Shown piece by piece: positions 1-64,000 of a DNA stretch of 64,000 bases. A program made the position numbers and the translations under genes. The stretch's first letter is position 1. Each line of letters starts with the position of its first letter. The stretch comes from Phytoseiulus persimilis (taxonomy: Eukaryota > Arthropoda > Arachnida > Mesostigmata > Phytoseiidae), in contig CM075103.1 in NCBI GenBank assembly GCA_037576195.1, positions 25,442,723 to 25,506,722 of the forward strand. Direction: 5' to 3'. The notes below the pieces were generated by a model, which did not search any database, had not been told where the DNA came from, and was given only the letters and a program-made list of their open reading frames with translations.

Positions 1-2266
1 CACCAGGGCTTATTTCAGCAGAAATGACGATGCAAAGGAAGTTTGACTTCTTCTTCCCTGCACCCTCACAACCGTCGTTACGGTTTCTTGGGTGTGGATA
101 CGATGAGGTCATCCTGAGTTGGTGATTCCTCGAAACCCATTTCTCTTAGCACTCTTCTGCACGTTCCAAAACGAAACCATTCGGTCTTCATCATCGTTGT
201 CTGTTTGATTCCCAACCGAAAGTGCGGGCGATGACATATCATTCGGGCCCTATATCAGGAGCAGCTGTACCGTCGATTGGTGCTGCTCACCGGTCCACAC
301 ATTCGCGCGAGGAGAAGAAGCACAGGCTCCATTTGATTTTTAGGTACAGCAGGGTTCTTAGACCTTATACCGCAAATATACCATCTGACCAAGCATACAC
401 GCCACGAGCATAACACGTCCGTAGTCGTCCGCGCCTCATGGCGCCCGCGGAACTCCTCCTCTGACAACTACGAGAAGATTACAGTAGCGTGACCCGTTGA
501 AGATCTGGAGTGCTTGTGACTAATTTCGCTCTTTATCGAACTTCAAACTTAGAATTTGTGCCAAAGCTCGCGAGGGTGCACCATGAACCGACAATGCGTA
601 CGAATATCTTCGCGAAGGAATATCAGAGTGTGTGTGACAACATCGACGAGGAGAATGCAGATGCTGACTTCGCCAGCTCCGTCGCCAGCGCTCGCGGAAT
701 CCTCGTCCACCCTGACAGATCCGGGAGGAAAAGCACCGGATCTGCGGTCTACTTCAGAGTAGCAGAGAGTCACCTGCAACCCTGAGGACAATGGTAACTT
801 CGTTCGCATGGATTCGTGTACATAGAGACCTTTAACGGATTAAGAGCGGTTCAACGTCCTGACGAATCGCTGGAAACCTGATGAAGACTAAATTCTCCCC
901 AAATCTCAGGAACCGGCCCGGAGCCATTCTTTACAACGTCACTATTTCAAGATTTGGCTCTGGTTATCGTGTAGCGAAATCAACGGGAGCGGAGCCTTCT
1001 GTACGCATTGCATGCTCTTTGCGAAAACTGAGTCTCTGTGATTCTCTGTGGGAGGCAGAAAACACCGTTGCGCGAGCATAGAGGTATCGGATTCCTGGAC
1101 TCGGGAGACGAAAGTACCAACGAACGCGATCTCCGCACTCGGCTCTGATACCGCTCAGATGCCGGCGACCATCTCCTGGGAGAGCATCTCAGCCATTCGA
1201 AGCGAAATGCGACTTATGTCGGTGGGAAAATCCAGACCGAAATAATCAAGGTTATTGGAAGAATAATCCGTAGAAAAATCATCAGCGGAAGCATCTGATC
1301 CGAATTCTGATCCAATTCCATTCTGATCCTTCCGCATCTGATCCAATTCTTTGCTCGCCGACGAATCGAGGGACGTCGACAACAGGGATCACTCACAATG
1401 TGCCTTGGGTGGTTCCCCCGGAGGGATCCAGGCAGAAATAAGAGCTGTCGTTCCACAAGCGTTCCATTTCCACTATCTTGTATTGGTGCATTTTAGCGAG
1501 TTCGTTTCGACACACTCGGCGGCCGATGTCTGTGCTTTCTTTTCAACATCCTATATGCGCGTAGGCTGGAGCCTCTCTGTGCCACTCGTTGGGTGGAGAG
1601 TTATCTAGCGTTAATCATCTTCAGAGAACTTCTTCTACCCATCAGTCATGCTCTACGAGAGATAAGGCAAGGAATCGGGAATGCCGCACTTCGAGCCCAG
1701 CAGCTAATCAATTCGATCTCTCAATGCGAGCTCGTGACGTCTCTGCTCATCATAGAAACCTTCTCTTCACTCTATCTGCCTTTTTCCACGAGAAAGAACT
1801 TGACATGGCTGCACTGGGGAAAGCGTACAACGTCCTCTCAGTTTTGGAAAGAGTTTGCAGAAAGTGATGCGGATGTGGTATTCAAAGCGGTCTCCGGATA
1901 GGTCTCGCAGCACTGCGCTAATCTAGATATCGACAACTGCATGCCTCGGCTGTGTGAACAACAAACTCTGAGAGAGAAGCTTCTCTCGAATACCACCAAG
2001 GATTATTTCCCAATTCCGACCTGCCTCCCATACCTCGATGGCTTCATTGAAGGATTCACATCGATGCTCACCGATTCGAGGCAGAATTTTGGGTATGGGT
2101 TTATTGATCTTGGCTCGGTTCGAGATAAGTTGGCATTCTGTCAGGGTCAGCCTTTCATTTCAGGTGCTTGCGCAGATCGTTTGGTCTCCTTTTCCCACTT
2201 TTTGAGGACAAGCTTTGTCTTGTTCACTAGCGATGGGTCCTGCATTTCGTCCGGGAGACTTAGTGC
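1..2266. other. no recognisable gene
   Basis: I see no reading frame with family similarity, no splice-linked exons and no clear RNA gene here. The open frames are short and overlap on both strands, as expected by chance in sequence of about 50% GC. It may be intergenic DNA or intron or UTR of a gene starting outside the window. Confidence 0.5.
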
Positions 2267-3300
2267 TCAGAGGAAATCATCGTCTGTGTGATGTGCGTCA
2301 TTACTTTCGAAGATTATGTGTTGTACAGTTTCTTCGTATGTGCCGCATTTTGGGCAGGTGTTGATGCCCTGTTGTTCGGAAAGTCCTCTAGTTGGCAGCA
2401 TTCCTGCTCTTGCTAGGGCTAGTAGACCATCCCCTCTTCGATTGCCGTAGAGGTAAGACCTTGTACCGGGGGAGGTTTTTCCCTGACGGTACAGGCTTAG
2501 GCTGTTTTTCAGAAGCATGTCTAACCTCCAGCTGTGCTCTTGCATTCCTCTAACTGTTTTTTTTTATCAGTGAGTTATATGCGTTAAGGGCTGGTGTTCC
2601 TTGACTCGCGTAAGTGTCTTATGCGAGAATTCTTCTCCCGGAACTCGATATTAGTGGCTCGATCCGGTCACAGCCGTATTGGTGACTCAGTGTCTGCGTT
2701 CGGGTGCAGAGTTCGGTCTGTGTTCCGAGTATCTCCATCATACTCAGGAGAGATCTCGGCCATCTCTCATTCGGCATGTGTTGGATACGTTTCATGTATC
2801 TGAGTTTGCTTTGCAGCTTCCCTGGCTTCGAATGGGGACCATCCAAGCTCTCCCAGTATGAGTTCATTGGCTACTTTGTGGCCTGATATGCCTAGGGCCC
2901 AGCGGCCTGCATCGCGTTGAGTCTTGTAGTTTCTTCGACGTGATTGTCACCGAGTTACTGTATGAAAGCTTGGCGACTGCGGTCGCTTTCCATTGGACTT
3001 TTGTGATTTCGAATCGGCTGAAGCTCCATATGGATGTGGCGTGCATTCTGTGTAGGGCAGTTGTGGCTTCTTGCTGCCAGGTACCTTCCTGTTTGTCGAG
3101 GTATCTTCTGTTGTCAGACAGTGTGATTCCAAGGTACTTGTATTAGTGTACGAGTGGTAGGGGTTGTCCTCGTATTTCTAGGCTGACGTGTTCGCCAGTG
3201 CTCAGTTTTTAGAACACGACTATGGCGCTCTTTGCGGGGTTGAAGGTAAGCTTTCTCTCGGTACCGAGTTCGCGAATTCGAACGCTGGAAAGCCAAATGG
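2267..3300 (-). mobile_element. LINE (non-LTR retrotransposon) 3' fragment, decayed
   Basis: Reading the minus strand from about 3300 to 2279, broken frames give the C-terminal part of a non-LTR retrotransposon pol. A thumb-like stretch around 3040-2950 contains MHATSIWSFSRF. A middle stretch around 2800-2700 contains KLRYMKRIQHMPNERWPRS. The terminal stretch around 2480-2290 contains RRGDGLLALARAGMLPTRG followed by a cysteine-histidine motif, CPKCGTYEETVQHI. That last motif is typical of the zinc-binding tail of arthropod LINEs. Frames shift several times and no endonuclease or complete reverse transcriptase core is visible, so this is a dead 3' fragment. The clade (I, R1 or Jockey type) cannot be decided by eye. 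Confidence 0.6.
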
Positions 3301-4761
3301 GTAAACTGCCCTCAGGATGAGCTTCCTGTAAGCGCGATCGAAGCTCTCAATCACTGTTCTGCGGCTGAACACCCGAAGATTTCCGCACTTCTCCGAATAT
3401 TCGCTCCCTTCCTCGCGACAACTGCCTCCCCGGAATAAAGTTTCAGTAGTGTGAGACTGCTCAAAACGTATCTAAGGTCTGTATTGAATGAAAAGCGTCT
3501 CAACTGATTGGGTTTCATGAACACTCGACGTGGAATTCTGGTCACGCCGGAAGAAGCAATTGATGTCATCGCGACGGATCCCAGAAAACTGAACATGAAT
3601 CCCCAGAAGTCCAAGTCGATATAGGCGAACTATGGTTCAATCGTGCTTTGAGCTGTTTTTCTGACAAGAATCTGGGATATGAGATCGATGATCCGTCAGA
3701 GTGTACTAGCACGAAGGCTGTAGCGATATCTCATTGATATTGCGCTGCTGAAGCTAATTTCATGAAATTTCATCGGTCGAGTCCGGCAACCGGACTCAGG
3801 TCGCCACCAATCCAGAAGGCGCTAAAAAACAGTCTGATGTCTGATAGCGGATCCGCTGTGTCAGCTATTTTGAAAAAAAAACTGCCCTGAGCGTTCCATC
3901 CCGCCGCCTCTCTCCTAATGCGTCGCCGCGACGAATCTCTAATCGGGACACACGGTGCAGTTACTCACCAAAGAATCGAGAGCTCAGCCGAAAAATGGCT
4001 CGTTCAGCGACTTCCCTTATATTTCATCAGACGATCATATACCCCGGAGAAACCCTGATCTATTGCATAACTTCGGAGATCAGATTTTCAAGTATGGTTC
4101 AACCATGCGTTGTTGGAAGAGGTGGTAGTCTATTTCCCGCGAGCTGCACAGCCAGTGCAGGAAACCAGTGACTTAATGTGGAGCGAGCAGTGGGAGCAGC
4201 TAGGAATACAATTCACAGTGTGTTCGCTGCTAGCTGAGCGACGATCATGTTCGCGGTTCTTCTGTTCATAGATCAGCCGCTAGTGTACATCCCTCGGATC
4301 TGTTTCTTTTTTTGTCCGATTGCTTCTTCGAGATTCGGTTGAGAATTGCTGATTTGAGAGCATTTCAAATTCAAGTCCCCACTTTCTTCATTCGTCAACT
4401 CCCAACGGGTTTGCGATTTTCAAAATGGGCTCGATTCGTCTCCTATCCCTCGCCTGTACCCATCAGCTCACGCACCCAGCGTGAACTCGAAAAATCCTGG
4501 AAGAATCCCCGCCTTCGAATCGAACAGTCTTAGATAGCGAATGGCATGATGAAGGTACAAACACTGGATGATCGATGCAGTGCATTGCTATGATGATCGA
4601 TGAGAAATACGTTTTCCGCGATCTTTGAGTTCACGCTGGACCCGCGCGCTAATGGACGCATATTGGAGGAGTCTTTTGAAGAGCAGTCGAACAAAGAAAA
4701 CAGCTTCCTTCTATTTTAGAAACTTCAAGTATATACAATTTGGATGTTCCCTCCTCAGTGC
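3301..4761. other. no recognisable gene
   Basis: Between the LINE fragment and the first cuticle gene no gene is recognised. A minus-strand open frame of 87 codons (3614-3351) has a hydrophobic start but no family similarity that I can name. The last part, next to 4762, should hold the 3' UTR of the cuticle gene; no canonical AATAAA is evident on the minus strand close to the stop codon. Confidence 0.4.
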
Positions 4762-5270
4762 TCAGTAATGTCCGTAAGCTCCTCCGTAACCGTGACTGAG
4801 AGCGACGGGGGCGCCGAAAGTGGCTTTGGCGATAACGGGGGCCGCTACAGCAGCTTTGGTGTAAACAGGGGCAGCGATCGCGGCCTTAGCAACAACGGGG
4901 GCGTTATGCTGGATGGAGACGTACGCGGAGCTCTTAGCAACTGGAGCAGCGGCAACTACGGGGGCGGCAGCCACAACAGGAGCGGCAGCGATTCCATGAC
5001 CATAACCTCCATAGGATCCTACTGCGGCTCCGTGGCCATAAGATCCTCCCAGAATAGCTCCGGCAGAGGCCGAAGTGAGGGCGGCAGCCACCAGGGCGAG
5101 GACGGTGAACTGGAAAGGAAGGATGCCACGTCTCAATTATTCAGAGCCGAATGATGCTTTGCGGACCTCTTAGTTTATTTTGTTGAAACGCTCGACGTCG
5201 ACATGAGCTCCAGAGGCGACCTGAGTCATCGGGTTTGGAACCGAATGGAGAGTTGACTCACAGTGTGCAT
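4762..5270 (-). CDS. Ala/Val/Gly-rich structural cuticle protein, copy 1
   Basis: Secreted low-complexity cuticle protein, expected to be laid down in the exoskeleton by epidermal cells. Two exons: 5270-5262 (ATG CAC ACT, only three codons, followed by GTGAGT) and 5109-4762 after a pyrimidine-rich acceptor ending CCAG; the intron is 152 bp and phase 0. The protein is 118 residues. A hydrophobic signal peptide (FTVLALVAAALTSASAG) is followed by a Gly/Tyr/His stretch (SYGGYGHG), repeats of the AAPVV type, the conserved segment AYVSIQHNAPVVAKAA, more AAPV units, and a Gly/Tyr/His tail ending AYGHY. There is no Rebers-Riddiford chitin-binding consensus. A second copy with the same architecture lies 3 kb away on the same strand (7928-8352). 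Gene identity is strong; which named cuticle subfamily it belongs to is not certain. Confidence 0.88.
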
Positions 5271-5320
5271 GTTGTTCAAGAGACTCGATGAGTTGTGTGA
5301 ATAACATCGGCAACTGGGTC

Positions 5321-5328
5321 ATTTTATA
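5321..5328 (-). promoter_or_regulatory. TATA box of cuticle gene copy 1
   Basis: TATAAAAT on the minus strand, 51-58 bases upstream of the ATG at 5270. This predicts a transcription start near 5295 and a 5' leader of about 25 bases. The second cuticle gene has a TATA box at essentially the same distance from its ATG. Confidence 0.65.
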
Positions 5329-5329
5329 A

Positions 5330-7876
5330 GGGCATCGCGACTGAAAATAAGAGAGAATGTTTTCTCCAAGCGAAGGAGTTAATTACCTGTCGGTAGTTGG
5401 AGTAAACACTTCCTGCGATGTTTACGGAAGCTGAATCAGTATTCTGGTCGTTTCGAAATCACAATTACTCGGAGCAATGTTTGACACGATACGTGCCGTC
5501 GTGTGGTCATTCTCCTGCTATTAAAGTCATTCTCGAAGAAGCGTTAGTTACGCATGAGAGCCGCTCAAGTAAATAGAGGCCGTCACGGGATGGGCCCCTT
5601 CTGTGCAAGGAAGATCCGACATTCTGGCAGCCCGGCCGTTTCTGGGTGAACGTGTTATGCAACCGTTATTCCATTGGTGAGTCACTGCTTCGGTTGACGG
5701 TTTCCAGGCTTGATTAGGAGGGGTGAATTTATGAGTTTGACTTCCCAGGAGATTTGCAGACCTTAAGTCAATCGAATCCGTACGCTCGTTGTTGTCTTCG
5801 GCCGATACATCCGTAGTGAAGCTCGTTACGCACCCAAACTCCTGTTGCACATAGCCTTTCCGATAACATGTATTGGGCTCCGCTGATGGCAGTATGCGGA
5901 CGCGTTCGTGTCTCACAGGATACGCGGTTTCGGAAGTATCGAACGCAGGGCATTGCGGAACGCCCCGATCTGACTTTTCCGATGTGTACTTCTAGGTTTA
6001 GGTTTTTGATTGAGAGCAGTCTTGAATCTGAATGATCGTATTCCTCTGTGATATTCATTGGGGCAATTCTTGTATGTTTCGTTGCGAGCTGGAGGTGAGT
6101 AGAGAGTTTCACTAGAACCATCAGATCACTAGAGCAATGTGACCTGATGCGACCGTGTTTGCTCATCGATAAGAGCCATAGGAAGCTTCGATTGCTACAA
6201 ATTACGCGATCTGTAATCACTAATTCCACTTTGAGTTCAATATGGCGGATTCAGGAGACTGCTGGCAATGCTGGAGGAAGGAGGTGCCAGGAAGACGACC
6301 AGAGAGGATGAGAGTGTCGATCGCCTGTGGGTTGGCCGGGACTAAGACCGTCGACTCAGGAGAACCGGAATCGGAATTCAATTCCTTCCTCTTTACCCGG
6401 TAAAAACTGACCTCTAACGCAGATCTTCTTTCGCAACGTCCGTTGGAAGGAGTGGGAGACGGCTCAAAGGGCGGCTTCTATTCCTCCGTCTTTACTACGT
6501 TACTACTTAAGTTTACTTGGCTTTCCGGCACCTGACCTGACGTAGACTTGCCGGATGTCGGATCGATCCAAATTTCGGTTTCTGCTCCGTAGACTGTCAG
6601 CCACACATTCCGATTCCATTTGTCCTGATATTTTCCACCCGATGATCCGAGAGTGGGGGACAGCTGATGGGACTGGGGGATATGACGCCCCGTGCCCCGC
6701 CTCCAGAGGTTTGCCTGGACTCCTCACGTATCTCCTCACGGTTGTTCACGATCAGCTCGGAAAGGTCCAGCAAACAACAGGACCAATTGAGGAGCAGGAG
6801 GGCTCGACATACCTAAGAAAGAATACGTGCAGGATGCACAAAAACTATCGTCTACCGTGAACGCGGTACCCTACAGCAGCAGCTCAGCAGTCCGACACCG
6901 TTGCAATGACGGCAGCGCGCGCGTTCACCTCGAGCGCTCGCGATCAATGACACGGTGGGAACGCCTCGTATTTCTCCTAAGAACTGTTGCCAACGTTATC
7001 CTCCACCAGTTCAGAGAAGCGTGGCATCCCGCGGAACAGCCCTCGATGCCGAAAACCCACCAAGGAAAATGAGCGAGCACACTCCTCAGTGTACGCTTCG
7101 AGCTCTCGCCTCTCAGTCAATATGCAAGAGGGACTCCCACATGCGTTTCATGGCCTCCGGCGAGCGATAGCAAGAGCGGAAGCTAGAATAGGATCCATGA
7201 CTGGTATCTCAGAAGAACGAAGCCTCTCCCAGGATGCAAGCCGGAAAACGGTTGATGGCATCGGGAACGTCTCCATCGCTCTCTCTTTGCGGATCTCGCG
7301 GGTTAGAGCCGAGATCCGGAACCCGCTGGGAAGCTTAGATATTGCCATGCGAACTTTCTTCGTATCAGCGTCCTTGGAACCTCAATCTCTCGGGGAATCC
7401 AGTATCCAGCTTCATTACTGATTGGAGGCTCCCGGGATTCACGAATATTTAATCTGCGATTTCCGTCAGAAAACACTCAGATTCCCGTGTCAGAATGCGA
7501 TGTATTTGGAGCTCCCGTGGAGACGATCTCGTGGTATTCAACGATCCTCTCTCGCTGGTAATCAAATTGTACCTCGATGTATAGGCCCCAACATGCCGTC
7601 TCTCCTAGCTACCGGATTCCACGATTACGGGCTCAAAGCGGCGTTTCAGATTTAAGTTCTTCGAGAACCGAGGATGATCTCGTCTCTGGAGAGGGAATAT
7701 CGTTGTGGTGTTGTTTCTCGTATGGGAAGAGAGGGGAAATGAGTCGATGGACGCTTGCTGGAGCATTGTGCAGCGGGATGCACACATGGCTCACTCACAT
7801 ACTTCGCGGGGTGGTCCCCGCTTCCCCCCGACGCGTTAATGCCAGACTTCCAGGTCCGTTGGGTGCGAAAGAAAAG
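5330..7876. other. no recognisable gene
   Basis: The stretch between the two cuticle genes holds only short frames overlapping on both strands, the longest a 153-codon minus frame at 6229-5768 that resembles nothing I know. No splice-linked exons, RNA genes or transposon domains were seen. The first few hundred bases may be promoter of cuticle gene copy 1. Confidence 0.4.
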
Positions 7877-7877
7877 T

Positions 7878-7883
7878 TTTATT
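7878..7883 (-). promoter_or_regulatory. poly(A) signal of cuticle gene copy 2
   Basis: AATAAA on the minus strand, about 45 bases beyond the stop codon at 7928, the expected place for the 3' end signal of the cuticle transcript. Confidence 0.6.
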
Positions 7884-7927
7884 ATCACAGACGTTCTTCC
7901 TTATGTACAGCACGCTGCTAATTTAAT

Positions 7928-8352
7928 TTAGTAATGCCCGTAAGCGGCTCCGTAACCGTGTCCGACAGCGATGGGAGCGGCGACGGCGGCTTTCGTATAA
8001 ACCGGGGCGGCGATGGCGGCCTTTGCGTAAACCGGAGCAGCAATAGCGGCTTTGGCAACAACCGGAGCGTTGTGCTGGATCGAGACGTAAGCAGAGCTCT
8101 TGGCGACGGGAGCGGCGGCCACGACGGGTGCAGCGGCAACAACAGGGGCGGTGGCGATGCCTTGTCCGTATCCTCCATAAGTACCGACGGCTCCTCCGTA
8201 AATCGCGCCAGCGGAGGTGGAAGCGATAACGGCGGCCATGACCGCGAGAACAGCGAACTTTTCGTACGTAAAACGATTTGGGTTAAATATCAGCCCTCAA
8301 AATAACCGTCTGATCCTAAAACTTCTATGATCAGTGTACTCACCGAGTGCAT
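7928..8352 (-). CDS. Ala/Val/Gly-rich structural cuticle protein, copy 2
   Basis: Paralogue of the cuticle gene at 4762-5270, with the same role inferred. Exon 1 is 8352-8344 (ATG CAC TCG, then GTGAGT) and exon 2 is 8257-7928; the intron is 86 bp and phase 0. The protein is 112 residues: signal peptide (FAVLAVMAAVIASTSAG), a Gly/Tyr region (GTYGGYGQG), AAPVV repeats, the same core AYVSIQHNAPVVAKAA as copy 1, three AAPVYAKAA-type units, and the end AYGHY. Copy 2 has one more AAPVY unit and a shorter Gly-rich head than copy 1. The identical gene structure (MH-S/T first exon, phase-0 intron, TATA position) shows a DNA-level duplication. No Rebers-Riddiford motif is present. Confidence 0.88.
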
Positions 8353-8403
8353 GTTTTAGGATGAGCTTGGGACCAACTTGATTCACTCTGGAATCGCCCC
8401 AGC

Positions 8404-8411
8404 TTTTTATA
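8404..8411 (-). promoter_or_regulatory. TATA box of cuticle gene copy 2
   Basis: TATAAAAA on the minus strand, 52-59 bases upstream of the ATG at 8352, matching the position of the TATA box in the paralogous gene. Confidence 0.65.
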
Positions 8412-8974
8412 TCTCATAGCAAACAGTGGTCGCGGATTTCTCAATTTGAGAAAGTACATCACGCTCTCTTGTTCCGTGTGTCATGTTGACCATAGTTAAT
8501 TGCTACGCTGAAGTGTGGCAACCAGAAGACGCGGAAGCCGTACTAAGTGAAACAGAAAACGAGCAGATCCCGGTCTGTGGTTTGCTGCTCGGTTCAGGCA
8601 ACAAATCAGCCAATACGTTTCATTACCGGTTGACACATTTCTGGAACTTGGAGGGTCGCCTCGTCTACCACCGGGCCCAGGGCAGCAGCGTATCCAGTAA
8701 TGGTCGATGGTGGGGGGAGGTAGAACCCCCTTTCGAGCAGCTGGGATACGGAACGAGCTGATGGTTGTTCCTCGTCAAAATTGGGCCGCACAGCATACGA
8801 GCTCGTGGTCGAGATGACATGGAAGCGCCTATGACGAACAAGCAGGAACCAAGATTCGAGTGGACGAGAACAGTCTCGATGACAACACCACCGCGTTTCC
8901 CCATGCAACGTGCACGTGCAACGTGAAAAGGGAGGTCGGATCGATACGGCAACTGCACAGCTAGGTAATTTGGA

Positions 8975-9245
8975 TGAAGGGTCTGGCGGGATAAGAGAGG
9001 TCCCAGTACCCCACCTCGACGGATCTCCCTAAAAACAGCAGGATCGTGTTGCCAATGTTGTACGTTTGTAACATTCGAAAGACGTGGAAAATCGTCGGGC
9101 GAAACCGGTAGAGTCCATTCCCATCTCCATCGCCTCTCCCGAGGAATCTCCAACCATCAAAGATCGTCCATTGAACTATTGATACCCGGTGTCCGGTACC
9201 TTTGCCGGAAGCTGGTACATACCAGTCTAGCGCTGGGCGGAACCC
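8975..9245 (-). repeat. dispersed repeat, copy A (inverted relative to B)
   Basis: Read on the minus strand this segment contains GATTCCTCGGGAGAGG, then a block ending CACGTCTTTCGAATGTTAC, then ACACGATCCTGCTGTTTTTA. The first two blocks recur in direct orientation on the plus strand at about 9400-9620 (copy B), and the last block recurs on the plus strand at about 10025-10055 (copy C). A and B therefore form an imperfect inverted pair separated by about 150 bases. No open reading frame or terminal repeat identifies the element class. Confidence 0.6.
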
Positions 9246-9399
9246 GGCGGCAGTCACGTGAGCACAGCATCATACGCAGCGATTACCGTTGGGGCATTCG
9301 CACCAATAAGCTGGAATCCCTCAGAGGTGGTTCTGGCAAGCACATATCGGATAATTGACTGCAGGTGGCCGTACTTAAGGATGCTGTGCTCGTGTGGTC

Positions 9400-9620
9400 G
9401 CCGCCGCGTACCACCAAGCGCTGGCCAGGTGCCAGCTCCCGACCTGGCTACCGGAGGCCGAGCTCTCGAGTTTCTTTTTCCCTCTGGAGAATGAGACAGA
9501 ATACGAACGAAGCTATCCCGACGGTCCAAGATTCCTCGGGAGTGGGGATGAAGATAGAGATCGGCTCTTCCGGTTGTCACTCGAAAATTTCTCACGTCTT
9601 TCCGATGTTACAAGCGCGTT
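9400..9620 (+). repeat. dispersed repeat, copy B
   Basis: This stretch contains AGATTCCTCGGGAGTGG and later CACGTCTTTCCGATGTTACA, which match copy A (8975-9245) read on the opposite strand with roughly one mismatch every four or five bases. It lacks the block ACACGATCCTGCTG found in copies A and C. Confidence 0.6.
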
Positions 9621-10009
9621 TGAATCGAATCCCCGGACTCTCTCACGGGGAGGGGGTCTGGTCGGTAACCTGCTCGGAGCGATAACTCCGATGGCTAAGC
9701 CTCGATCGGGATGACACTTCGCGGGTAGAACGAGAGTAATGGAAGCTACATTCTGGATTTCATCGCTTCTCGGCCGGTCACGGGAAGGGCATCAATCATC
9801 GAAATTGGAAAAGCCTCGATTTTTATGGCTTGGAAACAATGATCGCCGTTGGGAAGAGTTTTCCAAAAAGTTGTCGTTCGATGCTTTGCGCCCCCAGTTC
9901 TCGAGATGCAACGATTACAAGTTTGCTCTCGAGCATACGGATTCAAATAAATTGACGTCTATGAATATCGATTTAAGAGGATTCAGGTGACGGGGAGGCT
10001 GAAAATTTC

Positions 10010-10130
10010 AGGAATATGTTCTTTCACATTGGGAGCACGATCCTGCTGTTTTTAGGGCGAGCAGTTGATATGGGGCACCTGACCGGCCAGACCCTCTGAG
10101 GGCCTTCCATGGTTGGAGTTCTTCTCGAAT
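10010..10130 (+). repeat. dispersed repeat, copy C (3' part)
   Basis: This stretch contains CACGATCCTGCTGTTTTTAG followed by GGTGGGG- and CCAGACCCT-like sequence, matching the distal half of copy A. It appears to be a 5'-truncated copy in the same orientation as copy B. Confidence 0.5.
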
Positions 10131-10636
10131 CCGACGTCTCTGGGGAGAGATACGGGGTAGACGCATAGAGTACGACATTTCGCCGGGAACCCGGCGATTT
10201 TCAGGCTGATAAGATCGATTACCCGCTCTTCGAGCTGCAGAGCGATACCCGCTCTGTTGGGTTCGCCCCCTTTTGGAAAATCTCGTTGCGTGAGTGAGCT
10301 CATTTTGCGCATCTGGCAAAGAGGGGTGCGATACCAGCAGCGAGAGTAAGGGAATCCGACTTTGATAACGCTCTGTCGAAAGTCTGCACAGAACCGATAT
10401 CTCTCCTGTGCAATATCAGTGAACAGTCGAATTCTTTGAAAATTATTTCGCGTTTATGCCAAATATTTGAAACAAAACGGGAACCACTCATAATAAACAA
10501 AACTACTGCTGCTCCGATTCGTTTCTAAGCGACACATTGAGCGAATTCGTCCTTTGTACAATTGTACAGCCGGTCGCCTGATGTGCTCTACGATTCATCG
10601 ACTTGAGTGAATAAAATACCGGGGCAATGCCAACAC

Positions 10637-12333
10637 CTATTCTTGGATGGCGTCTCGTAATGGTATCGAGCAAGCTTCGGGCAGCGATTCCGAGTCTCCC
10701 GGCAAGTCTTTGGATTCGCAGTCGGCGATGAACTTCAGGTGCTCCATGTTCTCTCTTCGTCGATCTTCGAGGTGGTCTTTGAGGATTTCAAAGAACTTCG
10801 GGCGATTCAGTAATGTGTACGCGTTGTCGAGGATGAACATCGCCATCTTGTGGAGGCGTGGACTGCCGAAAAGGAACAAATCCAAACCCAGCTCAAGGCC
10901 CATACCGTAATCGCATTCATCGTTCGCGAAATTCACCAGCGTGATGATGTTCTGTATCGGACCCAACGCATCGGGTAGCGTGGCCTCCGAGGCGTTGTCC
11001 ACTAACTGCATCATTTTACGGAGTTCGACTGGAAACGAAACATCATGGAACAACGTTACAGGAAGTTCTCTTCCATTTATCCCAATAGCCCGATCGTGAT
11101 CGGAAGCAGTCAACGATGTCCCGGAGTCAGGATTCCGACTTCATGAACAGAACCTACCGTTCGAGACCGGCAGTGGTCGGTATCCCACTTCTGTTTTGTC
11201 ATCATACGGCACTACCATTCCAACATGGTGGAGGCAAGATCCTATAGCTCGAGTTTTGCGTTTTGACTTGTAGCTCACAAAGTGTTTATTTTGACTGAGT
11301 GCGGTAACTTTGGCTAACTGCTCCGTTAGGATCGCTGAAACGAATCGGGTTTTGCGTATCGATAGAGTCCTCGACATCTCTGATTCGTGCGGGTGACATC
11401 GGTCGCGCTGTTTTTCGGACTCACTTTTCTCATCGGAGTCCGCAGGACACTCCTTGATACGTTCTTTGAGTAGGATGTTCACTGTCTGCATGAGATTAGC
11501 ACCCACAATCACCAACTTCCAGGGATGGATGTCCTTTCTGCTCAGTTGTGAATTGGCGACGAAAACTGGGAACTCGTTCGGGTCGTCTCGGAAATAACCA
11601 AAGTGATTATCTGTTCCCACCTGAAAGTTTCGATTCAAGAGCGTGAATAGAGCAGCGACTTGAGTCCCGGACTGTGGTACGAGTGTCACCAGAAGAACGA
11701 CCCCAATTTCTCCGGCGAAATGCATCGTATAAGATCAGGATTTCAGGACGACAGAATTGATGAATACCTCGACCATGAGACTCTGGAACTCCGGTGGGTC
11801 ATAGTAGTATCGACAATGAAGGTTAAAAGCTCTTTTGTCGCTCTTGTCAACGTTGTCTCTCATCGCGAGGGCGTCGAATGGACCAATCAGCTTGAACTTC
11901 ACGAGTGGAACAAGAGCTTCCCTCGGATTTTCTGGATTCAACTCTTTGCAGTAACTCCAGAGATCAAAGAAGTCATCTGGAAACTACGATTCCGAATATT
12001 CAATCGATCCATGTCTTTGGGCACGGAAATGAGACATTTGAGCACTGAGGCACCAACCGGCATGTTGTAGCATTCTTGCAAGAACGCCGCGTCTTCATGT
12101 TGAGGTTCCGGGGCCACAGACTCAGAAATCTTCGGTTTCTTCATGGGCGATGCCGCTGTATTGGCTTTGGGGTACGCCTTTGCCAGATCGTCTTTCCGGA
12201 ACGGATGCGCGAATTCTCTAAGGTGTGCAGCGCTTTTCCGGTAGCAAAGAGGACCGTACTTGCAAAGTGGTTTTGTAGATTCTTCTTCGGAGTCTTCGCT
12301 TTTGCGCTTTGAAGATGAGGCTTCTGTAGTCAT
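10637..12333 (-). CDS. HPF1: histone PARylation factor 1 (HPF1), complete
   Basis: HPF1 binds PARP1/2 at DNA breaks and completes their active site, directing ADP-ribosylation to serine on histones. Four exons: 12333-12054, 11976-11768, 11620-11158 and 11028-10637. Introns are 77, 147 and 129 bp, all GT-AG with consistent phases, and the exons sum to 448 codons (447 residues). The N-terminus carries a PBZ poly(ADP-ribose)-binding zinc finger, C24-x5-C30-x6-H37-x5-H43. The HPF1 fold follows: LWSYCKELNPENP, LIGPFDALA, YYYDPPEFQSL, GYFRDDPNEFPVF, HHVGMVVPYDD, then FANDECDYGMGLELGLDLF. D354 and E355 in the last motif correspond to human Asp283 and Glu284, the residues that complete the PARP site, so the protein should be active. 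It is longer than the human protein (346 residues) because of the finger and a charged insert in exon 3. Confidence 0.93.
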
Positions 12334-12339
12334 GTTCGA

Positions 12340-13468
12340 GATTCCGTCAGTTCCCCCGGTTGACAGAGAAACTGGTCAAACCTGCGAGGAAACGTTCGTG
12401 AGTGCTCCATTCAGTTTGCCGAATCATTCTGGCGCTATGATGACAATTCCCAGTATGCTCCTGACTCCACGCTCCACGTAAATTCGAGAGCGATTGGTTC
12501 CCCCGATTGACTGACGAGAGCATCGTCAATTCGTCTCTCGATTCCGAACCGACTCAGGCAGATAGTTGTGATGTTCGATCGGATCCGACACCCAGCTCAT
12601 CTGTCACGCATGTCGTGAAACTGTGAGAAACTGATTCCTAGAAAATATTGCCCCCTCGCTCTTCCATTATTCTCGAGTTTGCGGTCCGTCTGTTTTCTGA
12701 TTCGAGCGCTCCCCTATGATTTTGAGGATGGAAACCTCGATTACGTATGACAGCAACGCCGCCTAGAAACTTTGCGCCAAACCCTACAATTGATACCTCT
12801 AACGACAGATGAGTGAGACTGAAACCTTGATCCTCTCTGAAAATCAAATTCGAAGCAGGCTTGCCTGACGGTTCTTCCCCGTCTCTGTTTGGTCTCCACG
12901 CCAAGTCTGCAGTCTCACGCTAAAGATAGAAAACTAAGATCTAATTCAAAATTTTACGAACTAGCGAAGACAAACACGCACCGTCTCGGCTAACCGCCCT
13001 GCGGGATGTCGTCTGCGCTCGGCATGCGTTCATTCTGGCGCTCAAGAGAGACGGTGCCTCTTGAGGAGCGCGATTTTTTGAATCCGTGGGGCACTCACGC
13101 TGATGGGAAGAGCGGTCGCTACACTCCACTCGATCCAAAGTGCTGACAGACTTAGCCCGAAGGCCCAATTTGCGGTCGGGATTCCTGAAGTGGGCTCTGT
13201 GAGAGAGCAGATCAGTGCGGAGCTTGTTAGACTCACCAGTCGAGTTCAATCGAAACGAGTCTCGAACGCGGCTGGTGCTGGTGCCGATGGTGCTCTCGGA
13301 CGGGGAACGGATTCGATGTTTACAAATATAAACAGATCTATTTGAAGCTCACATCGCTCGCATTCTGCGCTTGTCTCCCCGACGGATGGCAACAGTGATC
13401 AAGGGAGGATTGTGCAACTGAAAGCCGCTGGATTGGAGTGACCGTGTCTGCGCCAGGTCCTCGGGAGT
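12340..13468. other. intergenic / possible APC 5' region; no armadillo exons seen
   Basis: This lies between the divergent HPF1 start (12333) and the first recognised APC-like exon. I looked for armadillo-repeat coding sequence on the plus strand, as expected upstream of the 15-residue repeats in a full APC gene, and found none. Only short open frames are present. It probably holds the HPF1 promoter and either promoter or intron of the APC-like gene. Confidence 0.5.
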
Positions 13469-13486
13469 CAGTGTGCCGGACCTGTC

Positions 13487-16343
13487 ATGGATAAAAACAT
13501 GGGGCCCACGCTTCCAATGAAAATCTCGGGGGGCCCATTCTTGCTGCCTAGCAAAGCAGACATTGAGCCAATCGAGGAGCAGCCTTTCGACTTCAGCCGC
13601 AAGTACAATGAGGTGAGGAAGCAAACCAAGAGGTTGGAACCATTGAGGCGAACAGCAGAATCCTCAGAACGATACGAATTTATCGAACCTGCTTTTTACC
13701 CAGTAGCCATCCCGACATGAGATTTTCCTCTCAGCCTCAGTTTACGGAGTGTGGAGCCAATTCTATTCATCCGGCCCAACATCCTGATTTGAGGGCGTAC
13801 CCCTCCATGAGTCAATCCTACGTAGTTCCATTATGGCTTCCTGAGTTGGGGGGTGTTCGACTCTATCTACCCAACCCGAAACAGGCTACTCGTCCATCAT
13901 GCAGTGACTGCCCTCTGGGGACCTTTCTTCTATTAGAAGGCTCTAGAATATCTATTATGAAAGAAAACAGTCTACTCAAATCAGAGTCTCGATGAGTGTC
14001 GTTGGTACGAGCGCCTCATCTGTGTGGGTTAACAATGATCCTAAGAGCATCCCACGCGGCAAGAAGCCTTCTAATCTCCGTTTTGAATCTCTCTGGCAGG
14101 TGCTTGAAGAACCGGACTCAAAAGACCTCTCTTCAGAACCCGCGACGTATCAGGATGACGATATGCCTCGAGTATACTGCACTGAGGGCACTCCACGGCT
14201 CATCAGCCGCGCGTCGTCTGTGGGTGACCTCACGGGTAACGACAAGCGCCGTCCCGAAACCATTTATGAGCAGGAAGAGATCTCTCTAGCGAGTCGAACG
14301 GCCACCGCGAATGCGACTCCGCGGATCTGGTCGGGGAACGGATCGCCTACTTCGATGAACAGCTTCTGCATGAATGGCAATTCCCAGTCTGACACTCACT
14401 CCATAGTCTCCGAATTCAGCCGTCAGCCCTCTGGTCTGATTTCTCCCTCGGACCTGCCGGATTCGCCCGGTCAGACGATGCCTCCGTCGCCGAAAGATTG
14501 CCGTCCAGCGTACACGGGCGAAGCAAAGCATCCGTTCGACTATGCATATCCTTTACAGAACTCAACGCATATCCCACAAGCCGCTCGCTTCACGCCGATC
14601 GCATTGGATGAGGTCAAGCACGATGTTAAACCCACACCCCTGAATCTGGTGCGTCCCAATCCCGAACCCAGACAAATGCGCTCCTATGCTGACTCAAAAT
14701 CACTCATGGGCGACCAGTACACCCAGGAGGATTCTCTCCACAACTACCGCACCGAAGACACCCCGGCGAATTTGTCGGCAGCCACCAGTTACTCAGACCT
14801 GAGCAGTATTTGTCCGAAAAGCGATTGCCACGGGCCGGTTCCTAAACCGCGCACGAGGATGTCGAAAACGCCGTCTCAAGGCTGCAGTCCTCTGCCAACT
14901 CCTCACGATCTCTATGCCCCAGTGGAAGACACAGCAGTTAGCGGTCACACTCAGTTGCAGCTCCAAGAGAACTCGTTCAGTCTGGAAGATCAAAAGTCTG
15001 AGCCATCCTCCTCTCATTGGAAGCCGAGAACTCTTCCCCGGAAACTCCGGGACAGCCTTCCTACGAAAGACATGAGCTCATCTTCATCATGCAGCCACAA
15101 CAAATCCATGCCCGACTTGAACAAAAAACCGGTGGACACGCCGTCAGACTCAGACGATGGCGAGATCCTAAAAGACATGATCAACAGGGGCCGTCCGAAC
15201 AAGAAAGGAGAATCCTCTTCGAGAGCAGCGCAGAGCAAGAACCGGAGCAAGCCGGCTAGCAAAGACTTCGATTCGGATTCCGAATCCGACCAGCAGCAAA
15301 TCCTCAACGAACTGATCAAGTTGGGCCGGCCGACGTCCCGGAATCAAACCCTGAAATCCAAATCTAAACCCGACCAGAGGGACGATGAGTACCCGTCTTC
15401 GTCGTCATCATCCAAGGACAAATTCAAAGCCGCTCGGTCCATGGAAAGCTTGAGCGTCGCGCCGAAAGTTGTGAAGAAAGGCGCCACGAATTTCCGTGTT
15501 CAGGAACAGCCGATTCGAGGAGGCGAAGCCGTCATTCCCAAGTCGGCTGTCGCAAGAGCGCAGTCCCTTAAAGGGAACAAAACCACAGGCTACGATCCCG
15601 TCCATGATCGCCGGCAGACCAAAACCCCTGACCCAACAGAAGCCGGCAAATTCGATCCGGCTTTCCTGAACGGCCGCAGCAACAAACCGATTTCGAAAGT
15701 GAGCCCCATGCGCTCGTCCCCGAAGAAATACGCGGATGAGGACGACGAGCCCCAGAAGTCGGTGTTGCTCTCGCCTCTGCGGAGCTCGGTGCGACAGAGC
15801 CGACAGATATGCGTCAAGAAAACTGTTGAGCTCAGCGCGGAAACATCCGATGCGAGCTGCGAAGACACGCATCCTCCGTTGCCTCCAAAACCCCCGCAGT
15901 TCAGAGCTCCTCCGAAACCTCCGGCGGGCTCCCCAGAGCCCGTTCCCGCGCCTGAACCCGCAGCGTCGATGCCGGACATTGTGCAACGGATCCTCCCCGA
16001 TATTGTCTCGACGCAGCAGCCGGAAGAAGAGAACAACAACGACGTCGCCGAAGTCAAGATCGACGTACCGCCCGAACCGCCAGAGGACTCCGGAGATATC
16101 ACCGTGCTGAGCTTCAAGTTCACCGATTCCCACAGGAGCTACACCCGGAGATTCCTCGCGACCAATCAGTTCCACTGTGTTCTTAATTATTTGGCTTGCA
16201 AGGGTTTCCCTTCGGACAAGTACAAAATTGTCGTGCCAACTGTTCTCCGAATCAAAAAGGAGGTCACCGAAAACAGCTACGCCAAAACTTTGGCCGAACT
16301 GAAGATGGTTCCCAAGAAAACGCTCACCGTGAAGCCCCGATGA
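13487..16343 (+). CDS. APC-family protein with a C-terminal FAF1-like UBX domain
   Basis: APC proteins scaffold the beta-catenin destruction complex in Wnt signalling. Exon 13487-13612 (5' edge uncertain) ends in a 15-residue-repeat-like beta-catenin motif, EEQPFDFSRKYNE, followed by the donor GTGAGG. A fitting phase-0 acceptor lies at 13970, joining to the open frame that ends at 16343; an ATG at 13992 inside it gives 783 residues if used as the start. Numbering from that ATG: 20-residue-type repeats VYCTEGTPRLISRASSVGDL (61-80) and YRTEDTPANLSAATSYSDL (252-270); a catenin-inhibitory segment, SPSDLPDSPGQTMPPSP (151-167); two acidic Axin-site-like motifs, DGEILKDMINRGRP and QQILNELIKLGRP, where SAMP has become RGRP/LGRP; a proline-rich linker; and from about 691 a FAF1-like tail, PPEPPEDSGDITVLSFKF...RRFLATNQFHCVLNYLACKGFP...TLAELKMVPKKTLTV, which reads as a UBX (p97-binding) fold. 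No armadillo repeats lie upstream in the window. The UBX call is by remembered similarity. Confidence 0.75.
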
Positions 16344-16663
16344 GCTCATCGTGCCAATACTTTCTCAAGCCGTTACTGTATTCAACTTTTTAAACTTCAC
16401 AAATGACGTCACCTGTCGAAGCCATCGCGCTGGGTGGAGTTATGGGTTCGTTACAGCGCGGAAATTCGGAGTTTTATTAAATCCCAATTTTTTGTGGGAG
16501 GTTGTCATTCGGATGTTGATGCTGAAAAGAACGAATCGCAGTGCATGTGTTCAATACGCCAGTGTTCTTGTGTGCCAAACGAGCAATACCTTCAGGCAAT
16601 AGGGTTTTTTTCGTGACAACTTTCAAGAACTCTCCGGGGCTTGGATGAATAAGAGCAACACGC

Positions 16664-16669
16664 AATAAA
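16664..16669 (+). promoter_or_regulatory. poly(A) signal of the APC-like gene
   Basis: AATAAA about 320 bases after the stop codon at 16343, in the 3' flank of the APC-UBX gene and before the convergent PSMG1 gene. Confidence 0.55.
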
Positions 16670-16844
16670 TATACACTAAACGTTCGATAACAAGCGAACG
16701 AAGTGGCTTTTCCGTGATGTTCTCGATATCAGTCGGACCCGAGATAAAACTGAATCTGGAAGTTCCCATCTTCGAATAACGCGAGCTTTTGTATCGCACT
16801 TGCATATGCTGGCGGAATAATGAGTGAGCGTCTGTCATAGAACT

Positions 16845-16850
16845 TTTATT
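16845..16850 (-). promoter_or_regulatory. candidate poly(A) signal of PSMG1
   Basis: AATAAA on the minus strand, about 310 bases beyond the PSMG1 stop at 17157. The APC-like and PSMG1 genes converge here, so the two 3' ends lie within about 180 bases of each other. Confidence 0.45.
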
Positions 16851-17156
16851 GTCCGGCTCATCGAGCCGCAACGCGAAACTAGCCAACTTCAAATCGGCAA
16901 ATCTAATCAATCTCATCAGCATGATCACCACACCACCACCATCATCATCATCGCAACATGTTGGGAACTCGGGTTCAACTTCTAATCTGAGACGATCGAG
17001 CAGCTAAAATAGTGGGGTCGGAACTTTGACCCCTCGTGGAGTATTCGAGAGAAAGTCGCTGGAATCATCCGTCTAGGGTCTGACTTGAACACAAGTACAC
17101 TACGACTTCTTCAAGGAATCAAACGACCGGGGTAGGGTAACGCTGGAAATTCTCGT

Positions 17157-18433
17157 CTAGAAGTACATGTTGCCACGATCGATTTTCGATTGACGCAGTA
17201 GTTGCTGAATGTTGTGTCGACCCTGCTCGAGGGGTCGTTTCGCTAGTTTCTTCAGCCGTTCGACTCCTAGACAGGGTTCGAGCTTCGAAACAGTGTCGCT
17301 GTCGATGGTGTCGTAATACTGGACTATCAAACAGGCTTTCAGTCCGCGAACCTGGAAGGTAGGAGCTGCATTGAGTCAGGATCAGAGGTATCATAGGGAA
17401 GAAACCTAAGGGAGACCCTCCGTTACCTATCGTCCCAGAAACCGGAAAACATCGAGTTGACAATTAACAGACCTCGCACTCGGTCAGTAGCGCGGCTCCC
17501 AAGCCGGACAAAGTGTTGGGCGTTTCCAAAGTCGCGATATCACCAACTTGGCCTTCTGAGACGGTTTTCAGCTGTCTGCAAATCAGGATTTCAGTTGGAA
17601 GCTCGTCCCGTCGAGCCATTCTGGGGGGATTCTTCTGTATACAGAACAATGTCGGCTCGATTCGAGCTACATGAGTAGGGCCGGTTGTTGGCTTTGATGT
17701 TCTGACAGTTGTATTACCTGAGTATTGGTAGATTGAGTTCCGAGGTTTTAGCGGTTTTGTAGTGACTGATCGGTAGAGATGTGATCACGAGGCATTCGAG
17801 AGTTTTGCTCCCTGACAACTCAACGAAATATTGAGCGATCTCTGCTGCAGATTCATTAGGCACCTGAGGTGGATTCATGGTTGAATATGAGGAAGCCGTA
17901 AGTGAGAGCCGTTCTCTCTATACTTGCGATGCTGATCTCTGAACCGCAACGCCGATCCGAGAGTTCCACTGTACCTCTTTTTCCGATACGCAAACGAGAG
18001 TTCGGTTCGCTTCGTCGTAGCAGAGTTTTCCCACCACGTGGGATTGCCTTCTGTAATCGAGACCTAGAAATTCGGCCTCAGGGGTCGAAACAGGGTTGAG
18101 CTTAATGTAGCCGAGAATCCGGTGTTCTTTCGAGATCAGGTAAGATTCCAGGAAAACAGTCGGAGCGAGTCCGGTTGCACAGATGACCTAGAACCAGACG
18201 AACTTCATAACAGTTCCCCGGAAAGGCTCGCTCTTGATGGTTTGCACGAAGATATTGCGAAACTCAGTGAGCGTTCTGAGCAGCCAGCTCACCGTGTCGT
18301 ACGACGGGAGTTGGGTTATATCGGAGAAGTCCGGCAGGTCAAAGTACACGGTGGGTAGTTCAACGTCGACCTCTTCATCGTCGTCCACTGCGCGCGATGG
18401 AATTTCTCTGACTTCGCCGAAATAAGCCGCCAT
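17157..18433 (-). CDS. PSMG1: proteasome assembly chaperone 1 (PSMG1/PAC1), complete
   Basis: PSMG1 pairs with PSMG2 to guide assembly of the 20S proteasome alpha ring and prevent off-pathway dimers. Five exons: 18433-18248, 18187-17975, 17863-17718, 17620-17473 and 17351-17157. Introns are 60-121 bp, GT-AG, with matching phases, totalling 296 codons (295 residues; the human protein is 288). The N-terminus MAAYFGEVREIPSRA matches the family start MAATFFGEV. Exon 2 gives VICATGLAPTVFLESYL, matching the family core IIAIGNNAVAFLSSF. Exon 4 gives LETPNTLSGLGAALLTE, matching LLEQPNIVHDLPAAVLSYC, and exon 5 begins VRGLKACLIVQYYD and ends GNMYF. An alternative donor for exon 2 at about 17918 keeps the frame but inserts residues with no family counterpart. 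The gene converges on the APC-like gene. Confidence 0.9.
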
Positions 18434-19535
18434 GCTTCCTCGTCGTCGAGACTGAGATAGCTGCAACGAGACCATGGGTTGAACATTCTGCCCGAAACCA
18501 TATCACGTGACGCAATCTTCCTCCAGTCGTCTCGCTCATTCGTTGAGTGGAGGAGGTGGATTCAAACCGATGTATCCCGACTCTGCGGGAAGAGGGAACG
18601 AGGAGGGGCGAGAGGAATTTTCGGCTGATCACAAGGATTGTATCGCCTGAACATGTACAGCCTTCCTTTCTTCTTCTCCTTCCCGGGGGAAGTTCCTCAG
18701 ATAGATGGTACAGATTGTGGCAAGCCGGTCGGATGACAGTGCAGAAATGTGAAATTGTGGGAGGCACGGCCCAGTAAGACAGAACCTGAACACTGAACTA
18801 ACCGTGCACGACGAATGCTCTCCAAGTGAAGCTGACCAGTGGCCCCCGGTGAGTGCACGAAGTCACGATTCAGAGACTTTTCTTCCTGGTCTTGGCAATA
18901 AGTTGAGAATCGATGGTTCTTCGCGAACACTCACGGCAGAGAAAACATTCTGAAAAGGAGGATGACAACAAGAGGAAAGGAGGCGATTCGCGCGAGCCCG
19001 CTAAAATTCGAATCTGTTGGCTTCCGGGCGTGTTATTGGATGGGACCGCCCTGATACCGCGTCCCGGCTACGAACGACAATGAGGATTCACGAGAACCTC
19101 ACTAGACCTCGCTCTCTCGACCGTAATCAATGGAAGGTGCGGAAAATTGTCGACGCCCAGCGTTGCCAGAGTGTCAAGTGCCGTGTTTTTGTCGGCATAT
19201 CGAAGCTCCGACGAACCTTCCCGGAACACATTCGGCGCAGACTTTCGATTCGGTCGCAATGATCGATCGTTTGCTCCAGCAAGGGACCTTCTGCCCAATC
19301 GCGGTGGAGTTTCGGGCTCGGACCAGCTCAAGCATTGGGAGCAGAGAGAGGATCTCGGTCGTCGCGAACATCCGATAGCGAGAGTTCTTGCGCGCATCGA
19401 TCCAAAACTGGCCAACTCAGCGAATCGGAGCAGTTGAGTTTGAATAGGCCGATTAGGCGGGTTCAACCCTATCCTTCGAATGCCAAACAATGAGAGCGTT
19501 CACCATGTCCGACCAAATTATTCTCATCTGGTCCC
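18434..19535. other. intergenic, PSMG1 upstream / lipase downstream
   Basis: No gene recognised. The part next to 18433 should contain the PSMG1 promoter and the part next to 19535 the 3' UTR of the lipase. Open frames on both strands (up to 140 codons at 19490-19068 minus) show no family similarity. Confidence 0.45.
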
Positions 19536-21675
19536 CTATGCGCAACCGTTTTTGAAACCCAAAGTTGCCAGATGCTGCTTGACCGTATTTCTTCTGTAAT
19601 GTTCACGTCTTTTCCCTCTGGCGATGTCTCTAGTGTCGAATTCGTCGATTATATCATCGTACATGAAACAGCGGGCATCCCATCCAGAAAGAGAGTCTTG
19701 ATGGCTGAACCTCGTATTCCTGATGATCTTCACGAAAACGGGGTCCATTTCAGCCACAACCTCGAAGGCAGTGTCCAACCCAATGAAGACATCATTTTCA
19801 GTGTAGTACATCGAGAAAGGGATTGCGATCGACCTGAAATCGTACTCCGGTGGCTCCTCCTGAGAACCGAGAGCTCATTGACGCATGATGACCCCGATGA
19901 TAACGAGGAGCAGCTCCGAAAGCCTTTTGGGACTTAGATCTACTCACTGCTCCATATTCCTCTGTATTGTTCATACCACTCGCTGGGAGTTTTCTGAAGT
20001 CGATTTTCGTCCAACGATCCCGGTTGAGCTGTATGGCGAAGTTGTATGCGGTCATCATCGTTATGCCTCCCGCAGAACTGCTGGCATAAATGGCGGCGCG
20101 CTCCTACAGGGAAGAGATAGGGACCGATCCGTTTTTTTAACCTTACCGGCACAGGTCCTCATTAATATCTACCCCCACTCGTTTGCGGTCGGGGATAGCG
20201 GGCCTTCTGAGGGCCTTCCAGTCTATATTATCGGAAACCGAGAGGAAACCATCAAGTGAGAGCTCACCGAACGGAAATGTGGGCTCCTTCGGAAGGCGTC
20301 CGTCACAGACCCATCGTACTTGAGGTTGTGAACGAGTTCGCAGAGCTGTGCTGCTATGCGACAGATCGACGAACGGAAAAATGAAATCCATGCGCTATTC
20401 GCGCTTCCACTCGATGAAAGCAGTTGTCTGCCAAAGGCCATCTTGAAGTGCTTTTGGCGGAGTGAACGAGTTAGGCGATTTTCAGGTTTCGGAGTGGCAT
20501 TTTCAATAGACCATTCGATCTGGTGCAGGATAAGTCGAACAACCACCTTGTTTAATGATTCAGAGAGCGATGCGCCCGCTTCCATGGCCAGCTTTAGGAA
20601 CCGAGCCGTGTCGTCGCCGAATTTGATGACTGGTACTATGGCCGCGAAGTGCAAAATCTGCAAAACGAGGATCGGAGCTCTCATACATATGTACACATAC
20701 ATACTTATGTATCCATGCGCTCCCAGGTGGATGAATGAAAGCTCCCATGTGTGAACGGAAAATACGCGACGAATGAAGAGCTGCATTACGAAACGACGAC
20801 GAGATCGAATTCTGGGAAGAGACCACCGTTCTCGGGATTACTTAGGACATCTGCTGCATCACCTTCGTGTCGTACTCGTGATTCTCAGAGAGCATGGAGA
20901 ACATTACTGTTGTTCCCATGGATTGTCCAGCGACATAGAGCTTATCTTGTTTCGTCTCCTCGAATATCTTGTTCAGTATAGCCGGGACATCGCGTTCCGC
21001 CATGTACTGCCAACTGGAACATCATGGTATTCACCGTATTCCGGTTCGAGCACCTCTTCAAGGTGTCCTCTCTCGCTCGAGGCTACTAACGCTGCTCGGA
21101 AGTAGTCTTGCGCAAGCGGCTTCCTGCGCGTGCCGTTTCTCATTTTCCAGTTACTGAATCGGTTCCCCCTGTAGTTTCCCACCCAAACGTCGTAACCATT
21201 ATCGGCCAAAATGAAAGCGAGACTTTCGTTACGACCGTTCGCCATGAAGTCGAAAGAGGAACACGCGAACCCGTGCGATAAGTAAACGGGACTCGAAAGC
21301 TTCTCATCGAAGACGTTCAAGCTCCGCACGCGGTGTATTTCCAGCACCCAATCGTCGGACGTGCGAACCGCGTGAACCTGTAGCTCCAGCCCATGCAACG
21401 CTGCGTATTCTGTCTGAAAAGTGAATCTTCTGATCTCAGTCTCAAACTCTGCAACGATCGGAGTCCCCAACGGGATCCAATGACGGACGTCCTATTCGGA
21501 ACTTCCGGCGGAAGGGAATCATCCTCCTCACCATATTGGGTTTCCGAAGAGCTTCCAATTCCAAGTTCAGATCGGGCATTTGAGCGATGCTCACAGCGAG
21601 CGCGGGCAGAATGAAGAACACAGCTCCCGAGAACGGACGCTGTCCTTGCCTGCCGAAGAAAATTCTAAACATCAT
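19536..21675 (-). CDS. lysosomal acid lipase-like alpha/beta hydrolase
   Basis: Secreted or lysosomal neutral-lipid hydrolase of the acid lipase family. Resolved exons: 21675-21532 (signal peptide FSGAVFFILPALAVSIAQ), 21413-21087 (VRTSDDWVLEIHRV, then YLSHGFACSSFDFMANG and LADNGYDVWVGNYRGNRFS), 21006-20863 (MAERDVPAILNKIF, then the nucleophile elbow GQSMGTT), one starting at 20657 (ILHFAAIVPVIKFGDDTARF), 20103-19948 (IYASSSAGGITMMTAYNFA) and 19859-19536 (EEPPEYDFRSIAIPFSMYYTENDV, then FSHQD). These supply Ser, Asp (END) and His (FSHQD) of the catalytic triad. Two points are unresolved: the exon or exons between about 20560 and 20150, where the phase does not close, and the true stop. The gene may be intact or mildly damaged there. 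Part of exon 2 and upstream sequence recur at 36.1-36.5 kb. Confidence 0.8.
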
Positions 21676-21999
21676 GCAACTCCAAGTCTCATCATGAGAG
21701 TCTTCACAGTGCTCTACGGAAATCAACCGCTTCGTTTTCTAGGCGTCGGAAAGGAGGCTTATCTCCAGGCAAATTGTTTACCCTCGGCTGAAGCCATTTT
21801 GTCTAACTAAGGTTCAGTCGGCTCGTGTGGCAGAGAGCTCTCGCGGGGTTCACGGGTAACTTCGGTTCTCTCAGCCGGCAACACGCATGGGGAACAGAAA
21901 TGATCCGCCTCCTCCGTGGAAATGCAGATGAACGTGTAGGCCGGTAATTCTCAAATCGGATACACACGGCCAGCAGTGGGGCACGGATTTCTCAGAGCT

Positions 22000-22220
22000 C
22001 CGGATGATGGGACCGAAGATCTTGGCGATCCTCGTTCTGAAACTCTGTACTTTGACACGCGAGAGCTCGGAACCTCCCGTGAGACACTCGAACTGCTTCG
22101 GTAGCAGTGCAATGATTCTGAATGCCGTCATCAGTGAATATATGCAGCGATGTATGCGGAAATCATGTGAACTCATATCTGGAGCTGTACCAACGAAAAT
22201 CTTTCGAGGGAGAACGCACA
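22000..22220 (-). repeat. sequence shared with the lipase-like duplicate at 36.3-36.5 kb
   Basis: The segment upstream of the lipase, including CTGAAACTCTGTACTTTGAC and, near 22180, ACTCATATCTGGAGCTGT, aligns by eye with 36310-36490 in the same orientation relative to the lipase exon. It may be a 5' leader of the lipase transcript or a relic of another lipase copy. Confidence 0.5.
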
Positions 22221-22385
22221 TCCACGGAACCGGTTCTGGATCCGGTTTTGGGCGACCTAGAACCGGTTCTGGATTTTTCGAACCGGCTCTGGAGGACCTG
22301 GGCCCGGTTCCGGATGTTCAGAACAGGATCTAGGCATGCTGGGAACGGTTCTGGACTTCCGAAACCGGTTCTGGGCAGCTTTTTT
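22215..22385 (+). repeat. degenerate AACCGGTTCTGGA minisatellite
   Basis: About eight diverged units of a 13-30 base motif built on the palindrome AACCGGTT followed by CTGGA: GGAACCGGTTCTGGATCCGG, GAACCGGTTCTGGA, GAACCGGCTCTGGAGG, GGGAACGGTTCTGGAC, GAAACCGGTTCTGG and variants. Unit spacing is irregular. A short echo (TCCGGTTCCGGA) lies near 25240. Confidence 0.65.
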
Positions 22386-25300
22386 CGATCGCTTCAAGAT
22401 GGCTGGCCGGATCGAGTTTCCACCTCTCGAGTCCCCCTTGCGATATTCTGAGCCAAGCTCATTCCGATTTTCGCCCTTGCAGACAACGCTCGATTCCATT
22501 CGAGCCCTATTTGCCTGTGAGATCACACAAACAAACCTAGACTTTTTTCGGAACGGTATACTTTCAGAGCCTATGATTCGGGAGAGTTAACAGAGGATCA
22601 TAGTCCCCTTTCCGCCGGAACCGCAGATAGGAAAAGATTCAATACACTTAGACTCTGAGAGGCACTTCGCTGCGAGAATCTCAAGACTTTGAACAAATAT
22701 CCATGAAAGCAAAAAATTTGAATGTGGCGGATACTCATTCCTTTCCGAGCGGTAAATTCGAAGTGTTGGGGTGAGAAGAACAGTCCATCTATTGTTCAGA
22801 ACCGAAACTCAGGGCGCGTCGTTCCCGAAGAAGACGGCTATTTGAGTTTGTTTCTTCGAATGAGGACGCCGTCGTCGGACGTCCACAGCGGCTTCACGCA
22901 GCTTCGTCAACCGAAGCAGACTCTCTTGTACGGCCTCAGAATGACGCCCAGAGAAGAATAATCATGATGCCGGATTCCCTCTCGGGCTCCGCCGATTTAG
23001 GTTGGATCGTGAGCAATATGCGCATGCATCGTGTCAGGAGTTGGCAATGACATTTTCTCGATGGAGTCGATACCATGGAGTTTCATTTCGAGTGACATTC
23101 TCTCACGCAAGGACGCTGCAAGAGTCTCCTGGATTATGTGAGGGAGCTTGAGAATGTTCGCAGAGCTGCGAATCAGTTAGGGCGGTGGTCCTCGGCTCGG
23201 CGGTCGACGTATCTTCCTGAAAGATATCTTCGACGACATCCAGCAAATCTAAGGGACGCGTGAGGTCGTGCTGAAGACTGAGTTCGACAGACGAGATGAA
23301 CGCTTAATCGAGAAGATATTGTAATGGAGACGAGATCGGTGTTCTCGTTTTCACGATCTCAGTGAGGACTGACTGCACGAGAGCGCCGTCTAACGGGGAG
23401 TCGATCTGTTCCATTGAGGGCGGAGCCACATGATGGTAAGATCCGAATGCACGAAGTTTCTCGGCGATGATAACAGAATTTTATTCGCTCCCTCGGAAGG
23501 GAACAGACCTTTTAGGATACTTTCGAGCTCCGTCCTAAATGGCCTGCTGAATGGAGTCATACGAAACTCTTCTAGAAGCACGTCCAACGTCGGCATGGTA
23601 GTCATCGCTCTCTTGAACATGATGAGTGTGAAGTACCAGCGTATCATTACATCGAGAACAACCTATAGAGGCTTCCCATTGTTCTCTTGCGACTCGGTCG
23701 ACTGTCGAAGTCTGTCACGCTTCGCACGACAGCATCTGGTGCTCTTGACCGAGGCGAGCCCACGATCATGAAGTCGGTTGCCTGGGGAGCGTCGACGTTG
23801 CCGAGTGGGGAAAAGTCTCAAGCGTTCGGGTCCTCGCTGTCGCTGAGGTCGAGCGTTTCTTCGTTTGCAGCTCGCTGGGTCATCAAGATCGTTAACGTCG
23901 ATTACGTCGTTCTCGCCGGTCATGACGTCATTCATGGTCAACGACGACCAACTCAAACCTTCAAACCGCCCGCTTGGAGCAGCACTTCGTTGATGACAAC
24001 GTGAGGTCCGTGGAACATGCGCAGCTGCGAGCGAGGACCCAGATTTGTAGCGGCATTCTAAATGACCAAGGCGCCATCCGTCACGTCGAAGTAACACCGG
24101 CGGAGTATCACGTCGTAATCTGCCGGGCGCTCTTCGGCCACTGTGATAACGTTATTAGTCGTTGCTCTCCTGGCAATGCGGACGAGGCCTAACAAGCCAT
24201 GACTCTAGTTTGGTCCAGGGGCTCGACGAGTTGACCGCCGACGCTTCGCCGAAATCGAATGAAGAGTTTCCACTCGCGGTTCGATAAAGCACTAGATCAC
24301 TCCGCTCTGTCTTCCAACCTCCATTCTCGTTAGAACGAACGAGCGACTTGATCGTGTTCGGTGATCTGGGCAAGGTCTGGCCGGCGTGAGCCTCGATGAG
24401 CTTTCCCAGAGCTGGTGTGCGGTATCGCGGTCTTCAACGGGTTCGAAGCTCGGCGTCAGTCGTTCCGCAACGCTCTACGCGTTGCTGGCGGTTCCTTATT
24501 TGGGGATGTTGTGCTGGTCCCTGAGGTGCTTTTCCATCTTACATGTAGTCCCACCTATGCACCGGATTGTCGCGGGGCCATGCTTGCACATTGCGGAGTC
24601 ATCGTTACCCGGGATTCTCCGGAAGTTAGACCCAACGAAATTCTGACCTGTCATGAGGAACACATTAGACGAGAAGAGTCACTGGAGCTTCGGATAACCA
24701 AAGATGTGTGGACCCTTTCTCCTTCAAGATTCATCGCTCACGGCATCTCCGGCCTCGGATTTCCTCCGAGTCACGGGAATCCTCTACAAGAGAAACTTCT
24801 CGAGAATCGGATATGACTTTCTTCAAAGGGAGCTCCAAAGCTCGTTGTAGCAGCAGAAGCGTTGGAGCTCGTATTGGAATTGAGCGCGATCATAAATATC
24901 GACGAGTGGAAGGATGCTGAATATCACATCCAAATGTCTCCAGTTCCGAGCGTCGCTTCTCGTAATCTAATTGCCTAAGGACGTGAAACAATGTAGGCAA
25001 AGCTCGGCAAAATCATGGTAACGATTATGCCCAACTCTGAATATGGGGGAAGCCGGCAAGGTTTCTTTGTCGAAACAACCAAACTCATTGCCCCTCGAGA
25101 TGAAAGGCTTTTCGATCTCTCTGTGTTGAGTGGACATTTGCAAGAGGTTTCCCAGAATTTCTGGACGAAGGTCTGTCTATGCTACCCATGAGACGGTTCG
25201 ATCGGAGAAACATGAGGTCCTGATTTCCGGTCCTGGCCGAAATCCGGTTCCGGATTTGCGCCCCATATCCGAAATGCATACTGTTCCCGAAGCTGTTCCT

Positions 25301-25560
25301 TTGCTGGGATGTTAATCCGCACAGCACGTATGAGAGTCCTCGGCCGCGCTTCTATCGATTGCCTGATCGTTGAGGCAGACCACACTTGAAAAGACTTCCG
25401 ACTGCTGCTTTGAAAATCCCCCATGAAAAGAAGTTCACTCTGAGGCGCATTGATCGGACAGACCAGCGCGTGATTGGAATGTGTCGTGATGTCTCTCTCT
25501 TCAACCTTGCCGCGACTCATGGCGCAGTCAGTTGGTCTCGAACTCTGACATGAACGGGAG
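22386..25560. other. unexplained stretch with scattered coding-like fragments
   Basis: No complete gene recognised. On the minus strand between about 24200 and 23400 several protein-like fragments occur in shifting frames: VITVAEERPADYDVILRRCYFDVTD, then LGPRSQLRMFHGPHVVINEV, then NEETLDLSDSEDP, then DFMIVGSPRSRAPD, then TMPTLDVLLEEFRM. Stop codons interrupt them and I found no consistent splice set, so this may be an unrecognised spliced gene or a decayed one. On the plus strand an open frame of 133 codons (24415-24816) is unassigned. Confidence 0.35.
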
Positions 25561-25565
25561 CCTTG

Positions 25566-26675
25566 ATGATCACCGCGACCAGGAGAAATCTCGGTGGTAC
25601 AAGCGTCCCTCGTCCGCTGTGGAGCTCGCATACCACGAGGAGCCTCAGCGATACAATTTTCCAAGCGTCGTTGATCGCATTCGGAACGGGAACCGGTCTC
25701 AGCTCTCGAGTATTGGTGAAACGAATTTCCAGAGCCTTCCATTTGGTGACCCTCGTTTCGGTTCCTTTTGGCGCTCCCTTTGCCCTCTACGAGAGACTGT
25801 TTGGAACGGATTCGACTCCGATGAGTCTTTCGGTCTCGATTGCAACACTGGGCGTTGCGTCGTACTCAGCCACGACGACATACTCCATCATCATGATGTT
25901 CACGAAAGAGGGAGAAATAGAGCCGTTACTCCGAGGCAACGGGCGAGAACTATCAGACGTGTTTCTGTTCTTGCTGTATTCTGGGCTGAGCTTGGCGGAC
26001 GAAATCGCGTTATTTTTGCGGGGTAGAACATTGTTCTCCGCCTTGCAGGCCGCGGGTTATGCAAGGCTGGATCTGACGATGACAATTGTTGTCATGGTTT
26101 ATTACGACGCGACTCAAAATTTGCTGGGCCGTCTCCGAAGGCTGCATGAACATTCTAGCGAGGCCGCTCCCGACTGGAGCAGCTTAGTTTCTGAGAAGTG
26201 GAAGATTCGAGGCATGGTCAGAAAAATCAACTCTCTCTTTGCCTCATTATTGTCAGCATTGTACCTCCAGGTGTTCCTCTACCTGGCGTTTGTGTGGGGT
26301 CAGGTAATACAGAGCGGTTTCAATCTCGAGGGAGTTTGTACAACCATTCAGAGTTTCCTCAGCTATACTGTTATAATTTTCATGCTTGCATGGAAGTCAT
26401 CGCAAGTTCGGTCGCAATGTGCGAAAACGGAGGCCTTGTTGATGCGGCGCTCAAACAAAGATTCGGGAGTCGCGTACGATGAGCTCGATTGCTTGACTCA
26501 CTTCCAGTTCCGCGAGGATTGGGATACTCTGCGGATCGGCTGCTTCAGCCACAGCACGGAGAACTTCCTGAGCTTTTTGTCTACGGTGACAACATGCATC
26601 GCTGTTGTGCTTCAGTTTGATTTCGTCATCGTGCGAACGATCAATGAACTGTCAAAAAAAGCAGTGATTCGATGA
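25566..26675 (+). CDS. gustatory receptor-like seven-helix chemoreceptor 1
   Basis: Probable ligand-gated ion channel of the arthropod gustatory receptor family, expressed in sensory neurons; no ligand can be inferred. Single exon, 369 residues from the ATG at 25566. Hydrophobic helices are visible at roughly residues 50-70 (LVTLVSVPFGAPFALY), 80-105, 130-150, 165-190, 225-255 (SLLSALYLQVFLYLAFVW), 270-290 (FLSYTVIIFMLAW) and 335-360. The last helix holds STVTTCIAVVLQFDFVIVRT, which fits the TYhhhhhQF signature of this family with Tyr replaced by Thr. The second intracellular loop is long and charged. The neighbour at 27355-28446 is a tandem duplicate, and the lack of introns suggests descent from a retroposed or intron-loss ancestor. 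Confidence 0.8.
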   Translation: MITATRRNLGGTSVPRPLWSSHTTRSLSDTIFQASLIAFGTGTGLSSRVLVKRISRAFHLVTLVSVPFGAPFALYERLFGTDSTPMSLSVSIATLGVASYSATTTYSIIMMFTKEGEIEPLLRGNGRELSDVFLFLLYSGLSLADEIALFLRGRTLFSALQAAGYARLDLTMTIVVMVYYDATQNLLGRLRRLHEHSSEAAPDWSSLVSEKWKIRGMVRKINSLFASLLSALYLQVFLYLAFVWGQVIQSGFNLEGVCTTIQSFLSYTVIIFMLAWKSSQVRSQCAKTEALLMRRSNKDSGVAYDELDCLTHFQFREDWDTLRIGCFSHSTENFLSFLSTVTTCIAVVLQFDFVIVRTINELSKKAVIR

Positions 26676-27354
26676 CTGTGACTACGCCGTGAGAGTTGGG
26701 TGAGAGACTATCGCTTCTGGACCGAGACTCTATCCGAAAAAAACAACAGCGTGCGGTCGATGAAGAGAGAAGGGCGAGAGAGGGCCACTGAAGATTCCAT
26801 TCGAGAGTTCACGACAAGTTTCAGTCGCGAGGCTCGGCCGTCAACGAACAAGTTTCTGCAGAAACGTATCTTGTGATGTGCAGCTTTCTTCGCCGCGAGA
26901 CCCTACGTCTGAACTTCGTGTCATCCAACAAGCTTGAGAGAAGACGAGGATTCTCATCTAGAAATGAAATGCGATGGCAATCTTGGAGGGGACACGTAGT
27001 CGGCTTCCGCTTGCCGTAGCTGTCGATGATCATTCAATACTTGGACGGAGGACAATGGACACAATAGGGGTCGCAGCCGTTCAGGGTTGTGCCTTGGAGC
27101 AAAGGCGCATTCGACGGAGGTTTTCTGTACTTCACTGAACGATGAGTGGAGCTCGCCAAGTTTACCGTAGGGAGCTCCGGTAAAACGGAAGGGGCTCCAT
27201 TATGCATTCCGATCGCTTCGACCGAGACTCTATTGGAGAATCTGCTCGTGCCTCCTCTCGCACGTCGGGAGGCACGTCTTGATTGACTGAAAGGTTTCGG
27301 ACTTCTTATTCGAGCCTGTTGTGATCACCCTCGGCAAGGAAAACCCCGGAAGTG
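26676..27354. other. spacer between the two gustatory receptors
   Basis: No gene seen. The short string CGACCGAGACTCTAT-like (near 26720 and 27222) occurs twice, possibly a remnant of the duplication that made the receptor pair. Confidence 0.4.
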
Positions 27355-28446
27355 ATGACTCCCCCCCACCCGCGGGAGAGTTTCCCTACGAAAAGTACTT
27401 CAGGCGATGCGATATTCAGATTCTCTCTTATGGCCTCCGGAGCACGAATTAGTTCCAGTCCCCGAACGTGGATGAGCCGCACTCTGACATCTCTGTGTTT
27501 CACAACTCTAATTTTCATGCCATTCGGCAGCCCATATGAAGTCTACATCAAACTGGTCGTCAGAGATCCTGTCCCGATGAGCCTCTCGAGTATGATCGGA
27601 GCTCTGAGTTTGGTCTCGTTCAGTGTCGCCTCAATGTACTCCATTCTTCTGTTGTTGAGGAGAATGAAAGATATAGAGCCACTGCTGCAACGGAACGGGA
27701 GAGGACTTCGTGAGGTGCTCTTGTTCCTTTTCTGTTTCTCACCGAGCTTGGCTTTGGACATACTGCTGGCAGTTGAGCGTCGAACGATTTGGGCGGCCTT
27801 GCGAGCCGCTGGATTCGCGAGACTGGAGCTCAATTTGATATTGACCGCAACTGTTTACAACGACTTGGTTCAAGACTTGATATGCCGTCTCCGTTGGCTT
27901 CATGAACTTTCAAGCGGTTCTTCGGTCGATTGGAGCAGCTTGGTCTCCGAAAAATGGGACATACGCGACAGAGTCAGTAAAATCAACCAGCTGTTCGCCG
28001 CACTGTTGTCCGTGTTCTATCTTCAGGTGTTTTTTTCAGCCGGTTTCGCCTGGGCTCGCGCTATTGGGAACAGTTCCAGCTTCTACAAAGTGTGTTTGGT
28101 CACAGTGAATCTCCTGTGCTATACGTTCCAGCTCCTCATGTTGGCGCGGAAAGCAGCGGAACTCCCTTGGCAATGCTCGGAAACTGAGGCTGAGCTGTTG
28201 CAACGCTCGCACCTCGATTCAACATTCGAGCGTTGCGATCCCGTCCGCCTGAAACACTTCAAGCTCAACGAGCATTGGGATATACTGCGGGTCGGCTGCT
28301 TCGGTCACAGCACAGCGAACTTCCTGAAGTTTCTGTCGATTGTGACTACGTGCACGGCAGTTGTGCTCCAGTTCGACTTCGTCGTCGTCCGTGCAATCAA
28401 TGACCTTTCGAGGCAAGCTGGAAGTGGCAACTGGACGGAAGGTTAA
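27355..28446 (+). CDS. gustatory receptor-like seven-helix chemoreceptor 2
   Basis: Tandem paralogue of the receptor at 25566-26675, with the same strand, single exon, length and helix plan; 363 residues from the ATG at 27355. Shared segments include TSLCFTTLIFMPFGSPYEVY (helix 1 region), PMSLSSMIGALSLVSFS, IEPLLQRNGRGLREVLLFL, FSRLRWLHE-type loop sequence, WSSLVSEKWDIRDRVSKINQ and the C-terminal TTCTAVVLQFDFVVVRAIN. Many residues are identical to copy 1, most densely in the last third, as expected for the conserved channel-forming end of gustatory receptors. Helix boundaries are approximate. No upstream short exon was found for either copy, so I take both as complete. Confidence 0.8.
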   Translation: MTPPHPRESFPTKSTSGDAIFRFSLMASGARISSSPRTWMSRTLTSLCFTTLIFMPFGSPYEVYIKLVVRDPVPMSLSSMIGALSLVSFSVASMYSILLLLRRMKDIEPLLQRNGRGLREVLLFLFCFSPSLALDILLAVERRTIWAALRAAGFARLELNLILTATVYNDLVQDLICRLRWLHELSSGSSVDWSSLVSEKWDIRDRVSKINQLFAALLSVFYLQVFFSAGFAWARAIGNSSSFYKVCLVTVNLLCYTFQLLMLARKAAELPWQCSETEAELLQRSHLDSTFERCDPVRLKHFKLNEHWDILRVGCFGHSTANFLKFLSIVTTCTAVVLQFDFVVVRAINDLSRQAGSGNWTEG

Positions 28447-29860
28447 TGATATCGAGATCACTCGATGGGGAACGGTGGGATGATTTGCCAAGAGAGAAGT
28501 TCCCTGGCCGAAGTGCAGCGAACGAACAGCGGAAACAGTTTCCGAGACAACCAATTCGGGGCAATCCTCAGCAAGCAATGCTGAATCGGCAGAAAACATC
28601 TCAAAAACAGGTCAGCAGTCACGACGGGATATTCCCGTCGGGGTCAAAGTCAGCCGAGACGAAGAAAAAATCGAGGACCACAGTCCCACGTGGTCTGGAA
28701 CAGTGATTCTCTAACGTTTGCCCTCACCCCACCGATGGAGAAAAAGGGATGAAATGCATTCCAACATGCTCTCATTGGCCGGACTTTCAGTCGACAATTG
28801 ATCACTACCATGTATCCGTGGAGAGCGGTTCGCCGAGCTTTTCCCTGAGATGAAGATTTCGTGATGTTATGATCCTAAGTTCGAACACTCGCACCAGAAA
28901 TGATATTGTGATCTCGCGGAACCATTCTGCTTCACGCTCGACAGCTTCTTAATAATAAACAACAGTGAGTCTAGCAGTAGCGTCAGAGACGGACGGCTCC
29001 TCATTACTTAGAAAGCGAACTTACAACTCGAAGACGGAATTCTACAGCCCGTTACCTACCAAAACGTAACACGTGATTTCAGTGAGATACCTGCTGCTGG
29101 TGTTTGGCAGTCAGCAAATCTACTCTGAGTTGGAACCTTCTCTCCGGGAGACGGAATGCAGCGTGAACGTCCTCCCGTTGCTTGATCTTGATAATCGACA
29201 ACGTTGAGAAAGACCTCCAGATAAATAGGCCGAGGAGAGTAAAACAAACATCGCGATCCGCCAAATCGGGATATTTACCTCGAGCCAGAATGGTGACAAG
29301 GTTCGCCTCCTGTGAAGCGGGGCAAGCGTAGAACCACAGGTCACTTCACGGAGTTCATTTTTCTCGCCCGGGCCGAGCGAGCGTGAGCTTCGGTCCGCTG
29401 CGAACGTATCAAATGTCCAGATTTGGGAACACGACAGGTCGGCCGCGGGGACAAACCGGCCACTACGACAACTCAGGCATTACGACAGCCCGGCTCGGGA
29501 GGCAGAACCTCGCAACCCCGCGAGGACAGAGGAAGGAAAACGAGTTTTATCTGCACAACCAGTGAGCTTTCAGTGTTCCTCCGTAGCATCTGTATTTCTT
29601 CTGATCAGAATATAATCTTCAAGTTACACTCCATCTAGATTTATTTTCGGAATTCAACATAATTAGCAATCAGTGTTGATTCAGCACGGAGGGTGAGGGA
29701 ATGGCGAAGAGCCATTTGCCGCTACTGGGATGAAACGCCACGTCGAGGGTGTATACCCTGGATGCCGAAAAATCGAGCCAGAAATGCAGCGGCATGGAAA
29801 CCCTCTTCCGCAGTCACAGTACATCTGCTGCCTGTTGAAGGCTCAGATGAACTCGACTGA
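28447..29860. other. no recognisable gene
   Basis: Between the second receptor and the retroelement I see no gene. An 86-codon frame directly after the receptor stop (28446-28706 plus) is hydrophilic and probably chance. If the Ty3-like element has a 5' LTR it should lie at the end of this stretch, but no sequence matching the candidate 3' LTR region (34.69-34.95 kb) was found. Confidence 0.4.
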
Positions 29861-32800
29861 ACCGGAATCCGCGTTTGTCAGCTCCACTCGCAGTACCTCG
29901 TCTGGGGCTGGACCTCGTCAGCACGCAGTACGCGACACAGATCGCGTTGGATCCAGCGTGCATGGCAGCCAACCGTGCCGCGATGATTGGCTTCTCTGGC
30001 AACATCAAGAAGAGCCGGAGCCGGGCAGCGAGAACCCTGGCGTTCGGGTTCCAGGAGGAATTGTACGCAACCGCGGCATCCGACAACTAAGCGCTCGTCT
30101 GGGCGGACCACGAGGACGAGTTGTCCCCCGTCTGGACGGCGGAGAACGTCATCCTCTACTCCATGGTTCACATGGAAGCGTACGCGCTCATGCGCAAGAG
30201 AGTGGGCGAGAGGCTCACGGAGGAGGACCCCATAACCAAGATCCCCGGAGGGTTCCGGTTCAGGTCGGAGGAGGTCCTCACCGACTTCATCGAGATGATG
30301 AAAGAGGAGGGGAGCGGTTCCTCCGCGGAGACGAGCGAAGCTAGCTCCAGAGCGGCGAGCACCACCCAGGAGACAGCGGCCTCGGTGGAGGAGGTGGAGG
30401 CGGCCTCCGGCGCGGGCACCTCCATCCAGGAGGCACGCGCACAAAGTTCTTTATAAGAAATCGGAGGCTAATTTGAAGAGCTTCTGGAAAAGATGCCTGA
30501 GATCGACGCGTGCTCTGAGAACATCGGCGGAAGGGTCAATGACCTCGCCGCTCTGTTCAAGGACGAGGGGGTCTGCGAGGAGATGGCCACCGTGGTGGGG
30601 CAGACCTCCCACACGCTGAGGGTGGCCCTGATGGCCCTGGTGAGCAAGGGGCCGGGGCTCAAAGTGCAGGTGTTGTGGCTCCTCACCACCATCTGCCGGA
30701 ACAAGGAGAGGCTCCTCCAGGCCTTCGGAAGGTTACCTGTGGCCGTCAAGGCCAACCGCGCCATCGTCGCAGGGATAGAGTTCATCAAAACGGCCTGCGT
30801 GGGATACGTCCCCGAGGAGAGGCTGACGGTGAATATCGCAACCACGCACATCCCAAACACGAACCCGAGCGCCTGTTTGTTCTGGTACCAAATGATAGGG
30901 CCAGGAGTGACGGGAGCTGGGTCGCGGACAGTTTCAGAGGACACAGTCGGGGGACGTCGGGGCCGGTTGTGCGCTTGGCGGCGTCCCCGATGCCTTCGAG
31001 CCGATGGTCGAGGGAACAGCGAGACCGCGGTGGCGCCAACGGTTCAGCCCACAGGCGCAGCAGGACGCATCGACGGAGCTCGCCCGGAGCCCAATGGTAC
31101 CCGGTCTCCCGTTGCGCGGAGTAACGGTCCGGAATGCACGTTTGTGCCTCCGACGCGTTCGACTTGCAACCGGAGCGGTCATTACCAGCGTAACTGCCCA
31201 GGGGGAATCGGTGGCATCAAATCGGCCAACCGAGTGCAGTGCGACATGTCTGAAGATTTGACCATCGTCGGTTCGGGTTCCAAGTACGTGAAAAATTGTC
31301 TCATCAACGGGTCCACTCGGTTGAACGGATTGATGGACACCGGATGTTCTTCGGTTTTGATCAGGGCAAGCGCAGTAAATCGCCTTCGGCCAAAAACCGT
31401 TCTGGAGAGAATTCCTATAAATGGCAACGGCGACGTTTCTGTGCCGCCGACGTACGCCTTTGGGCGCGTCGTGTTTTCTTCCTTGCAGGTCGATGAGGGT
31501 CGCGCGGAGAACGTGGTGGCGATGGTCGTTCCTGACGACTCCATCGCGGAGGACCTCTTCGTGGGCCGAAGTTTTGTCCATTTACCACACCTTACGCTCC
31601 TCCAGATAAATGACACCTTCTTCGTCGGACCAACCGACGCCTTGCTGACACCGATAGAGAGGGCACAGAGCGTGCGTCCTCGGGTGGCGACGGAACTCCC
31701 TCCCGACACGGCAGCATTCGTGGAGGCTAGAACTAGGCCGAATTCGGCACTCGTCTTCCGTGCGGCTGACTGTGATGTTATCTACCATAGTGACGAAGGC
31801 GGTACCATCGGGCTCCCGATGGAGAACAGCTTATCGAGAGCCGTCGTTTTCCGTTCTAGCGATCGACTTGGGGGCTGTAGAATCTTGGCCGAGGAGGAGT
31901 TTCGTTCGCTGGAACACCCGGAAGGCTCCTCGTCGGTCGGATCGGGGCAACGTTGTGGGGTCGAGTGCAGTAATGCGTTTGGATGTCAGCGCGCGATCAG
32001 GCCGAGTGAGGTCAGCTGGGGTCCTGCTTTCTCGGAGGAGCAGCGCTGTTCCCTGATGGAACTCATCAACAGTTTTACGTATGTTTTCTCATTCTCATTG
32101 AAGAAGCTGGGATGTACGGATTTAATAGAGGCAGATATCGAATTGAAACCAGGCACAGCGTTATCGCGTGCGAAGCCCTACCGACTCGCCCCCGAGGATC
32201 GGGACTTCATGGAGGCACAAGTGAAAGTGTGGAAGGATTCCGGAATAGTCTCGGACACCAGATGCCCCTTCGCTAGCCCAGCCTCTGCGGTAACCCGGCA
32301 GATCCCAGGTAAGGCCCCGAAAAAGAGAGTGGTCATTGACGTCTGGAAACTCAATAATATTGCGGTAGACTTGCTGTGGCCAATCCCCAACTTGGGAGAC
32401 GAACTCATGAACTTGTCCCACGCTGGATGCTTCGCCCAACTTGATTTCATGCAAGGGTTCATGCAGGTCCCCATGGCCAAAAGATCCCGCCGATTCACAG
32501 CATTCATCACTCTCGAGACGAGCGGCGAATTCAACAGAATGCCGTTCGGTTTCAAGAATGGTCCATCGATTTCTAACCATCTTGTGTCCCTCGTCTTGGC
32601 TCCAATGAGGAGACAGAAGTCGTGCTTTTATTTCTCCGATGATGTCTTCATAAAAGACTTCGAGGACCTACGGCGGATCCTGAGAGAGGTCTTCGTCAGA
32701 CTGAGAGCGGCAAAACTGACCTTGAATCCCGAAAAATGCTAGTTCGGATTCTCGAAAGTGGTGTTTATGGGCCTGCTCATAAAAGACGGCAAGGTTTCCC

Positions 32801-34640
32801 CCACGGAGGACAAGCTGAAGGCGATCGCGGAGTTCCCCATCCCAGCCCACGCCACCCAGGTCAGATAGTTCCTTGGCTTGTGTGGGTTTTTCAGAAGATT
32901 CATTCCGGGATTCGCGACCGTCGTATCGCACCTCACGGCCAGGACGTCAACGAAGAACCAATTCGCATGGGGAGACTCGCAGTGCCTCGCCTTCGAGAAG
33001 CTTCGAGGAATCATGCGCAGACCTCCGGCCTCGTTCGATCCAACGGCCAATATCGAGCTCCATACCGACGCGTCTGCATTGGGTCTGGCTGCAATGACGC
33101 TCCAACCGGACAAGAACAATCGACTCCATCTGGTGCGATGCGTTTCGCGGAAACGCAGCGCAGTCGAGGCATCTTACCACTCGTCCCGACTCGAACCGCT
33201 AGCAATCACGTTCGCGCTCGAAAAACTACGGCGTTCCTCATCGGAAGGACATTCCGGTTGGTTACCGACCGTCAAGCTCTTCTCAGCATCAACTCCCAGA
33301 CTACAAGAAACCGTCAAATGGCCCGCCGGCTTGCCCTGATCCAGGACTTCCAGTTCACCGAAGAACACCGGTCAGATTCGAAGATGTGTCACGTCGACGC
33401 TCTTCCCAGAGTTCCAACGGCAGAGACCCCTACTGGAATCGAGAAAATTTACTGCGGCGGCGCCGAGCTATCGGAGGCCGAAATCGTCGGCGATCTGGAC
33501 GAATGGACGACACGAGCTGAAGAACGTTTTCGCGCGTCTTTCGCGCCCTCGCTGTCGTATCAAGAGGAACTAATCGCAGTACAACACGAGGATCGACGCA
33601 AGATTGAAATCCCGAAAAAAAAGTTCGACGAATGGAAAAACCACGAGAGAGGTCTGGTTGAGTCATTGGAACTTCACGAGAGCCGCCTGTACAAAAAATC
33701 CCTTCCGGAAACTTACTCGTGATTCCAGACAGTCAAAGGAAGGCGATATTGATCCGAGCGCACAACCTCCAGGGTCACTCTGGCGTTGCGCAGACCATAC
33801 AGAAAATCATGAGGGAACATTGGTTCCCGCGTCTCAGACGCTACGTCAGGGATCATATCGCCAGGTGCATCGGGTGCCTCGCCCACAAAAGAAACTGCGG
33901 AAAACAGCCGGGAGTCCTGCAGAAAATACCGATTCCTCAACAACCATTCGATTGGATACACGCCGACCATGTGGGTCCATATACGACTACGCTTTCGAAA
34001 CGAACCCACATATTAGTGATCGTCGACAGGTTGACGAAATTCGTCTATTTGGAAGTAGTTCGCGACACTTCCGCCAGGGAAACGTTAACAGCATTCGACA
34101 AATTTACCTCCGATTGGGGGATTCTCGCTCATGTCACGACAGACAGAGCCACCGCATTCACTGCCAAATCCTTCCGATCATTCACTTCGTCAGAAGACAC
34201 GAAGCACCATTTTCCGTGTCCGCGAAGGGCCCAAGCCAATGGCCACGTCGAACGAGTGACTGGCATTGTCACGCCGCGTCTAGCGAAAATACGAAACGAC
34301 TCTCTGGAGACTCCGTGCGCGCTTCCCCACACAGCCCATCGCGATCTGGCCATTCACCAGATTCAAAATTGAGATCCGACGGCATTGATACTCTCAGGGG
34401 TCCGGGATAAGGGTTACTAACAACTCCTGAGCTAGTTCCAGAGCGAAACGTCCAGGCCAAACCAACGCAGACCGAAAATCGCACCTCCATCACCGAACCA
34501 GTACTCGACAATGGGTCCGATGATAATCCAGACAGGCGGAGAAAACTCGTGGCGCCCACACGACGGTCGACGAGAGTGAGAAAGGCACCAGTGTCATTCG
34601 ATACGTCATCTCAACCAGCCTCATACGTATAAATCTTCCA
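29861..34640 (+). mobile_element. Ty3/gypsy-like retroelement, internal region, inactivated
   Basis: Order of parts: a gag-like region (about 29875-30950, with an in-frame stop near 30088 and a frame break near 30460); a degenerate zinc knuckle at about 31160-31200 (CNRSGHYQRNC, first Cys missing); aspartic protease with DTG near 31335; reverse transcriptase at about 32150-32740, whose catalytic box reads FSDD instead of YxDD; RNase H at about 33030-33380; and an integrase with HHCC finger and DDE core at 33720-34370. A basic tail ends near 34630. Two TAG stops (32740 and 32867) fall where the family has CAG, and the RNase H to integrase part is frameshifted. Paired LTRs were not found, so ends are approximate and the copy is not autonomous. 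Confidence 0.8.
30493..32742 (+). pseudogene. gag-pol open frame of the Ty3-like element (capsid-like, protease, RT)
   Basis: The longest surviving frame of the element, 749 codons, ends at a premature TAG inside the palm/thumb boundary of reverse transcriptase. The first 150 residues are helical and without a motif I recognise (for example LRVALMALVSKGPGLKVQVL and VNIATTHIPNTNPSACLFW). The degenerate knuckle, the DTG protease and RT blocks 1-5 follow. The gag-like part reads straight into pol in the same frame, so this copy would make one polyprotein. I do not recognise the capsid-like part as a standard Ty3 gag, and its origin is left open. Confidence 0.65.
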
Positions 34641-35514
34641 TGTATGAGCGATCTTAACCCAGAAAATTGGAAAGCGACGGGGACGTCGTTAAGTCAGGAA
34701 TCCTGACTCAGGATGCCCGAATATTAGAGTCATATGCCGCGCATTGTACCCGCCGCTTCTAAAGAGACCTCCCGCTGCTCTCGATGCGAACGTCTTGCGC
34801 ACCTTTGGAAGTAGTCCAAGAAGTGCTGGATATATCATCAGTGAGTTCGATGATCGCTTGTGAACGGTGCCGTTCCTGCGAACTTCGTAAACTTAAGTGA
34901 GTTTCGTTACTATAACGAATAAACAGTTCTGAATTGTCGCGGAGTCTCCCCCCTTTTTCCTGGCCGGCGATCGCCGCCGCGCGTAGTCGAGACAAGTCGC
35001 CTAACACAATGACAATAAAGTATACACATTCGCCATCGATGCAGTATATATGAAGGGGACCGTGAAACGCGTGATTGATGACTGCAACAACGCATACTAC
35101 ACGCAAGATTCCCTCCTCAGACTGGGCTTTTAGGAGGGAATGAGAGATACCTCAATCGTCTGACGAGTGAAACAAATCCCAGGAAACTAGGAGAAGGAGA
35201 CCTATGATCTGGTGCAAAGCTTCTTGCATGAAATGAAGAATGATGATAGATGTAGCATGAATACCCGAAACCATATCCAGCGCCGGCTTGAAGCTGTTTT
35301 CAGGGAGTGTCTGGCGCTCGGACCTGGAGATCCACAGACAATATAGCGAATGTGGGTGTCCCGCTGGAAGCATAAGCTGTCAGAAGGAGGGATCTAGTTT
35401 GCGCTGCCACTTCCCAAGGCGCAGAGAGCATTCCTGAAAGGAGGCGTTCATAGAGTGGGGGGAATCTACGGGGAATCACATAACAGTGGTCCTATCTATC
35501 CTAAATAGGCTCGT
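34641..35514. other. 3' flank of the retroelement, possible LTR remnant
   Basis: After the integrase tail comes a palindrome, GTCAGGAATCCTGAC (34694-34708), and further on AACGAATAAACAGTTCTGAA (near 34915) with a poly(A)-signal-like AATAAA. This looks like an LTR but lacks a matching 5' partner in the window. No gene recognised. Confidence 0.35.
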
Positions 35515-36094
35515 CCATGGGGAAGGCTGGAAGAATATCTACCACAACCTGCGTACCTTCGGCAACGTTTCCCCTCTTCTATCGTTATACTTACCTCATT
35601 CTGTCATGCAGAGGTGAGCAGGCGAAGCGGCGCTCAGGACGGAAATTCCGAGATGCCAGGCCGCTGAGTACCGGAAGCCTCTGGAACATTAGACAACAGA
35701 ACGCTGTTTCATGGCCCCATGACGCATGAAAAAATTACCGAGATTTCGGCTTATCAATGAATGGAACAGCGTAATTTACAGCGTGGGATGAGTGAATCCC
35801 TTGTACCGAGCCCACCCGATCAGATCCAGAGTGCTCCTCCAGAGGACGGCTCATTGTACAATAGAGTAATAGATCATAGAGACTGATTCCTGCTCTAAAA
35901 CGATATTTCACATCAGGATTAGGCATACGCACAGGAGCTCCGTCGTTTGCAGTCTCATCTGTTGTTGCCGTTCGATGTGACTCAACTCGCTGCGTAATCG
36001 CCGAATCTGCATCACCGTAACTACTTCAACGCGAAGGTGCTTCTTATCGCCGCCCGGGGAGGCACTTTGAACCTTTTGGAGTTGTTTTTCGCTG
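35515..36094 (-). pseudogene. duplicated 3' end and downstream flank of snf
   Basis: This segment aligns by eye over its length with 36820-37432, the last coding part and downstream flank of the functional snf gene. Shared strings include TCATCTGTTGTTGCCGTTCG and ATCATAGAGACT. About 24 codons of the snf C-terminus are present (36094-36021) with the stop at the same place, but substitutions are many and the AATAAA present in the functional copy is missing. It joins directly to a lipase fragment at about 36095. Confidence 0.75.
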
Positions 36095-36095
36095 C

Positions 36096-36500
36096 CGTCG
36101 ACCATCATCGGCGAAAACGGAAGCAAGACCACCGTTACAACCGTTCGCCATGAAGTCGAAGGACGAGCACGCGAACTCGTTTGATAGGTAAACACGACTC
36201 GAAAGATTTTCATCGTGGATGTTCAAGCTCCGCGCGCGGGGCATCTCCCGCAGCCAATCGCCGGACGTGCGTACCTGTTGCTCCCCGCATGAACCTGTTG
36301 AACTTGCGGTGGTAGGCCTGAAACTCTGCATCTTCATACGCGAGATCTCGTAATCTCCCGCAGGCGGACATGGACCTTCTCCAGGAGCAGTGAAATGGTA
36401 CAGAAATTCTTCATCAGTGAATGTATGCGGAAAAGCTTAATCATGTGACCTCATATCTGGAGCCATGTCGCTGAAAATGTTCCGAGGGATAAGGCACAAC
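36096..36500 (-). pseudogene. lipase fragment fused upstream of the snf fragment
   Basis: On the minus strand this reads like part of exon 2 of the lipase at 19.5-21.7 kb: SLNIHDENLSSRVYLSNEFACSSFDFMANG against SLNVFDEKLSSPVYLSHGFACSSFDFMANG. Upstream sequence resembling 22000-22220 follows. At the exon 2 acceptor the copy does not continue into the lipase intron but switches to the 22.03 kb sequence. There is no active site, and the frame runs out of phase into the snf remnant, so it is non-functional as a lipase. The junction lies at a shared GTCGAC, suggesting recombination at microhomology. Confidence 0.75.
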
Positions 36501-37175
36501 GGTTGATCCCATTTCAACCATTTCATTGAAAATCATTGGCACTTTTTGCCTGTAGCCAATGCATTTGATCATTCGAGATTATAGCCGTCTTGATATTCTC
36601 CTGCGAGGTCTGAGTGAGCCAAGACGAGAGAAAAATAGAGTACCACTGTCCTTCGTAGTCTGAAATGTTCGATGTCGATGACAACCCCCAAAACGAAGTA
36701 GAAGTTTCCCCATAGCTCTGTGGAAATCGCCGTCGCCCACAAGCATTTCGGATTTCGTGCTGAATTTTTCATGAGGATTCAGTGCAGCCACATTCGTTTT
36801 GGACGAGGGTTCATTCACGGGGAAAGGTAAAATAATATGTCCGAGAATCAGCACACCTTCGGCAATATTCCCTTGCTTCATCGTTACACGGATCTCATTC
36901 CATGATACGAATATAATCAGACGGAAGCGGCGCCCAGGGCCGGAGCTCAAAATACCGGCCCGCGGAGTACCGGAAACCCTCGGAACAACCAAAAACAGAA
37001 CGCTCTTTTGTGGCCTCATGCCGCATGCGGATTGGTCGGAATGTCAACTTCTGAGCTCGCTCCGTTGGGTAAGTGAATCTGTCGCACGGAACCCGTCTTA
37101 GCTGATCCGGAATGCCCTTTGAGAGGACGGCTGAGGGCTAGATTGAGCGTCGGAGCGTAAGGAAATCGTAGATGG
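36501..37175. other. spacer; its 3' part is the parent of the 35.5 kb duplicate
   Basis: From about 36820 this is the original downstream flank of snf that recurs at 35515-35730. Between 36500 and 36820 no gene is recognised. A 146-codon minus frame (37019-36579) spans it and contains SEMLVGDGDFHRAMGKLL, which faintly recalls TOMM20 but is not convincing. Confidence 0.4.
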
Positions 37176-37181
37176 TTTATT
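37176..37181 (-). promoter_or_regulatory. poly(A) signal of snf
   Basis: AATAAA on the minus strand, about 165 bases past the stop codon at 37347. The corresponding place in the duplicate at 35.86 kb has lost it. Confidence 0.6.
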
Positions 37182-37346
37182 GTACAATAGAGCAATAGAT
37201 CATAGAGACTAACTCATACTCTTCAATGATATCTTACATCAGGATTAGGCGTACGCAACGGAACCTCGTCGTCTTCAGTCTCATCTGTTGTTGCCGTTCG
37301 ATGTAACTCATCTCGTTGCGTAATCGTCGAGTCTCCATCACCATAA

Positions 37347-38136
37347 CTACTTCTTCGCAAAGGTGATTCTTATCGCCGCCGTAGGCGACACTTTGAACCC
37401 TTGCAAGTTGTTCTTCGCTGCTGTCGACTGTGTCTCATCTTCATACTCAACGAAAGCGATATCCGGCCGGCCGGGGATCAAACGAACCTCCTTGAATCCG
37501 GGATATTGCCCGAAGAGCATCTGAAGCATCATGTCATTCGTTTCCTCAGGCAGGCCCGTCAGGAACAGGATAGAGTTCGGAGGCTGGTCAGGAACCGGGC
37601 CCGTGGGACCGGCAGCGACCGGAACCTCTGCAGCCTTGACCCCCTTCTTCTTGGGCAAAACTTTCTCGATCGGTTTTTTCTGACGCTCGACGAAAGTGCC
37701 CTTCAGCTTCGCGACAACATCAGAGTCTGACTTGGCGTACTGAATGCGCATCGGCTTATCGAAGAACGGGAATCCCTGGAGAAAAATAAACGGTCAGACC
37801 TCTCCAGGACCACCAGAAGGATTTGTGCAGCTCGATAACAAGGAGTTAGATGAAGCATCGACGACTCCGGGCTTCAAATCATGAGGCTCAGGCCGAGTGA
37901 GGATTTCCCGTGAAGTAACAACTCACCTGCATGGATCGCAATGCCTCACTGGCCGCGTTGATATCTTTGAACGCCACGAAGGCCTGACCTCTCATTTTGA
38001 GTGTTTTCAGCGCGACAATATCGAGGATCGGACCAAACTGAGAGAAGATGGCATAGAGCGACTTCTTGAGCTCCTCTTTCTTCACCTTCTCGTTGAGATT
38101 GTTGATGTAGATCGTGTTGTTCGGTCGCATGTCCAT
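37347..38136 (-). CDS. snf: U1A/U2B'' small nuclear ribonucleoprotein (Sans fille)
   Basis: Core spliceosomal protein that binds hairpins of U1 and U2 snRNA through two RNA recognition motifs; in invertebrates one protein does the work of vertebrate U1A and U2B''. Coding exons are 38136-37927 and 37775-37347, with a 151 bp phase-0 intron and 212 residues. RRM1 begins [20 protein letters not shown] with RNP1-like [10 protein letters not shown] (residues 50-59), followed by [19 protein letters not shown]. The linker is Lys/Pro-rich, and RRM2 begins [15 protein letters not shown] with IAFVEYED and ends RITFAKK. An acceptor (TTCAG) upstream of the ATG near 38165 suggests an intron in the 5' UTR. 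Its 3' end was copied to 35.5-36.1 kb. Confidence 0.93.
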
Positions 38137-38299
38137 CGCGGCAGCTGTCGGGTCGTCGCACGCTTCTGAAGTATGAAAAGGGCTCGGAATCGCAGGTGGT
38201 ACCGAACTAGAAGTTTGAAATTTCTGGCTTTGGCACAACCAGCGATTTTCGTTTTTCGCCCGGCACACGCGTTTGTTTTGCTGGTAGAATCCAACCCTC

Positions 38300-41295
38300 T
38301 TCCACCTTAGTTGAGGGAGCTCGGAGTCGGCCTCAACAGTTCTGGAGTCTCGAATCCAATTTCGGTTGGAGAGAATCTAACAGAAGGTTTCAGAGACACA
38401 AAATAGCAGTCAGAGAGTCGCAGATGCGAGCTGCATTCGGGAGCATACGTCTACGATCGCAGCGCGCTAGTATGGATCGATCGTCGTCGAGCCGCTCTAT
38501 CGTGGGATAGTTTCGGCGAGTTCCGAGCGTAGCAATTTCATATTCAAGCTCCTCCAGGGAGTGCTCAGATAGGAACAATTCTGAAAGAAAAGAGTCATGT
38601 TCGATACTCGAAAATGTCTTGGGTGCGAATTCCGCGAGCGCTTTTCCTCGTGAGGGTATATTCCAGCTCCCGACGACAGCGCCACCTGGATGTCTTGTGA
38701 GCGAAAGAGCTTCAAATGAGTTGTGTTGTCAAGAAGTGGACCACGGGCAAAGATTATCTGAACCTTCGTCCTTTTGTTGAAGTTTTCAGTGCGAGTCGGC
38801 GAATAACTATCTGAACGAACTTTCTTAAGAAGGTGAGTCTCCTCCAAGCAAAGCTTCATCTATTCACTCAAGCCGTCGGTCATCAGCCCCGCCCAAGTGG
38901 AGGTCATCTACTCTAGAGTTTGCTCTGGAAGTTTCTCTTTGGCTTTCTCAGGGACGGGTTCTGAGCTGGAGGGCCCAATCTCGTGCGAAGCCCATGGACC
39001 AGGATAGTGCGGAAAGAGGGATTGTGGGGGCTCTAAGAAGAGTTCCGTCGACTTGGGCGTTGGCTTGATGGTTCTGTTGAGTTTGACAAGCATGCCAGGC
39101 TCCATTCCAGCTTCAACTTGCAGCTCTAGAGAAGCTGGAGTGGCTCTGGAGATGATCTGTTGATCTTAATGATACTCGAACATTTTTGTCCGATTGGAGA
39201 ACATGGCGCGGCCCCAACTATTTTTAGCCCATCCTGCGCCGGATTGGGATCCGGTCTGTCATGGGCGTGAGCATGAAGCGCTGACAGTGACCGCTGCCTT
39301 AGGAAACCCGGATCAGGTGTTTAAGGCTTGTGAGCTCGAGACCGTTCCATCAGACGCGTTTGCAAGTCCGTTGCAAAGCTCATTGAATCTCCCCTGATTC
39401 AACATCGAAACTATCAAGTTGTCTCTCCGAATGAAGTTCATGTTCTCGATGGAAACTCCAAACCTTCAAATCGATTGGAGCGCTTATGCTAAGGCTTCGA
39501 GCAGTATAGCCAAAGCCGACGTTGAACGCAATTGCCTGCCTCCAATGTTTTTTCCTGATGCACAATCGGGTTACTCCACGAGAATGTGGATTGTGAGTGT
39601 CAACAGATCTCGAGATCAAGGCTCTGTCATTGTCCAGAGTTACCAGTGGGTGCGAGCTAGTTGACGCGACGATACGGCGATCTTTCATCATAATTCGGAA
39701 TGGGTATTGCGGCACTCCAGGCTTACAGCTTGATAGCCCTGGAATGCATGGTTCCGCGTTGGCGTTCGCCTCGGATGTATTGTCTCTTTTGACGAGCCGA
39801 CCCGGTGGCGTTGAGGATGGAATCGTGAACAATGATTCCTCGGATCGTTCCGAAATGGAAATCTCCGATTGGAGAGTTCCGAGAGGGTTAAGGCCATGAC
39901 CTCGATGATTCACGCAGCTCGTTAGAGGGGCGGGACAGGCTGACGACTTACGTGCTCGAAACCGGTCGCACGTAAGTAACGACCTCGAAACGATACAGTT
40001 TGTCACCGGCTTACATCGGGAACTTGGACGCCTAGACCCGTTTCGGGGACGTCTAGCCGTGCTGCCGGTCTTGAAGAATTTCTTTGGAAGAGTCAAAAGC
40101 CAGAGAAGTCAAAAAGCTCCGAGTCTCATATCGCAAACGCGAGGACGCTCCGCAAGTTGCAGTCCCAATAGGATTGAAGGGATTATTGGGGCTCGAGGAT
40201 AGTTTGGGTCATCGATCTAAAAATTCCTGCCAAAACGACGAGTCTGAGCAGTTCGTATGCTCCACCAACTCGCTCTCCGAGGTATCTCTCCGTCTCTTTC
40301 GAAGGAAAAGGCTGAGTCAAGAGAGAGCTGGAACGATTGCGGCCTCCGAAACGAATTCCAAACCACACCCTGGCCGGTGTGCTTCCCACGGACGGATCTT
40401 CTAACGACTGTCGCACGTTGATGAGATCGTGATTGGCTTCATTTCCTCTCAGTGCCGTGACGGATCTGCCGGAATTCCGAGAGACCAGTGAGGGTGCTAG
40501 TCCTCCTGAAAGAGTACATGCTCCTCGGCCGTATCGAATGGTTTGAACGAAACGAGCTGCGCCCGATGTGTCGTATCCTGATGGCACAAAGTCACCAGAA
40601 ATGTCGAGCTCTGGTTCGACTCCGGATAAGAGAAGGTGTAAAGCCCTGCTTGATTCGATGTTTGCCACCAACTATGCTCTCACGTTTCACCTTGAGAGCC
40701 GCATTAGTCAGCGCTTGCCCGTAGTGAGAGGCTGATGTCATTTTCCGGCTGGGCGCGCTTGCAGAGCCGAAGCCGCATTCGTTTCGTCGGTGTTGAGGCA
40801 ACCGAACAGAAAAACTTGGATGAACGTGGGAGGTACGAACAATTCACGACAGAGGTCTCGCGGGCTCTCTTGCTCCGTACTCGAGCCAACTGATAGAGTC
40901 TTGACAAACGAAATCTGAGAATCTCTTCTCGTGGACAATCGGGGTTGCCCTGATTCGGGAAAAAAAGTCGAGTGATTGCTCCGGGGAGTCTCCAGCTCTG
41001 CCATCTGAAATCAATTGAGATCTCGTTTCATTCAACCCGAGACCTTAGGATCGCCTGCCTTTCCAGTGAAAATAATTCTCTCGGATAGGACAGCGAGTGT
41101 CAAGTTGAGTGAGTGAAGGGTAGCGCCGCCTGGCGGAACCAGACTGAAACGGGGCCATTACAATGCGACTAGCTTCACGTTCTGACCTCTTGTTCGACGA
41201 AAACAGTCCCGGGTTGGGAGCGGCATCTAGCAGACGAGTCAGGCCCCCTGTCAAGTCTGGAAGTCACACTGAATCGAGTCGAATCTTCTTTGCAG
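38300..41295. other. no recognisable gene; upstream region of snf and alpha-spectrin
   Basis: The divergent snf and spectrin genes flank this stretch, so both promoters must lie here. The longest open frame is 238 codons (40096-39380 minus); its composition (Arg/Ser-rich, low in hydrophobic cores) and the presence of long frames on the opposite strand argue for chance. A proline-rich 65-codon minus frame (39105-38908) is also unassigned. A splice acceptor at 41294-41295 (TTCTTTGCAG) implies a noncoding 5' exon of spectrin somewhere upstream. Confidence 0.4.
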
Positions 41296-41317
41296 CTTTT
41301 ATAAACAGCCATACAGA

Positions 41318-44300
41318 ATGGAGGGCACTCCTGTGGCCCCGAAGGACATAAAGATCCTGGAGACCGTTGAGGACATACAGGAGCGCCGCTCACAGGTCCT
41401 CGGCAGGTGAGTTCACCTTGGCCAGATCATCCCGCTGCAACTACGTTCATAGCCCAGAAAAGTTACCCAGAGTGGGCGTTTACTTATCGCCGTTTCCTCG
41501 CGTTCAGGTACACCGATTTTAAGAACCAAGCCCACGAGAAGCGCAACCGTCTCGAGGAAGCGAGACGCTTCCAGTACTTCAAGCGTGATGCCGACGAGCT
41601 CGAAGGTTGGATTTACGAGAAGCTGCAGGCCGCCTCCGATGAAAACTACAAAGATCCAACAAACCTTCAGGTGAGCGAGCCGTAGTGAAGGGTGTGGAGT
41701 TGCTCCACCCTCGGCCGACCGGAAGAGGTTTGGTTACCGCGTGTTAGTGAGTGAAATATGCAGCAACCCGAGAGTATTGGGAGCGTGATGGGACAACAGT
41801 GGCCGAGCAAGCGGATAAGTCAGGCGATGTATCTGTCGATTATGCTCCGCGAAATTCGCTTCTGCTTCATAGAGGTACATTTTCTTCTTTCGTCAGGCCA
41901 AGATCCAGAAACACCAGGCCTTCGAAGCAGAGGTGGCCGCGCACTCGAACGCAATCGTTGTCCTGGACAACACCGGCATGGAAATGATCAAGCACGGACA
42001 TTTCGCATCGGAGACCATCAAACAACGACTCGATGAACTCCATCGACTATGGGAACTCCTCCTGAGCAAGCTGGCCGACAAGGGCCTGAAACTACAACAA
42101 GCTCTGGTCCTGGTCCAGTTCATTCGTCACTGGGACGAAGTGATGTTCTGGATCGCTGACAAGGAGAGTTTTGTGACGACGTCCGACGACTTCGGACATG
42201 ACTTGGAGCACGTCGAGCTCCTCCAACGCAAATTCGACGAATTCCAGAAAGACATGGCCAGTCAGGAGATCCGAGTTCAGCAGGTCAACGAGCAGGCTGA
42301 CAAACTGATCACGGACAGCCACCCCGAACACGACTTGATCGCCTCGAAGAAGTCCGATCTGAACGCTGCCTGGAGCAAGCTCAAGGAGCTAGCTCTCAAG
42401 CGCCAGGAGAGATTGTTTGGAGCTCACGAAATGCAACGGTTCAACCGGGATGCCGACGAGACTATCGCCTGGATCTCCGAGAAAGCCCAACTGCTGTCGA
42501 GCGACGACTACGGAAGGGATCTGGTTTCGGTTCAGACGCTGCAGAGGCGGCACGAAGGCCTGGAACGAGACCTCGCTGCTCTGGAAGACAAGGTGATCGC
42601 GCTGGGCCACGAAGCGGGCAAGCTTGCCAACGAACAGCCGGACGAGGCCGCCGCCGACGCGATCAGGAGCAAGCACAACGAGATCGTCCAGAACTGGGAG
42701 GAGCTGAAGAAAGCCGCCCAGGAGCGCCGACGCAAACTCGACGAGAGCTACGGATTGCACCGATTCTTAGCGGACTTCCGCGATCTGATTTCCTGGATGC
42801 ACGACATGAAGGCCATAATGTCGGCCGACGAGCTGGCGAAGGACGTCGCCGGCGCCGAAGGCCTCCTCGAACGTCACCAGGAGCACAAGGGAGAAATCGA
42901 CGCCAGAGAAGACTCCTTCAGGCTGACTGCCGAGGCTGGTCAGATGCTCATCGACGAGAGTCACTACGCATCTGACAGCGTCAAGGAGAAGTTGGTGCAG
43001 TTGGCCGAGGAGAAGATGGCTTTGCTCTCTTTGTGGGAAGAAAGACGAGTCCTCTACGAACAATGCATGGATCTGCAGCTCTTCTATCGGGACACCGAAC
43101 AGGCCGACACTTGGATGGCCAAGCAAGAGGCGTTCCTCGGGAACACCGACCTCGGTGACTCGCTCGACAGCGTTGAAGCCCTGCTGAAGAAGCACGACGA
43201 CTTCGAGAAGTCGCTCCACGCCCAGGAGGAGAAGATCAAGGCTCTGGACGAGTTCGCTGTCAAACTGATCCAGGGCAAGCACTACGCCGCGTCGGACGTC
43301 GGTCAGAGACGCGACGCGCTCCTGAAGCGTCGTCAGGCTCTCGTGGAGGCGGCCGCGCACCGCCACGCCCTGCTGGACGAAAGCTACAAGCTACAGCAGT
43401 TCGAGACCGACGTTGACGAGACAAAGGGATGGATCAACGAGAAGCTGAAGAACGCCACCGACGAGAGCTACCTCGATCCCACCAACCTCCAGGGCAAGGA
43501 GCAGAAACACCAGAACTTCAAACAGGAATTGAATGCCAACGAGAGCCGCATCGACGAAATCATGACCACCGGAAAGCAGCTGGTTGAACAGAAGCATTTT
43601 GCGAGCGAAACCATACAGCAGAGGATGGAGATGATCATGCAGCTCTGGACTTCACTCGACGAGGCATCCGAACGAAAGGTGAGTAGCCGGAAGGCCTTCG
43701 TGCGTCAGGGTTCTCGTCGTCAGCGAAAGCTCGCGGAGTGGAATTCTCTAACGAACTTCTCCTCCAGGGAACCAAACTGCGCGAGGCCGCTGACCAACAG
43801 GCTTTCAACCGCGGCGTGGAAGATATTGAGCTTTGGCTTTCCGAAGTCGAAGGCCAACTGATGAGCGAGGACTACGGGAAGGATCTCACTTCGGCGCGGA
43901 ACCTTCTTAAGAAACACGCTCTCATCGAGGCAGATGTAGCATCCCATGGCGACCGAGTAGAGAACTCCCTTCTAGCAGCAAACAAGTTCGTCGAAAAGGG
44001 TCATTTCGACGCGCCCAGCATCATCGCTAAGCAAGAAGCTCTGCGGAATAGATACACCTGTGAGTGGCCGTAAACTTCGCGAGACATTCGTGCGCTCCCG
44101 AGGAACCTTAGCTCGCGCCCAAAATACACTTGCCCTGACGAAATCGTCTCCTTCATTCCAGCACTCCAGAAACCACTCCAAGAGCGCCGTCGTCGTCTAG
44201 AGGAGTCGATGGCTATCCATCAACTGCTTCGCGATATGGATGATGAGGAGAGCTGGATCCGTGAGAAAGAGCCCATTGCGGCCTCGACCAATCGCGGAAG

Positions 44301-47300
44301 AGACCTGATAGGCGTCCAGAACCTCATCAAGAAACACCAGGCCGTACTCTCCGAGGTCGCTAACCACGAACCGCGCGTGGTCCTTGTCTGCGACGCGGCC
44401 GAGAAGATGGCGAACAGGACGAAGTCGCCGACTGTCGGCTCGAAACTGGCCGATCTCCAAGAGAAGTGGCAACTCCTCAAGGACAGGGCCACCCGACGCA
44501 AGCAAGACCTGGAGGACTCACTCCAGGCTCAACAGTATTTCGCCGACGCCAACGAGGCTGAGAGCTGGATTCGTGAGAAAGAGCCGATCGTCCTTTCAGT
44601 CGACTTCGGCAAGGACGAGGATTCCGCCGAAGCACTGCTGAAGAAGCACGAGGCCCTCATGGCCGATCTTGAGGCCTTCTCCAACTCGGTCGAAGCTCTG
44701 AGAGATCAGGCGAAGTCATGCCGTCAACAAGAGGCACCGGTCGTGGATCAAGCGGGCAAAGAGTTCGTAGTTGCCCTCTACGATTATACCGGTGAGCCCT
44801 TCGGTTTCGTTTCCAGGTCCAATTTTCGACGAAGGCTCGCGCCAGAACGACGAACTCTAACTCGCAATCGTCTTTTCAGAGAAATCACCCCGTGAAGTCT
44901 CGATGAAGAAGTACGACGTTCTCACTCTCTTGAACTCGAATAACAAAGACTGGTGGAAGGTGGAAGTAAATGACCGTCAAGGTTTTGTACCCGCCGCCTA
45001 CGTCAAGAGGTTGGACCATTCTGGTCTGAGCGCTTCGAAGCAGCATCTCGCAGGAGAGACTTCGATTGCAGCACGCCAAGCTCAGATCGAGAGCCAGTAC
45101 GCTAATCTACTAGCCAAAGGTCATGAAAGGGCCAACAAGCTCCGTGAAAGCTGCAAAGCCTTCTCACTGGTCAGAGAAGCCGCAGAACTCGCCCAATGGA
45201 TCCGCGACAAGGAACAAGTTGCTCAGGTGCAAGAGGTCGGCGAGGACCTCGAGCAGGTCGAGGTTCTGCAAAAGAAGTTCGATGACTTCATGGCCGACCT
45301 GAAGGCCAACGAGGTGCGCCTGGCCGAAATGAACGACATCGCCTCCCGACTGATGACCCTCGGACAGACCGAGGCCGCCAACAAGATTCAGTCGCAGATC
45401 GACGAGTTGAACGACAAATGGAGGAACCTCGAGACCGTCACTCACCAACGTGCGACCCAACTGGGCTCGGCCCACGAGGTTCAGAGGTTCCAGAGGGACG
45501 CCGACGAAACGAAGGACTGGATCCAGGAGAAGGAAGAAGGTCTCGACACCGACGACTTCGGTCACGACTTGCGATCTGTTCAAGCGCTGCAGAGGAAACA
45601 CGATGGCTTGGAGAGAGATCTCGCTGCTCTGTCGGAGCGGATGCGTCAGCTCGACGAGACCAGCAGGAGGCTCACGAAGAGTCATCCGGACTCAGCTCAG
45701 GCCACCTTCAGCAAACAGAAAGAGATCATTGAACAGTGGACTCAACTCACGACTAAGGCCCAGCTGCGCAAAGAGAAGCTCATGGACAGCTACGATCTGC
45801 AACGATTCCTCGCCGACTACAGAGATCTGTCGTCTTGGCTCAGCTCCATGTACGCCCTGGTATCGTCTGACGAACTCGCAAATGATGTCACAGGGGCTGA
45901 GGCATTGCTGGAAAGGCATCTGGTGAGTTCCGAATGCTTAGACGTTTGACCTTGTTTTTTTTTTTTTTTCTTCTTTTGTTTTCTCGTTTTTTTTTTTCCC
46001 TGGAACGACTCACGAAGGGTTGACCCTATGATTCACGAAGGGAACTGTGAGTGCGGGAAAAGGGGAAAGGACAATGGGCATCTAAGCACGATTCAGGAGG
46101 ACGGAAAATTGCGAGCGCTCCTCCTGACAATCCCCATTACTGACGCCGGCTTTAACACTTTTCAGGAGCACCGCACGGAGATCGATGCTCGCCAAGGGAC
46201 GTTCCAGGCTTTTGAACAGTTCGGACAACAGCTACTGAGAAACGCTCACTACGCGAGCCCCCAGATCGAGGACAGGCTGCAGAAGATCGCCGAGGTGCGA
46301 TCCCAGCTCGAGAAGGCTTACCAGGCCCGCAGGACGCGCGTCGAAGAATGCCTCGATCTGCAACTCTTCTACCGGGACTGCGAACAGGCCGAGAACTGGA
46401 TGGCGTCTCGTGAGGCCTTCCTCCGCTCCGACGACATGGGCGGTGACAACGTCGAGGCCCTCATCAAGAAACACGAGGACTTCGACAAGGCCATCAGTGC
46501 TCAAGAGGAGAAGATTGCCACTCTTTGCAACCTCGCGGAGAAACTCATCTCCGCCGAACACTACGCTGCCGAAGACATCGACGCCAAGAAAAAGCAGGTC
46601 CTCAACCGTTGGGCTCACCTCAAAGGTATGTTCCTCCACTACTTCACGGGACACGTTCTTGGTTTGTATCGTCGACTAGGTCACATTTTATCTCGAGACC
46701 TTGTTCCTTGCAGACGCGCTCATCGTCAAGAGGTCGCAGCTGGGCGAGTCGCAGACTTTGCAGCAGTTCTCTCGGGATGCGGACGAGATCGAGAATTGGA
46801 TCACCGAGAAACTGGCGATGGCCACCGACGGATCACACCGAGATCCGACCAACATCCAGTCGAAACACCAGAAGCACCAAGCTTTCGAAGCCGAACTGGC
46901 TGCCAACGCAGACAGAATCCAAGCTGTCCTCAGCAACGGGAATCACCTGATCGACAATCAGCAATGTCAGGGCTCCGAGGAAGCCGTCGTGAAGAGGCTG
47001 GCAAGCATCACCGAGCAATGGGAGTTCCTCACCAAGAAGAGCGCCGAGAAGAGCGACCAGCTCAAGGAAGCCAACAAGCAGAGGACTTTCAACGCCGCCA
47101 TCAAGGACATCGACTTCTGGCTCGGTGAGGTCGAAAGCCTCCTGAAGTCTGAAGACTCCGGAAAAGACCTCGCGTCCGTCCAAAACCTCATGAAGAAGCA
47201 TCAGATGGTCGAGGCCGATGTGATGGCGCACGAGGACCGGGTCAAGGACATGAACGAGCTGGCCGACGCGCTCGTGGAGTCTGGACAGTTCGATCCATCC

Positions 47301-49683
47301 GCTGTGCAGGAGAAGCGCCGCGACATCAACGAGAGGTACGAGCGGGTGAAGACCCTCGCGACCTACAGGAGATCTCGGCTTAATGAGGCGAACACTCTGC
47401 AACAGTTCCTCCGCGACATCGCCGACGAAGAGTCGTGGATCAAGGAGAAAAAACTGCTCGTTGGTTCCGATGATTACGGCAGAGATCTCACCGGCGTCGA
47501 AAATCTCAAGAAGAAGCATAAGCGTCTGGTGAACGAACTGCAGTCCCACGAACCCGCCATCCAGTCCGTCGAAGAGGCCGGACAGAAACTCATGCAGGAG
47601 AGCAACCTCGGAGTTCCCGAGATCGAAGCGCGTCTACAGCAGCTGCAAGTCAACTGGCAACAGTTGAAGCAACTCAAGGACGAGAGGGGAGAGAAACTCG
47701 ACCAGTCTCTCACCTACCAGCAGTTCCTCACCAAAGTCGAGGAGGAGGAAGCTTGGATTCAGGAGAAGCAACAACTGCTCCAAGTTCAGGATTACGGGGA
47801 CACGATGGCAGCCGTCCAAGGTCTCCTGAAGAAGCATGAGGCCTTCGAAAGCGATTTCGGTGTCCACCGCGAACGCTGCGCCGACATCAAAGCCGCTGGA
47901 GATCAGTTGATTGCCGAAGGAAACCACCATGGCGGAGCTATCTCACAACGCATGCAGCAACTCAACAGCCGGCTCGATCAGCTCGAAGCCACCGCTGTCA
48001 ATCGCAAGAACAAGCTAATCGACAACTCGGCCTATCTGCAGTTCATGTGGAAGGCGGATGTTGTCGAAAGCTGGATCGGAGACAAGGAGATCCATGTCAG
48101 AGGAGACGATTTCGGACGCGACCTCTCCTCCGTGCAGACGTTGTTAACCAAGCAGGAAACCTTCGATGCCGGACTGTCTGCTTTTGAACAAGAAGGTCAG
48201 TATCCTCCTCTTGGCGGCCCCGTTCCGTGCTCGGGAGTTTTCAGAAGTTTACTAATTTTTTCTCATCAATCCCGGCAGGCATTCATTCGATCACCGAGTT
48301 GAAGGACCAGCTGGTTAACGCCAACCACGATCAGAAGAACAACATCATCAAACGCCACGACCACGTTCTTTCACGATGGCACAACCTTCGCGGAGCATCC
48401 GAGGCTCGCAAGGCGAAGCTGATTCAGATGCTTGACCAATACAAACAGATCGAGGAGCTGTTCCTCACTTTCGCGAAGAAGGCCTCCGCGTTCAATTCTT
48501 GGTTCGAGAACGCCGAGGAAGACCTCACCGACCCCGTGAGGTGCAACTCGCTGGAGGAGATCGCGGCTCTTCGTGAAGCCCACTCACAGTTCCAGGCGTC
48601 TCTTAGCAGCGCCCAGGCTGACTTCGATGCTCTGGCTGCTCTCGACGCGAAAATCAAAAGCTTCAACGTCGGAACCAATCCCTACACCTGGTTCACGATG
48701 GAGGCTCTCGAGGACACCTGGAAAAACCTCCAGAAAATCATATACGAGCGCGACACCGAGCTGGCGAAAGAAGCGAAACGCCAGCAGGAGAACGACAAGC
48801 TCCGCAGGGAGTTCGCCGTGCACGCCAACACCTTCCACGCCTGGCTAACCGAAACGCGGATGTGGCTGCTTGACGGCTCTTCCATGCTCGAGGGCAACGG
48901 TACTCTCGAAGCTCAGCTTGATGCCACGCGCAGAAAGGCAGCCGAGGTCAAAGCGAAGCGTGTCGACCTCAAGAACATCGAGGACCTCGGCGCGAAACTC
49001 GAAAAGCACCTCATTCTCGATAACCGTTACACCGAACATTCGACCGTGGGACTCGCTCAGCAATGGGACCAATTGGACCAACTGGGTATGAGGATGCAGC
49101 ACAACCTCGAACAGCAGATCCAGGCGCGAAACCAGAGCGGAGTGTCCGAGGATGCTCTCAAGGGTAAGTTCGATTCGAGGGCTTCTCCCCCCGCCGCCTC
49201 TCCCTCAGAACCCGCCGACTCATTGCGATTTGTCTTGCAGAATTCTCGATGATGTTCAAACACTTCGACAAGGACAAGTCTGGAAAGCTGAATCACCACG
49301 AGTTCAAATCGTGCCTACGCGCCCTCGGCTACGACCTCCCCATGGTTGAAGAGGGTCAACCCGACCCGGAGTTCGAGGCGATCCTCAACGCGGTCGATCC
49401 CAACCGCGACGGACACGTTTCGCTGCAGGAATACATGGCATTCATGATTTCGAGGGAAACAGAGAACGTCCGATCATCGGAGGAGATCGAGAACGCTTTC
49501 CGCGCGATCACATCGGGCGAGAGACCGTACGTCACCGCCGATGAGCTGTACGCAAACCTCAGCAAGGAAATGGCCGATTATTGCATGGCCAGGATGAAGC
49601 CCTACGCTGAGCCGAAAACTGGTCGTGACATTCAGGGGGCGTACGATTACGTTGATTTCACCCGAACACTGTTCCAGAATTAA
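41318..49683 (+). CDS. alpha-Spec: alpha-spectrin, complete
   Basis: Large rod protein of the submembrane cytoskeleton that pairs with beta-spectrin and crosslinks actin. Ten coding exons: 41318-41406, 41508-41670, 41897-43678, 43768-44059, 44162-44791, 44880-45922, 46166-46625, 46714-48195, 48279-49163 and 49241-49683. All junctions are GT-AG and phases agree; the sum is 2423 codons (2422 residues), the normal alpha-spectrin length. Tandem triple-helical spectrin repeats show RFQRDADE-, WI.EK- and [12 protein letters not shown]-type sequence throughout. An SH3 domain (VALYDYT...[11 protein letters not shown]...[19 protein letters not shown]) starts near residue 975 and is split by a phase-1 intron just after ALYDYT. 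The last exon encodes calmodulin-like EF hands (FDKDKSGKL and VDPNRDGHV). Everything needed for a functional protein is present. Confidence 0.96.
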
Positions 49684-50037
49684 ACTTGAAGAGAATAAGC
49701 CGCTATACTGCCTATACCGGTGACGTTAGCACGACTATATTTCGCCAGCTTTTACATGTGCATTATCATTAAACGAACGAGTAGCAAGTATTATGGCAAG
49801 ATCATAAAACGCTGTTCTCATTGCTCTAAACAGAATCGTCATCATTAACTCTTCCCTCCGAATCCGTGCGCTCTTTCGAAGGCCAGTTCCAATGACCCAA
49901 TTGGTCGAGGTGTGCGTGCACGTTTGCAACAATGCAAACCTGCATCGACTGAATTCCATTTCTCGGAACAAAACAAACTAGTGCCGAAAATCGTGGATTG
50001 TTGTGTTCCGGAGACGAATTCAGCAGGACCGTTCCGC

Positions 50038-50361
50038 ATGATGGCGGTCATTGTTCCGCGAGATTTTGAGGATTTCTACAGGCTGATAAGCACCCCAAGA
50101 CGAATCATTTTCGTTCTCATGTACGCCTGGTGGTGCTTCGGAAGCCAACACAGTATGCCGACGTATGAGAGCTTGAGCGAGGAGTTTCCGAACTGCATGT
50201 TCATCAAAGTAGAGATGGAGGAAGTGCCCGACGTCCCCCGCATCTATGGTTTGAACTCCACGCCCGCTTACATGTTCTTCAGGAACGGTGGTCGCGCCGA
50301 CACTTACCTCGGAGGTAACATAGAACGGTTGGACCAGTTCATTAGGAAGTGGGCCCGATAA
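50038..50361 (+). CDS. thioredoxin-like protein with a CFGS active site
   Basis: Single-exon thioredoxin fold of 107 residues, starting at the ATG at 50038 (a second ATG follows at once). Family landmarks: an N-terminal helix (DFEDFYRLI), strand IIFVLMYA, active-site region WWCFGSQ at residues 31-37, LSEEFPNCMFIKVEMEEVPDV, the cis-proline segment NSTPAYMFFRNG, and a final helix ERLDQFIRKW. The canonical WCGPC is WCFGS: the resolving cysteine is Ser36 and the Gly-Pro pair is replaced. Such CxxS proteins cannot cycle as ordinary disulphide reductases but can form mixed disulphides. It lies 355 bases after alpha-spectrin on the same strand. The frame stays open upstream to 49912 but the extra residues resemble nothing. 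It could be a testis- or tissue-specific paralogue rather than the housekeeping thioredoxin. Confidence 0.85.
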   Translation: MMAVIVPRDFEDFYRLISTPRRIIFVLMYAWWCFGSQHSMPTYESLSEEFPNCMFIKVEMEEVPDVPRIYGLNSTPAYMFFRNGGRADTYLGGNIERLDQFIRKWAR

Positions 50362-50537
50362 AGATTTCGAGTCGTTTGGAGGAAACTTCCTTGAAAACTG
50401 CAGTGATCGCTATTCTGGTTCTCGACTTGTGGAAGCCTGTCTGCAGCCCGAGATGGTGTGGATCGATGACCATAATAATGTGAAATGACGAATAATAGGA
50501 GCAGGGAGAGAGAAAAAGTCCGGCCTGTATCCCCAGA

Positions 50538-50543
50538 AATAAA
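50538..50543 (+). promoter_or_regulatory. poly(A) signal of the thioredoxin-like gene
   Basis: AATAAA about 175 bases after the stop codon at 50361. Confidence 0.6.
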
Positions 50544-51211
50544 TGGTCAAATCACAAGTTTCCTCAGCTGCCTTCAGTGACCAGACACTTCACACGATCG
50601 CCAGAAGACATCAGTAAAGAGGAGACATGTAGGCGGAAGCTCGGCAGGAAAAACGACATGCTGCTGTATTCCACAGATTGTGCTGCGTTTCATGACTCCA
50701 CACAACGCTTGGTGCGGAGAAATCTGAGACGGGGTCTTGGAACTCCTTTGATGGAAACTTTGATTCAAGACACGGAGTCGTAATCGACTCACAGATTTCC
50801 GATCCATTCCCTCAGAGCGTAAACTAAGACGCTGAAACTATGTGTGAGTCGTCTATTATCGCCATTTTATTGTTGCTAGTAGTAATGAAGTTATATCATC
50901 ATTCTCTGTGAAATCCACTCGGAGAATGCATCCATTCAAGAACAGCTGAGACTGTGAGGCGCCGGCTTGCCACCGGAAACAGAGTTGTACAGTCCTGTTT
51001 CGACCGTTGTTGGGATTCCTCGGATTCCCGATCGAGTGTACGACTCGGGCTATTCCCACGAGGATGTCATCCACCTTGTAAGATCTTCATTCAGTGTTTC
51101 CTCCGGTCGTTTCTTGTGAGTCCTCGGGGAGAGTGAGAGATGGCTGCTCTCACAGTACGCTGAAGAAGTTCCGGTCATAACTGTGCGGAAAGCCCTGGGG
51201 ATAAGTCAAGG
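50544..51211. other. intergenic, WDR83 upstream region
   Basis: No gene recognised. The part before 51212 should hold the WDR83 promoter and 5' UTR; no TATA box is evident. Confidence 0.4.
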
Positions 51212-52623
51212 ATGAAGTGGACCAATCCCACAATTTTGGACTGTAAACAAGGCGCAGTGAGAGCGGTGCGGTATAATGTTGATGGATGTTACGCACTGAC
51301 CGCGGGCAGTGATCGCACCGTGAAGCTCTGGAACCCTTCGAAAGGATCCTGTCTTCAAACATTCGTTGGTAAGCCAACTTTCTCTAGCGATTCTGAGCAC
51401 AACGGAGAGCAATATGCCCGCAAGGTGTGAGCGGCTTCATGGATGAAGCAACGAATCTGCTGATCGCTCCGACGATCTCGTTTCTTCAGGACACGGTCTC
51501 GACGTCATGGACTGTCGTGCATCATCCGACAACGCTTTCATTTGCACAGCGTCGAAAGATAAGACTTGTACGCTTTTCGAAGTTGAAACGGGTAAAAGTA
51601 TTCGGAAATGGCGGAATCATGCGGGAGCAGTTCTCTGCACAACTTTCAATGAAGACGGATCACTGGTTCTCTCCGGCGGCGTTGACGGCAAAGTCTGCGT
51701 CTGGGACGTCAGGAATAGAGGATCTCGTGATCCCCTGCAGATTCTCGAGGTAACAACGAGTTTTTAATTTCCACAACGGACTTTTATTCCAAACAAAGCA
51801 GATCATCGATCGTCGTCAGGATCCCCCAAGAATCGACGCGCTTGGTTTTTTTCTAGGAGCCGTCCGATGCCGTTACAAGTGTCACGTGCTCGGACCATGA
51901 GATTTTGGTGAGCTCTCTCGATGGGAAAGCTCGACGCTACGATCTCCGTGTAGGGAAGATGAGCCAAGACGATGCGGGCGCACCCGCCACAAGGTATTTC
52001 TGCTCGCCCGAACATGGAAGAATGTCGCTTTGAGCGTCTTCGTGGACGTTCCAGTCCTACGATATCGATCACTACATTTCTCCTTCCATGCGCGAATTCT
52101 CAGGGCCTGCTTCACGTCGGACGGGAAATGTTTCGTGCTGTCTTGCCTCGGGGGAGTTCTCCACCTTATCGACAAACACACGGGTCAATGTCTTCAACAG
52201 TACAAAGGTTTGTTCCGGAAAATATTACCGAGCTCTATTCCGTCGTGGCTCTCAGCCTCATCTCTGACGGCCGATGAAGCTCACTGAGTCTCGGATTTCC
52301 CCCCAGGTCATTTGAATAACGATTATTACTTGGACATTTGCTTGGGTGCTCACGACATGCAAGTCTTCTCTGGATCTGAAGACGGAAACATTTTTGTGTG
52401 GTCTCTGGTCCAGTCCGAGATCCTGTTCAAAATTCAACATCCGGCCGAGGCTCCTGGTAAGCAGTTCTCAAGACGACTTTCGGTCATATAGAATTGAGCT
52501 CTGGTCTTGACTCGATGTTTCTACGCAGTACACTCGCTTAGTCATCATCCTGAGGACAACACTATACTGACAGCTAGCAAAGGTATCGCCTACCTCTGGA
52601 CTCAGGTGGAGGACGAAGTATAA
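51212..52623 (+). CDS. WDR83: WD-repeat protein 83 (MORG1), complete
   Basis: Seven-bladed WD40 scaffold associated with the spliceosome and, in mammals, with ERK signalling (MORG1). Six exons: 51212-51368, 51490-51749, 51857-51993, 52104-52207, 52307-52456 and 52529-52623. Introns are 72-121 bp, GT-AG, and phases agree; 301 codons give 300 residues (the human protein is 315). Exon 1 reads KQGAVRAVRYNVDGCYALTA and SDRTVKLWNP, matching the family blade 1. Later blades read SKDKTCTLFEV, GVDGKVCVWDVRNR, CSDHEILVSSLDGKARRYDLR, LGGVLHLIDKHTGQCL, SGSEDGNIFVWSLV and ILTASKGIAYLW. Order and spacing follow WDR83 rather than other WD40 families. Confidence 0.9.
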
Positions 52624-52660
52624 CGGTGGAAACTTTCCTGATTGATGTATCCATTCTGTA

Positions 52661-52666
52661 AATAAA
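52661..52666 (+). promoter_or_regulatory. poly(A) signal of WDR83
   Basis: AATAAA 38 bases after the stop codon, giving a very short 3' UTR. Confidence 0.7.
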
Positions 52667-53769
52667 AGCCACGTATGAAGTTACACCTGTAGGCTGAAGG
52701 GATTTATTCCGGGCGCCCATGCGAACTCGAGAAGCTCCGCGTGGTTTGTTCAGCATAAGGGTCTACGCCGAAGATTTCAGAAGAACCCTGTCAGGTTTCC
52801 TTGCGTCCATTGATACATGTGTATTGATTATGTGTCTTGCTTGTCCGATTAGAAAATACTGACAAAGGGTGAGATCATCCTTACTAAATATAATCGGCTT
52901 CGTCTGTCAGTTTGTCCGCACTTTTTCTAGGAGATATGGAAGTGATTCCGGGACCGATCTGAGCATTACTCTCCAACTCTGGAGGGGTGATTTCGCGACC
53001 AATCTGACCATACTTTTCAAAACCATGATGCTGACCCACTGAAGAGAGAGAAAAGTGCCGCGATGCCAAGGAACGCCGTCCAACCGCGCGCAGCGCGGCC
53101 GGCTGGTCAACTATATTTCGCTGCGCGTCGAATATCTCACCATATTCTCTCATGCGATTCCATCTGTTCTCCGCGGATTAAGGACAGTGCTTTCAAACTG
53201 GGAAACAGACCCCCTTTATTACGTTCACTCTTCTTCTGCGTCTTTTTGCTAGAATTCCCCTGTTTTTGTAAATGCTGAACTGTAGGATTCCCCAGATTTT
53301 TCGACGGTGTTGGATGATATGGCTGAGTTCTCGAGCCACCCCTCAACAATATTGATGCTCCCAGCGTTTTCCCGACGGGGGTTGCATTCCCAGATATCCG
53401 GGGACCAGACCGGCTTTCGCCGTCACGAACGCACTGACTTTGGCACGACTCAGGTCTTCGTGTAGGACAGGGGTGGGCAAGAAGCGGCCCCTGCATGGAC
53501 CACTGTGCCCGCGGTCCACAGTTTCTGTGCCTGCGGACCGAAATGTGGCCCACGGGCCGCTGAATCGAATCGTAGATCATACCCATCAGTGTCGAAAGAC
53601 GAAGGTATAACAGCCCCAAATATCTTCTGATCGAACACATTTCTCCGAGAGAGCCCGTTGGTGTTTCTGAACTTCTCCAGGTCTCTGTTTCTCGACATTT
53701 TTCCCTGCGATGATCTATGCGCAGGCGATTGCGTCTTTTTCAGCCTCATCTGCGAGTTCATCTGTTTGT
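52667..53769. other. no recognisable gene
   Basis: No gene, RNA or transposon domain recognised. The longest frame is a 167-codon minus frame at 53640-53137 without family similarity. Confidence 0.4.
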
Positions 53770-54696
53770 TCAAACATATTTCATGATCGCCCAGGTCCCA
53801 TCCGACATGGGTACCCGAAACATGGGTACGGGTGGACGACCGTGGCCGATTGCGGGGATCGCTACGGGGAGCCCGATGGGGGTGACCCGTCTGGGATGCA
53901 GCAGACGGGGAGGGCCAGAAACCGGAGTCTGGAGGGTCGCGGTTGGGATTCCGGGCTCGGGGGAGCTGGCGATGTGGGACGAGCCGGGAGTAGAGGAGTG
54001 CGATCCGGTGGAGGCGTCGGAGTTTTCCGAGGAGGTTGCCATGGCCGAGGCTGCGGCCCTGGAAGGATGGAGAGGACGCAGACCTGAAATTAGGGGTACG
54101 CGTGGCTTGACGAGATGCAGTGGTCGGGCGGCTACGGCCGCGGTGTGTGCCTGATATTGGCGAGCGGTTTCTTCGGCCGCAGCACGTTCCTGTTCGAGTC
54201 GGGCGGCTTCTTCGGCCGCAGCGCGTTCCTGTTCCACGCGGGCGGCTTCGGCCGCAGCGATTCTTGCTTGCTCGCGGGCAGCGGCCTCAGAGAGAGCGAT
54301 TCTTGCGCGTTCGCGGGCGGCGGCCTCGGCGGCGCGTCGACGGGCCTGGTGTTTGCCGAGAAGCTCCTCGGTGTTTGGCGGTAGGTAAGGGATGAGAGAA
54401 ATGAGGGCGTCCAAGATAGCGTAGACTGCCCTCGGGCAACCGGTAGACCGGACCGAGGATGAGACGGCACGGCAGTGACGCCGTGTGGATTCGGAGCATT
54501 CGAGAGAATACTCGTCCAACACGTCGCGACGCTGACTTACGGTGAGCTTGGCGAAGACAGGGTCGAATCCAGCTGTCACGGTTGAAAGGAGTCCGAGGGG
54601 GGATGTACCGTATCCGTGGAGAGTACCGTCGCGACGAGGGATGTTTTCGTGAACATGGGCACTGGTTGCGGCCGGGGTTGCTGGTGGCGACGACAT
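53770..54696 (-). CDS. intact 308-codon Ala/Arg/Glu-rich ORF, function unknown
   Basis: Uninterrupted frame from an ATG at 54696 to a stop at 53770. Residues 1-115 look like a folded helical region (STVTAGFDPVFAKLTVSQRR, YAILDALISLIPYLPPNTEEL). Residues 118-190 form a strongly charged alanine-rich coiled-coil with near-repeats of 9-12 residues (AAAEEAARLEQERAAAEE). The C-terminal third is Pro/Ser-rich. I recognise no family. The region is GC-rich, so open frames also exist on the other strand and the ORF could be partly chance, but an intact frame of this length with a clear repeat pattern is suggestive. It could be a lineage-specific gene or the gag-like ORF of an unrecognised mobile element. 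Confidence 0.4.
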   Translation of the reverse strand: MSSPPATPAATSAHVHENIPRRDGTLHGYGTSPLGLLSTVTAGFDPVFAKLTVSQRRDVLDEYSLECSESTRRHCRAVSSSVRSTGCPRAVYAILDALISLIPYLPPNTEELLGKHQARRRAAEAAARERARIALSEAAAREQARIAAAEAARVEQERAAAEEAARLEQERAAAEETARQYQAHTAAVAARPLHLVKPRVPLISGLRPLHPSRAAASAMATSSENSDASTGSHSSTPGSSHIASSPEPGIPTATLQTPVSGPPRLLHPRRVTPIGLPVAIPAIGHGRPPVPMFRVPMSDGTWAIMKYV

Positions 54697-57600
54697 GATG
54701 AACGGGAAACAGTGTCGACGAAAAGTTGAAGGGTGCTGAAGAGCGTCGAGAGACGAAGTGACGAGGAGACCGAGAAGGGACGTTTTAACCCCTCTGAGGG
54801 GGGAAGGAGACAGCTCGGAGGGCGGTTCAATACATGCACACGTGGGTCAGGATAGGTCTGATTCGTGGAAATTGTTCTAGAGTTGAGGGTACTCGAGACA
54901 TAAGATCCCAGCATAAGCAGTGTATCCGATTTCCAGTCTTTCTAGTAAGAAACAACACGGCATTCCTCGGGAGCGCGTTTTGACTTTCAGACGGCTCGTG
55001 AATCCGACACTTTGTGTCTGTGGAGAAATTGAACCAGAGCGGGATGAAGACAGACCGCGAGTCAACCATGTTAGGTAGAAGGAAATAATTGTCAAAGCAG
55101 CGTCAATCAGCGTAAAACGTCAAATGTATCCAGAACCGCCAGCGATTCGGCGGGAGTGTTAACAAATGTGCCGACCCGACCAGGTGTGTCGGAAATTTGG
55201 GTGCTTTTCAGGTGGCCCGAGTGCGGACGGAGCCCACCAGAGGGCGTCGTCTGCCGGGCGAACTCTAGGCCGAACAGCGGCATCTAGGATAGACTTCCAG
55301 AGCTAGGTAGCGGTGCTACAAATGTCTGTGAGCTCGACTTGGAATATATACCGAGGAAATGAAATCAATAAATAAAGGGATCTGAGCGGAGCCTCGAACC
55401 GAGAGCTGAAGACACGAAGTCGTCTGCACGACGACACGCAGAGTAAACACCAGAATTAGTTGCAACTCGGCTCTCATTCCGGAAGGACGAGAGTCGCAAG
55501 TGTTTGGCTTGCAAAGTTCTGCGAAAATCAGCTCTTGCGTTCTGAGGCGGCTGCGGCCCGTATGCCATCATTCTGTGCTTTCCTCAGTCACCAAGGCTGG
55601 ATTTTTGACAGGGGCCTGATTTTTCACTCTTGTTATTCCACTCCTTCTTCTGCGTTCGCAAACACTAGCCGTTATCGGGGGGCAGTCTTCGGGAGCGATT
55701 TTTGAGCTCGTAACATCGCAGCATGTTGCCACCAGGCCAATCGCTCTCCTGGATGGCTCGTCTGGAGAATGGATAGAGGTAACTGGTTAGTCCAGTATCA
55801 GCTTCATTGCGGGCTCCACTGAGGGCATGTTGCCGTCAGACCAAAACAAATGAATCCTCAGCGCTGTAGCTCGGATTTCAAATGGCACATTTTGTAAATC
55901 ATCAGAACAGGTTCATCCATGAGTATGGCACACGAGGAGTTTGAACCAAGAGCTTACTCACGATTTCACTTAGAGAGTCTCAAGGAATGCACCCTCGTGT
56001 CGGCGATGTTGCAGACCTGCAAGGAAGAGATGCGGGGGCTAGAACCATCTTTTCATAGAGCCGCAATGAGCTCTCAATGAGAAGTTCAACGAAAGAGTCG
56101 TTTCCGTCAGATAGCAACAGTTGAATCATCAGAGCTCTCGCTATGATTTCAAATGGCACAGTTTGTTAATCATCATTGAGCAGAAGTTCTGTTGAATGGG
56201 TTTTTAAGCATGGCTTACCTGATCCGAGCCAGCGAACACGATCGCTGTTAGGCTTCCTTCCGCTACATGTATCCGAGATGGAATTGCACGATCTCCGAGT
56301 CGGGAGCCATCGGACGGAACTCGACCGCCTCTTGAACATCTTTCGATGAATCCGTCCCGCAAGCTCGGTCCATGACCAAAGACGAGAGACGTAGCGAATG
56401 AGGTCCGCGCGATGCAACGATCTCGTCGAGTTACAGGTATCCACAGTCGGCAAATTCAAAGTGACTCCATTTATCAGCGCATGGATGCGAGGCTCAAGTT
56501 CCGAATCGCCATAACGGGCGTGAACCTCCCATACTCTTCATAGTAGATGTGAGCGTCGATCTGGGAGCTTAACACGTGGCGTTAGACTACACGCGTGTGC
56601 TCTAGCAAATGCTGTTGAAGCGTTTCTCGTCTGCTAAATCACTCTCTCACGGAGAAGTGAGAGAGTATTGATCTTGAACGATTGTCGCCCCACAATGCGG
56701 TGTTTGAACTGACGGGGTCGTGGGCGATCAAAGATTCTCTCCAAACCTATCCGACTTCTCAACAAATCCTCGACGGCCAAGTCGACCGGATCCAGCACGA
56801 AGGCACGCAATTCAGAGAGAGCGAGATGAGGGCATCTCCGTTGGCGAAGCTGATCGTTCGCAGAATGAAATGCTTCTTTGACTCAGATTCGGAACGAATG
56901 GAGCCAGGGGCAGCAGTCGTTATATGAAACTTGAAAGCGTCGTCTAACTCACTGGAAATTTGCAAACACATGGCGACGGCATTCTGAATCTGGAGCCTGG
57001 CTCAGCAGCGCGATTTCCGACGGTCGACGCATCGCAGGAAAACTCGACGTCGGCGGATTAGTTACCCCCCCCCCCCTTTTTTTCGATGAAAAGCTGGATG
57101 ATGGTCCGTCGAAAGGATGAAGAATCAGATGCAGCGATCGGACTCCGCCCCTACCCTGAAAATTTCAGAGAAGATTCCACCAGGAAGAACTGAAGTTCTC
57201 CAATGTAACTGGCATGGAGAGGCATTCTGATGCCCCTCACGATCTGATGCACGGGTTGGATCGCCCCCCCCCCTCCCTCGCTAGGCTACTGCTGGCGACC
57301 TTGTACAATCAGCCGATGAAGTCTGTAACCTAAGCGGACAGTCGATTCCCGTCCGAGAGTTGCAGGGACAAAGCCTCTCCCCTCACGAACGGCCGTTCTC
57401 TCGAGCCGTGATAATTGTAGGACTGTGGACTATATTGCTGCTGGAACTCCGTCAGCGTACGGGTGACTCCAGCGACACGGGGCTTGAATGCGTCGAAAGG
57501 CTCTCAAAGGCCGACTTGAGAAAACCTCGCTGGGAGATTTGCCCCCCAACGCGGACGCGGGTGCCAAGTTGTATGCCGACACCACCCCATCCAGCCGGCA

Positions 57601-58256
57601 TTTTCCCATTTCCGATTTTCTCCCCTTGCTCGTTGCTTTGGGGCATCGAAGGAGCGCAACATAAATGAGCGATGTTCAAAATCGATGAATCGATTCAGTG
57701 AGTTCGAGCCCACGGCATGTCCGCTAGCGGCCCTGGACTCGAAGGTACTTCGACGGGACCTAAAGATGTTCGCAGACAGCGAGGACAGCTTTTTAGAAAT
57801 CTCTCGATTCCCAAGGTCATTCCCGGTCAGAAGAAGTGGATACGAGACAACGATTTTTATTTTGCAACTCTTTAAGCACGAGATGCTTCACGGCTTCTGG
57901 AATCACCGCTCGCTCGCCGTACTGGACTATTCCGCCTGAGCTACAAAGAGAGTCAGCGAGAAGTGCGAAGGGACGCTAAGTGATCTTCCTTGTTATTCGA
58001 AGACCAACTGTCTGACAAACGGCAAAAAACTCAAGAAAGGCCCGGATCCTTCTTGGTTTCCTGGACTACGAGATTCTTGCCCAGCTTTGACTCAAGCGGG
58101 TTGATAACTAGATCGTTTGGACTCTACCCAGGTTGACTGTCGATAACCGCCACCGCCTCTTCCGAATCGGGAATTCCGGCGTCAGCTCTCCTTCCGCGGA
58201 TCAACCGGAATAACGAATCCTCATGGCCGGAATCTAGCGCTCTGACGTGCTCCATA
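54697..58256. other. no recognisable gene; short direct repeats
   Basis: No host gene recognised. The string GATTTCAAATGGCACA followed by TTTGT(A/T)AATCATCA occurs twice, near 55874 and 56149, about 275 bases apart, with other partial similarity around each copy. Homopolymer runs occur at 57065-57085 (C then T) and near 57265 (C). Short frames of 80-100 codons around 56.2-56.9 and 57.4-57.7 kb are unassigned. Confidence 0.4.
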
Positions 58257-59280
58257 TCAAAGTCGAACCCCACAAGCGTGGCTCTCTTTGTCAAGCCGCA
58301 ACCACAGAAAAGCTTCAGCTAGATCGAGCTGCGAAAACAATCTGCTGCGAGAGAATTTGACGACGATCTCCTCCATGTTCGGCAACGGGCGATTCATGTC
58401 CTTCGAGGCGACATGAGGCCAGTATAATAGTCTGTACACACCCGGAGACTCCCATGATTTTTTTTTCCACGATTACGATTCGAGTAGATCATTCCGGCTG
58501 TTCCAACTCTTCAATTGGACCGCTTTCCAGCACCGTGATCAACTTCTCATCGACTTGCTCCCTGAACGCAACGAAAATGGGTCGTGGAGGCAAGTGCTTC
58601 GGCCTTATGTTCTCACGTGAATGAAGCTTTGGCCCCAGCTGGGTACAGCAACTCAAACCTTTCTTGAACAAAGAAGGAAACGTGCCTGAAGAGCTGGAGT
58701 ATGTGCAGAAAGATCTCCGATGGCCGACACACAAGGAACCGTGGTCGTTTCCCGTCGTAAAAGACTCAGCAGTTTCGAGGCTCGCCGCAAAGTAGATCCC
58801 CTGACACTGCACCAATAACTAAAATTGGTTCAGTGCAGCTTAGGAGAAACGAGACTCATCCAAGCTTCCTCAGAAATCGTGGAAACATCCGCACCCGAAT
58901 CTGCTCACCTGTTTGTCAACGTATGGCCGACCCTCCGCTAGCTCTTGAGCAGAGAGCACAGAAGCGATCTGCACCGCATTACTCTGAACTCTCTTGCTCG
59001 ACCAACACATTTTGCCCAAACGACCTTGCCTTTGGCAAATCCTGCACATCTCGTTGCGTAATTTGCAGTCTTAACGACGATGATTGTTACCACCACAACT
59101 GTAACATGCTCCTCCCGCTGGTCTCGAGGCCGAAGACGGGCAGAACAACGCCTTCAGAGCGGAGACTTCAGAGCTTGACGCTTCTGGACCGACTTCACCC
59201 CGGACACACTGGGTTCCTTGGCTGGCGCTGCAGCATTCCCATAAATAGCCACATCGCTCTTCCGAGTCTTGTAGCGTCAC
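58257..59280 (-). mobile_element. Ty3/gypsy-type fragments (gag knuckle and RT), decayed
   Basis: On the minus strand: near 59110-59020 a CCHC knuckle, CYSCGGNNHRR, interrupted by TAA where a codon before Asp is expected, followed by a second degenerate knuckle, CRICQRQGRLGKMC (His to Leu). Near 58590-58490 is the leader of reverse transcriptase (REQVDEKLITVLESGPIEEL), and near 58440-58257 RT block 2 (FSQLDLAEAFLWLRLDKE). The protease region is not recognisable and frames are broken. Order and spacing fit one deleted element unrelated in sequence detail to the copy at 30-34.6 kb. Confidence 0.65.
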
Positions 59281-62200
59281 AGCACCTCTCGAGGATCATA
59301 CAAGGACAAATCTGAAGTGCCATCCAAGGCGGGGATTATCACTGTGCGGATGTGAAGGCAGTATGAGTCCGACAGCGATAAGACCAGTACGAAGAACTCG
59401 AAGTGCTCCAAAGTGAATGAAACGAACTCGAATTTGTCGCCCTCGAGGTTGGCCAAAACACTCAACTCTTCACCGGCCTGCCCTGGAGGTAACCTATCGA
59501 CGAGTAAAGTGTCATACCGTCGTCGGAAGAGAGGCCGACGTGAAGTGATCATCGTTTTTAGTAGAGGAATGAGGTTCTCGTGCTCCAGTGCCGGCGAGGC
59601 GTGAACGATCGTGCTTGAGTAAACGGCTCCCAAGACCGTATTCCGCGAGTCGGTAGATCGGGCAAAGTTGGAGATCTTCTAGAAAATCGGGGGAAAAGTT
59701 GTAAAAATACCGGGTTCGGCATGCAGGGTCCGGTCGTGATCGCCTGCGACCTTTCGAGCCACTGTTCGTGGATAACACAGCCTGACACAGAATGAATCGT
59801 GCTGCGATAAGGAGGTTGCTACCTAGGTCGGGGATTATCCAGGGGTCAGATCCCGAATCAGTCAACCGTTCCCCTGAATCAGCTCTCGTTACCCTGATAC
59901 ATTGATTTCTTAGATTGTCGTGATTCTTTGTCTGATGAATCCTCCATCCCCGATCCAGATCCATGAGCATCCCGTGTAGTTGGGAGCCACACTCTCAGAG
60001 CTGGAAGGAATCAAAGATCAGGGTAGGTCACCTCCGAACTCTTAAAACGTATGCATCGAGCCTGCAGTGAGGCGACAACCGAGAACGTTTTGGCCTACGT
60101 GAGCCGAACCTCCATTCGCACACGGCACTCCTGTCTTCCCTGCGTTAGTCGATCCCGGTCGAAGTCCAGGTCGCGGAAAGACTGCGAGATCAACGGTTTT
60201 GAGGAGAGCTCACAACAGTCCTCATGGAGGATAACGTTGGCTCGCTATTTCCCACCTTATCTCGGAAAATGAGTCAACACGCATCGTGAGATCTATTGAC
60301 ATGAGATATGGGGACAGGAGAACCCGAAAGAGAAAACGAATTACTTCTTCCAAGGAAAACACAATGACAATGTTTTCATTCTTTGAACAGGGGGGAAATT
60401 AGGATCAGTACTGAGCAGTGAGGGCACCATAAGTATTCAATGGGAAACAGAAAAGTGCAATACTTCTTGTCATGGATCACGTTTACAGGGCGCGTTTGCC
60501 ATTGCTCTAATCTCTGTTAGAGCCCGTCACATGCTTCATCAGGGGCGGCTGTGCGCTTCCAAAGCTCTATACTGCAGCCCGCGTATCGGGTGCAATATCG
60601 GTCAGGATTGGCGGCCTCAGTCAGGAGGTACTCTTCGAAATCGGTAACGGGGCTGTGGCCTTACTTCGCATGGTCCTCAGTCCCATTCGCGTCCGCTTCC
60701 GGGAACGTCGTGGGCGGAGACAGATCTTCGAGTGAATCGAATATAATTCGCGCGGGTATCGACGTTATATTTCGAAATTCACTGCAAGTTTTCCAGACGG
60801 AGATCGAGGCGAGGATTAGCCTCCCTCGACGTCAGTTAGTCGAGCCGCAGATTGAGGAACGCTCTCCATGACGGCCCGCTCGCACCCTCAGCCATTATTT
60901 CAATATGTCACAGCATACTCCAACTCCGCCGCCTGGGAACCTGCTCTCCTGAAGCGCAGCTCTGTCGGCTGAAAGTGCATCAGCCGGTAATCAGACACAT
61001 CTTCCATGGAGCGCAACCCACATACAAGAGACATCGCAGAGAGAATGACGTAAAATGTTTGTGGAATCATGAGAAGGAGCGCAAGATCAGTCCCTCGACA
61101 TGAAGGAGTCTAGACTCTAGAGAATATTCTCGGACCATGTCGATTTCATCCCAGAAGCCATCTCGTGTTCATTTACATTCACCGGGCCCACGATTAGCCG
61201 TGATTCATGGGGCTTGCTTCCGGGGTCGAAATCGCGATCACCGTTCACGTTCGGACCTTCCTCCCGCTGCGAATTGCTTCGAGAATTTCCATCCGGTGGA
61301 GCCGCTGACCGCTCAACCACTCCGTCGAGTCAATGAATTGACCCAATCCTTCGGTGGATCACAATGGAATCTTGAATGGATCACGAGAGACATCTTCCTG
61401 TCGTTGACTAAGACTCAATCGAAGGTTCGATAAGCCTCGAGAGACCGCTTTGTCTACAGGCTTGCGTAACAGTTCCACTTTGAGGGAACGATGGAAGCCG
61501 ACGGGAGCCGGGGGATGGCGGCCCCTCTCTTCTCGAAAATCGGCGGAAGAGAATCTCCGCAGCTCTGGAAATGGGAATATCAACTGCGCAGATCTCATCA
61601 TAACCCTAGAGCAAAAATGGCCTACCTTTAAACCAGCGTGGAAAAATCCTTCCACGAATTCCGGTCTAGGATGGTGGAACAAGGTCATCGATATTTGGGG
61701 AGTCGGGAGACATTTCTCTCGTGGGAGCATAGGTTACTCGCGGTGTTCGAGGTCGCGGAAAATAAGAGAGAGAAGAGTAAGACCTCAGATGACGGAGCCT
61801 TCAGGTGTTAGCATTTGAGCTCGAAAGAGTCTTCGTGCACGATAACTCTGATTCTCTGTTGATTCCGCGAGAAGATCGTTGCTCAGGTTCGCGGCAGAGG
61901 GTTCTCAGTAGCGTTTCGTGGACTTCGGGGCGGGATCCAGAAGAGGATTATAGGTATCCTACATACGTATCTCCAAGCGGTTATGTCAACTGTGCCCCTC
62001 GGCCTTCCGGGACCAGAGGTCCGAGTACCGTGCTAGATATGCCCGCTTCAGCATCTGCTCGATTCTGTCGTCGCATCCAGTTTTTGTTCCTGAAAGATAC
62101 GATGCAGTCAATGGTGCTCGCGGAAATTCAAACTCGGGTTGAACCCCGCGTGACAGCGGTTTCGTTATGTTAAGAAACTTATTCCTGAGCCATGATGAGT

Positions 62201-63957
62201 CACCTCCGATCGGTTTACACAGAAAAAGTACGTGGAATGTGAATTCATCGTCCAGTTTTCTCCATCATCCACATGTTCCGTTGAATACTGAGTCGGTTAG
62301 CGTCTAAACTCGAATTCTAATCCCCGAATCGGCCCTCGGGTCCAATAATGTGGTTAATTTTGCCTTGCCTCGATTATTTCAACATTCGATTATTCCGTTC
62401 GACGAGCCCACTGAGAGTTTGCCAAACTGAGAAAATCGAGTGCCGGAATCACGGAACCCCATCTCCCTGACTGTTGTTAGACCTCATCGGATTCGGTGGA
62501 GCTTGACGAGCTCGAATCGAAGTGGCAGCATTCCAAGTCATCACCGTGACCTGCTACAGAATCATGGAGGCTACAATGAGTGTGATGTGAGAGCGGGAGC
62601 ATGGTACGTCGAAAAGCTGCCCATGAGCTATACCACCGAGTCATGATAACTGCAGCCCAAAACCATCCCGAGTCACGCGCGACCACGCATATCGACCACT
62701 CAAGCACTCTTACATGCGACCTATCGATGAAACTAGAAAAAAAAACTAGCCCCGTGACCAATAGCGTAACAAGGGGAGGGGCGGACCGCCCCGGGCACCA
62801 CCTGACCGAGGAGCACCGAGGGCACTATTTCTAGCTTCCCACTGGAGCTCCTGAAGTTCATTAGGAAGGACAATCTCGACACGCAAACCTAGCTCATGTT
62901 CTCTGACTCGGGGGGGGGGGGGGGTCCTTTCCGTTGACCGCCTCGGGCACTACAGACCCTTGTTTCGCCATTGGTCGTGACTTTTGCGACGTTCAGAGTT
63001 CCATATTGAAGGACTCCACGATGTCACCGCCGCCACCGTTCTTTCCCGACGCCGAAGTCGCCAGACTTCAGAGCAAGCAGTGACTGTTGACGAGATTCTT
63101 CTGTTGACGAAAATAAGGTAGGAGCAGTTACTGGGACAGCTTTGTATAAGATGCCATTGAACGAAGAAAGAAGCGCATGGCCCGTTTTCTAACCATGCCG
63201 AAACCAGTTGCGTCGGACCAAGCTGGGAAGATAATATAAATCCTTTCTGTATTCTTTAGCGCACACTATGCTGCATTGTTGGGTGAAGACCAACGAACGC
63301 AAAACAGCTCATCGCCGTGAAGTATCATCGCGGCGAATAGGCTCGTAACCGATATATCCTGAATTTCGCTCTCGTGATTTCTCCGACAATACAGTCATCT
63401 CAGTTTCGTACAACCGTGAGTAGAATTACAAACAGATTGACGGCAGGAAATTGACATAGCCTGCTATCCACGAAAATAGCGTGTAAGAGGAGGATTTCGA
63501 AGAACTACGTGACTATGTGAATATGATCTTGAGCAAACAACACGTGATGGGCTGCTCAGCTCCTCCGTGAAGTCAACGATCCACAAGGACGAAAATTTCC
63601 GCGAAGAGATCCCGTTCGCCTCCATAATACCCCGTATCATCCAGAAATTTGAATAATATCGCATGTCGGCTAGAAGAGCAATGGCCCCATCCCTTGACAG
63701 AAGGCTGCAACGCTGGTATGCAAGCGCGACGAGGTGATGAGAGAAGCTGGAAGCGAAGGACTGACCACCGCAGAAGGGATGATACATAACTTCGCCGAAC
63801 GCTTGCCTGTGATGGCCCTTCTGTGGCTTTCAGATCGGAATCCATTGTGGACTGCGCAACTTCCCAGAGAACGGCTCTATGTCGGGAGAAAGAAACAGCG
63901 ATTTCCCATCCTGATAAAGTGAGCTTGGGCATCGATGATGACTGGGAACGGGTTTTA

Positions 63958-63960
<3 letters not shown>
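59281..63960. other. no recognisable gene
   Basis: I see no gene I can name. A 118-codon minus frame (59633-59277) with a hydrophobic stretch (FEFVSFTLEHFEFFVLVLSL) and minus frames just upstream (to 59970) could be fragments of a membrane protein, but no splice set joins them. A 15-base G run lies at 62910-62924. Confidence 0.35.

Positions 63961-63962
<2 letters not shown>

Positions 63963-64000
<38 letters not shown>
63963..64000 (+). repeat. (GA)n microsatellite at the window edge
   Basis: Uninterrupted GA dinucleotide repeat of at least 18 units running off the end of the window. Confidence 0.95.

Follow-up and report, generated by a model that had tools for sequence, protein, structure and literature searches.

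Organization of the gene

The window, i.e. the whole stretch of 64 kb that was analysed (C3:25442723-25506722), belongs to a Phytoseiulus persimilis genome of 181 Mb in 127 contigs. On its forward strand lies a two-exon gene (exons 13499-13612 and 14100-16343) with a predicted product of 785 amino acids, in which repeats of the APC type are followed by a UBX domain. This model was obtained by comparison with three paralogues on C4 (C4a, C4b and C4c). The following features were assigned to the gene and its flanks:

13280..13498, plus strand: probable 5' UTR, whose alignment with the homologous C4 sequences includes an indel of a length not divisible by three
13499..13612, plus strand: exon 1 (MGPTLP...FDFSRKYNE), its ATG at 13499 kept in all three C4 copies
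13574..13612, plus strand: APC 15-residue repeat of the beta-catenin-binding type (Pfam APC_15aa, PF05972, E 2e-4)
13613..14099, plus strand: intron, GT..AG, phase 0, splice sites conserved in four copies
14100..16343, plus strand: exon 2, 747 codons plus stop, a single open frame
14160..14231, plus strand: APC 20-residue repeat 1 (PF05923, 33.1 bits in the genome search, E 1.6e-8)
14442..14486, plus strand: SPSDLPDSPGQTMPP, called catenin-inhibitory by the earlier note, similar to human APC
14730..14801, plus strand: APC 20-residue repeat 2 (PF05923, 35.7 bits in the genome search, E 2.3e-9)
15144..15197, plus strand: acidic SAMP-position motif 1 (..EILKDMINRGRP), EIL.D.IN.GRP kept in the C4 copies
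15285..15332, plus strand: acidic SAMP-position motif 2 (SDQQQILNELIKLGRP), SDQQQILNELI..GRP kept in the C4 copies
15873..16061, plus strand: proline-rich linker ahead of the UBX domain, read from the sequence
16062..16340, plus strand: FAF1-type UBX domain with PPEPP lead-in (Pfam UBX and FAF1 match)
16664..16669, plus strand: AATAAA polyadenylation-type signal, CAATAAATATACA being kept at the aligned position in the 3' flank of C4c

An earlier note on this DNA had described one uninterrupted frame. The frame 13947-16343 is indeed open up to position 16343 and, counted from the ATG at 13992, comprises 783 amino acids, but this reading conceals the intron and leaves the 15-residue motif in a separate exon. 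Since the intron 13613-14099 joins the two exons, the first 36 residues of the 783-amino-acid reading are encoded by intronic codons, and a start at 13992 was rejected. The ATG at 13487 was rejected as well, because the three paralogues have CTG at this position, whereas the ATG at 13499 is conserved. By blastn, the region 13280-13707 is 72-73% identical to the C4 copies, with a 1-base indel in the alignment. Between C3 and C4c, the exons are 77% and the intron 53% (221/419) identical.

Several other genes and gene fragments were observed in the window. On the minus strand, a gene for HPF1 that includes a zinc finger of the PBZ type occupies 10637-12375 (Pfam HPF1, E 6.6e-24 in 10640-11140; PBZ, E 1.5e-10 in 11941-12375). 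Two tandem frames of 373 amino acids (25554-26675 and 27325-28446, plus strand) look chemoreceptor-like by eye and gave no Pfam match at E <= 0.01. They are followed by retrotransposon frames (30472-34410, plus strand), the first of which (30475-32739) matches aspartyl protease and reverse transcriptase, and by spectrin-repeat frames at 41873-49252 (plus strand). The latter are probably alpha-spectrin exons; the sole part tested, 41876-43858, matched Spectrin with an E-value of 1.5e-130.

APC-derived region

The 20-residue repeats of APC bind beta-catenin. Two of them had been proposed for the gene, and PF05923 was in fact found twice; Pfam APC_r matched at two sites of the open frame 13947-16343 (E 3.3e-16). 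Exon 1 contributes one 15-residue repeat, whose APC_15aa match reached 21.8 bits at a cut-off of 19.4. The SPSDLPDSPGQTMPP segment was also correctly recognized by the earlier note, as residues 108-173, which include it, matched the human APC chain 1th1_C (phmmer, E 9.6e-5). In the C4 copies, the sole change within this segment is a replacement of G by S. The two acidic motifs described at SAMP position are present and conserved between C3 and C4. However, both read ..GRP and have lost the SAMP letters, and the SAMP profile (PF05924) matched neither the 783-amino-acid frame nor the two motif fragments. With SAMP lost, the usual Axin tether is therefore missing.

Armadillo exons upstream of the gene were sought in the three plus-strand frames of window positions 1-13650, where neither Arm nor APC_rep was matched at E <= 1; the HPF1 exons on the minus strand intervene there. 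Among the 61 Arm matches of the genome scan, none resides near C3:25.44 Mb, the nearest on C3 being located at 21.97 Mb. The profile PF16629 (Arm_APC_u3) gave no match, a null result which does not show absence. Furthermore, profiles of the basic and EB1-binding regions did not match the 783-amino-acid frame, in which APC_r and UBX were the only Pfam matches at E <= 10. Thus, a full APC scaffold, as assumed earlier, is not supported, since matches to armadillo (window 1-13650, plus strand), SAMP, basic and EB1-binding regions were all lacking.

UBX domain

A UBX domain with a FAF1-style PPEPP lead-in had been claimed for the end of the frame, and both the Pfam UBX profile and matches to FAF1 affirmed it. 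The profile search suggested by the earlier note returned the two APC_r repeats and UBX, the latter with a marginal score: it amounted to 17.1 bits (E 0.0064) for the whole 783-amino-acid frame, short of the curated threshold of 21 bits, and to 22.5 bits (E 1.4e-4), above that threshold, for the last 98 amino acids. The C4 copies scored below it, with 20.2 bits for the one fragment tested and 19.7-19.8 bits for all three in the genome scan. In PDB, human FAF1 was the best match of the last 98 amino acids (E 3.6e-11). Seven of the 12 PDB sequences matched at E <= 1 were FAF1, while the other five were unrelated proteins with E-values of at least 0.16, leaving FAF1 as the sole clear relative of this domain among solved structures. 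The UBX domain of the genome's own UBXN7 found UBXN7 best in PDB; therefore, the PDB set holds other UBX domains too.

The domain and human FAF1 share 32 of 82 aligned residues, with a score 28 SD above 500 shuffles. For a slightly shorter segment, all four copies gave 31 identities in 81 positions (22-24 SD). Together with the recurrence of the junction in four loci, these values exclude a chance resemblance. The window domain scores 136 with FAF1 and at most 59 elsewhere, and human FAF1 UBX scores 139 with the UBXN7 of this genome, slightly above the 136 obtained with the window domain. The assignment to FAF1 is based on best hits rather than on a tree. Neither UBA nor UAS was matched at E <= 10 in the 783-amino-acid frame.

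According to PMC5389986, UBX domains are as a rule p97 adaptors whose R..FPR loop inserts into the p97 N domain. This motif is absent from all four copies. The TFPRR loop of FAF1 is replaced by TVLRIKK in C3 and by TVFCIKK in the C4 copies, the loop as a whole being three residues longer, while an RRF stretch resembling that of FAF1 is retained. The altered loop, already remarked upon in the earlier note, thus holds for the whole set of copies, and standard p97 binding is not expected. Accordingly, the proposed link to p97/VCP was weakened and is not supported by the sequence.

Paralogues and selection

A genome search with the UBX segment disclosed four strong loci, namely the window and C4:16.930, 16.957 and 16.988 Mb (82-83% identity), and one weak match (E 1.1) with a stop inside. 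Each of the four loci carries an open frame of 723-798 amino acids and both 20-residue repeats. Homologous DNA of C3 and C4 (blastn) comprises 13280-13707, 14070-16359/16385 and 16517-16728. As the intron was kept, the sequences indicate that the C3-C4 duplication is DNA-based. Since three paralogues on another chromosome share the architecture, a mis-join is strongly argued against; mis-assembly and a separate FAF1-like gene were rejected, because the junction is common to four loci on two chromosomes. The fusion is thus real, as the earlier note had surmised, and the comparison of the copies indicates that the APC-derived repeat region and the FAF1-type UBX domain form, within one gene, a conserved family in this genome. 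No relatives of the gene were found in the viral_contigs and genome_contigs databases.

The C4 region at 16926-16993 kb (L011, L035, L037, L013) is an inverted duplication carrying two of the copies, C4a and C4c. Its compared pieces are 96-99.5% identical, and one fully overlapping piece is 100% identical.

To estimate selection, dN/dS was calculated by the Nei-Gojobori method for C3 versus each C4 copy. For the whole protein, dS was 0.61-0.62 and dN 0.19, giving a dN/dS of 0.30-0.31. The ratio was 0.11-0.12 for the UBX domain and 0.33-0.34 for the body, with dS lying at 0.60-0.72 over these comparisons. The last 90 aligned residues constitute the most conserved stretch of this length between C3 and C4c (rank 1 of 659). 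Relative to the body, UBX is enriched in silent as opposed to replacement changes, with p 0.004 in Fisher's test, calculated with rounded counts and sites that are not independent. In the joined-exon DNA alignments, all gaps were multiples of three (11/11 in C4a, 11/11 in C4b and 13/13 in C4c), and none of the four frames contains an in-frame stop. These data indicate that the protein is under selection since the C3-C4 split, most strongly on UBX. Among the three young C4 copies, dN/dS was 0.76-0.92 at a dS of 0.012-0.025, and because of these values the recent copies may be relaxed, with little recent constraint.

Related genes elsewhere in the genome

The armadillo region of APC was located on the minus strand of C37 (L031, L033), a small unplaced contig of 25 kb (E 1.9e-55 to human APC; APC_rep, 36.4 bits). 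It belongs to the one armadillo-bearing APC gene found in the genome, the Arm matches read, out of 61, being those at C1:28.64M, C1:41.2M, C1:28.68M, C2:27.2M and C2:43.2M and on C35 and C37, with L032 (C4:18.41M) excluded. No 20-residue repeat was found in C37:1-17000 on either strand with the HMMER filters off. Both repeats of the window score 51-54 bits with the model used. It derives from repeats of the genome itself, so that a strongly diverged repeat on C37 could escape it. In the genome-wide APC_r scan, eight of 24 matches belong to the four APC-UBX loci and none to C37. The only other one over the cut-off (C1:52147724, 21.0 bits) was discarded, since its translations showed nothing APC-like by eye. 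As the armadillo APC of C37 shows no 20-residue repeats, APC seems to have its parts distributed over this gene and the window gene, judging by the profile matches. This division may have come about by fission or by duplication with complementary loss.

Other putative members of the pathway were encountered as well. Two neighbouring Axin genes reside at C1:12078-12092 kb, in each of which RGS, beta-catenin-binding and DIX regions were matched, one RGS match reading across two stops. Three genes on C1 (L025, L026, L027), two of them very similar and one divergent, we take to be beta-catenin/Armadillo-like. Genome-wide, the SAMP profile yielded three weak matches, all away from the window, of which C1:26221068 lies just above the cut-off (20.3 bits).

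Attempts were also made to identify a standalone FAF1. In exon-by-exon genome scans with FAF1/UAS (PF21021), UBA_4 and UBX, a canonical FAF1 was not found. PF21021 matched once, in the FAF2-like gene L046, an exon of which had no PDB hit at E <= 0.01. The UBA_4 scan gave 14 matches, seven of them over the cut-off; eight of the 14 were placed, seven by reading and one by its neighbour. Judging by their frames, six of those over the cut-off are presumably UBXN7-, DCUN1D-, FAF2-, TDP2-, ILRUN- and UBALD-like. The seventh, at C4:18088214, was assigned to p47 solely by its position 1.5 kb before a p47-like UBX frame, and an eighth, weaker one is, again from its frame, presumably UBE2K-like. All 12 matches of the UBX scan were placed, including the window and the three C4 copies. 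From reading the frames, we take the others to be UBXN7-, p47-, UBXN6- and FAF2-like, UBXN1-like (two matches) and UBXN4-like (L004). The UBXN7 name is also supported by the best PDB hit, and L004 matched in PDB only 'UBX domain-containing protein 2/4' (E 0.02). The match at C2:2702015 was dismissed, as its frame contains nothing UBX-like by eye. Since a canonical FAF1 was not found, the UBX domain may stem from a lost FAF1; a divergent FAF1 with many introns could, however, escape a scan of single exons, and its loss is therefore an inference.

Discussion

The gene described here resembles APC (Drosophila Apc/Apc2) in possessing 15- and 20-residue repeats as well as SPSDLPDSPGQTMPP. Unlike APC, it has no armadillo, SAMP, basic or EB1-binding matches and ends in a UBX domain. 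Human APC is far longer than 785 amino acids. With FAF1 (Fas-associated factor 1; Drosophila Caspar), the protein shares the UBX domain including the PPEP lead-in, with 32 of 82 residues identical, but it lacks UBA and UAS matches, its FPR loop is replaced by one three residues longer, and the domain sits on an APC fragment. Another UBX protein concerned with Armadillo/beta-catenin turnover is Armless/UBXN6, which acts with Ter94/p97 in Drosophila Wingless signalling. In contrast to the window protein, Armless has coiled-coil and PUG domains and no detected Arm binding, and its UBX domain is dispensable for Armadillo turnover and for Ter94 binding (PMC4219662). The gene on C37 recalls the APC match of a ctenophore, which is confined to armadillo similarity (PMC2959043); the rest was not found there, whereas P. 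persimilis has the repeats in another gene. A literature search, which omits most subscription papers, yielded no APC-UBX fusion. Within the same bounds, no papers on APC in predatory mites or on APC and Wnt-beta-catenin signalling in Mesostigmata were found.

The reading that we favour, though by no means firmly, is that the gene is functional, belongs to a set of at least four in this genome and encodes an armadillo-less, APC-derived and trans-acting beta-catenin adaptor with a repurposed UBX domain. The 15- and 20-residue repeats would bind beta-catenin, and the protein would act in trans, alongside Axin and the separate armadillo APC of C37; the task of a single APC would then be shared by two proteins. 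A FAF1-like gene is the probable source from which the UBX domain was captured, and the domain would serve as a docking module that recruits a ubiquitin-handling or complex partner to repeat-bound beta-catenin. With the FPR loop lost, a partner other than the standard N-domain pocket of p97, or an altered mode of p97 binding, appears more likely. The predicted effect might be either degradation or protection of beta-catenin. The loss of SAMP, the marginal Pfam score of UBX, the high dN/dS among the young C4 copies and a FAF1 assignment by best hits count against the adaptor. It is conceivable, yet rather doubtful, that APC was split into two complementary genes, one for an armadillo APC devoid of beta-catenin repeats and one for a repeat protein lacking armadillo, and that in the latter the UBX domain of a vanished FAF1 took the place of the SAMP/Axin tether as a new docking module.

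We rank the trans-acting adaptor above a decoy, an armadillo-less protein that binds beta-catenin through its repeats and keeps it from taking part in transcription or from reaching the destruction complex, with UBX only stabilising or localising the decoy. A decoy would agree with the beta-catenin-binding repeats being kept while SAMP and FPR are lost and no armadillo match lies upstream in the window. It is nevertheless unlikely in our opinion, as UBX is the most conserved part of the protein, which suggests a specific contact. Below the decoy we place the model derived from the earlier note, in which UBX recruits p97/VCP to the destruction complex and thereby extracts beta-catenin. This model draws on the rule that UBX domains are p97 adaptors (PMC5389986), on FAF1 papers which name Wnt and beta-catenin degradation, and on Drosophila Armless, which acts with Ter94/p97 on Armadillo turnover even though its own UBX domain is dispensable (PMC4219662). 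Against it stands the replacement of TFPRR by TVLRIKK or TVFCIKK in a loop three residues longer in all four copies, and we regard it as improbable. Finally, as the Pfam UBX score is marginal, a mis-assembly, a pseudogene or the merging of two adjacent genes into one reading had to be considered. Such an artefact is largely refuted by the recurrence of the junction at four loci of two chromosomes, by whole-codon indels, the lack of stops and a dN/dS of 0.30, and by the conservation of splice sites and polyadenylation signal; we give it hardly any credence.

The armadillo and beta-catenin-binding halves of APC normally form one chain, and which APC parts need physical linkage for beta-catenin destruction is a long-standing question. 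Halves of APC residing in separate genes represent a natural experiment on this linkage. As UBX is conserved more strongly than the APC repeats, the fusion appears to be used, and with the loss of the p97-binding loop the partner of UBX becomes a testable question. The fusion could alter the route by which a protein of Wnt signalling is broken down. If APC was indeed split into two genes as outlined above, P. persimilis would possess a two-component APC that acts in trans and is linked through a domain known from ubiquitin and segregase biology.
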